Source of the DNA: Yamagishiella unicocca
Taxonomy: Eukaryota; Chlorophyta; Chlorophyceae; Chlamydomonadales; Volvocaceae
Assembly: GCA_003116995.1 (NCBI GenBank)
Contig: BDSL01000052.1
Coordinates: 62,001-126,000, forward strand
Direction of reading: 5' to 3'
DNA length: 64,000 bases
How positions within the stretch are numbered: the stretch's first letter is position 1; each line of letters starts with the position of its first letter. The notes below the pieces were generated by a model. That model had not been told where the DNA came from. It searched no databases and was given only the letters and a program-made list of their open reading frames with translations. The translations under genes and the position numbers were made by a program. Shown in pieces: positions 1 to 64,000 of this stretch.

Positions 1-285
1 CAGGGCCGGGGCCCATGGACGGGGATCTGGGCGGGGACAGGGTGGCTGTATGAACGGGCGAGTGCGATGCGGGATAGGTAGGGCACATCCGCGGAGATGG
101 GCTATGGTGGGCTATCTCCCACTTGGGGAGGATCTAGCAAGGCGCCTTGGGCTAGGGTGAGGTGGGGTACGATGATTGATGGTTGGCAGGGCCCATGGGA
201 GGGTGAGGGCATTAGGGCGGAGTAGTCAGATCCTCCCGCGGGCCCGCTTCTCAAAGCCCTGAGAGGCGCCGCCTGCGCACCTGCG
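1..285 (+). other. Upstream edge: likely intron or 5' exon sequence of the first gene
   Basis: No separate gene is visible. The frame of the first exon stays open back to position 226 (an in-frame TAG lies at 223-225) and reads plausibly as protein, so the exon may start at an acceptor near 230 rather than at the ATG at 286. Confidence 0.35.
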
Positions 286-3200
286 ATGCTCGGAAAGCGC
301 GTGTCCATCAAGCTCTTTCCCCGGCCCTCGCCGCCCACTGCCGCTGCAGGGTCCAAGAACTCCCACATAAACCTCTACCTGCCGCACACTGTGGTGGACA
401 AGGTCCTCGCGGCGGAAGAGCGCGCACTGCTCGAGCGCCAGGGCCCCGGCCACCACGGCACCACGCCGATGCCCTCCCTCACGCTCTACATGCTCAATCT
501 GGATCCGCCCAGCGGCACTGATTACATGTACACGTACAAAGAGGATCCGGAGCTGCAGTCGAGCGGCAACTGGTGGGCAGCAGGAAGAATGGGATGGATC
601 GGTTGGGGTCGCTGGCAGGGGCGCGGGGTCTACGGGCCTTACGGAGTTGCCGGCGGGGTTGGGTGCGTCTATGGACTACGCAATGCTGCCCTGAACACAC
701 GTTCTAGGTGTTCGGAAAAACACATTTAGGCGCTCACCGAACATGGGTGAGTCCCTTGTCACAATGACGGTGTAATGTACGGCCGCCGCCGCCTCACGCC
801 GCTGCTGGCACAGGTCGATGTTTCGGAGCTGCCCCGGCGCACTGTACGCGTCGGAGCAGCGGACCAGCGGAGCGGGGTTCGCCTGGGTGGACCTGGCGGC
901 CGCACCGCACTCGTACGGCCCGCTGCGCGGGGCTCACGGCCAGGTGCGTGCGGAGGACACACCATTGCACACGATTGCACCATGCTTGGGCTGGAGTTCG
1001 AGGGTGGGGACGCATTGAAAAAAACGCGTGCCTGTCGCATGAGACGAAGGGCGAGGGCTGGGGGGGGGGATGGAGCTGGAGCTGGGGTGCGAGGTGTGAC
1101 AAGGTTCGCACGGGGGTGATGGTGGGCGGAGAGCAGGGTCGTTACGGAACGGTGAGGACGCAGGGCCGTGCTGCGCATGAGAAATGAGGGGGCACCTGAG
1201 GGAGAAGGCAGAACGAACAGGGAGGGGCCGTGGGATGAAAAGCTGGAGGGCGCGCGCGGTCTATCGAGGGCTTGAGGCCCATGGTTGCAGGGCGCGGAGA
1301 GTAGGATGTGGTAGGCCTGGCCCAGGGGTGTGGGCCCTATGCAGCTAGGGGCACCGGCGGAACGGGCGCCCTCCCTCCCTCGCCCATGTTATTCCATTGC
1401 ATCGACGTGCCTCAAGGCAGCGTGAGTCCTGCCTTGGACTCGCCGACCCGCCTTTGCCTACCCATTACCTGTCTCACCTCCCATGTCCCCACCTGCCAAC
1501 CTGCCCGGTCCCCAGCGGATCGCCGGGCTCCACACTGCTTGCTCCATAGCTGACCCCGCTAAGTAATCTCTCGCCGACGGGCACCCAACGACCCCACTCC
1601 ACCAGGTATTCCCGCACAGCCTGCCCCACGCCACCTCCTTCCAGCCCTCCGTCGTCAACACCGGTATGCTGCCTGAGCTGGCGGCGCTGGCGGCCTCCGC
1701 AGTGCAGCACCTGGTGTGGCCGCCGCTGCAGCACTCCAAGATGGCGCTGCCGCGGCCTGGTGGTGGCGACTTTCTGGTGGTGCAGGTGCGGTTGAGTGGG
1801 GTTCCGGAGCCAGAGGGCGGGAGGCCAACGGGGAGGCCAACGGGGGGGAGGGGCAGGGTTCGAGGAAGACCCGTGGATGCCCGGAAAAACCGTTTAGGAC
1901 AGACGTTTTTGAGATGCATGCTGGAGAACTGGGTTGGGGAGTTCGAGGGAAACCCGTGGATGTCCGAAAAAACGTTTAAAACAGAAGTTTTGAGATGCAT
2001 GCTGGAGAACTGGGTTGGGGATACGAAAGCCGAAGGTCGTAATAGGACCTTTGGCGGCTAAGCTATATCGGCTACGGCGAGACGCACGGGAGCGAGGACC
2101 CCACGCGACGCACGTAAAGTTTTCGCAGAATCGGTTTTGGGCGCTAGTAGGAGAACTGTGGGAGTTGGGGCGCTATGGGAGAGCGGCCATCGCGGTCCGG
2201 TCCCAGTCCCGGTCCTAGTCGGAGGCCCCGGCCCGACCCGCCCGAATACCGACCAGATGTGTGAGGAAGCTGTCATTACCAGAGGAGGTCCGCGGTCGTC
2301 CAGGAGAGCAGGCCGAAGCCGCGCCGCGCCGCCATGGGGGATGCGAAAGCCCAGACGCAGGTCCCGACGCCCGCAGACAAGAACGCAACGACTAGCAAAA
2401 AACTACCAGAACAGAGGCCCAACCCAGTGGCGGAACTCACCTGGCCAGGGCCCAGAGCGGGTGGGGAAAGCGGTAGACGCGAAGCATGCGGGCAGGGGGC
2501 AGCAGGGGGCGTTAGAAACAATATCCAGGCGCTAAGCGGGTGGACAGGGGTCAAAGCAACGAAGAGGCCCCAGCGGCGCGGCGAAAGAGGCGGAGTCAGG
2601 AAAGGTGAGGACGGATATACGGGGAGTCGGGTACGACGCGGGCTGGTACGGCGGCGTACGGCGTTGGACGGCGGAGGCCTGTACGACGGAAGGAGGAAGT
2701 GAGAAAATATGGGGCGTGAAGATGCGGGACAGGTGGCAAGGCTAGCAGGGGGACGAGGGGTGGATGGATGGAGCCAGCCGGAGGGAGGGGGCGAGGTGAG
2801 GGGTGTGGGGTTGTTGCGCCCTTCAGGTACTCTCTATGCTGCGGTCTGCGCTGCCTTACGGCCCGATGGCGTGGCCTGGTGCCATTCCTGCATGCTACGG
2901 GAGCAGACCAAGGTTGGGAAGGCGCCGGCCGACGCCGTCGACAATCGCCCTGCTCTGACCCGCACCCCTCCTCCCCCGCCGCCTGCTTCCGCGGACCCTT
3001 ACCAGCATCTCTGCTCTGCTTTCCCACTCCTCGTCACCCCATCCCACCTGCACCCCCCCCCAGGTTGTCCACATCCACGACACACTGACCATTCCGCCGC
3101 GCAGCGTCAAGTTGGACGTGATCCAGGTGCGCCAGCGGAAACGTAAAACCCCGAGGAGGTTTCCGCACATTTCCGACAGGGCGGCCGCAGCCGCGGCGCC

Positions 3201-6200
3201 GGTGATGTGAGCTGTGCGCCGCTCTGTTCCGCTCTGCTGTGCCGCGCAGGCTGAGCTGTCGTCCGCGCTGGCCGGCAGCACCCTGCGTGTGGAGGTGCGG
3301 GAGTCGTACCTCAGCTTCTCCACGTGCGACCTGTGTGTCAACGCGTACACCAAGTAGGTTTGCCGAGTGGGCGCCGCCAAGGTGGCGCGCATCCACTGCC
3401 TGGGTGCGCACCTGGGTTGATGTGGGGTGGGGCGTCGGTGTTCGTCAGCCACCACACAATACGCCGGCACGCACCCACGCGACCGCACGCCCCGTCCTCT
3501 CCCTCTTCTGGGACCCCCATCGTCATCGCCCTTGGTTTGCCGGCTGTGGATTCGCGGATTCCGTTGAATCCCTCACCCCCGTCCTCCCCCCCTCACCCTC
3601 CGCCCCTCGCCCCCGCCAACCCCCGCCCACGCAGTGCGCTGCGCGTGCGCACCCAGCGGCAGGAGGGCAGCAACGTGGTTGCCTCCGCGGGGCAGATCCT
3701 GGACCGCCTAGTGCTGCACCAGACAATGACCCAGTACGGCGACGTGAGTGCGGGCCAGCGGTTGTGGTACATGGCTGGCCCGCGTACGGACGTAACACAT
3801 GCCATGCCGGAAAAGCGGCGACAGGAGTGCCGGGGATGGCTGCTGTCCCGCCCCTGCGGATGAAATGCTGTCCCGCCCCTGCGAATGAAGTGCTGTCCCG
3901 CCCCTGCGAATGAAGTGCTGTGCCGGCACGCATGGGCGGTGATACAGCAACCTCGCGGGCCGGTGTACGCTCTGCAGCCGGGTTGCTGCACGGGTGGGTT
4001 ACAGGCGCAGCTGGGTCGGTTGGAAGTCCGATGCCAACGTTCTTGGGAAGTGGGGCTGCGGTTGCGGAGCAGCGCCCCACGGCGTCATCCCCCCCCTGGG
4101 AGCCAGCACCCGACCGCACAGCACCCCTGTGGGGAGTCCTTGCATGCTCGCTGAGCCCCACAACGCCCCCTCCCTGGAGCTCAACTGCCACACCACCTGA
4201 GGCGTCCTCTCCTCTGGCGCCCTCCCTGGACCTGCTGCCTCACGCGCTGCAGGTCATCATGGCATACGCGGGGGTGCACGACACGCACGACGTGCTGCCG
4301 GTGTTCGTGTTTGACCTGTCCATGAGAGACGAGGCACTGTTGCTGGACGGGGCGCTGCAGGTGAGGCAGGGCTCGAGGAAGACCCGTGGATGCCCGAAAA
4401 AACCGTTTAGAACAGACGTTTTGAGATGCATGCTGGAGAACTGGGTTGGGGAGGCAGGGCGGGACGGCGGCAATGGCGGCGGCAATAGGGGCAGCAGAGG
4501 GGCGGCAATAGGGGCAGCAATAGGGGCAGCAGAGGGGCGGCAATGAAGGCAGCAGAGAGGCGGCAATGAAGGCAGCAGAGGGCGAGAGCGCACCACTCGC
4601 GGCCGGACACGTTCCTTGCATTGCTGCTGTGCCGGCTTGCGGATAACATGGGCTGCCTCCACGCACCGCCACCAACGCCTGGTGGGCTCCGCTTGCCTAG
4701 TCAACCCCCACCCCACCCGCGTCGAGTAACCGGTTTTTTTCCTGTAAACCCCCTCCGCACCATGCCTACCCACCGCAGGCCGCGGCCTTCCCCGACATGG
4801 TGCTGGCGGTGGCCACGCGGGTCGACTCGGTGCACACCCGCTTCAGCTGCGGCCACATGACGGTGTCGGTGAAGCCCACGGACGTCACGCGGGAGGTGCT
4901 GGGCGGCATCCTGCAGTCGGGTGAGGACGGACTGGCGCACGGCTGCATGAGCGCGCGCGCATCACTGCTTGGGGCTCTCCGCACGGAACGCGCCCACACC
5001 CCGTCAATCGCCCTGTACCGACTTGAACCTCCCAACCCCAACGCCAACCCCCAACCCGCCCCTGCCCCTGCCCCCCTTCAGAAGCGTGCTCAACGTATCT
5101 CTCTCTCCTGTTAGTTGTACGGCACCACTTGCCCCCCCTTGTCCGTCCACTTACTGAACCCCCCCCCCCCGCCGCCTCCTGCCCTCACGCCCCGCAGGCT
5201 TCGGCGCCCCACACATCGCGCTGCGCTACCACCCCGTCTCAGGCGCCGGCTGGAACCACCTGTGGGCGCTAGGCGCCACCCCCTTCGGCCCGCTGTCGGC
5301 ACTGACCTCGCTCAGCGCCGCCACGGCCAGCTTGGTGGGGCGCAACCTGGCGCTGGTGGAGCTGGACCGGCAGGCGGCCAGGGTTGCGGCGGTGCTGCAG
5401 GTGCGGGGCAGCGACGGACGACGGAGGCGGCGGCGGCGGAAGCGGCGGCGGGGTTCGTTGTTTGCACATGCTAGCTGTATGCCACGCCCGCACATAACCC
5501 ATAAGGTCAAGAATCTGGCCCCAGTTCGCCGGTTCGTCGGCTGTCCTTTCCATCCGCCTCGTGTGCTGCCTGACTGTCACCCGCGAAGCCTCCGCCATAC
5601 CTCGCCTTCCACCGCTCGCTACCCCCTGCCCCGGTGATCCCCTCCCCCCGCGCGCCCGCTCCCCCCCGCGCCATCCCAGGGCATGTCCCGCCTCGCCCCC
5701 AAAGGCAACTGGAACGCGGCCGTGCCGGGCAAGGACCAGCGCAACCGGCTGCACGCCCGCCTCAACGTGGCGGCGATCAAGTTGGAGCTGGCGGCCATGG
5801 CGCTGTCGCAAGGCCGCAACGCGGGTGGGTGCACCAAATGCGGGCCGGGCAGGGGTTCTGAGCGCTGCACGCCTGCGGCCTAGCCCCCCTATGCCCGCCG
5901 GAGCCTCTCTAGTGGCGGTGCGGCCTCCCCGGCGGCAGCCGCACCCCATGCTGGCCCATTGCTGTGCACCCGGGTGGTCGCGGTGGTGGTGGTGGTGGTG
6001 GTGAGGAAACCGCAGGACACGACATCGGGCACCCGGGGATAAGGAGGCGCGAGCGCCAGCAATTGCCTGCGGCCCTAGGCAGACATCCCCGCTTTGTAGC
6101 TGCGCCGTCTGTGCCCCGACTCGCTTCCTGCGCCTTGCTATCACCACCCGCTTCCCATCCTCCTACAACCATCGCGCCCCCGGCTTGACCCCTGACCCCC

Positions 6201-6569
6201 CGCTTGACCCCTGACCCCCCGCTTGACCCCTGACCCCCCGCTTGACCCCTGACCCCCCGCTTGACCCCTGACCCCCCGCTTGACCCCTGACCCCCCGCTT
6301 GACCCCTGACCCCCCGCTTGACCCCTGACCCCCCGCCAGACGCGCTGCGGATGGCCCGCCTGCTGGCCCACGACGCCGCCGCCGTAGAGCGCCTGGCGCT
6401 GCACCTGGAGGCGGCGCTGCTGGCGAAGCTCGAGTGCCGTGGTGGCACCGATTGGATGGTGCTGCTGTGGCCGCCGGCGGGCAGCCTGCTGGCAGTAGGG
6501 GCGGCGGCCTGGTGGCGGGGCAGAGGCGCGCGGCTGCGGGCGGATGCGCGGTACGATAAGATCTACTGA
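286..6569 (+). CDS. At3g28720/At5g58100-like (DUF7906-type) membrane protein, 5' end probably missing
   Basis: Eleven exons: 286-572, 814-943, 1606-1785, 3064-3126, 3250-3353, 3635-3743, 4253-4360, 4779-4920, 5198-5400, 5680-5824 and 6340-6569 (stop). All junctions are GT..AG with matching phases; total 567 codons (566 aa). The frame is open upstream to 226 and the first ATG (286) is not followed by a signal peptide, so earlier exons probably lie before the window. Exon 2 encodes a segment containing FAWVDLAAAPHSYGP, which I recognise from memory as typical of the plant At3g28720/At5g58100 family (the latter linked to pollen wall formation); exon 7 contains HDVLPVFVFDL. The last exon has a hydrophobic segment (WMVLLWPPAGSLLAVGAAAWW) and a short basic tail, suggesting a type I membrane protein with a lumenal bulk. 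The exon structure is firm; the family call rests on recollection. Introns contain minisatellites and three copies of a dispersed repeat. Confidence 0.75.
1859..1940 (+). repeat. Dispersed ~80-bp repeat, copy 1
   Basis: The copy runs from TTCGAGGAAGACCCGTGGAT to CTGGAGAACTGGGTTGGGGA. It lies in intron 3 of the first gene. Closely matching copies sit at 1942-2020, 4372-4451 and 15909-15987, all in introns and all in the same chromosomal orientation. Confidence 0.8.
1942..2020 (+). repeat. Dispersed ~80-bp repeat, copy 2
   Basis: Head-to-tail neighbour of copy 1 in the same intron, slightly more diverged in the middle (CCGAAAAAACGTTTAAAACA). The shared 3' half reads GAGATGCATGCTGGAGAACT. Confidence 0.8.
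3844..3920 (+). repeat. 24-bp tandem repeat in intron 6 of the first gene
   Basis: About three copies of a unit containing TGTCCCGCCCCTGCGAATGA, with a single-base variant (CGGATGA) in the first copy. Intronic, no coding role seen. Confidence 0.7.
4372..4451 (+). repeat. Dispersed ~80-bp repeat, copy 3
   Basis: Copy in intron 7 of the first gene, beginning a few bases after the splice donor. It contains CCCGTGGATGCCCGAAAAAA and then GAGATGCATGCTGGAGAACT. It is the copy I use as reference for the family. Confidence 0.8.
4465..4586 (+). repeat. GGCAATAGGGGCAGCAGAGG-type minisatellite
   Basis: Imperfect tandem units of about 18-20 bp (GGCAATAGGGGCAGCAGAGG, later GGCAATGAAGGCAGCAGAG) fill the middle of intron 7 of the first gene. 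Confidence 0.7.
6183..6334 (+). repeat. 19-bp minisatellite, 8 copies, abutting a splice acceptor
   Basis: Eight tandem copies of GCTTGACCCCTGACCCCCC fill the 3' end of intron 10 of the first gene and stop five bases before the exon-11 acceptor AG. The array therefore serves as the pyrimidine-rich stretch of that intron. Confidence 0.85.
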
Positions 6570-9227
6570 TTCGCTACCTAGATCCGATTTTTGAACACGT
6601 GGACATGCTCGAGGGGTCCGCGCGCGATCCGGGGGCAGGCGCGGGGGGGGGTTGTGTATGTGCTACGGCGGGGCGCCACTGCGTGCTTTGGGGGGGCGGG
6701 TGTGTGAGGAAAACCCGTGTGGGCTGCTGGCGCTGTGTGGGCTGTGTAGGAGTACCGGTATTAATTGGAGATATTGGGTATGTGCGGAGGCAGGGGGAGC
6801 GTGTCCTGAGACCAGCACGCGCGTGGCTAGGTGGAGTGTGTCATAAGTCGGAACTCGTAACTCGAGGTTGGCGGCGGTTTGGGGCAAGGAGTTGTCACTT
6901 GTATGTGTGCTGCAGGGGCACGCGGGCCGCTGGGTTGGGGGTGAGCTGGCGCTCTGGTAGGGTGCCAAGTTTTGCGGCTCGCCAGGTGTACGGCAGGCCA
7001 GGGCGCGAAGGGCCGAGCTACCGGTATCCTTAAAAGGAAGTCCTTGGTTGCACACATAGCTTGATCCGGGGCACCGCAGCTAGGCGTCAAGTCGCGTCGT
7101 GCGGGGGCCGTCGATCGTTGGGGCGGGGCCATCAACTGCAGAACACGTGCAGCAACAGACGCCAAGATCCGTGCCGTTTTGCTTGGTGGTCGTTTACGGG
7201 ATTCCGATACTGGCTGTGAGAGCTCCGCCTACGTAGAATAAACGCTCGCGGCCCGGCCCTGTGCGCCACTGTAATGACGTTCATGTATTCAGCATACACC
7301 GGCAGGTAGGCAGGTAGGTAGATAGGTGGGTCTCACGTGTTCAGGTACGCAACTCAGCGGCTACCATGTGTCTAGCAGCCGCATGACGCGTGGTGAGCTC
7401 TGTAAGTAGCTTCGGGTCGCTGGTAACAGAAAGGCGGGGGATCCCATGCCGGCAACGTGTACACTATCCACACCAGAAATCCTCGCATCTGCCTCAAGGG
7501 AGCGTCCAGCTTATCAGCCCGCGTGTGCTGTAGTATATGGAGCCGGCGAAATAAGTGGGTGCTGGCGCCCGCTGACCAGTACTGGCCGTGTGGGCTTTGC
7601 TGGCCAGTAATAGTATTCGTTGCAGTTAGCTCCTGAGCGCCTTTTTAAGGTAGGACAAATGCTGCCACTGCCTGTCAGGCATTGCGTGTCGTTACGCGAC
7701 AAAGGGGCTGGCATTAGCATGACTGACTCTGATGCACTTGTTGGGTATTGATGTTTCGGATGAATGGGCGGAAGGAGGTGCTAGGCTTTGTCGTGAGGTT
7801 TGCTTCTTTGGCCGGACGAAAGCTCAAACTATGTATTGCTGTGCGGGACGGCGGTGCAACGTATGGCGACCGGGAGTGCCGACGGAAGTGGCAGGACAGA
7901 AAACCCTTCGAGCGCGCAAAACACGTTGAAGGCGGCACGGCAACCTTAGCTTAAACTGCTTCCCTCTGCAGCGCATTCATCATACAAACAACTCGCAATG
8001 TGCCACACAGTGCGTCATTGCAACACTACTGGAGGTTTTTGTTCCGGAAGCATGACAGGCTCCCCTACCCATAAATTGCGCGCCAATTGGCGTGTCACAT
8101 TTGGTAAGTGAAGAGGAAAAAGGCGCTTGACAGCGCGTCTAGGCAAAATCAACAGTAATAAAAGGAGCGCGTTTTCCGCGCCTCCAGGCGCAGTTCAGGA
8201 ATGCGAAGACACGCGCTCCACCAATAAGCCATTAAAGCGGCACGTACCGCTCAAGCAGGTAGCAAGAGAGCGGCGTGCTTTGCCGACGTGAAGAAACAGT
8301 TTGGTCTAGGGTGATGAGGCTAGGTGCACGCGCACGCACAATGATGTTCGGGCACAGTTCTTCTCAGTGCATTTGCACGCAATGCGACAGGCACGGGTCA
8401 CTTCACACCGTAGCACCAAGGCAACTGCCGCACTCATGATGGAGAACCGCGAGCGAGTGTGGTGGCGCTGTGTAACCAGGCCGACATCGCAACCATTCAG
8501 ATTCAATGGCGGCGACGACACTCATCCGCACTCCAGCACACACCGCGCTTCACATCGACCCATGGGTCAGTCTCCGCATGCCTCAACCACCGACCACGCC
8601 ATGCATGCCGTGGCTGTCTACCGCTTCGGCGCAGCCGTGTCCGGTGGGATCAGAGGCAGGACGCACTCTACGTGGAATACCTCGTACCGAAGCCAGCTTA
8701 GAACAAATGCATCCACCAGAAGTCCATCGAGGAGCTCCCACTGCAGTAGGTGTCGTCAAACTAAGTTCAGGTGTTTATGCCAATGGCATGCGTATCTATC
8801 AGGTTAAATCCCTGTCTGTAACATCACATATGGCTCATGTACCGGTATATGTCGTCGACAGCGGCCGCGACCTCGCATGTGCGATGGTGCCACGCAAGCG
8901 CGGCACGATCGAGGGCCTTCGACACCATGTACACCGAGCCCAGATCACTAGGTTCCCTCCGTGCCGCTCCTTCCATCATAAATATCCTACTAAACCATTT
9001 CTTCGCTTCCGCAGCCGCTCCGTCGCGAGCTTTTCCAGGCAACGCACGCACGATTCCCAGAACAAAGGCCGCTCGCGCTCGGCCTTTCCATCGTTTTTTA
9101 ATGCCACTCTGTCGCAACAACGTTCCGGACGTAAGCGCGGCTCTCCTGCTGGTGCACCCCTCACCAGTTCAGTCCGTTTACTGGTCTCCTCTCGACCCCA
9201 GCACGAAGCCTCTTGGCGGCAGCGGTC
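6570..9227. other. Convergent intergenic region (3' ends of the first two genes)
   Basis: This 2.66-kb stretch lies between the stop codon of the first gene (plus strand) and that of the giant gene (minus strand). A TGTAA motif at 7270-7274, about 700 bases after the plus-strand stop, fits a Chlamydomonas-type poly(A) signal; another is at 7401-7405. I saw no TTACA (the minus-strand equivalent) close to 9228. ORFs here, the longest at 8506-9237 plus, show no recognisable motifs and no splice support. Three TACCGGTA palindromes occur (6753, 7019, 8840). Confidence 0.6.
7270..7274 (+). terminator. Candidate TGTAA polyadenylation signal of the first gene
   Basis: First TGTAA after the stop at 6569, at a distance usual for Chlamydomonas 3' UTRs. 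Motif only; cDNA would be needed to confirm it. Confidence 0.4.
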
Positions 9228-12200
9228 TCACGCGTGACGCGGCGTCAGGGGCCGCAGCAAGTTCGCGCGGCGGGACGGAACTGCACGGAGAGCAGCAAGG
9301 GGCTCCGCAGCGGCCGGTGTGGCGGCAGCCTCCGCCGCCTCAGGCGCCATGACGCTAATGGTGCGTTGCAGCTCTGCCGCCGCAGCCGTGGGGCCCGCCG
9401 GTGTCTCAACCAATCCCTCCGACACCGCCGACGGCTTCCGCGGCTGCCGGAAAGCTCCGGCGCCAGCTTCGGCGCCAGCTTCGGCGCCAGCTCCAGCTCC
9501 AGCGGCGGCGGCATCGCCGCCGTCATTGCGGCTGAGCGGCGCCTCGCCTTCGGCCTTGCCGTCCGCCGAGGCCGTCCGCTTGCCCTTGCTGACGCTGCCC
9601 ACTGCGCCGCCCTCCATCTCCTCGATGATAGCGTGGCTGGAACGGCGCTTGTCCTTGTTGCGGTCGCGCCACGTCTCCCAAGCGGCCTTGATGAGCAGCC
9701 ACAACCGACGCAGCTCGTACAGAATGATCACCACGGAAATGGTGAAGAAGGCAACTGCGGCGGCGGCGTCAGGCGGGGGGGTTGATAAGAGAATCCGCGA
9801 ATCCACGTCAGGCAGGGGGGACCGGAGAGGGTAAGGTGTTGCATGTCCAACAGACCAGGCAGCCGGGCGGCTGCGAGCACTGCCCACCGCAAGGCCCCAC
9901 TGCTTCTGGCCGCTCACCTATCATAACCCAAGTGGTGGCTGCCCGGTTGTCCGGCTGCGCGTTGAGCAGCGCCACTGCGCAGGCCAGCAGTCCAAGCTCT
10001 AGAATGTGGCACACCAGCTCCACTGCCAGCAACTGCCACTCCACGAACGGCCGCCACAGCGCCAGGTAGCCGATCATGGGAACCTGCAGGCCCACCAGCA
10101 GCGCCAGCTGAGCCACGCTGCGGTCGCGCAGGCCGAAGGCTCCAAAGGCGGCGGCGAGGAGCGCCTTTTGCGTGAAATTGATGGCGGTGGCGGACAGGAT
10201 GGTCTTGGTCTCGCGGCCAATCTGTTCGCGGCCCTCCTGCGAAGGCCGGAGGAAACAGGGCGGTCGGAGCGAGGGAGCGCGTGCGTGGTGGTCTGGATCA
10301 GGGGTTGAGCAGCGAAGGGCACCGAGCCCCATGCTGGCGTGATGGAGGCAAGTGGGTGGCGCCATGCCCAGCAGCTGGGCTCAGGGACGTCTGCCCCTCT
10401 TCCGCTGTCGTCCCCCGTTCCTCATCCCCTCCCCCCGTCTCTTACTCACCCCGACTGCGTCCTCAAACAGGAACTCGAAGCGCGCCAGGAAGTGCACGGG
10501 CGGTGTAATGCGCAGCCGCAGCGGCCAGCAGCCGGCCCGGTAGTGCAGCCGGTACAACGGCACGTCCTTGCCTGTAGGCACGAGGGGCGGACGGGGGGCG
10601 GTTCACGGAAGGGTGATGACGCTGTCAGTCGCGTGTGGAGGGCAGGGAGCATCACGCTGCGACATGAGACACGCAATGAGAGGACGGTGCGAAAACGCAG
10701 CAGCCAGCTCACAAGAGGAGCCTTGGCGCTGCCTTTTGATCCTAGTGCTGACGGCTCTTACGCTCAATCCTTCCCCCATTATTTTTCCACGGGTCACTGC
10801 CGCCTTTCGGGCCGCAACATGCTATCCATATCCGTCTTTCCTTCCGTTGGTGCCTCCCCACTAGCCAGGTGCACACCACCTGTATTAAGCCCGTTTCGGT
10901 TACCCAGTCGTTATGCCATACGCGGGCTGCCGCACCTGGGTACAGGGTCATCAGCCTCTTGTCGACGTTGGGCGGAGCGGGAGCTGCCGAGATGCCCGGC
11001 CCCGCGTCCAGCTCGTCATGCTTGAGCTCTGACTCGCGGCCCTCGGCCAAGGGCCAGGCCGACAGCCGCTGCTCATCAGCCGCCGCCAATCGCATCACAG
11101 GCGACCCCAGCCGCCCATCACGGCTGCCTTCATAGCTACCTGCCGTGGCAGGAGTTTCTCGGCGGCTGCCCATCGACGTGCCGACCAGCGGCCGTGAGCC
11201 CTCCGGCCGCACGCTCCAGGGGCGTGGACTATGCGGCGTGTACGACATGGGTACGGCGTCGAGGGCCGTGGGCGTCGAGGGCGCTGCCAACCCGTTGTAA
11301 CGCATGCTGTGTCCTCCCATGCCATTGACGCCTTCGTCGTCGACGTGTGGTTTGAAGCGCAGCGGTGACAGCGGCACGATGGGGCTGTGGGGCGCATCCC
11401 TGATGAGGCAGGGGTCGGTGGTCTCACGCCTGGTGTCTTCGTCGCTGCCCCCCATCTCGGTTGCCTCCGCGATGGGGCCCGCCGCCACACCTCCGTTGTC
11501 GCTGTCGTCATCGGCGTCCAGGAACCCTTTGCGCTGTCGGCGGACAGGCCAGGCCGGCCCGGTCGGCGCCGGCATGATCAAAATGCTGGGCTGCGGCGAG
11601 CGACGGCCCCTCACGGTCTTAGGCCGCGGTGATTGATCGTTGCCAGCCAAGCCCGTCGGCGGCAAGGGTAAGCCAACAGGCGGCGGCACCTTCAGCAGCG
11701 GTGCGCTTGCTGCCATGCTCGTCCCTGGCCGACGGGACGTACGCGATGGCGACGCGGTCCTGCCCCAGGCCAGCTGGCGGCTCGACGGGGGCAGAGGAGA
11801 GGCGGGCGCAGAGTCGGTGGTGCTACTGTTGGCGGTGGCGATGGCAACAACGTTGTTCTTGGGGATGACACGGTTGCTGGGGGGCAGAGGATCTTGCATT
11901 TCAACAGGGTTGGTGGGGCTCCGACGGGCCTGGGGAGGAGTGGATGTTACGAGCGGGGAGCAGGGGGGTTTGCGCTTCAGGGTGGAATGCGTAGGCATTG
12001 GGGCTGAAGGTTGGAGGGGTCTAGCTTGTTTCAGGCGGTACTGGTTGGCATGTGGGACCGTTGTCCCGCTGTGTGCCCCATAACGTGCCAGGACATGTAT
12101 TGGCTACACGTGGGCCACAGCTGACAGCACGCTCCCGAGTGTCGCAGCCTGGCCACACAGCCCCTCCGCTGACCTTTCCCCAACACAGCCCCCCCATGCA

Positions 12201-24200: not shown

Positions 24201-27200
24201 TGGTGGCGGCGGCGGTGGAGGAGGCGGCGGCGGTGGAGAAGGTGGTGGTGGCAGCGGCGGTGGCGGCGGCGGTGGAGGTGGTGGTGGCGGTGGTGGCGGC
24301 GGCGGTGGAGGTGGTGGCGGCGGTGGTGGAGGTGGCGGCGGTGGTGGAGAAGGTGGTGGTGGCAGCGGCGGTGGTGGAGGTGGCGGCGGTGGTGGAGAAG
24401 GTGGTGGTGGTGGCGGCGGTGGCGGAGGCGGAGGTGGCGGAGGTGGTGGAGGTGGTGGCGAGGGAGGCGGCGGCGATGGCGGCGGCGGTGATGGAGGTTT
24501 TGGCGGCGGCGGACTCGGAGGCAGCGGGGGCGGTGGTGAGGGTGGTGATGGAGGTGGTGACGGGGGCGGTGGTGATGGAGGCTGAGGCGGTGGTGGGCTC
24601 GGTGGCCTCGGTGGCGGTGGTGAGGGTGGCGATGGAGGCGGTGACGGGGGCGGAGGTGATGGAGGCTGAGGCGGTGGTGGGCTTGGTGGCAGTGGTGGCG
24701 GTGGTGAGGGTGGCAATGGAGGTGGTGATGGCGGCGGTGGTGATGGAGGCTGAGGCGGTGTCGGGTTGGGAGGTATTGGGGGTGGGGGTGAGGGTGGCAA
24801 TGGAGGTGGTGACGGGGGCGGTGGTGATGGAGGCTGAGGCGGTGGTGGGCTCGGTGGCCTCGGTGGGGGTGGTGAGGGTGGCGATGGAGGTGGTGATGGG
24901 GGCGGAGGTGATGGAGGTTTAGGCGGTGGTGGGCTCGGTGGCCTCGGTGGGGGTGGTGAGGGTGGCGATGGAGGCGGTGACGGGGGCGGAGGTGATGGAG
25001 GCTGAGGCGGTGGTGGGCTTGGTGGCAGTGGTGGCGGTGGTGAGGGTGGCAATGGAGGTGGTGACGGGGGCGGAGGCGATGGAGGCTGAGGCGGTGGTGG
25101 GCTCGGTGGCAGTGGTGGCGGTGGTGAAGGTGGCGATGGAGGTGGTGATGCGAGCGGAGGTGATGGAGGCTGAGGCGGTGGTGGGCTCGGTGGCCTCGGT
25201 GGCGGCGGTGAGGGTGGCGATGGAGGTGGTGACGGGGGCGGAGGTAATGGAGGCTGAGGCGGTGGTGGGCTCGGTGGCCTCGGTGGCGGTGGTGAGGGTG
25301 GTGATGGAGATGGTGACGGAGGGGAAGGCGATGGAGGCTGAGGCGGTGGTGGGCTCGGTGGCCTCGGTGGAGGCGACGAGGGTGGCGATGGAGGCGGTGA
25401 CGGGGGTGGAGGAGATGGAGGCTGAGGCGGTGGTGGGCTTGGTGGCAATGGTGGCGGTGGTGAAGGTGGTGATGGAGGTGGTGATGGCGGCGGTGGTGAT
25501 GGAGGCTGAGGTGGTGGTGGGCTCGGCGGCCTCGGTAGTGGTGGTGAGGGTGGCGATGGAGGCCGTGGCGGAGGCGGTGGCGATGGAGGCTGAGGCGGTG
25601 GTGGGCTCGGTGGCAGTGGTGGCGGTGGTGATGGAGGTGGTGATGGCGGCGGTGGTGATGGAGGCTGAGGTGGTGGTGGGCTCGGCGGCCTCGGTGGTGA
25701 TGGTGAGGGTGGCGATGGAGGTGGTGACGGGGGCGGAGGTGACGGAGGCTGAGGCGGTGGAGGGCTCGGTGGGCTTGGTGGCGGTGGTGAAGGTGGTGAT
25801 GGAGGTGGTAACGGTGGCGGTGGTGATGGAGGCTGAGGCGGTGGTGGGCTCGGTGGCCTCGGTGGTGGTGGTGAGGGTGGCGATGGAGGTGGTGACGGTG
25901 CCGGTGGCGATGGAGGCTGAGGCGGTGGTGGGCTCGGTGGCCTCGGTGGCGGTGGTGAGGGTGGCGATGGAGGTGGTGATGGGGGCGGTGGTGATGGAGG
26001 CTGAGGCGGTGGTGGGCTCGGTGGCCTCGGTGGCGGTGGTGAGGGTGGCGATGGAGGTGGTGACGGCGGCGGTGGTGATGGAGGCTGAGGCGGTGGTGGG
26101 CTCGGTGGCCTCGGTGGCGGTGGTGAGGGTGGTGATGGAGGCGGTGACGGAGGCGGAGGTGATGGAGGCTGAGGCGGTGGTGGGCTTGGTGGGCTCGGTG
26201 GCGGTGGTGAGGGTGGCGACGGAGGTGGTGATGGCGGCGATGGTGATGGAGGCTGAGGTGGCGGTGGGCTCGGTGGCCTTGGTGGCGGTGGTGACGGTGG
26301 TGATGGAGGTGGTGACGGAGGCGGAGGTGATGGAGGCTGAGGCGGTGGTGGGCTCGGTGGCCTCGGTGGCGGTGGTGAGGGTGGTGATGGCGGTGGTGAC
26401 GGCGGCGGTGGTGATGGAGGCTGAGGTGGCGGTGGGCTCGGTGGCCTTGGTGGCGGTGGTGACGGTGGTGATGGAGGTGGTGACGGAGGCGGAGGTGATG
26501 GAGGCTGAGGCGGTGGTGGGCTCGGTGGCCTCGGTGGCGGTGGTGAGGGTGGTGATGGAGGTGGTGACGGGGGCGGTGGCGATGGAGGCTGAGGCGGTGG
26601 TGGGCTCGGTGGCCTCGGTGGCGGTGGTGAAGGTGGTGATGGAGGTGGTGACGGGGGCGGAGGTGATGGAGGCTGAGGCGGTGGTGGGCTCGGTGGCCTC
26701 GGTGGCGGTGGTGAGGGTGGCGATGGAGGTGGTGACGGGGGAGGAGGTGACGGAGGCTGAGGCGGTGGTGGGCTCGGTGGCCTCGGTGGCGGTGGTGAGG
26801 GTGGCGATGGAGGTGGTGACGGGGGTGGAGGAGATGGAGGCTGAGGCGGTGGTGGGCTCGGTGGCCTCGGTGGCGGTGGTGAGGGTGGCGATGGAGGTGG
26901 TGACGGGGGCGGAGGTGATGGAGGCTTAGGCGGTGGTGGGCTCGGTGGCCTCGGTGGCGGTGGTGAGGGTGGCGATGGAGGTGGTGACGGGGGTGGAGGA
27001 GATGGAGGCTGAGGCGGTGGTGGGCTCGGTGGCCTCGGTGGTGGTGGTGAGGGTGGCGATGGAGGCTGAGGCGGTGGTGGGCTCGGCGGCCTCGGTGGCG
27101 GTGGTGAGGGCGGCGATGGAGGCGGTGGAGGGGGCGGAGGTGATGGTGGCCGCGGCGGCGGTGGGCTGGGGGGCGTCGGTGGCGGCGATGGGGGTGGTGG

Positions 27201-30200
27201 CGATGGCGGGGGTGACGGGGGCGTTGGCGATGGAGGAGGTGACGGGGGCCGTGGTGATGGAGGCAATGGCGGGGGTGGGCGCGGTGGCGGCGGCGATGGT
27301 GGTAGAGGGGGGGTTGGAGGAGGGGAAGGGGGAGGTGGTGATGGAGGCTGCGGCGGTTTTGGGCTGGGGGGGCTTGGAGGTGGAGAAGGCGGAGGGGATG
27401 GCGGCGATGGAGGCGCCGGCGGGGGTGGCCTAGGCGGCCGGGGCGGTTTAGGGCTAGGGGGCGTCGGGGGTGGTCGGGGTGAGGGAAGCGGCGGACTTGG
27501 TCGTGGTGAAGGCCGCGGTGGTGGCATGGGCGGTAACGGTGGACGTGGTGGTGGCGCGGGTGGATTTGGAGGAACTGGCGGTGGGGTCGGCGGCAGTGGA
27601 GGTGGTGATGGTGGCGGTGGAGGTCGCGGTGGAGGTGGTCGAGGTGACAGCGTCGGCCGAAACGGCCACGCTCCGGGCCATTTCCCGGGCGCCGTGGGAG
27701 GCAGGGGTGGCTGCGGAGGTGCGACACGCAGCGGCGAGGATGGCGGCAACGGCGGGAGGCGCGGAGGCCGGGGCGGGTTCATCACAGTGCCAGAAGCAGC
27801 CGGAGGTAACGGAGGCGCAGATGGTGTATTCGGCGGACTAGCTGACACGGAAACGCTAGGGAGCGGCACGATGGGCGAGCTCATTTCGCAAAACTCCTGG
27901 CGCTCGTAAAACACGCCGTAGTAGTCGAATGGACCGTCAATGTCTTTCGGACCCACGATCGTGTAGTTCCGGTCCTTGAGCTGCGAGGAGAACTTGTCCC
28001 AGCAGCACTTGCCGTGCGGCGCAATGACGTTCACGTAACCAGCTGCGGGCACGAGCGGACAGCGCATGGCAGGTGTGGAGGAGCCGTAACGGGTTGGGAT
28101 GGCAGGGCGGCGGGAGCAGTATGCAGGGCGGCGGGGTGCTGCTTGATGCATGTGGGGTGCTACTTGATGCATGTGGGGTGCTACTTGATGCATGTGGGGT
28201 GCTGCTTGATGCTTGTGGGGTGCAACTTGATGCATGTAGGGTGCTGTTTGCTAGATGTGGGGTCCTACTTGATGCATGTGGGGTGCAACTTGACGCATGT
28301 AAAGGAATGACCTGCGATATCAAGCATCACATAGGTTGCTCTGCGGACGCGTACCTGTGGGTTATCTTAATCCTAGGAGCAATACCGTATCCGTTAGTTG
28401 TTGCATGCTGTTGCATGCATGCAACCGTACTGCACTTCACCGCCGAACATCATCCGCCATTTTGCACAAAGATTACTCAGGACTCATTGCAGATAGAGAT
28501 GGGCCCTCAGGTAAGGCAGAAGCACATGCTACACTCACCGATGTGCCCGATGGTTCTACCTCTTGGTCTGGAACCCACTGTAACCGTTACAACAACTCAC
28601 CTTCTCCGGTATCGTCGTTGTACCATTGCCACCCGTAGCCGTCAAGGTTGGAAACGGTGATGTTATACTGGAAGGGTTTATTGTCGTAGTGGATAGGGCC
28701 GTAATAACGCGACAAAGACCATGATCCAGCAGCTCCTGAAGCTCTGTAGTACTTAATGATCTGGTATGAAACAATCCTGCAAATACAGGGCAGCCAGTTA
28801 AAGGAGAGACGTGTGAGCGTCGGTACGCCCGAAGCTACAACGGAGGTGCGTATAGCCTCCTTTGCAGCTAGCGCAAGACGCACGCGTGCGTCTTGGACGA
28901 CAAGTGCAGAGCGAGCTATGCACGAACTATATTGGTTGCTCTCCTCCCAACCCCATGCAAGTCTTCCCCCCTGTGCGTCGGGGAGCTCTGAAAACACGAT
29001 AGGCGTCTGAACGTGGAACGGCATACATCGCTTATTACTCTGTACCAATTGTCTTCGAAGGAGATGGACCTTCCCTAGCTCCGTTCAGATGTTAAGTCCC
29101 ATTCACGCACCTACCTGTGCCAGTCCTTGCAGACGCCTGGATGGCCCGTCAAGTTGCTAGGACGACGGAGGGGGGGAGCGAAGGGCGAAGGACAAGGCAA
29201 CTCCTTATTTCGTGCAGAGCTGGTACTAGAGAGACGGGGTACGTAGCTGCGGCCGCAGGCTGGTGTATTCCCCAGATAGCAGCGCAACACAGCACGGCAG
29301 CAAATAAAGCCCCGGCGCCGGCAGGCGGTGAGGTTAGCCTCCACCCCAAGCCAAGCTTACATGGTCCGAAGCTTGGTCATCATGAGCCAGGTGCTGGGGA
29401 TGGGGCCAGTAACGAGACCCATTCCGGTCTCATCACTCACATCTCTGCGAGCAGGTGCGATAAATCAGGGACACACGTGAAACGGGGGCCGGGACGGGGA
29501 TGGATGGAACGTACCGGGACGGGGATGGATGGAACGTACCGCAGATAGAGGCGGATGGGGCAGCAGCCGTAGGTGACATACATACATCAGCAACCCTAGC
29601 CCTGCACTCACATGAGCTCGAGGTTGCCGAACAAAGCCCACTCGGCGGGCAGCTGTCCCTCCACCGCAGTGTTGCTGTACCACAGCGGCGCCCCGTGCCG
29701 GGCATCTAATGTGCGCTTGAGGGTGATGCGGCGCAAAGTGTCGGGCAGGAACTTCCGAGCAGCCACGGGGTCAGCCACGTTCGGCAGCCAGCCAATGGGC
29801 AGGGTCTGGTTGCCTTGGCTCACATATTTCAGCGCCTTACTAAGCGGCTCGCTCCATTCCTCACGCGCCCGACCAGTCCACCTGCGGGCACATACATACA
29901 GGCACGAGGTGGGGGTCAGGTGCGCAAGGCAGGAACGCATCGACGGAAGACCGGAGTCATACACGAGTGGGAGGGGCGACGACGCAAACGGCTTGCAACC
30001 ACGCACATGCATGGGGCAACGTTACTCCCAGCCGGCAGCATGGAGCTGCATCGCACCGCATGAAAGGGGCCAGCCAGGACGATTGCAGCTCGGGGCAGGA
30101 TTAGCATAAGGGGCTTAGCACTCACCTGATTGCGTTCAGCTCCGAGAAAGGGGTGAACAGGCACGTTTTCATGGCGAAACTGCGGAGCGCCAACCTAGGG

Positions 30201-33200
30201 TTGAAGCTGGAGGTTTCATTGTCCGCCGACGCCCTGGCGACACCCTTGTCCGCTGTAAACGCAAGGCACACGCAGAGGGAGTGCCGCAGATAGATGTGAG
30301 TTACTGCAGGTTGGTGCGATGTGCGCACACAATATGGCTACTCGTTTGTCCGTTGTCAACTGCCAGCGTACTACACCCTTGCACTGGCCCATTGTACACG
30401 CCTGGAAGCGCCTTTTTAAGTGAATATTCTGGATATGTCCCGGCGTGATGTGACCTTTCACACATCGCGATGTTTTGCAGCGGCGACGTTGGCGGCCTGA
30501 AGACACAGCACTCACATCCGAGTAGGCTGAAGTAACTGCCTGGAATCTCCGTCCCATTCTTGTCTGTCTTGGGATCATACGACCAAGTGGAAGGGTTAAA
30601 CCTGAGGGTAATAAGCGGCACAACACGCAAGCAACGTAAGGGCACTCGCTCGGTCAAAGCAGGGCTTACATACGCCGGATAGCTAACCGCGCACCGCAAG
30701 CGCACAGCAGCAGCAGGGGTGGGCCCCCATGCATGCCCCTCTCACGCCCGCTGCACTTACAGATTCCAAGTAGAGTTGTCAATCCCCCACTGATTCACAT
30801 GGGTACCCAGCAGCTGGTGCCGTCGGCGGAAAACAACGTCCTCAAAGAAGCTGCAATGTGTGCGGGGAAAAGCCAGGGGAAGAGTAGATAGGCGAGTCAA
30901 ACAGCAAGGAAGTAGCCCGACAGGTCGATAACCAGCAACTACTGTAACAGTTATTACTATTTGTTGTTGTAACGGTCTGTTGTACTACTGTCTGGAGCCC
31001 ACTGTCACAATTACTACTACTGTGCGTGACGCGAGTTGCGCTGCCCCTCCAGGGCCCTCTCGCACTTCCGGTCGCCACTTACATTTCCTCCAGCGGCAGG
31101 CACACGAGCTCATCTACCATGCTGAAGGAAGGAGGGTCTATGATGTCGATCTCAGGGTGGTGCCAGGCAGCGGTGTGACGGAGCGAGCTGTAGGCCCGAG
31201 GGGTGCGCAGTGGCGTGGGGTTGCCGTAAGGGGAGAGGTTGAGGTTAGGCAGCAGCGACATTGCTGAAGGTAAATTTGTAAAACCAATCGCGCGTACATA
31301 ACATCTGAGTGTTACTTTTGAGGACCAAACGAACAACATGTCATGCGCACGGTAACAAAGCTGGGTTTAGCTTCTGCAGCAGCAGAGTGCGCCAGGGCCG
31401 TTAGCGTGTTTTATTTTGGTGCAAAATTTTACTGAAAAGCTCGAATAAATTGTTGTGATAACGAAAGAGTGGAAAAGGTGGGAAAACGACGATGGTTGGA
31501 CGGGAGTAAGAGTAATCGCGCTGCGCGTACACTGTCACTAGCTGTGTTTGCCTCACTCGGCAGCTAGCGTGATTGTCATCATCCAATTGGCTGCCTGGCT
31601 CCCATGCCGGTGGGACGGCAGCCGCAGCAACAGGCCACCACTACTCACAGTCGTGTCACCGAGTTGCGAGGCACGGCCGGCGCCTTCTTCACTTCGTCGT
31701 AAAACATGATGCGAGCCGCCGTGTCGTTTCGGTATCGTGTTCCGGTGATAGAGAAGGTTGGGGTATCGGTACTGGTGCATGCGACCGTCAAGTAGGGGTC
31801 ATCAACACCGAGTGGCGGAATGGCGCCTCGAGCACTGTAGGCGTTGAAATCGCACACGCTGGGGCGTGGGTCGGTACCCCTGTATCCGAGAGGGATGCAT
31901 GTACAATTGAGCGGCGGAGCAGGAGCACGGATTTATTCACAGGAAAGAAAAGGGATCCAGCCTGCTGGTTAGTTGGCCCGCCAGCAGTTGGTTCGTTTTC
32001 ATCACGCATAGGAGTCTTGAAAGGAAACGCGCGGCGTACACACAACTAACCCTCACGGCTTGCTTGTATTCAATTATGCTTCATGAAACAGGTGGCTTTA
32101 AGCAAGCCCATCATTCATGAGCCTACATGATACGAGCGAATCATGCATGGGTTTGACATCTAAGCGCTAAGCGTTTTCGTTGACGGCATCCCACTTGTGA
32201 CGTTGCCCACGACGCCGTACGCAGCCTTCCAGCCTACGTCTTTCATGGCTCCTACGTTCCGTTGGTGATCGGGCGGCCAGGACGACTCGCTCGGTGAGCA
32301 TTTTCGCGCGTGCGGACCCACGTTTCCATATGCAAACGGCTTATAGCTAAGCCGCCGTGGAGCGACAGGTCGATGGATTGCGCCATCAGACCGTACAGGG
32401 GCAATGGAAAAGTCCGCGCGCGGCTGAGCGAATACATGCCTATAGCGGTGCAGCAACTAACCGAGCACGTACAGGTACAGCCGGCCTACGGCTTTCTGAT
32501 ACGTTGGGACCCATTCGCCATTCACGCATAGTGCCTTCCAGTACCGCCTACGTCGTCAGACCCACCATTCAGGGTAGATGCTGCACCATTCGGGATCCGT
32601 GCTTCTGGGTGGCTGCGTGAAATCGAACGACTGGTCCAGCAAGCTCAGAGCGCAGCACGTGGTGTTCCTCTCACCGAGGGCGGCACCTGCGTTACGAAAT
32701 GGTTGATTGGGGAATGTTGCACTATAGGGCGGAGCAATATGACGGATGGATCGAGACCCTGGTTTAGGATATATGTCAGGACCGCGTGGGCAGATATGTC
32801 CATGGTTAGTTCGTTAGGTGCGACGGTGTTGGTTACAGTGCCCACCTGCGCCCATTCTATCACATAGTAACCACGGCAACAAACGTACATATCGTCCTCA
32901 CAACACCGTACCTCCCGGCTCGCAGTACGTCTGGGTGGCGCAGTCAGGGGCACACGCCGCTGCCGAGCGGTAGTACTGCGCGCTGCAGCGCTTGATGCAG
33001 CGCCAGGGCGCAGTCCCGAAGCCAATGCGGGTAGCCACCTCAGGCCGGCTCCACAAGTTGGTGTCGCCGCTCATGAGAAAGATTAGAAGGGCCTTGTCTG
33101 CGCACCGGAAAAGCAGCGAGAGCGAGAAAAGGAAGTTGGATCGCTGCTGGCCTTCTTGCGAAAGAGGACGCACATGTATGCAAGATGGTTAGCGGCGGAT

Positions 33201-33896
33201 TTTTCAGAACGGAGTGATGCGGCCGTTTCCTTGAGGCCTTGGCTTGCTTGCTCAAGTAGGCTCGGCGCGGCCTGCCCAATGCACCTGCCTCGCACAATGT
33301 GGCTCGCTGTTTTGCCGATGTGTGCAAGACCTATTACCCCCAGGAGATTGCACGCGGCGCTTTCATGTCACAATTCCGCGTCTGTGCAACCCACAACATC
33401 GGGATCGTGTTCGGTCATGGGCAATTATTGGTGCAACTCGACCTTGGATGCATTTGCCATTCCGGGGGGAGGGCAGCCTTCACGTCATTCAGACACAAGT
33501 GCAGACATGCAAGGCGCCAATTGGGAGAAGCCATGGAGGGTTGGTCATGTGGGGATGTATGAGGCAAGGTTAGAAAGACCGTTTCCAAACCATGAACGAA
33601 TGTGGGTCCCAGTAGGTGAACTTGGAAGTGTGGGCAGGACGCTGCTACGCGAATCCCCACGCCGACCCGACCATCGTTATGATCCCTGTGGCGTAGAAGA
33701 AAGCCTTACGCTGCTCATTCATGTCGTCAGCGGCATTCCAGGGTCCGTAGGCATTGGCGCTCCGCATAACGGACGCCAGGTAGCAGCCAACGAGCAGCAC
33801 AGCAAGGAACCTTGCCGGCAGTGTACGAGGTCCGCATCTTTGAAAGGAAGCAACGCCGTATACTGGGTCATGTATCGGCCGTTTGGCAAGCGTCAT
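9228..33896 (-). CDS. Giant stalked LRR / Pro-rich / multi-pass membrane protein, 5,255 aa
   Basis: Twenty-five exons (high to low): 33896-33710, 33097-32912, 32686-32566, 31879-31649, 31187-31083, 30850-30761, 30601-30516, 30252-30126, 29881-29612, 29444-29361, 29156-29115, 28776-28601, 28042-20163, 19768-19592, 19372-18864, 17670-17487, 17078-16217, 15862-15693, 15053-14843, 14674-12914, 12610-12264, 11929-10936, 10571-10450, 10236-9918, 9754-9228. All phases agree and the sum is 5,256 codons. Start: first ATG of the open first exon. Approximate domains: signal peptide 1-49 ending ANA before [13 protein letters not shown]; Cys-rich LRR ectodomain to 568; Pro-rich shaft 700-3050; Ig-like region 3195-3423; membrane segments near 3725-3755, 3775-3790, 3797-3820, 4985-5005, 5010-5032, 5040-5062 and 5081-5100; hydrophilic loop between the third and fourth. 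The membrane part recalls protist TRP-like or polytopic surface proteins, but I cannot name a family. It is a paralogue of the plus-strand gene from 41367. The exon 15862-15693 uses an unusual AAG acceptor. Function unknown; adhesion or mechanosensing is inference. Confidence 0.85.
12633..12677 (-). repeat. Dispersed CCCACTGTAAC element, copy a
   Basis: On the minus strand it reads GGCTCTACCACATGGTCCTG and then GGCCCACTGTAACAGTTATT. It lies in the intron between the exons at 14674-12914 and 12610-12264. Related copies are at 28549-28593 and about 30988-31020. Confidence 0.55.
12914..14674 (-). CDS. Exon encoding FRPGRG-repeat cytoplasmic loop
   Basis: 587 residues, entered and left in phase 1. 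Composition is Gly/Arg/Asp-rich and hydrophilic, with about seven copies of (G/S)FRPGRG at semi-regular spacing and a 75-residue tandem unit (225 bp at DNA level). It lies between the third and fourth membrane segments, so with the neighbouring exons at 15053-14843, 12610-12264, 11929-10936 and 10571-10450 it forms a loop of about 1,160 residues. RG-rich repeats can bind nucleic acid or protein partners; here that is speculation. Confidence 0.8.
13761..14285 (-). repeat. 225-bp tandem coding repeat (75-aa unit)
   Basis: The landmark CCGTGCCATGGCCGCCTCT recurs at 13761, 13986 and 14211, exactly 225 bp apart. The unit encodes two FRPGRG motifs and keeps the frame; more diverged copies flank it. 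Confidence 0.85.
15394..15678. repeat. (CCCCG)n satellite, about 57 pure copies
   Basis: An uninterrupted pentanucleotide array lies in the intron after the membrane exon 15862-15693 of the giant gene. On the coding strand it is (GGGGC)n and begins about 15 bases after the splice donor, so the nascent transcript would carry a G-rich array able to form G-quadruplexes. Confidence 0.95.
15909..15987 (+). repeat. Dispersed ~80-bp repeat, copy 4
   Basis: Same family as the copies at 1859, 1942 and 4372, with a few substitutions (GAGATGCATGCTGGGGAACT). It lies in an intron of the giant gene, antisense to it. Confidence 0.8.
17095..17200. repeat. GGT/GGC-rich microsatellite in an intron of the giant gene
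   Basis: Runs of GGTGGTGGTGGCGGTGGT. On the transcribed sense (minus) strand this is a CCACCGCCACC tract just upstream of the acceptor at 17079, so it may serve as the polypyrimidine-like stretch. Confidence 0.75.
17671..18863 (-). other. 1.2-kb intron with an unexplained coding-like stretch
   Basis: This is the intron between the Ig-like exon and the next conserved exon (17670-17487), whose phases match directly. Around 17850-17955 (minus) lies an open stretch with strong coding-type codon use that reads [19 protein letters not shown]. Its phase does not join the flanking exons and the paralogue lacks it, so I leave it unassigned. Confidence 0.3.
18864..19372 (-). CDS. Exon encoding a bacterial-type Ig-like domain
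   Basis: The exon reads [17 protein letters not shown], then [14 protein letters not shown], and closes with [19 protein letters not shown]. The pattern F-x-EPV-x-x-F followed after some 100 residues by PAGA-x-D-x-x-GN matches the layout of bacterial adhesin Ig-like domains, whose repeats end in AGNP. The preceding exon (19768-19592) ends [19 protein letters not shown], also typical of such domains. The homologous exon in the plus-strand paralogue is 62286-62884. The domain name is inferred from pattern only. Confidence 0.6.
19396..19441. repeat. GGGTT-type microsatellite
   Basis: Runs of TTGGGTTGGG. On the sense (minus) strand of the giant gene it is CCAAC-rich and sits upstream of the acceptor of the Ig-like exon. 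Confidence 0.8.
19887..19998. repeat. 28-bp minisatellite, 4 copies
   Basis: Units begin GGATCCAACCTGATGCCCCG and recur at 19887, 19915, 19943 and 19971 with a few substitutions. Intronic in the giant gene. Confidence 0.85.
20163..28042 (-). CDS. Single 7,880-bp exon encoding the Pro-rich shaft
   Basis: Enters in phase 1 after a GCAG acceptor and leaves in phase 0 at CAG/GTGCGT, giving about 2,627 residues without a stop. It opens with a conserved globular piece ([20 protein letters not shown]), also found in every cassette of the plus-strand paralogue. It then runs about 2,350 residues of [18 protein letters not shown] and polyproline, and ends in a conserved Cys segment ([13 protein letters not shown]). 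Ser-(Pro)n is the substrate pattern for prolyl hydroxylation and arabinosylation in algal cell-wall and flagellar glycoproteins. The tract shows sub-blocks: 27-residue [16 protein letters not shown] units between about 24.5 and 27.1 kb, a nearly pure polyproline block at about 23.6-24.4 kb, and 350-410-bp longer units at about 22.3-23.4 kb. Confidence 0.9.
28137..28303. repeat. 21-bp minisatellite, about 8 copies
   Basis: Unit CTTGATGCATGTGGGGTGCT with variants, in the intron just upstream of the 7.88-kb exon of the giant gene. Confidence 0.85.
28549..28593 (+). repeat. Dispersed CCCACTGTAAC element, copy b
   Basis: Reads GGTTCTACCTCTTGGTCTGG and then AACCCACTGTAACCGTTACA on the plus strand, in another intron of the giant gene. 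Confidence 0.55.
29295..29407 (-). other. 113-bp tract identical to cassettes 2 and 3 of the plus-strand paralogue
   Basis: By eye, the last 47 bases of the exon ending at 29361 and the first 66 bases of its intron match 50757-50869 and 55317-55429 base for base. The flanks diverge on both sides. Cassette 1 differs within the tract; cassette 4 shares the exon part but its intron diverges soon after the donor. This is the signature of a recent gene-conversion tract. Confidence 0.75.
30935..31020 (+). repeat. Dispersed CCCACTGTAAC element, copy c, with inverted flank
   Basis: The core TCTGGAGCCCACTGTCACAA is flanked by ACAGTTATTACTATTTG on one side and ATTACTACTACTGT on the other, hinting at an imperfect inverted repeat. 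Intronic in the giant gene. Confidence 0.45.
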
Positions 33897-34841
33897 GCCG
33901 CCGGTGCACTGTGATGTGCAGCCGGCGGTTTGCCCCAACCGCACGGAACGTCAGGCCTCTCGGTCGGCTTGGAGGATAGTAGTATATGCTCTGCACGGAC
34001 GAAGGCAGGAGCAGCTGTGAGGATGCGAAAGCAAACTGTCGACCGGCCGACCGGACGTTCGCGCTGCGGACGCGAATGGCGACGAGTTGGCAGAAAATCT
34101 TGGCCCAAAGTAGTTTACCGAAATGCAAAACAACATTTTCGCAAACAAAAATGTCTTGTGACAAGACACGCCTGTCAAGCACCACACCCGCCAAAAGGCC
34201 ATGCTGATATGCTTACTAGAGACAATTGAGCCGGGTAATCCTCCGCATCAGCTACGATGACTCTCTGTATGGGCAAATATGTCAATGTTTCCTCAGGTTG
34301 ATTTCGTGAACTATGCAGACCGTTGGCGCGGGCAACCCTGTATGTCGAACTTCCTGCACAAAAAGCGAAAAAACAAAACGGTGTGCAGCGATCGTGTAAA
34401 AAAAATGATATAACGTTTGCAATGTGTCCAACCATTGGTTGCCCGGCCGACCGCCAGCCTACCGGTCGGAGTGTCGCTTCGGCAGGGGGGGGGGTAGGGA
34501 TGACCCCGCGTCTACCTGGGAAGAATTTGAATATAATCAGGCTTATACTTGGATACTTGGATTTAACATGTGGACATCCGGGGCATTCACATTAGCGACC
34601 CCAGCGAAACAACGAAAACGCAAGCCAACGCAAGCCGCCACACGCGCGAAGTGAGTACGATAAGAGTAATGTATGCCAGATAAAATCCTCAGGGCGCAAG
34701 AGAAAGCAAGAGGAAACCATGCCAACCAACCCGATCCGCCAGCCAAACCTGGCCCAAGCACAGCGCTGCATGGAAAAACACGTGACAACGCTATGAAACC
34801 AACCAAGCGACTGAACTCAATCATAAGCGGGCACCTTATTT
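33897..34841. other. Intergenic: 3' of the Nudix gene, 5' of the giant minus-strand gene
   Basis: This 945-bp stretch should hold the promoter and 5' UTR of the giant gene. A weak TATA-like AGTATATGCT (plus-strand reading, 33981-33990) lies about 85-95 bases upstream of its ATG. No ORF with recognisable motifs and no TTACA signal for the Nudix gene was seen. Confidence 0.4.
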
Positions 34842-37503
34842 TCAGACTGGTGCTGCCACGGCGTTATCAACCGACTCCGCCGCGTTCGGCGGCCGCCGCG
34901 CCCCACCCAGCTCCGCCGCTGCGACGCCCTCTGCCGCACCGCAATCCATCGCACCGTGAGGGCCCGCGCGTCCTCCCTCCTCCACTCCATTCGACTTCTC
35001 CGCGCCTACCGTCACCGCCATCGCCGCCGCTGCCGCATCCCCACCCTCATCTGTTGCCTCGCACGCGCCGCCCGTCGCGTTGCTGTCCTGCCGCACTCGC
35101 ACTGCGACACCATCCCAGTAGAACGCGCTGTAATGCTGGCCGCCTGTGCAGCGCTCCTGCATTCGATGCGACACATGCGGCCAATCCAGAGAACATGTCA
35201 ATGACAGAAGGATGCGGCGTTTTGCGGACGGTCTTGAAGCCAACCTTAGAGGCGACGCAAATTATGGCGCTTCACAGGACGGCTTCAGGCGCAAGCTGAA
35301 GTGACCCATCCCGGATACTGCACCGCGCGACGCTGTCTAAACAACACCTCCGTCCCAGTCCTTCCAGTGCGGCGGTGTGCGGGGGTGATCGAAAAACCGT
35401 ACACATGACATAGGAGAAGCCATGGCATGGGCAGAAATTTGGGCAGGTCCAAATAGACACCACTTGTAGGGGACACCCAGGTCGCACCTGGAATGTGGGC
35501 TCCCTACCCAGCGCCACCTGTGCCGCGGCGATGCATATGGTTGCGGTCAGGCCCCAGATGTCGAAGTCCTGCAGCTCGGCACCAAACGTGGGGGCGAGCA
35601 CGGGAGATGTGGGGGGTGGCGTGAAAACTGTTGGCGCGAAAAAGATAGGATATGTGGGGAGGGGGGGTGGCCCCTCGACAGCCAGTGCATCATCGGACCG
35701 CAGAGGGCCTTGCGGAGCAATGATCAGCGGCGGCTGGGCGCGTAGTCAGTGGTTAGGGACTGCCAAGCGGCGAAAAAAAGGCAAGATCCGTCGTGGCGGA
35801 CCCGTCCGGGCAAAACCCTTACCCCATATTGGAACGAGTGTATCCGGTACTGGTGCTCGTCCCAGCTGATATCCCAGAACTGATGTACGGCACTTTGGTA
35901 CGCGCAGTCCTCGCCAATCGTACGGCCTGCATCACGGCCGGCGTCCACATCCCGACCTGACGCCGATGCCGCGTCCACCGCCGGCCGCCAGGTCAGGGCC
36001 GCCGGCCGTCCCGCCCCCACCGCCGCATGCAGCAGCGCCCGCCGCCGAGTCCGCCGACCGGCCCCGTCGCTGCCGTCAGCCGCTAGGGCATCCGGCTGTA
36101 CGACGTCAGCCGCGGCTGCGTTATCCACACGTGCTTCAGCCAGTTCTCCCAGGAACACGGCCAAGGGCACCGTGAAGGCCGTAGCCACCTCGTGGGGGCT
36201 AGGCTGGGGCACAAGGTCGGGCTGTAGCAGCGCTAGCACGGGCGTGACGCTAAGGTGATGCTTGGACAGCACAGGCGGCAGGGAGCAGAGCACGGTGACG
36301 CGGGCAGGGTCGATGCCAAGCTGTAGGGTGGGTAGTTGGAACCGGAGAGAGGGTTCGTCCTTGGAAATATAGCTATAGTGGGCGTGGGGAAGGTTGGGGT
36401 TGGGGGAGGGACCGGCGCCCGACGAGGGATGCGGATGAGTCAGGGCCTCCGTTGGGTGCTCCATACAGCATTGCGCCCGTTCAGCAGCGCCCGCACTGGC
36501 CCATGCGATCAGTCACCCGGCGGCTGCACCCGGGTCCCTCATGCTCCCCAGCTGCAACGTGGCCCGCCCAACGCGCATCGAATGACGTGGCGACTTCCTC
36601 TGCCGGGATGAGTCAGTCGGGCATGGCGCCGCATTGAGTCGTACCCAAGGCGCCGCGTTGAGTCGTACCTCCTCGTTCGCCTCGCGTAATGCAGTAGCCA
36701 CGTCGTCTCGGTCGCCCTCGTCCCGCTTACCTGTGGAGGGTGTTTTGGAGCCCCCGGGCGCTGGCGATCACTGACCCGCACCCCACAAGTCCTCCACTCG
36801 GCCTGGGCCTTTCCACCCCAGCCGCGAGGTATCATACTTCAATAGGCACACTTCTAAGGTACGTTTCAGAGCTACTTTTCAGAGCTACGTTTCAGAGCTA
36901 CGTTTCAGAGCTACTTTTCAGAGCTACGTTTCAGAGCTACGTTCCAGAGCTACGTTTCAGAGCTACGTTTCAGAGCTACGTTTCAGAGCTACGTTTCTGA
37001 TGACCCTTTTTGAGGTACGGTACACGAGGCCACACCGGCGCTTACCGCCAGGCAGGCACACCTCCCCTCCGTGGCTCGTCAGCCGCGCGGAGCGCTGCGT
37101 CAGGAGCACACGCACCACGCCGCTCCGGTCCTCGAACAGCCCCACCAGCACAGCGGCGGCTCGGGATGAGACCTGGCGCGTGGCAGCAGGGCGCAGCCAA
37201 AGGCGCCATGACTGGGTACGGTGCGTAAGGCGGTGCGGGGGTTGGCAGCGAGGCTACTGCCCAGCTGGCAGGTGATACCATAGATGGTACCTGCCTCGCG
37301 GTCCCTTTTAACACACCGCAAAGATGCCACAACTGCTCCGTCCAGGCACGGCGCCCCAACAGGCTCCCTACCGGCGGGAATTCAGCCCCAGGCCGCGCCC
37401 GCAACCTCTCGGCGACCGCGGCAAGTCGTTCCTGATGCGGGGGCCAGGCGCTGCCGCCGTTGCCACGGGGACAGCTACCAGCCTGCTCCAAACTGGACTG
37501 CAT
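34842..37503 (-). CDS. Nudix hydrolase, CoA pyrophosphatase type (plant NUDX11/15/22-like)
   Basis: Six exons: 37503-37291, 37172-37046, 36730-36669, 36320-35823, 35568-35488 and 35156-34842; phases agree, 432 codons (431 aa). Residues 94-114 read LLTQRSARLTSHGGEV followed by CLPGG, the CoAse signature. The Nudix box is completed across two junctions: GGKRDEGDRDD, then REANEELGI formed from exons 3 and 4, with the metal-binding glutamates intact. Later YRIHSFQYG and DFDIWGLTATICI match the plant family's C-terminal core. Such enzymes hydrolyse CoA or acyl-CoA to phosphopantetheine and adenosine 3',5'-bisphosphate in mitochondria, plastids or peroxisomes. The start is the first ATG; the frame is open upstream to 37857 but lacks another ATG, so a targeting peptide from an upstream exon is possible. 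Unusual: a low-complexity Ala/Asp insertion in exon 4 (about residues 175-260) and an Ala/Gly-rich tail. The gene is not obviously linked in function to its giant neighbours. Confidence 0.85.
36865..37000. repeat. 13-bp minisatellite in intron 2 of the Nudix gene
   Basis: About ten copies of AGAGCTACGTTTC, some with ACTTTTC or CGTTCC variants, sit just downstream of the exon-2 donor. Confidence 0.85.
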
Positions 37504-40500
37504 TCGCGACGCTTGCGCTTCTGACACTGGTCGCAATGCCCGCCCCGCGCTGGCCTGGCGGCTGTGCGTCCCCTTAGCATGCGCCGCCGCAGATTCCGAC
37601 GCTGAAGCTGCCGCCAAAGCCAGCGGCGGCTTCACTGCTGCTGTTGTTGGGCGTGAGGGCTGGTGTGCGGGGCCGTAGCGTCGGGATGACGTGCGCGTCT
37701 CGTAGCAAAGCCAAAATGTGCCCACTGCGGGGTGACAACCCCTGGGAGCCGACACTGCCAGTGGTGTGCACGGCTGCGCTGGTCGACCCAAACCAAACAG
37801 CACGGGTGCCGCTGCAGATCCACCTAGCAGCAGGATCCGCCTGGCAGCAGGATCCACGGGCGGTTTGTGCCCTGTACGGGGCGGCGGCGGAGGGCGCGAG
37901 GGACGAGCGTTTAAGCAGTGTATTGTATTGCGTTACAGGAGTAAGGCCCCGAAGCCCTTCCCCTAATCCCCATAAACCGAGGTCAAGGGGCGCCAATATA
38001 AACGATTTAGAGTAAACAGTACGGGTTTAAGCGACTGTGGCGTGATGCATGGTCATAAGACAGCGTTGGCGACAGCGTCCCAGGCTGATGCGGACCCAGC
38101 GGCAGGATGCGAGCGTCGGGGTTGGTGAGCTAAGGGGCGAGAAACGAGGCACGCGAGGGATGCGGGCCCTAGGGAGGTGAAGGCCAGCATGTGGTGAAAA
38201 GCCAGCTGCCTGGACATAAGCGCGGACCTTCAGCGCGCACGCGATGGCTGGCCCAAGGAGAGCTGGCCTGTGAAGTGGCGCCGACGGTATGGCTGCGGAA
38301 CCCCAAGACCCGGAGGTAGAAGACGAGGTCGTAGCCGGGGATGTTGCCACAGCCGTAGAAAAAGCAGGAACGCGATACGGGATGCACGGGGGTGCACGGA
38401 GGTCCCCAAGGCTGTGGGCAGTTGGCAAGGATTGTGCGGAGGGGCGGTAGCGAGTAAGGTTTGTTGAAGTCTACGGTACAAGGCGCAGGAAAGTGCGGCG
38501 TGTGAACGGGCTGGGCAAGCACCCAGTCGATGCCATAAGCAATGCAACTGCGTGGGGTGCCGTTGTGGGGTTCGTCTCCTGTCGGTTTAGACGCGATGCG
38601 ATGCGGTTGTGGACCGGACCGGACCTGCAGCGACGAGGTTGTGACGAGGTTGTCAATAATTATACTTTTGGGACGTACAGCGGTCGGGTGTGGTGTCCTC
38701 GGCTGCAGGTCGACCCGGGAGGGCTTGGCAGCTGGCGTTACGGCCGACCCCGCCCCCCCCCCCCGGGGTGAACCCCCCGGCACCCAGGAGATTGTCCAAA
38801 TATCGTGAGTGCCCAACAATACACGTCGGATTCCACGATGAAAAGCGCCACAGCGTGGCTGGGTTCGGACGCAGCGGCTCACCTTTCGTTTTTGCCTTCG
38901 AAGTGCGCACATGCGCCGCGTTGGCGCTGTAGGTCGGTATTCTCACGTGACACAGGAAATGAAGACGATACCAGTCATGCTGTTGATTGAGGGATACACG
39001 CGTTATACCGGTATTTCGATTCGGCCGATGATGCAGATACACAATGCCGGTAGCAGTGCCAAACTATTGACCCAGCGATTTGCACTTGGACTAGGGTTTA
39101 TCTGGAGGTGCATGTCTCCTTGGATGGCTTGGAAGCGTTTAATTTCGTGTTTTGGCGTACGACTATGATCCACGTGGGGCCTCATGCACATGTAAATGTT
39201 ACATTTGCAAAGCATATCGCATGTTAACAATAGCACACTAATTCCTATGCCAAATCTAACTGGTTTCCAGTTCCTCTACGAGCCCACTGTCCACATTCAA
39301 ACTGCAGCATTACATTCAGAAGGCAACCGTAATAAGTCGTATTCAAAAGCAGATAATAATCAGGACTACACTTAGGGGAGAACCAACTGGTGGGCTGTCG
39401 GCGCCCTTGCGTGCCTTGCGTCTGGCAAGCAAGCAACACCTACACCTGATCCCGCACGGAAGGCGATCTTCTGCCTTCCTTACAATTGGGTGGTTCCAAG
39501 CAGCTCAGTTTGGACCCAAGGCGCACGGCCGTGCACGATAAAGACATGATACTACAGGGGTATCCCGTGTATTGCGGCCGCTCTGACATAAAGTCTTATT
39601 AGCGCGCCAGGAGCCCATAACGAACCCTCGTACCCATTTTTAGGCAGGGTTTCGTGCTCGGTTGCTGGCTTGGGCATTTCACCGGCCTTCTAGCGCTGTC
39701 CTGGTGCCCGCAGGCAACTACGCCTAACATGGGGCGCAACAACGGAGTCACGAGAAACGTGCGCGAGGTTACCTCGGCACCTGCAGCAGAAGAGACCTCC
39801 GTTGGGAGACCTCCTCTGGGAGACCAGCAGCACTTGCCTTGTTGTCATGGCGAATCCGAGGCTCAAGGGGTGCTGCTGCCTAACTTGGTCTATACCTGTT
39901 AAACACCTGACGGCAACCTCGCAGGCTTTGATTTCCTTCCGTGAGTTTTAGGGAACGCCTTCGTCCCCAGCACTCCTTGCACGAGGCCTTGTTGAGGGTG
40001 ACTGATGATAAAACCTGCCATATTGATTGTATTTAAGGGCACAATATATCGTGTTGCGGATATCTGTTCTCCTCTCCCCTGGTAAAATTGTTATGACGCT
40101 GATCTTTTCCGTCCATGGCTTTCCATGCAGGTCTAGTGCAGGCCATGGGGCTTGCATGCTGTGCATGCGGGCTGTGTACACGCTTCTGGCCACAGGCGTC
40201 CAGCAGGCAGGTCGTCGTGAACGGGCATGGTGGATCTTATGTTGCATTCACGGTGTATTGCCATATGGCCTGTCAGCACGTAAGGAAGGGCTTGTCGCCA
40301 GGATGTGTCAGGTGTTCACTTGATCGTAGCCCAACCGAACACGTCCGGGCAAGAGTCGGACAGGGCTCCCGGGTGCACAGGTGCATATGATGCATATGAG
40401 GTTTTTCTGTGCTGGGCGTGTCTGCGGTAGACGGACAAGTCCTCGTAGCCCTGGCCATGTTAGGCGAGCCCCTTGCCGGTACCATGACTCTGCGCCTGAC

Positions 40501-41366
40501 CGTCTCGGCGATTTTCCCCTGTGCAATAAAGAGCCCTATATTGCAAATTGGCTTCCGGCCGATAATCTATCTGTCACATCATTCTTGCCAATGACGTGCT
40601 ATGCGTCTTCTTTCTTTGTCCTTTCCATTCTCGAATCAGCTCCGAGCGCTCGTTGGCTGGAATTGCGGGTCTAAAAGTAGCATTCATTGCGCCGTTGGAA
40701 TAATGCTTTGCTGCTGTACATAATCACTTTGAAACGCTCCTGGGCTGCAGTCCCTAACCGCCTACTAAGGCTAGTCCTGGCTAGTTCGTTGGCGCTGTTT
40801 TCGATTACCGGTACTTGGCACTAGTGTCCCGCGTAGCAAAACAAACAATCACTGGCGTCTCTTTATCTTATGTGTTTCGGCTCCGGTATGCTTGACTTCT
40901 CTCTGCCTGCGAAACGACACTCCGGGCACGTGAAACGTCCGGACGCGTAACCAGCCTATATATGAGCCAATGGCTAGCTTTTTTATACATATTTAAATTC
41001 AAGTTTACATATCAAGCGATAAGTAAGACATCATACTTGTGCATCCCTCCTCAAGAGTCGTCCATCAGAACCGTGAGTACCGGTACTTTGCGGCTGGCAA
41101 GCGGATAACTTAACGCCTGCATTCTAACATTAAATCCCGACATTGATTCGTGTGTTTACTGAGTTATCTTGGCGCTGTCGATGCAGGACGTATCGGCGGA
41201 AAACGGCGCTTCCCGCACAAGCTACGAGAATCTAGTCGGCCACCATTCATATTTTGCTCCATTCTTTTGAATGCAATTTATAGAACGATCTGATTAGCAG
41301 TGCGTCAGCACACGGGCTTCATCGCACGCCACGCCGTGCTTATTATTGTCAGCGGTCCTCAACGGT
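37504..41366. other. Divergent intergenic region between the Nudix gene and the plus-strand giant gene
   Basis: This 3.9-kb stretch has no gene I can support. It holds the open frame upstream of the Nudix ATG (to 37857) and a motif-free 247-codon ATG ORF at 38169-38912 minus that I judge doubtful. It also has a poly-C run near 38755, three TACCGGTA palindromes (39006, 40806, 41078) and an AT-rich patch (about 40975-41035). A TATA-like TTTATAG at 41277-41283 lies 84 bases before the ATG at 41367. The AT-rich end probably carries the promoter of the plus-strand giant gene. Confidence 0.5.
41277..41283 (+). promoter_or_regulatory. Possible TATA box of the plus-strand giant gene
   Basis: TTTATAG in a locally AT-rich context, 84 bases upstream of the first ATG. 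Weak evidence, no mapped transcription start. Confidence 0.2.
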
Positions 41367-44300
41367 ATGAGGCGCCGTTTTGGCAACCATGGTAGCCATT
41401 CCCGCTTATCTATGTCCAATCGGCAGCAAGGATGCTTTACAGATGTAAAGGCAGGCATAACGGTTGCGTCATTTGGCAGCACAGTGCAATCCGATGGAAA
41501 GCGTCAGCAAGGCTACTGTCATGCGCGAGCGCAGGCCAGCTGCAATGTGCCTCGACGTGGAGCGGTTTGGAAAACCGCATTTGCCGTCGTTCCATCCTTA
41601 GCGTTGCTCCTGGTCATCGGGTGCCTGCTGCCCTGCACTATGGCGGAATCCTCGTACGGTCCATTCAACTCAGCTGATGATATCAACGAACAACGTGAGG
41701 CCCCCGACAGCACTGTTAGCTCGCTGGCTCTTCAATTATTCTGCCCGATCTTCTAAAGGACCTTCCCGCCTTCCCATTCTTGTGGATTTTTCCGGCGCGC
41801 AGACAAGGGCCTCCTCAGCTTTATCCTGAGCGGCAACACCAGCTTCTGGAGCCGGCCTGAGGTGGCTACCCGCATTGGCTTCGGGACTGCACCCTGGCGC
41901 TGCATCAGCCGCTGCAGCGCGCAGTACTACAGCTCGGCAGCGGCGTGTGCCCCTGACTGCGCCAACCAGACGTACTGCGAGCCGGGAGGTAGGGTGTTGT
42001 GAGGTGATAGGCGGGCGATACGTGTGTTGCCGTCGTTACGATATAATTGGGCGAGGCTGGAACCGTCAACGCCACACATAGCACCTATGTGATTTGAAGC
42101 CACATACGCGTACGGGCTAACACATTTCCTTGCTTGGTTCCATGCGTTTCTGTCCGCCATTCCACGACTGAGCAGGTGCCGCCCTCAGTGACGCGAATAC
42201 CACGTGCTGCGCCCTGAGCTTGCTGGACCAGTCGTACAGCTTCAAGCAGCCACCCCAAGGCACGCAGCCCAGTTGGTGCAGCACCTACCCTGCATGGTGG
42301 GTCCGATCTAGCGATCTGCGGTGCGAAAGGAATGATATTGGTTTTTTCGGTTGCCGGCTCTCTTACTTGTCATTGCATCCCTTATTATTTCCCTTGGCGC
42401 TCAACGTTTTGTTCCCGTGCCTGCCTGTCGTCATCCATCCTTGCGAGCAGGGGTACCGACCCCCGCCCCAGCGTGTGCGACTTCAACGCCTACAGCGCCC
42501 GTGGCGCCTCCCCCCCTGACGGCGCTGATGACCCGTACCTGTCCGTGGCGTGCACGCGCACTCTCACTCCCACCTTTTCGATCACTGGCTCGCAATATCG
42601 CAACGACACGGCCGCTCGCGTCATGCACTATGGCGAGGTGAAGCAGGCACCTGACGTGCTGCGCAACACGATCAAGCGCCTGTGAGTTACTCAGTTACTG
42701 GAGGTTAGGGCTCAGTGTTAGGGTCTCGTGTAAGGGTCATCTATCTATCTGTGTGTACCATATGTAATCCTAGTATGTTCGTTACCTATCTAGGCTATAT
42801 CTGCCTTGCATCCCTGCCGTCCTTTCCTTGCCGCTTTCAGCAGACACATAATCCCTCGTCCCTGTATTTATAATTGCAGCTCGCTCCGTCACACCGCTGC
42901 CTGGCACCACCCTGATATCGCCATCATTAATCCTCCTGTGTTCAGCCTGGTAGATGAGCTCGTGTGCCTGCCGCTGGAGGAAATGTGAGTGGCAGCAGGT
43001 GTTGCGCGGTTTACCAAGTCAAGTCTGATTGGAAAACGATTTATCGATGCGCTCGTGTTCGGGAGCGCTATTCGCATCCTTACGCGCTACACCGCTGAAG
43101 AGGACGAGCCAGTGCGCCCAGCGTTATTTGATGCGTATGGGGCTGTCGGTTCGCGTCTTCATGTTTGCGCTTACCTGACCCATCTGCCTGTTGCCTATGG
43201 TCCGGCATCATGCCGTCGCTTTTGGTCATCCGTCACCTGATTACATATCTTGCGCTTGACTCTGCCTCTTCGCCTCCCTTTTCCCCGCTCTCCTCTCAGC
43301 TACTTCGAGGACGTAACATTCCGCCGAGAGCACTGGGTGCAGGCCACATATGAGGACCAGAGGGGGATCGGTGGTGTCTCTTGGGACCTGTAAGTGCCTT
43401 GGGCGTGAAAGCCAACTGGGGGGCATGACGGTCCATTGTTGCTGCCGCTGTGCGCTGTTCACCACCGGCTAGATAGCTAGATAGCTATCCGCTGTTTTTT
43501 TGGGTTGAGCGCCTGCAAGCCCCTGGTCACTGTTTACGGCTTGCGGCTTGCATCGCAGGTTCGACTACAAGACTTGGGCCTCCGATCCGAAGCTCAATCA
43601 ATCCGGCCAGACAGGCGCAGGCAATTACTTCAGCTTAATGCAATGTGAGTGCCATGTCTTCAGGCCGCTAACGTCGCTTGTGCGAACGTGCATGGTGTGC
43701 GCGCGTCACGCAACGCGGCCCGGGACCGTGACTGTGTCACCTGAAATGCGTGGGTACTTTCAGAAGTGCCTCAACGCACGGGTGGAGCAAGAGGACAGCA
43801 CGGTGACGACAACAGTTACCAACGGACATATACGTACATGGGGGCAGTGTTACGCGCACTTCATAACCTTCATTCTGCTGCCGATAACCCCGTGCACGTA
43901 TCTGGCGCGCCCATGCATTTGCCATGCATGTGCAGCGGACGAGGGTGTCGTGCAGGCGTCGGTGAGGCCTAACACTACCAGCCTCAACCCCAAGCTGGCG
44001 CTCCGCAGTCATGCCATGCAAACATGCACGTTCTCCCCTTTCGCGGAGCTCAATGCGATCAGGTGCGCAGTGAGGCCTTTAGGCTCTGTCTGACCCCAGG
44101 CACGTCCCTGCTGCCTGCTTGCGCAGCTCATTGCTCGATTGCGTGCAGGTAGGCCGCTTGCGGTCCGCCTTTCTGCGCCAAACCTCCGCGTGTGTGGCCC
44201 AAGTATTACGTCGATGCCTTCCGTGTGCACCTGACCCCCACCTCGTGTCTACCTGTATGTACCCGCAGGTGGACTGGTCGGGCGCGCCAGGATTGGAGCG

Positions 44301-46527
44301 CGGCGCTTCGCAATGCGCTGTCGTCTGTGAGCTACGGCAACCAGACCCTGCCCAGGGGCTGGCTGCCCGACGTGGCTGACCCCGTGGCTGCTCGGAAGTT
44401 CCTGCCCGACACTTTGCGCCGCATCACCATCAAGCGCACGCACGACTATAAACACGGGGATCCGTGGTGGTACAGCCAACCTGCGATTGACGGCCAGCTG
44501 CCCGCCGAGTGGGCTTTGTTTGGCAACCTCGAGCACATGTGAGTATAGTTACAAGGGTGCTGCTTCCCGCTCTTCCCTCCTCAACATCGTGTACGGTACC
44601 TATCTTTCACTTACAATTATACTTATGCGTCCAGCTCTTTCCCATGCAGCCCCCTCCCAGTCCCCAATCCACGCTGAAATATGTATCCTGCCAGCCTGTC
44701 GGTCACTTAGCCTTGCATGACACGCGTTCCTACGCAGCTGCCTTTTTACGTGTCGCCCTGATCACGCGCACACGCCCGCAGAGACCTGAGTGATGAGATG
44801 GGAATGGGCAGGATCGATGGCCCCATCCCCAGCACCTGGCTCATGATGACCAAGCTTCACACAATGTAAGGTGGCGCGCAGGGCGAGGACGGCAGCCCTG
44901 TGCGCTATGTATCACCGAATGCTAAAAAAAGGAGCGTGCGTGGAAGCTACTCTTGCTCACTGCGGCCCGTGCCAGCGGATGTGGGATGTACGCACGTTGT
45001 GTCGGGCTGTATTAATTGATGCACCTTGATGCACCACGCACGCACGCTTCCGCCGGTAGTGTCGTTTAAAATCCTGCTGATTGGGCTGCCTTCCTTACTG
45101 CATTTATCCCCTCCTGCGGTACACAGCAACATGACGGGCCATCCAAACTTCTGCAAGGACTGGCACAGGTGAGTGGAACTGGGATCTATGTCCCAGATAC
45201 CTGCAGTGGGCTGCGTCGTACTTATTCCGCTTCGGAGTACGATATGCGGCAAGCAGCGACGAAACTGGGGTCGAAGGACGAGGTAGCTCATACGCCGTCT
45301 TTCGCACAACTCCTGACTAGCTGAATTGTGGCAAGCTCGACCTACACACAGTGCTGCACATGGTGCAGGCGGCACGCTCCTCGACTGCAGATTGCGAGAG
45401 TACCGGTACCCTCATTGCTCTTCGATCCCGACTGGCCGCCTGAATTCGCAGGATTGTTTCATATCAGATCATGAAGTATTACAGAGCATCGGGAGTCGCT
45501 GGCACATGGTCATTGACGCGCTACTACGGTCCCATCAACTCCACCGACAAAGCCTTCCAGTATAACGTCACCGTTTCGAACCTTGACGGGTACGGATGGC
45601 AGTGGTACGACAACAATACCGGTGAAGGTGAGCCTGGCACGTGCCGTTACCTGGCGTTAGTTGTTGGCATCATAGATAGGTTGTGGTTTGCGGATAATTG
45701 TTGGCATCATAGATAGGTTGTGGTTTGCGGATAATTGCAATTGTTACTACATCCCCTACAATCATGCATTTCCCATTGTCCGCTCGCTTACTGATGCCCT
45801 CGCTTACTGACGCCCGCAGCTGGTTACGTCAACGTGATTGCGCCGGACGGCAAGTGCTGCTGGGACACGTACTCCTCGCAGTTTAAGAACCGCAACTACA
45901 CGATTGAGGGTCCGTCCGGCGTGGACGGCCCAGGCGACTACACCGGCGTGTTTTACGAGCGCCAGGAGTTCTGTGAGAAGAGCCCGCCCATCGTGCCGCT
46001 CCCGCCGCAGCCCGCGGCAGCTCTTCACCCGCCCGATGCGCCCTCGGCGCCTCCATTCCCTCCCGCTGCTTCTGGCACTGTGATGAACCCGCCCCGGCCT
46101 CCACGCCTCCCGCCGTTGCCGCCATCCTCGCCGCTGCGTGTCGCACCTCCGCAGCCACCCCTGCCTCCCACGGCGCCCGGGAAATGGCCCGGAGCGTGGC
46201 CTTTCCGGTCACCCCGGCCTCTTCCACCGCAACCTCCATCCCCCCCAAAGCCGCCTCCATCACCAGCACCCCCGCCGCGGTCTTCGAGCCCGCCAACACC
46301 GCGGCCCCCACCACCTCGGCCTCCCCCACGCCCCCCATCACCACCACCACCACGGCCTCCATCACCGCCGCGGCCCCCGTCACCCCTGCCATCGCCGCCG
46401 CCATCGCCACCCCTGCAATCGCCGCCGCCATCGCCGCCCCCGTCACCCCTGCCACCGCCGCCGCCATCGCCAACACCATCGCCGCCGCCGTCGCCGCTGC
46501 CGCCGTCGCCGTCTCCATCGCCGGCGC

Positions 46528-46558
<31 letters not shown>

Positions 46559-49500
46559 GCCGCCGTCGCCGCCGCCAACGCCGCCGTCGCCATCGCCCCC
46601 TAGCCCACCCAGTCCGCCGCCGCCACAGCCTCCATCACCAACACCCCCGCCGCGGCCTTCGAGCCCGCCACCACCGCGGCCCCCACCACCGCGGCCTCCG
46701 CCACGGCCTCCATCGCCACCACCACTGCGGCCCCCATCACCACCGGCCCCCCCGTCACCCCTGCCATCGCCGCGGCCACCGCCGCCCCCGTCGCCCCTGC
46801 CATCGCCGCCGCCCTCACCACCGCCCTCGCCGCCGCCTTCGCCGCCGCCGTCACCGCCGCCATTGGTGCCACCACCAACGCCGCCAACGCCTCCTTCGCC
46901 GCCCCCCCCTAGCCCACCCAGTCCGCCTCCACCACGACCTCCATCACCAGCACCCCCGCCGCGGCCTTCGAGCCCGCCACCACCACGGCCCCCACCACCG
47001 CGGCCTCCGCCACGACCCGCATCACCACCACCACCGCGGCCCCCATCACCACCGCCGCCCCCGTCGCCCCTGCCATCGCCGCCACCATCACCGCCCCCGT
47101 CACCCCTGCCATCGCCGCCGCCATCGCTGCCGCCAACGCCTCCCCCGTCGCCCCTGCCATCGCCGCCGCCATCGCCGCCCCCGTCACCCCTGCCATCGCC
47201 GCCGCCATCGCCGCCGCCATCGCCACCGCCGCCATCGCCGCCGCCATCGCCACCGCCGCCATCGCCGCCGCCATCGCCACCGCCGTCGCCGCCGCCGCCA
47301 TCACCGTCGCCATCGTCACCGCCAGCACCGTCGCCATCGCCGCCGCCAGCACCACCACCACCAGCACCGCCGCCATCGTCGCCTTCGGGCCCCCCCCCTA
47401 ACCCGTCCAGTCCGCCACCGCCACGGCCTCCATCACCACCGCCTCCGAAACCACCTAGCCCGCCACCGCCGCGGCCTCCATCGCCACCGCCCCCGAAGCC
47501 ACCCAGCCCGCCACCGCCGCGGCCTCCATCACCACCGCCCCCGAAGCCACCCAGCCCGCCACCGCCGCGGCCTCCATCACCACCACCCCCGAAGCCACCC
47601 AGCCCGCCACCGCCGCGGCCTCCATCACCACCGCCCCCCAAGCCACCCAGCCCGCCACCACCGCAGCCTCCATCACCACCGCCCCCCAAGCCACCCAGCC
47701 CGCCACCACCGCAGCCTCCATCACCATCGCCACTGCCCCCGTCGCCGACGCCGCCGACGCCAAGCCCAGAGCCTTTATCTTCACCTCCGTCGCCGTTGGA
47801 GGCCCAAAACAATTCTCCGCCCGGTCAGGTTGCTACAAACCTGTATGGTCCTTTCTACGCACAGGATGACCTGAACGAACAACGTGAGGCAAATGTGCAC
47901 GTATGATGCATGTATTAACATCGTTTAATGTACACGTAAAATGATCGATTGCACTTATCTGCCTTGTCAAATCAATTGAATACCGGTAACCTTCAAACTG
48001 CCCCATCTCGTCACCAGCGTGTCACGACCTGCCTATCAATCTGCCCGATCTCGTCATCAGCATGTCATGAGCTGCCTACCTATCAAGCTTGCCATACATG
48101 AATATGTCATTCGCACTTTTTCCGGTGCGCAGACAAGGGCCTCCTCAGCTTTATCCTGAGCGGCAACACCAGCTTCTGGAGCCGGCCTGAGGTGGCCACC
48201 CGCATTGGCTTCGGGACTGCACCCTGGCGCTGCATCAGCCGCTGCAGCGCGCAGTACTACCGCTCGGCAGCGGCGTGTGCCCCCGACTGCGCCAACCAGA
48301 CGTACTGCGAGCCAGGAGGTACGGTGTTGTGAGGTGCTGATAGGCGGGCGATACGTGTGTTGCCGTCGTTACGATATAATTGGGCGACGCTGGAACCGTC
48401 AACGCCACACATAGCACCTTTGTGATTTGAAGCCACATACGCGTACGGGCTAACACATTTCCTTGCTTGGTTCCATGCGTTTCTGTCCGCCATTCCACGA
48501 CTGCGCAGGTGCCGCCCTCAGTGACGCGAATACCACGTGCTGCGCTCTGAGCTTGCTGGACCAGTCGTACAGCTTCAAGCAGCCACCCCAAGGCACGCAG
48601 CCCAGTTGGTGCAGCACCTACCCTGCATGGTGGGTCCGATCTAGCGATCTGCGGTGCGAAAGGAATGATATTGGTCTTTTCGGTTGCCGGCTCTCTTACT
48701 TGTCATTGCATTCCTTATTATTTCCCTTGGCGCTCAACTGTTTGTTCCCGTGCCTGGCTGTCGTCATCCATCCTTGCGAGCAGGGGTACCGACCCCCGCC
48801 CCAGCGTGTGCGACTTCAACGCCTACAGCGCCCGTGGCGCCTCCCCCCCTGACGGCGCTGATGACCCGTACCTGTCCGTGGCGTGCACGCGCACTCTCAC
48901 TCCCACCTTTTCGATCACTGGCTCGCAATATCGCAACGACACGGCCGCTCGCGTCATGCACTATGGCGAGGTGAAGCAGGCACCTGACGTGCTGCGCAAC
49001 TCGATCAAGCGCCTGTGAGTTCAGTTACTGGAGGTTAGGGCTCAGTGTTAGGGTCTCGTGTAAGGGTCATCTATCTATCTGTGTGTACCATATGTAATCC
49101 TAGTATGTTCGTTACCTATCTAGGCTATATCTGCCTTGCATCCCTGCCGTCCTTTCCTTGCCGCTATCAGCAGACACATAATCCCTCGTCCCTGTATTTA
49201 CAATTGCAGCTCGCTCCGTCACACCGCTGCCTGGCACCACCCTGATGTCGCCATCATCGATCCTCCTGTGTTCAGCCTGGTAGATGAGCTCGTGTGCCTG
49301 CCGCTGGAGGAAATGTGAGTAGTGGCAGCCCGACGTGGAGCGGGGAGGGCCAGTACGCACAACCCGCACTACGTACTGCTACTTATTACCTGGTGACCTG
49401 TATTCTTCATGATTCCCTGCTTGGCTAGAACCACTCGGTCATGTCTGACCGTTCAGCAGGCAACGCAAAACCTGCATTTTACTCAAGACCGTTGGCCTTT

Positions 49501-52500
49501 CCCCTGCCCGCCTGCCTGGCAGCTACTTCGAGGACATCATCTTCCGCCGTGAGCACCATCAGCTGGCCACTTATGAGGATCAGAAGGGGACCGGCGGCAT
49601 CTCTTGGGACCTGTAAGTGCCGCGGCCGTGAGCCTAACGAGGGCGACCATGACGGTCCACTGCTGCTGCCGATGTGTGCTCCGCCTGCTAGCTATCCGGC
49701 TGAAGTATTGGTTCAAGCGAATGCCGGCCCCTTGCTCATGCTTTGTCATTTGCCGCAGGTTTGATCACAAAACGTGGACCTCCGATCCCAAGAGCAACCC
49801 AATTGGCCAGCCCGCAAGCAGCTACTTCAGCTTGATGCAATGTGAGTGACGGGTCAGGCCACGCACATCTAACCCCTATCTGCAATTAAAAGTAATTATT
49901 TGCCAACCGATAATCCCACGTCACCTTCGGCGCGCCCATGCATTTGCCATGCGTGTGCAGCGGACGAGGGTGTCGTACAGGCGTCGGTGAGGCCTAACAC
50001 TACCAGCCTCAACCCCAAGCTGGCGCTCCGCAGTCATGCCATGCAAACATGCACGTTCTCCCCTTTCGCGGAGCTCAATGCGATCAGGTACGCAGTGAGG
50101 CCTTTAGGCTCTGTCTGACCCCAGGCACGTCCCTGCTGCCTGCTTGCGCAGCTCATTGCTCGATTGCGTGCAGGTAGGCCGCTTGCGGTCCGCCTTTCTG
50201 CGCCAAATCTCCGCGTGTGTGGCCCCCGTATTCCGTCGATGCTTTCCTTGTGCACCTGACCCCCACCTCGTGTCTACCTGTATGTACCCGCAGGTGGACT
50301 GGTCGGGCGCGTCAGGATTGGAGCACGGCGCTTCGCAATGCGCTGTCGTCTGTGAGCTACGGCAACCAGACCCTGCCCAGGGGCTGGCTGCCCGACGTGG
50401 CTGACCCCGTGGCTGCTCGGAAGTTCCTGCCCGACACTTTGCGCCGCATCACCATCAAGCGCACGCACGATGCCAAACACGGGGATCCGTCGTGGTACAG
50501 CCAACCTGCGATGCAAGGACAGCTGCCCGCCGAGTGGGCTTTGTTCGGCAACCTCGAGCACATGTGAGCCAGGAGTGTGATAAACAGGCAGGGTTGTTGA
50601 TGTACGATAATTGTCTTCTGCTGCCCCATCTCCCTCTATGTGCGGTCAGCTCGCTCCCAAGCATCCGCGTCCCGGCCCCCTGCTCACGTGTCGCCCTGAT
50701 CTATCACACCTGCTCGCAGAGATCTGAGTGATGAGATGGGAATGGGCAAGATCGATGGCCCCATCCCCAGCACCTGGCTCATGATGACCAAGCTTCGGAC
50801 CATGTAAGCTTGGCTTGGGGTGGAGGCTAACCTCACCGCCTGCCGGCGCCGGGGCTTTATTTGCTGCCGCGCTCTATGGCTCTGCTGGCGAATACAGCAG
50901 CCTGTAGCAGCCACGCCGATTATTTCCCTGTGCTCGGCCATCCCCTAAATGAGTTACCTTGTCCTCGGCCCTTCGTTTCACCCGCCGTGTCGCAGCAACA
51001 TGACGGGCCATCCAAACTTCTGCAAGGACTGGCACAGGTGAGCGGGTATGCGTGGAACATTCTCTGTGGACTTGCTTACGAGCGATCCGGTTTTCCCGGC
51101 TTACATCCGCCTTTGTCTTGGTGGCAACTTGTTATGATACTTCAAACGCGGCGGATCAAACCAGTTATACCTCGATTCCAAGCCAAACAAGCGCAATTTC
51201 CTCACAATGCTCACTGCCGTTGACTTGCAGGATTGTTTCATATCAGATCATAAAGTATTACAGAGCATCGGGAGTTGCTGGAACATGGTCTTTGTCGCGC
51301 TACTACGGTCCCATCAACTCCACCGATAAAGCCTTCCAGTATAACATCACCGTTTCAAATCTTGATGGGTACGGATGGCAGTGGTACGACAACAGCTCCG
51401 GCGAAGGTGAGCCTGGCACGTGCCGTGACCTGGCGTTAGTTGTTGGCATGATGGATAGATTGTTGCTTGTTTGCATATGGTTGTTCCCTACAAAAACACA
51501 TTTCCAATTGTCCGCTCGCTTACTGATGCCCGCAGCTGGTTACGTCAACGTGATTGCGCCGGACGGCCAGTGCTGCTGGGACACGTACTCCTCGCAGTTT
51601 AAGGACCGCAACTACACGATTGAGGGTCCGTCCGGCGTGGACGGCCCAGGCGACTACAACGGCGTGTTTTACGAGCGCCAGGAGTTCTGTGAGAAGAGCC
51701 CGCCCATCGTGCCGCTCCCGCGACAGCCCGCGGCAGCTCTTCACCCGCCCGATACGCCCTCGGCGCCTCCATTCCCTCCGGCTGCTTCTGGCACTGCGAT
51801 GACCCCCCCCCGGCCTCCACGCCTCCCGCCGTTGCCGCCATCCTCGCCGCTGCGCCCCGCCGCACCTCCGCGCCCACCGCTGCCTCCCACCGTGCCGGGG
51901 AAATGGCCCGGAGCGTGGCCTTCCCGGGTGCCGTTTCTGACCAGGTCGACACCTCCCATGACGATGACTCCCACGACGATGTCACCACCGATGCCTCCAT
52001 CACCACCGCCCCCGAAGCCACCCAGCCCGCCACCGCCGCGGCCTCCATCACCACCGCCCCCGAAGCCACCCAGCCCGCCACCGCCGCGGCCTCCATCACC
52101 ACCGCCCCCGAAGCCACCCAGCCCGCCACCACCGCCGCGGCCTCCATCACCACCGCCGCGGCCTCCATCACCACCGCCGCGGCCTCCATCACCACCGCCC
52201 CCCAAGCCACCCAGCCCGCCACCACCGCAGCCTCCATCACCACCGCCCCCCAAGCCACCCAGCCCGCCACCACCGCAGCCTCCATCACCATCGCCACTCC
52301 CCCCGTCGCCGACGCCGCCGACGCCAAGCCCAGAGCCTTTATCTTCACCTCCGTCGCCGTTGGAGGCCCAAAACAATTCTCCGCCCGGTCAGGTTGCTAC
52401 AAACCTGTATGGTCCTTTCTACGCACAGGATGACCTGAACGAACAACGTGAGGCAAATGTGCACGTATGATGCATGTATTAACATCGTTTAATGTACACG

Positions 52501-55500
52501 TAAAATGATCGATTGCACTTATCTGCCTTGTCAAATCAATTGGATACCGGTAACCTTCAAACTGCCCCATCTCGTCACCAGCGTGTCACGACCTGCCTAT
52601 CAATCTGCCCGATCTCGTCATCAGCATGTCATGAGCTGCCTATCAAGCTTGCCATACATGAATATGTCATTCGCATTTTTTCCGGTGCGCAGACAAGGGC
52701 CTCCTCAGCTTTATCCTGAGCGGCAACACCAGCTTCTGGAGCCGGCCTGAGGTGGCCACCCGCATTGGCTTCGGGACTGCACCCTGGCGCTGCATCAGCC
52801 GCTGCAGCGCGCAGTACTACCGCTCGGCAGCGGCGTGTGCCCCCGACTGCGCCAACCAGACGTACTGCGAGCCAGGAGGTACGGTGTTGTGAGGTGATGA
52901 TAGGCGGGCGATACGTGTGTTGCCGTCGTTACGATATAATTGGGCGACGCTGGAACCGTCAACGCCACACATAGCACCTTTGTGATTTGAAGCCACATAC
53001 GCGTACGGGCTAACACATTTCCGTGCTTGGTTCCATGCGTTTCTGTCCGCCATTCCACGACTGCGCAGGTGCCGCCCTCAGTGACGCGAATACCACGTGC
53101 TGCGCCCTGAGCTTGCTGGACCAGTCGTACAGCTTCAAGCAGCCACCCCAAGGCACGCAGCCCAGTTGGTGCAGCACCTACCCTGCATGGTGGGTCCGAT
53201 CTAGCGATCTGCGGTGCGAAAGGAATGATATTGGTCTTTTCGGTTGCCGGCTCTCTTACTTGTCATTGCATCCCTTATTATTTCCCTTGGCGCTCAACTG
53301 TTTGTTCCCGTGCCTGCCTGTCGTCATCCATCCTTGCGAGCAGGGGTACCGACCCCCGCCCCAGCGTGTGCGACTTCAACGCCTACAGCGCCCGTGGCGC
53401 CTCCCCCCCTGACGGCGCTGATGACCCGTACCTGTCCGTGGCGTGCACGCGCACTCTCACTCCCACCTTTTCGATCACTGGCTCGCAATATCGCAACGAC
53501 ACGGCCGCTCGCGTCATGCACTATGGCGAGGTGAAGCAGGCACCTGACGTGCTGCGCAACACGATCACGCGCCTGTGAGTTTCAGTACTGGAGGTTAGGG
53601 CTCAGTGTTAGGGTTTCGTGTAAGGGTCATCTATCTATCTGTGTGTACCATATGTAATCCTAGTATGTTCGTTACCTATCTAGGCTATATCTGCCTTGCA
53701 TCCCTGCCGTCCTTTCCTTGCCGCTATCAGCAGACACATAATCCCTCGTCCCTGTATTTATAATTGCAGCTCGCTCCGTCACACCGCTGCCTGGCACCAC
53801 CCTGATGTCGCCATCATCGATCCTCCTGTGTTCAGCCTGGTAGATGAGCTCGTGTGCCTGCCGCTGGAGGAAATGTGAGTAGTGGCAGCCCGAAGATGAG
53901 CGGGGAGGGCCAGTACGCACAACCCGCACTACGTACTGCTACTTATTACCTGGTGACCTGTATTCTTCATGATTCCCTGCTTGGCTAGAACCACTCGGTC
54001 ATGTCTGACCGTTCAGCAGGCAACGCAAAACCTGCATTTTACTCAAGACCGTTGGCCTTTCCCCTGCCCGCCTGCCTGGCAGCTACTTCGAGGACATCAT
54101 CTTCCGCCGTGAGCACCATCAGCTGGCCACTTATGAGGATCAGAAGGGGACCGGCGGCATCTCTTGGGACCTGTAAGTGCCGCGGCCGTGAGCCTAACGT
54201 GGGCGACCATGACGGTCCACTGCTGCTGCCGATGTGTGCTCCGCCTGCTAGCTATCCGGCTGAAGTATTGGTTCAAGCGAATGCCGGCCCCTTGCTCATG
54301 CTTTGTCATTTGCCGCAGGTTTGATCACAAGACGTGGACCTCCGATCCCAAGAGCAACCCAATTGGCCAGCCCGCAAGCAGCTACTTCAGCTTGATGCAA
54401 TGTGAGTGACGGATCAGGCAACGCACATCTAACCCCTATCTGCAATTAAAAGTAATTATTTGCCAACCGATAATCCCACGTCACCTTCGGCGCGCCCATG
54501 CATTTGCCATGCGTGTGCAGCGGACGAGGGTGTCGTACAGGCGTCGGTGAGGCCTAACACTACCAGCCTCAACCCCAAGCTGGCGCTCCGCAGTCATGCC
54601 ATGCAAACATGCACGTTCTCCCCTTTCGCGGAGCTCAATGCGATCAGGTACGCAGTGAGGCCTTTAGGCTCTGTCTGACCCCAGGCACGTCCCTGCTGCC
54701 TGCTTGCGCAGCTCATTGCTCGATTGCGTGCAGGTAGGCCGCTTGCGGTCCGCCTTTCTGCGCCAAATCTCCGCGTGTGTGGCCCCCGTATTCCGTCGAT
54801 GCTTTCCTTGTGCACCTGACCCCCACCTCGTGTCTACCTGTATGTACCCGCAGGTGGACTGGTCGGGCGCGTCAGGATTGGAGCACGGCGCTTCGCAATG
54901 CGCTGTCGTCTGTGAGCTACGGCAACCAGACCCTGCCCAGGGGCTGGCTGCCCGACGTGGCTGACCCCGTGGCTGCTCGGAAGTTCCTGCCCGACACTTT
55001 GCGCCGCATCACCATCAAGCGCACGCACGATGCCAAACACGGGGATCCGTCGTGGTACAGCCAACCTGCGATGCAAGGACAGCTGCCCGCCGAGTGGGCT
55101 TTGTTCGGCAACCTCGAGCACATGTGAGCCAGGAGTGTGATAAACAGGCAGGGTTGTTGATGTACGATAATTATCTTCTGCTGCCCCATCTCCCTCTATG
55201 TGCGGTCAGCTCGCTCCCAAGCATCCGCGTCCCGGCCCCCTGCTCACGTGTCGCCCTGATCTATCACACCTGCTCGCAGAGATCTGAGTGATGAGATGGG
55301 AATGGGCAAGATCGATGGCCCCATCCCCAGCACCTGGCTCATGATGACCAAGCTTCGGACCATGTAAGCTTGGCTTGGGGTGGAGGCTAACCTCACCGCC
55401 TGCCGGCGCCGGGGCTTTATTTGCTGCCGCGCTCTATGGCTCTGCTGGGGAATACAGCAGCCTGTAGCAGCCACGCCGATTATTTCCCTGTGCTCGGCCA

Positions 55501-58500
55501 TCCCCTAAATGAGTTACCTTGTCCTCGGCCCTTCGTTTCACCCGCCGTGTCGCAGCAACATGACGGGCCATCCAAACTTTTGCAAGGACTGGCACAGGTG
55601 AGCGGGATCCGTGGAACATTCTCTGTGGACTTGCTTACGAGCGATCCGGTTTTCCCGACTTACATCCGCCTTTGTCTTGGTGGCAACTTGTTATGATACT
55701 TCAAACGCGGCGGATCAAACCAGTTATACCTCGGTTCCAAGCCAAACAAGCGCAATTTCCTCACAATGTGCTCACTGCCGTTGACTTGCAGGATTGTTTC
55801 ATATCAGATCATCAAGTATTACAGAGCATCGGGAGTTGCTGGAACATGGTCTTTGTCGCGCTACTACGGTCCCATCAACTCCACCGATAAAGCCTTCCAG
55901 TATAACATCACCGTTTCAAATCTTGATGGGTACGGATGGCAGTGGTACGACAACAGCTCCGGCGAAGGTGAGCCTGGCACGTGCCGTGACCTGGCGTTGT
56001 TGGCATGATGGATAGATTGTTGCTTGTTTGCATATGGTTGTTCCCTACAAAAACACATTTCCAATTGTCCGCTTGCTTACTGATGCCCGCAGCTGGTTAC
56101 GTCAACGTGATTGCGCCGGACGGCCAGTGCTGCTGGGACACGTACTCCTCGCAGTTTAAGGACCGCAACTACACGATTGAGGGTCCGTCCGGCGTGGACG
56201 GCCCAGGCGACTACAACGGCGTGTTTTACGAGCGCCAGGAGTTCTGTGAGAAGAGCCCGCCCATCGTGCCGCTCCCGCGACAGCCCCAAGCAGCTCTTCA
56301 CCCGCCCGATACGCCCTCGGCGCCTCCATTCCCTCCGGCTGCTTCTGGCACTGCGATGAACCCGCCCCGGCCTCCACGCCTCCCGCCGTTGCCGCCATCC
56401 TCGCCGCTGCGCCCCGCCGCACCTCCGCGCCCACCGCTGCCTCCCACCGTGCCGGGGAAGTGGCCCGGAGCGTGGCCTTCCCGGGTGCCGTTTCTGACCA
56501 GGTCGACACCTCCCATGACGATGACTCCCACGACGATGCCACCACCGATGCCTCCATCGCCACCGCCCCCGACGCCACCCAGCCCGCCACCGCCGCGGCC
56601 TCCATCACCACCGCCCCCGAAGCCACCCAGCCCGCCACCGCCGCGGCCTCCATCACCACCGCCCCCCAAGCCGCCCAGCCCGCCACCACCGCCGCGGCCT
56701 CCATCACCACCGCCGCGGCCTCCATCACCACCGCCGCGGCCTCCATCACCACCGCCCCCCAAGCCACCCAGCCCGCCACCACCGCAGCCTCCATCACCAC
56801 CGCCCCCCAAGCCACCCAGCCCGCCACCACCGCAGCCTCCATCACCACCGCCACTGCCCCCGTCGCCGACGCCGCCGACGCCAAGCCCAGAGCCTTTATC
56901 TTCACCTCCGTCGCCGTTGGAGGCCCAAAACAATTCTCCGCCCGGTCAGGTTGCTACAAACCTGTATGGTCCTTTCTACGCACAGGATGACCTGAACGAA
57001 CAACGTGAGGCAAATGTGCACGTATGATGCATGTATTAACATCGTTTAATGTACACGTAAAATGATCGATTGCACTTATCTGCCTTGTCAAATCAATTGA
57101 ATACCGGTAACCTTCAAACTGCCCCATCTCGTCACCAGCGTGTCACGACCTGCCTATCAATCTGCCCGATCTCGTCATCAGTATGTCATGAGCTGCCTAT
57201 CAAGCTTGCCATACATGAATATGTCATTCGCACTTTTTCCGGTGCGCAGACAAGGGCCTCCTCAGCTTTATCCTGAGCGGCAACACCAGCTTCTGGAGCC
57301 GGCCTGAGGTGGCCACCCGCATTGGCTTCGGGACTGCACCCTGGCGCTGCATCAGCCGCTGCAGCGCGCAGTACTACCGCTCGGCAGCGGCGTGTGCCCC
57401 CGACTGCGCCAACCAGACGTACTGCGAGCCAGGAGGTACGGTGTTGTGAGGTGCTGATAGGCGGGCGATACGTGTGTTGCCGTCGTTACGATATAATTGG
57501 GCGACGCTGGAACCGTCAACGCCACACATAGCACCTTTGTGATTTGAAGCCACATACGCGTACGGGCTAACACATTTCCGTGCTTGGTTCCATGCGTTTC
57601 TGTCCGCCATTCCACGACTGCGCAGGTGCCGCCCTCAGTGACGCGAATACCACGTGCTGCGCTCTGAGCTTGCTGGACCAGTCGTACAGCTTCAAGCAGC
57701 CACCCCAAGGCACGCAGCCCAGTTGGTGCAGCACCTACCCTGCATGGTGGGTCCGATCTAGCGATCTGCGGTGCGAAAGGAATGATATTGGTCTTTTCGG
57801 TTGCCGGCTCTCTTACTTGTCATTGCATCCCTTATTATTTTCCTTGGCGCTCAACTGTTTGTTCCCGTGCCTGGCTGTCGTCATCCATCCTTGCGAGCAG
57901 GGGTACCGACCCCCGCCCCAGCGTGTGCGACTTCAACGCCTACAGCGCCCGTGGCGCCTCCCCCCCTGACGGCGCTGATGACCCGTACCTGTCCGTGGCG
58001 TGCACGCGCACTCTCACTCCCACCTTTTCGATCACTGGCTCGCAATATCGCAACGACACGGCCGCTCGCGTCATGCACTATGGCGAGGTGAAGCAGGCAC
58101 CTGACGTGCTGCGCAACTCGATCAAGCGCCTGTGAGTTCAGTTACTGGAGGTTAGGGCTCAGTGTTAGGGTTTCGTGTAAGGGTCATCTATCTATCTGTG
58201 TGTACCATATGTAATCCTAGTATGTTCGTTACCTATCTAGGCTATATCTGCCTTGCATCCCTGCCGTCCTTTCCTTGCCGCTATCAGCAGACACATAATC
58301 CCTCGTCCCTGTATTTACAATTGCAGCTCGCTCCGTCACACCGCTGCCTGGCACCACCCTGATGTCGCCATCATCGATCCTCCTGTGTTCAGCCTGGTAG
58401 ATGAGCTCGTGTGCCTGCCGCTGGAGGAAATGTGAGTAGTGGCAGCCCGAAGATGAGCGGGGAGGGCCAGTACGCACAACCCGCACTACGTACTGCTACT

Positions 58501-61500
58501 TATTACCTGGTGACCTGTATTCTTCATGATTCCCTGCTTGGCTAGAACCACTCGGTCATGTCTGACCGTTCAGCAGGCAACGCAAAACCTGCATTTTACT
58601 CAAGACCGTTGGCCTTTCCCCTGCCCGCCTGCCTGGCAGCTACTTCGAGGACATCATCTTCCGCCGTGAGCACCATCAGCTGGCCACTTATGAGGATCAG
58701 AAGGGGACCGGCGGCATCTCTTGGGACCTGTAAGTGCCGCGGCCGTGAGCCTGACGAGGGCGACCATGACAGTCCACTGCTGCTGCCGATGTGTGCTCCG
58801 CCTGCTAGCTATCCGGCTGAAGTATTGGTTCAAGCGAATGCCTGCCCCTTGCTCATGCTTTGTCATTTGCCGCAGGTTTGATCACAAAACGTGGACCTCC
58901 GATCCCAAGAGCAACCCAATTGGCCAGCCCGCAAGCAGCTACTTCAGCTTGATGCAATGTGAGTGACGGGTCAGGCCACGCACATCTAACCCCTATCTGC
59001 AATTAAAAGTAATTATTTGCCAACCGATAATCCCACGTCACCTTCGGCGCGCCCATGCATTTGCCATGCGTGTGCAGCGGACGAGGGTGTCGTACAGGCG
59101 TCGGTGAGGCCTAACACTACCAGCCTCAACCCCAAGCTGGCGCTCCGCAGTCATGCCATGCAAACATGCACGTTCTCCCCTTTCGCGGAGCTCAATGCGA
59201 TCAGGTACGCAGTGAGGCCTTTAGGCTTTGTCTGACCCCAGGCACGTCCCTGCTACCTGCTTGCGCAGCTCATTGCTCGATTGCGTGCAGGTAGGCCGCT
59301 TGCGGTCCGCCTTTCTGCGCCAAATCTCCGCGTGTGTGGCCCCCGTATTCCGTCGATGCTTTCCTTGTGCACTTGACCCCCACCTCGTGTCTACCTGTAT
59401 ATACCCGCAGGTGGACTGGTCGGGCGCGTCAGGATTGGAGCACGGCGCTTCGCAATGCGCTGTCGTCTGTGAGCTACGGCAACCAGACCCTGCCCAGGGG
59501 CTGGCTGCCCGACGTGGCTGACCCCGTGGCTGCTCGGAAGTTCCTGCCCGACACTTTGCGCCGCATCACCATCAAGCGCACGCACGATGCCAAACACGGG
59601 GATCCGTCGTGGTACAGCCAACCTGCGATGCAAGGACAGCTGCCCGCCGAGTGGGCTTTGTTCGGCAACCTCGAGCACATGTGAGCCAGGAGTGTGATAA
59701 ACAGGCAGGGTTGTTGATGTACGATAATTATCTTCTGCTGCCCCATCTCCCTCTTTGTGCGGTCAGCTCGCTCCCAAGCATCCGCGTCCCGGCCCCCTGC
59801 TCACGTATCGCCCTGATCTATCACACCTGCTCGCAGAGATCTGAGTGATGAGATGGGAATGGGCAAAATCGATGGCCCCATCCCCAGCACCTGGCTCATG
59901 ATGACCAAGCTTCGGACCATGTAAGCTTGGCTTGGGCGCAGGTTCGGCTGCCGGCGCCGGGCGTTTGATGACGTGCTCTGTGGCTCTGCTGGGGAATACA
60001 GCAGCCTGTAGCAGCCACGCCTATTATTTCCCTGTGCTCGGCCATCCCCTAAATGAGTTACCTTGTCCTCGGCCCTTCGTTTCACCCGCCGTGTCGCAGC
60101 AACATGACGGGCCATCCAAACTTCTGCAAAGACTGGCACAGGTGAGCGGATATGCGTGGAACGGGTATGCGTGGAACATTCTCTGTGGACTTGCTTACGA
60201 GTGATCCGGTTTTCCCGGCTTACACCTGCCTTTGTCTTGGTGGCAACTTGTTATGATACTTCAAACGCGGCGGATCAGGTGGCAACTTGTTATGATACTT
60301 CAAACGCGGCGGATCAAACCAGTTATACCTCGGTTCCAAGCCAAACAAGCGCAATTTCCTCACAATGCTCACTGCCGTTGACTTGCAGGATTGTTTCATA
60401 TCAGATCATCAAGTACTACAGAGCATCGGGAGTTGCTGGAACATGGTCTTTGTCGCGCTACTACGGTCCCATCAACTCCACCGATAAAGCCTTCCAGTAT
60501 AACATCACCGTTTCAAATCTTGATGGGTACGGATGGCAGTGGTACGACAACAGCTCCGGCGAAGGTGAGCCTGGCACGTGCCGTGACCTGGCGTTGTTGG
60601 CATGATGGAAAGATTGTTGCTTGTTTGCATATGGTTGTTCCCTACAAAAACACATTTCCAATTGTCCGCTCGCTTACTGATGCCCGCAGCTGGTTACGTC
60701 AACGTGATTGCGCCGGACGGCCAGTGCTGCTGGGACACGTACTCCTCGCAGTTTAAGGACCGCAACTACACGATTGAGGGTCCGTCCGGCGTGGAAGGCC
60801 CAGGCGATTACACCGGCGTGTTTTACGAGCGCCAGGAGTTCTGTGAGAAGAGCCCGCCCATCGTGCCGCTCCCGCGGCAGCCCCAAGCAGCTCTTCACCC
60901 GCCCGATACGCCCTCGGCGCCTCCATTCCCTCCGGCTGCTTCTGGCACTGTGACGACGCCGCCCCGGCCTCCGCGCCTCCCGCCGTTGCCGCCATCCTCG
61001 CCGCTGCGCCCCGCCGCACCTCCGCGCCCACCCCTGCCCCCCACCGCGCCCGGGAAATGGTCCGGTGCGTGGCCTGCCCGGGTGCCGTTTCTGACCAGGT
61101 CGACACCTCCACCACCCACTCTCTCTTCGCCGAGAGCTAACCTATCAGTGTCACCTCCAAGGCCCAGTCCTCAGCCACCGAGTCCGACACCGGCGCCGCC
61201 TCGCGAGTTCAATGACACCGAGGCGTTGAGGTCCGCGAAGGCGCTCCCGCCAATGCCAGAGTCTGATGAATGCACTCTTGCCGCCGCCCAAGTGAGCTTC
61301 GCAGTGCCAGAAACCTCTCGCGGACCCTTCTACATTGCACTGGCGGTCCCCGACTCGTCTCCAACGTTTTGCAACACGTGCGGGTGCAATGTGTCGTACG
61401 CCGTTTTTGACAGAGGCGTCTCCGCCCTGTATGCCGGCGCGGCGGGCGTTGACAGTAGTATCGGCACTCCAGACAGCCGCGATGCAGGCGCGGCCAGTGG

Positions 61501-64000
61501 CAGTCTTGACACTGTTGGCTCGGTTTCGAGCCAGCAGCAGGCAGCTTTCGAGGCCAGGGCCCTGCCGACACTGCTGGAGCTATTGAAGGCCGGAAAGGGC
61601 GCTGCCGCCGCTAAAGTTGGAAGCTTGCAGGTAAGGCGGCGGATGCGAACCGGTTACGCGTTTTATTTTAAGACTGGCTGTTTCGCGCGAAGTTGTGCAC
61701 CAGCAGGCTGGGATATTTTCGTGCGAACGCTCCAGCTGGAGCCGCACGTGCAGCTGAACGTGTTCCAAGGACGGTATGGACTATGGAGTAACCTGAACCT
61801 GCCATCTGCACTGCTCCTAACCCTGATGATTCCACGGCATCTGACGTCGACACTTACGGCCCGTTCGGTTGTGAACCGTGTCTAGGCCATCGACCTGACC
61901 ACTGGATCTGAGCAGGCGCCTGTCAACGCTGTCAGTGGCGGGACAAGCAGCGCGCCAAAGGGGCGTGGCAACGGCGTGAGCTACAAGAGCACCGGCGACG
62001 ATGGAGGCACGGGACTGGACGCGGCGTGGCGGCTGGATCCAGGAGGCAGTGGCGATTACCTTGTCCACATCCAGGTCGGTAGCTTGGCTAGGTAGCTTGC
62101 CAAGATTGGCAACAAGCCCCCAATCGCAGCAAGTCTCCATTCGCACGATAGGGCCTACCCGATCACTCCTTGCTATTAAACTGAACCCATTGCCGGTACG
62201 TAGAAGACGACAGCATTCGCGAAATCCGTAATGGCCTGACGAACCTTCTCCCGCGGGCACCAACACTGCGTCATTCGGAACACAGGTCGGTGGCCTTGAT
62301 TGGTGGCGATGGGTGGCAGTGGACGTCAACCCGCCGCGTACTTCGGGCGTGCTGCTGGTGGCGAACACTACTGAGTCGGTTGCCAAGCCCGCCACCGCTG
62401 GCGTGAGCGTGGCCGCGTCTTCTCTGCGATACCTGGTGCTCCAGCTCAACATCTCTGAGCCCGTCCAGGAGTTCGACCTGGCTAATGTGCTGCAGCTAGG
62501 TGGCGGAGCGCGGCTCATCGAGGCGCGCTGCGTCGCGACTGCGCCCGCCGCTGATGGTGCGTCGCCGTCGCCGCCGCCTGGGCCGCCGACATCGCTCTCT
62601 CAACAAACTCTGACGCCGACCAGTCCCCCGACACCGCCAGCGTCGACGACCCCAGAGCACCCGGCGCCAAAGGAGCCTGCGCCGCTTTCGCCAGCGGTTG
62701 AAGAATGGATGTTGTCGAGCGGCGGTGATGATGATGCTTCCGTGTTGGCGTCGGTCGCCGCTGCGTCCGGTCAGCCGTACGTTCAGTCGTGCGTGGCGGT
62801 CCTGTACGCGGTGGACGGCACCAGCCCCTCGGTCACCCTCCCAGCGGGAGCCATCGTGGACCTCATGGGCAACCCCAGCACCACGTGAGTGAAGGGGGCA
62901 GCGGCCACGCCAGCAGCGAGCACGGGCGCACCATGGAAACGCCTGCAACACATGCTTTAGTGTCGTGCTACGCCTGGTGTATCTTGTACACTTTCTAAAA
63001 TGCCCATGTGTTCTCTCTCTATTCATAAACTATGCTACGCTTTACTGCCACGATTCAACCTGCGCAAAAACACAATTCCTTTACCAAACAAACAGCAGCA
63101 ACGAATGCATCTGGCATCTCGTAAGATACACAGGGCCTGTGCCACAGGCAGAGGTGCGCACCGCATCACTAGCAATGTAAGCTCTTGTTGATTGCCGCCC
63201 TGATCTGCCGCCATCCTACGCCCTATACTTATGGCAACCAGGCCGCTGACGCTCGAGGTGCAGCTGCCCAGCCCGACCAGCGCCGCCGCCGACAACATTG
63301 CAGCACCCGCCTCCGCGGTGGTGGGCGGCGTGTTGGCCAGTGCAGCCGTTACGTCGGCTTCCGTGCCCTTCCTGACAGCAGCCTCTGCCCCCGTCCGCTC
63401 AGCGCTGCTGCAGAGCGCCTTCCAGGTCCAGGTGCGCCCTGCCTTGCCGTGTGTCAGGTTTGCGCACCTGCACCCCATCGAGGGGGGGCTTGACGTCGTG
63501 GCCTGACGTTGTGGTTCACTCACTCTTCCGTCGGTGGGCAGCATAGGGTCTTTTAACAATTTCCGGCTTTCATACTTTGCCCGTTGAGCGACTTTGTGGT
63601 TTACAGTCGCTCACCTGGTAAAGGTATCATTAGTCGAGACCGTGTCGGTCAATCGCACGATGGGGGTGTGACCGCCAGGTGTGGCGGACATTACCCGGCT
63701 GCTGACCCTCCCTGCCTGCCCGCCCTGCCCTGGTTGCAGTTCCTGGCGATGGGCGCTAACCTCGCGTCGCCTGGTGTCAGCCCCGCCTTCCGAAATGTTG
63801 CCCGCTACTTCAGCTGGTCGGTCCTCAGCGTCAAGGGCAGCGTGCCCGCGCTCGACAACGCCTTCAGTAGCACACAGAAGGAGGTCGATATGTCGGAGGA
63901 GGCCAGCAAGCAGCTCGAAAACATGGGTCTGCCTGCCGCCACAGCGTCATCGCAGGTGCAGGAGGCCGCCGTGACGTCACCGACAACGGAGGGGCGCCGG
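41367..64000 (+). CDS. Giant membrane protein with four tandem LRR/Pro-rich ectodomain cassettes (truncated by window end)
   Basis: First exon 41367-41694, then four 12-exon cassettes (listed separately), then exons 61886-62074, 62286-62884, 63242-63431 and 63740 to the edge: 53 exons and exactly 4,153 codons to position 64000. All junctions are GT..AG and all phases agree. The first exon encodes a hydrophobic segment (AFAVVPSLALLLVIGCLLP) preceding CTMA and SSYGPFNSADDINEQ. About 70 residues precede that segment if the ATG at 41367 is used; ATG 41412 would shorten this. After the cassettes come a Cys segment (FCNTCGCNVSYAVF), an Ig-like region ending [15 protein letters not shown], and the conserved [19 protein letters not shown] block. 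The last marks the start of the membrane region in the minus-strand paralogue, whose transmembrane exons must lie beyond the window. An automated annotation might split this into four genes, but cassettes 2-4 have no signal peptide or in-frame start of their own and each Pro-rich exon splices in phase to the next cassette. Confidence 0.85.
41803..47883 (+). other. Ectodomain cassette 1
   Basis: Exons 41803-41988, 42176-42296, 42451-42681, 42880-42984, 43300-43389, 43559-43644, 43936-44062, 44269-44538, 44782-44865, 45127-45168, 45452-45627 and 45820-47883. Enters and leaves in phase 1. It encodes an LRR-cap-like start (KGLLSFILSGNTSFWSRPEV), Cys pairs, two LRRs ([30 protein letters not shown]) and CKDWHR. 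The 2,064-bp last exon carries [16 protein letters not shown] and about 590 Pro-rich residues. Its introns differ from those of cassettes 2-4, so it is the oldest split. The last exon ends LYGPFYAQDDLNEQ, a copy of the mature N-terminal motif. Confidence 0.85.
45658..45735 (+). repeat. 38-bp direct duplication in an intron of cassette 1
   Basis: TTGTTGGCATCATAGATAGG with its following TTGTGGTTTGCGGATAA occurs twice back to back. Cassettes 2-4 have only a relic of it. Confidence 0.8.
48133..52447 (+). other. Ectodomain cassette 2
   Basis: Exons 48133-48318, 48509-48629, 48784-49014, 49210-49314, 49523-49612, 49759-49841, 49961-50087, 50294-50563, 50720-50803, 50996-51037, 51231-51406 and 51536-52447. 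Total 2,427 bp (809 codons), phase 1 at both ends. It has the same domain order as cassette 1 but a Pro-rich part of only about 200 residues. Near-identical to cassette 3 across exons and introns. Confidence 0.85.
52693..57004 (+). other. Ectodomain cassette 3
   Basis: Exons 52693-52878, 53069-53189, 53344-53574, 53770-53874, 54083-54172, 54319-54401, 54521-54647, 54854-55123, 55280-55363, 55556-55597, 55792-55967 and 56093-57004; 2,427 bp, phase 1 at both ends. Offset from cassette 2 is 4,560 bp through the tenth exon. Coding differences are few, for example RNTITRL in place of RNSIKRL. Confidence 0.85.
57250..61630 (+). other. Ectodomain cassette 4, joined to the membrane-proximal region
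   Basis: Exons 57250-57435, 57626-57746, 57901-58131, 58327-58431, 58640-58729, 58876-58958, 59078-59204, 59411-59680, 59837-59920, 60100-60141, 60389-60564 and 60690-61630. The last exon starts like the others but has only a short Pro-rich part. It lacks the YGPFYAQDDLNEQ ending and instead continues into the Cys segment (FCNTCGCNVSYAVF), leaving in phase 0. It is therefore the terminal cassette, equivalent to the single one in the minus-strand paralogue. Confidence 0.85.
60237..60314 (+). repeat. 38-bp direct duplication private to cassette 4
   Basis: GTGGCAACTTGTTATGATAC with its following TTCAAACGCGGCGGATCA occurs twice; cassettes 2 and 3 have one copy. It is a useful marker to tell the near-identical cassettes apart. 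Confidence 0.85.
61886..64000 (+). CDS. Ig-like and membrane-proximal exons (incomplete)
   Basis: Four exons: 61886-62074, 62286-62884, 63242-63431 and 63740 to the window edge. They match minus-strand exons 19768-19592, 19372-18864, 17670-17487 and 17078-16217 in phase and in motifs: [51 protein letters not shown] and [19 protein letters not shown]. The Ig-like exon carries a Pro/Ser-rich insert before its last strand. The first membrane segment would fall just beyond the edge. Confidence 0.85.

Follow-up and report, generated by a model that had tools for sequence, protein, structure and literature searches.

Plant LRR-extensins (LRX) are built from an LRR head on an extensin-like proline rod, and are not known to have a membrane module or serial heads; human CR1 is not known to contain proline rods. 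Repetition of a multi-exon block inside one gene has been described in human nebulin, where the triplicate region (NEB TRI) is reported to consist of eight exons repeated three times as highly similar blocks of 10 kb each, with variation in copy number (PMC9109913). The four long homologous repeats of human CR1 are described as derived from one seven-SCR unit (PMC6883348). The Chlamydomonas mastigoneme protein MST3 is presented as a hyperglycosylated rod rich in hydroxyproline that carries a PKD-like membrane domain, and a role in linking extracellular material with a channel complex was proposed for it (PMC11015965). Chlamydomonas PKD2 is attached to mastigonemes according to a review (PMC8318260), and fission-yeast Pkd2 has been called mechanosensitive (PMC11277609). 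Chlamydomonas FMG1 is outlined in its report as a giant surface protein with 34 repeats sharing almost no sequence (PMC12021028).

The window, i.e. the whole stretch of 64,000 nucleotides of Yamagishiella unicocca DNA analysed here, was compared with itself, and four head-to-tail copies of a 12-exon block were found at 41803-61630 on the + strand. The features of this array, of its tail and of a related gene on the opposite strand are as follows.

9537 to 33800 (approximate ends), - strand: paralogue with one cassette (exons 1-11 at 33097-28601, exon 12 from 28042) and the same type of tail
41367 to 41694, + strand: exon 1 of the gene, with a signal-peptide-like segment (model residues 70-88) and the mature N-terminal motif YGPFNSADDINEQ at its end; start codon provisional
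41787 to 42990, + strand: tract in which copy 1 shares 97.6-97.9% identity with copies 2-4, whereas most of its later introns align poorly
41803 to 47883, + strand: cassette 1, with the 11 fixed exons at 41803-45627 and exon 12 at 45820-47883, ending in YGPFYAQDDLNEQ
43881 to 44543, + strand: second near-identical tract of copy 1 (95.3-95.9%)
47884 to 48132, + strand: inter-cassette phase-1 intron between cassettes 1 and 2, 249 bp
48133 to 52447, + strand: cassette 2, with exons 1-11 at 48133-51406 and exon 12 at 51536-52447
52448 to 52692 and 57005 to 57249, + strand: inter-cassette introns 2-3 and 3-4, 245 bp each
52693 to 57004, + strand: cassette 3, with exons 1-11 at 52693-55967 and exon 12 at 56093-57004
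57250 to 61630, + strand: cassette 4, with exons 1-11 at 57250-60564 and exon 12 at 60690-61630, continuing into a Cys-containing tail
61886 to 64000, + strand: exons t1-t3 of the tail and the first part of t4, the gene going on to a window-equivalent position of about 68257
62763 to 62932, + strand: 170-bp tail patch with 97% identity to 18985-18816 in the paralogue; around it, the tails are about 47% identical as protein

The exon borders were read in copy 1 and then transferred to copies 2-4. In each of the four cassettes, exons 1-11 were 186, 121, 231, 105, 90, 83/86, 127, 270, 84, 42 and 176 bp long, and the proline-rich exon 12 was 2064, 912, 912 and 941 bp in cassettes 1-4, respectively, only exons 6 and 12 varying in length. 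All 48 cassette exons were preceded by AG and followed by GT. The spacings between successive copies were 6330, 4560 and 4557 bp, and BLAST of the copies outside the proline-rich exon aligned tracts of 0.2-8.3 kb at about 89-98% identity, far above chance. An earlier sequence-only reading had described this exon set as occurring four times head to tail, which was confirmed by the lengths, the borders, the spacings and the BLAST identity; its statement that cassettes 1-3 are symmetric in phase also held, both borders of each being in phase 1. Cassette 4 likewise begins in phase 1, whereas its end, which joins the tail, is in phase 0. The frame is free of stops across all four cassettes. As judged by sequence only, a multi-exon in-frame block is repeated inside one gene, as in NEB TRI and CR1. 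Each inter-cassette intron also holds a 43-bp tandem duplication, at 47993-48078, 52557-52646 and 57114-57203, respectively.

At the internal joins, exon 12 of cassettes 1-3 encodes a proline-rich rod followed by YGPFYAQDDLNEQ, the mature N-terminal motif of the following head, so that the rod leads directly into this motif, with no further signal peptide in between. Upstream of the tail, a hydrophobic segment of signal-like type was found in exon 1 of the gene only; hydrophobic segments return only in the tail, which is present after copy 4 only and absent from cassettes 1-3. Because of the run-through of exon 12, the confinement of the signal-like segment to exon 1 and the single tail after copy 4, one gene is far likelier than four, and the anatomy supports one gene spanning the four cassettes. 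The placement of the four cassettes in series in one protein, as read earlier, is likewise favoured by the single open frame, with neither a stop nor a signal peptide at the internal joins.

The copies are unequally related, copies 2-4 being nearly identical and copy 1 more diverged. Across exons 1-11, pairs of copies 2-4 differed at 4-8 of 1515 sites, and copy 1 differed from copies 2-4 at 77-81 of the same 1515 sites. The introns of copies 2-4 showed 22-43 differences per pair in 1870-1883 sites, of which 15-16 in the pairs with copy 4 clustered around an indel in intron 9. The dN/dS ratios were 0-0.15 among copies 2-4, where each pair contributes just 0-2 amino-acid differences, and 0.25-0.28 when copy 1 was compared with them. 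Between copies 1 and 2, introns 1-3 and 7 differed at 20 of 742 sites, and in the remaining seven introns 433 of 1081 sites differed, the two classes having been picked post hoc. The two near-identical tracts of copy 1 (41787-42990 and 43881-44543) are probably gene-conversion patches, as suggested by this uneven distribution. Site patterns in conflict with one tree were few, with 8 sites uniting copies 1 and 3 against 2 and 4, 8 uniting 1 and 4 against 2 and 3, and 3 uniting 1 and 2 against 3 and 4.

Four tandem genes with their own promoters and terminators, merely appearing continuous, would have to do without a signal peptide in copies 2-4 and without a tail in copies 1-3, would lie only 245-249 bp apart, and would have to accommodate an exon 12 that is one open exon from the rod to the next N-terminal motif (ORF 45834-47906). 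This arrangement is considered very unlikely, although the protein would stop at once if the intron following exon 12 were retained (LNEQREANVHV and then a stop), by which shorter products would be conceivable. The volvocine polyadenylation signal TGTAA was not found on the + strand of the three inter-cassette introns; this is a weak point against separate genes, because these introns are short, TGTAA occurs four times within each cassette and, beyond the modelled stop, the first one is reached only after about 1.5 kb. It is just as unlikely that one or two cassettes were duplicated by the assembler. The 99.5-99.7% likeness of copies 2-4 across exons 1-11 is what such an error would leave, but it is opposed by the intronic differences given above for every pair of these copies (15-16 of them clustered in intron 9 in the pairs with copy 4) and by an intron 10 longer by 53-54 bp and an intron 9 shorter by 13 bp in copy 4. 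Exonic differences were also rarer than intronic ones, as expected from selection and not from sequencing noise.

Two further alternatives accept a single gene. Skipping of whole cassettes would make the array a source of isoforms with fewer heads and not of a fixed four-head protein; any of cassettes 1-3 would be removable in frame owing to phase 1 at both ends, and the introns preceding cassettes 2-4 hardly differ from one another (at 1-3 of 245 sites); skipping of all of cassette 4 would break the frame because this cassette ends in phase 0. We rate this reading of the array as improbable. A recent amplification without function, the extra heads being neutral, would agree with copies 2-4 being so alike that decay had little time, but all 48 exons are intact and the low dN/dS ratios, both among copies 2-4 with their few amino-acid changes and between copy 1 and the others, argue against neutrality, which is regarded as scarcely credible. 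The reading preferred here is that one gene, formed by duplication and fusion, encodes a surface glycoprotein of about 5,070 residues with a signal peptide, four heads with their rods, a Cys stalk and a multi-helix membrane module, and that this protein acts as a tether or receptor; on the evidence of the DNA, this is judged to be likely as a whole.

For the history of this gene, tandem gene duplication is proposed as the first step. A fusion between the proline-rich exon of one copy and exon 1 of the following one would then have occurred, with loss of the internal signal peptide and membrane part; we infer this step because exon 12 is composed partly of rod and partly of the end of exon 1. 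An older fusion of two cassettes may have been followed recently by unequal crossing over, which would have added units of 4.56 kb, and parts of copy 1 would be kept alike by gene conversion. Change of cassette number by unequal crossing over, as suggested by the sequence-only reading, fits the array well, the near-identical 4.56-kb units being of the kind that this process would be predicted to produce.

Each head was 578-579 residues long, with 16 cysteines and 11-12 N-glycosylation motifs, and 16 of 16 cysteines were aligned in each of the six pairs compared, out of ten possible among the five cassettes, two of these six pairs including the paralogue. For the whole head of cassette 2, nothing was found in Pfam at E values up to 1. 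Exons 8-10 encode a short stretch like plant-type LRRs, for which the match to LRR_4 (E 0.19, 12.5 bits, with 27 bits required) was not significant. Against PDB, this stretch matched plant LRR receptor kinases, with a best E value of 8.3e-11 reached as a sum of many weak repeats, and plant LRX2 was among the matches with an E value of 1.9. The head is therefore most aptly described as a Cys-rich domain that includes a short LRR-like part. Matches of the first part of the head to MAR_sialic_bdg (E 0.041) and Defensin (E 0.14) were below the Pfam cut-offs and were rejected.

The rods after heads 1-4 were 615, 231, 231 and 132 residues long, respectively, and the rod of cassette 1 contained 390 prolines in its 615 residues. 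The full 5,070-codon model contained 101 SPP motifs and 985 prolines. Long Ser-Pro and poly-Pro sequences in a secreted protein, the secretion being predicted from the signal-like segment, mark the product as a predicted hydroxyproline-rich glycoprotein. A polyproline-II helix rises by 0.31 nm per residue, and the summed rods (1,209 residues), modelled as such a helix, would span at most about 375 nm.

The gene extends about 4.3 kb past the window. The next 20 kb downstream of the window were taken, the first 10 kb of which were read for tail exons, and ten tail exons were modelled, the last ending at position 4257 of this downstream sequence. In the model, the first stop codon lies within tail exon t6, the border of which is provisional; a shift of this border by two bases gives a model of 5,070 codons, with the stop codon counted. 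Hydropathy analysis of the tail gave a weak segment at about residues 4022-4047 of the model and stronger ones at about 4291-4391 and 4925-5014. Owing to these several hydrophobic segments, the tail is predicted to carry a multi-helix module and not one anchor. The single membrane anchor assumed earlier was rejected on the sequence beyond the window, several membrane helices being predicted instead, mostly outside the window. The membrane module gave 22.4 and 21.1 bits against Pfam TRP (PF06011), below the curated cut-off of 28.5, and a TRP identity is a weak lead; because the match is below the cut-off, the mechanosensitivity of Pkd2 is likewise a lead only. A genome-wide search with PF06011 listed one place, on contig C38, and the membrane module of the array gene was not among the places listed; no PF06011 match up to an E value of 1 was found in the modules of the minus-strand paralogue or of the gene on contig C90 that is described below. 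A PKD- or MST3-like module was not supported, no match to PF08016 (PKD_channel) being found up to an E value of 1; the 19 places listed for PF08016 in the genome included none on the contig of the array (C52) or on C90. The second half of the membrane module had no PDB match up to an E value of 10. The matches to Myelin_PLP (E 0.14) and HemY_N (E 0.12) in the tail, and those to Ctr (E 0.022), SPC25 (E 0.029) and DUF202 (E 0.055) in the module of the paralogue, were below the Pfam cut-offs and were not accepted. The pherophorin domain (PF12499, DUF3707) gave no match, at E values up to 1, to either the cassette 2 head or the scanned pieces of the tail.

Relatives were searched for in the 133.4-Mb assembly (1415 contigs). 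With the head of cassette 2 as query and E values up to 0.001, 53 exon-level matches were obtained, all of them on C52, in the array gene and the minus-strand paralogue. The cassette of the paralogue has the same eleven exon lengths, with an 86-bp exon 6, and AG/GT borders, and its exons are 81-82% identical to those of copies 2-4 and 80% identical to those of copy 1. Its head carries 9 N-glycosylation motifs, and its rod comprises 2,442 residues, 70% of them proline, encoded by one exon. The paralogue would thereby gain reach by one long rod under one head, whereas the array gene appears to add heads instead. The 170-bp patch shared by the two tails (62763-62932 and 18985-18816) probably arose by gene conversion between the oppositely oriented paralogues, as its identity to the paralogue against that of its surroundings suggests. 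A like membrane module also occurs in a third gene, at 176.8-188 kb of C90, whose proline-rich ectodomain is a different one and contains similar reading frames at a spacing of 519 bp; a cassette in this gene was rejected, nothing convincing being found across 160-200 kb of the contig (best E 0.48). The pherophorin family PF12499, which is not known outside the volvocine group, gave 161 exon-level matches in the genome, a content indicative of a volvocine-type alga.

As to function, a putative multivalent tether or receptor is proposed, in which the heads would bind glycoproteins of the extracellular matrix or of a partner cell, and tension or occupancy would be passed from the heads to the membrane module. 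The anatomy, the frame, the phases, the divergence pattern and the single-cassette paralogue are direct readings of the DNA; the tether or receptor role is the most likely function and is less certain than the history, the ligand and the mechanics being purely inferential. A more speculative extension, which we consider doubtful, is that the number of heads differs by strain or mating type through unequal crossing over or cassette skipping and tunes the avidity or reach of a matrix-to-membrane sensor, the neighbouring paralogue on the other strand tuning reach through rod length instead.

With the plant LRX proteins, the array gene shares a head joined to a proline rod; the part of its heads that is LRR-like is short. 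In common with nebulin as described, it has a multi-exon block repeated within one gene (PMC9109913); however, nebulin is an intracellular sarcomere protein (PMC9109913), whereas the block here comprises 12 exons and 4.56 kb, belongs to a gene with a signal-like start and is joined within a proline-rich exon. CR1 resembles it in four multi-exon ectodomain repeats before a membrane part, and several binding sites are described in CR1 (PMC6883348); CR1 is composed of SCR domains with its transmembrane part in exons 36-37 (PMC6883348), and the likeness drawn here is one of architecture. The claim that amplification on this scale is unusual therefore stands in part, since the precedents in nebulin (eight exons three times, PMC9109913) and CR1 (a seven-SCR unit four times, PMC6883348) are outlined in those reports. 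The nearest functional model is MST3, likewise a giant algal hydroxyproline-rich rod ending in a multi-helix membrane domain (PMC11015965); its membrane domain is PKD-like, whereas the module here is without a PF08016 match, and a repeated cassette is not described for MST3 in the consulted part of that report (PMC11015965). FMG1 is similar in its serial domains, linker and multi-helix membrane domain (PMC12021028), but its repeats are dissimilar (PMC12021028), whereas the copies here are nearly identical multi-exon units.

In the literature searched (titles and abstract openings), no description of a quadruplicated LRR/proline cassette in a volvocine alga was found among the matches listed. 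The process is already known, both as intragenic multi-exon amplification (nebulin, CR1) and as hydroxyproline rods on membrane domains (MST3). Compared with the literature searched, the combination looks new, namely a series of LRR-like/Cys heads, each followed by a proline rod, ahead of a multi-helix module and built from a 12-exon block. The locus presents a clear and apparently recent gain of whole heads by copying of this block, with the one-head paralogue still adjoining, by which questions of valency, reach and concerted evolution of algal matrix proteins would become directly testable. It is also a warning that genes of such build may be split or collapsed by annotation.

Several further repeats were recorded in the window. 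A (CCGCC) array of 57 copies with 100% matches at 15393-15679 adjoins a membrane-helix exon of the paralogue, and a 225-bp tandem repeat of three copies with 95% matches (13631-14313) lies inside a long minus-strand ORF. A dispersed repeat of about 80-90 bp occurs in four copies, 83-96% identical, at 1849-2021, 4365-4453 and 15899-15989. About 7000-9900 bp past the end of the window, frames resembling a nicotinamidase/isochorismatase-type hydrolase were noticed by eye.
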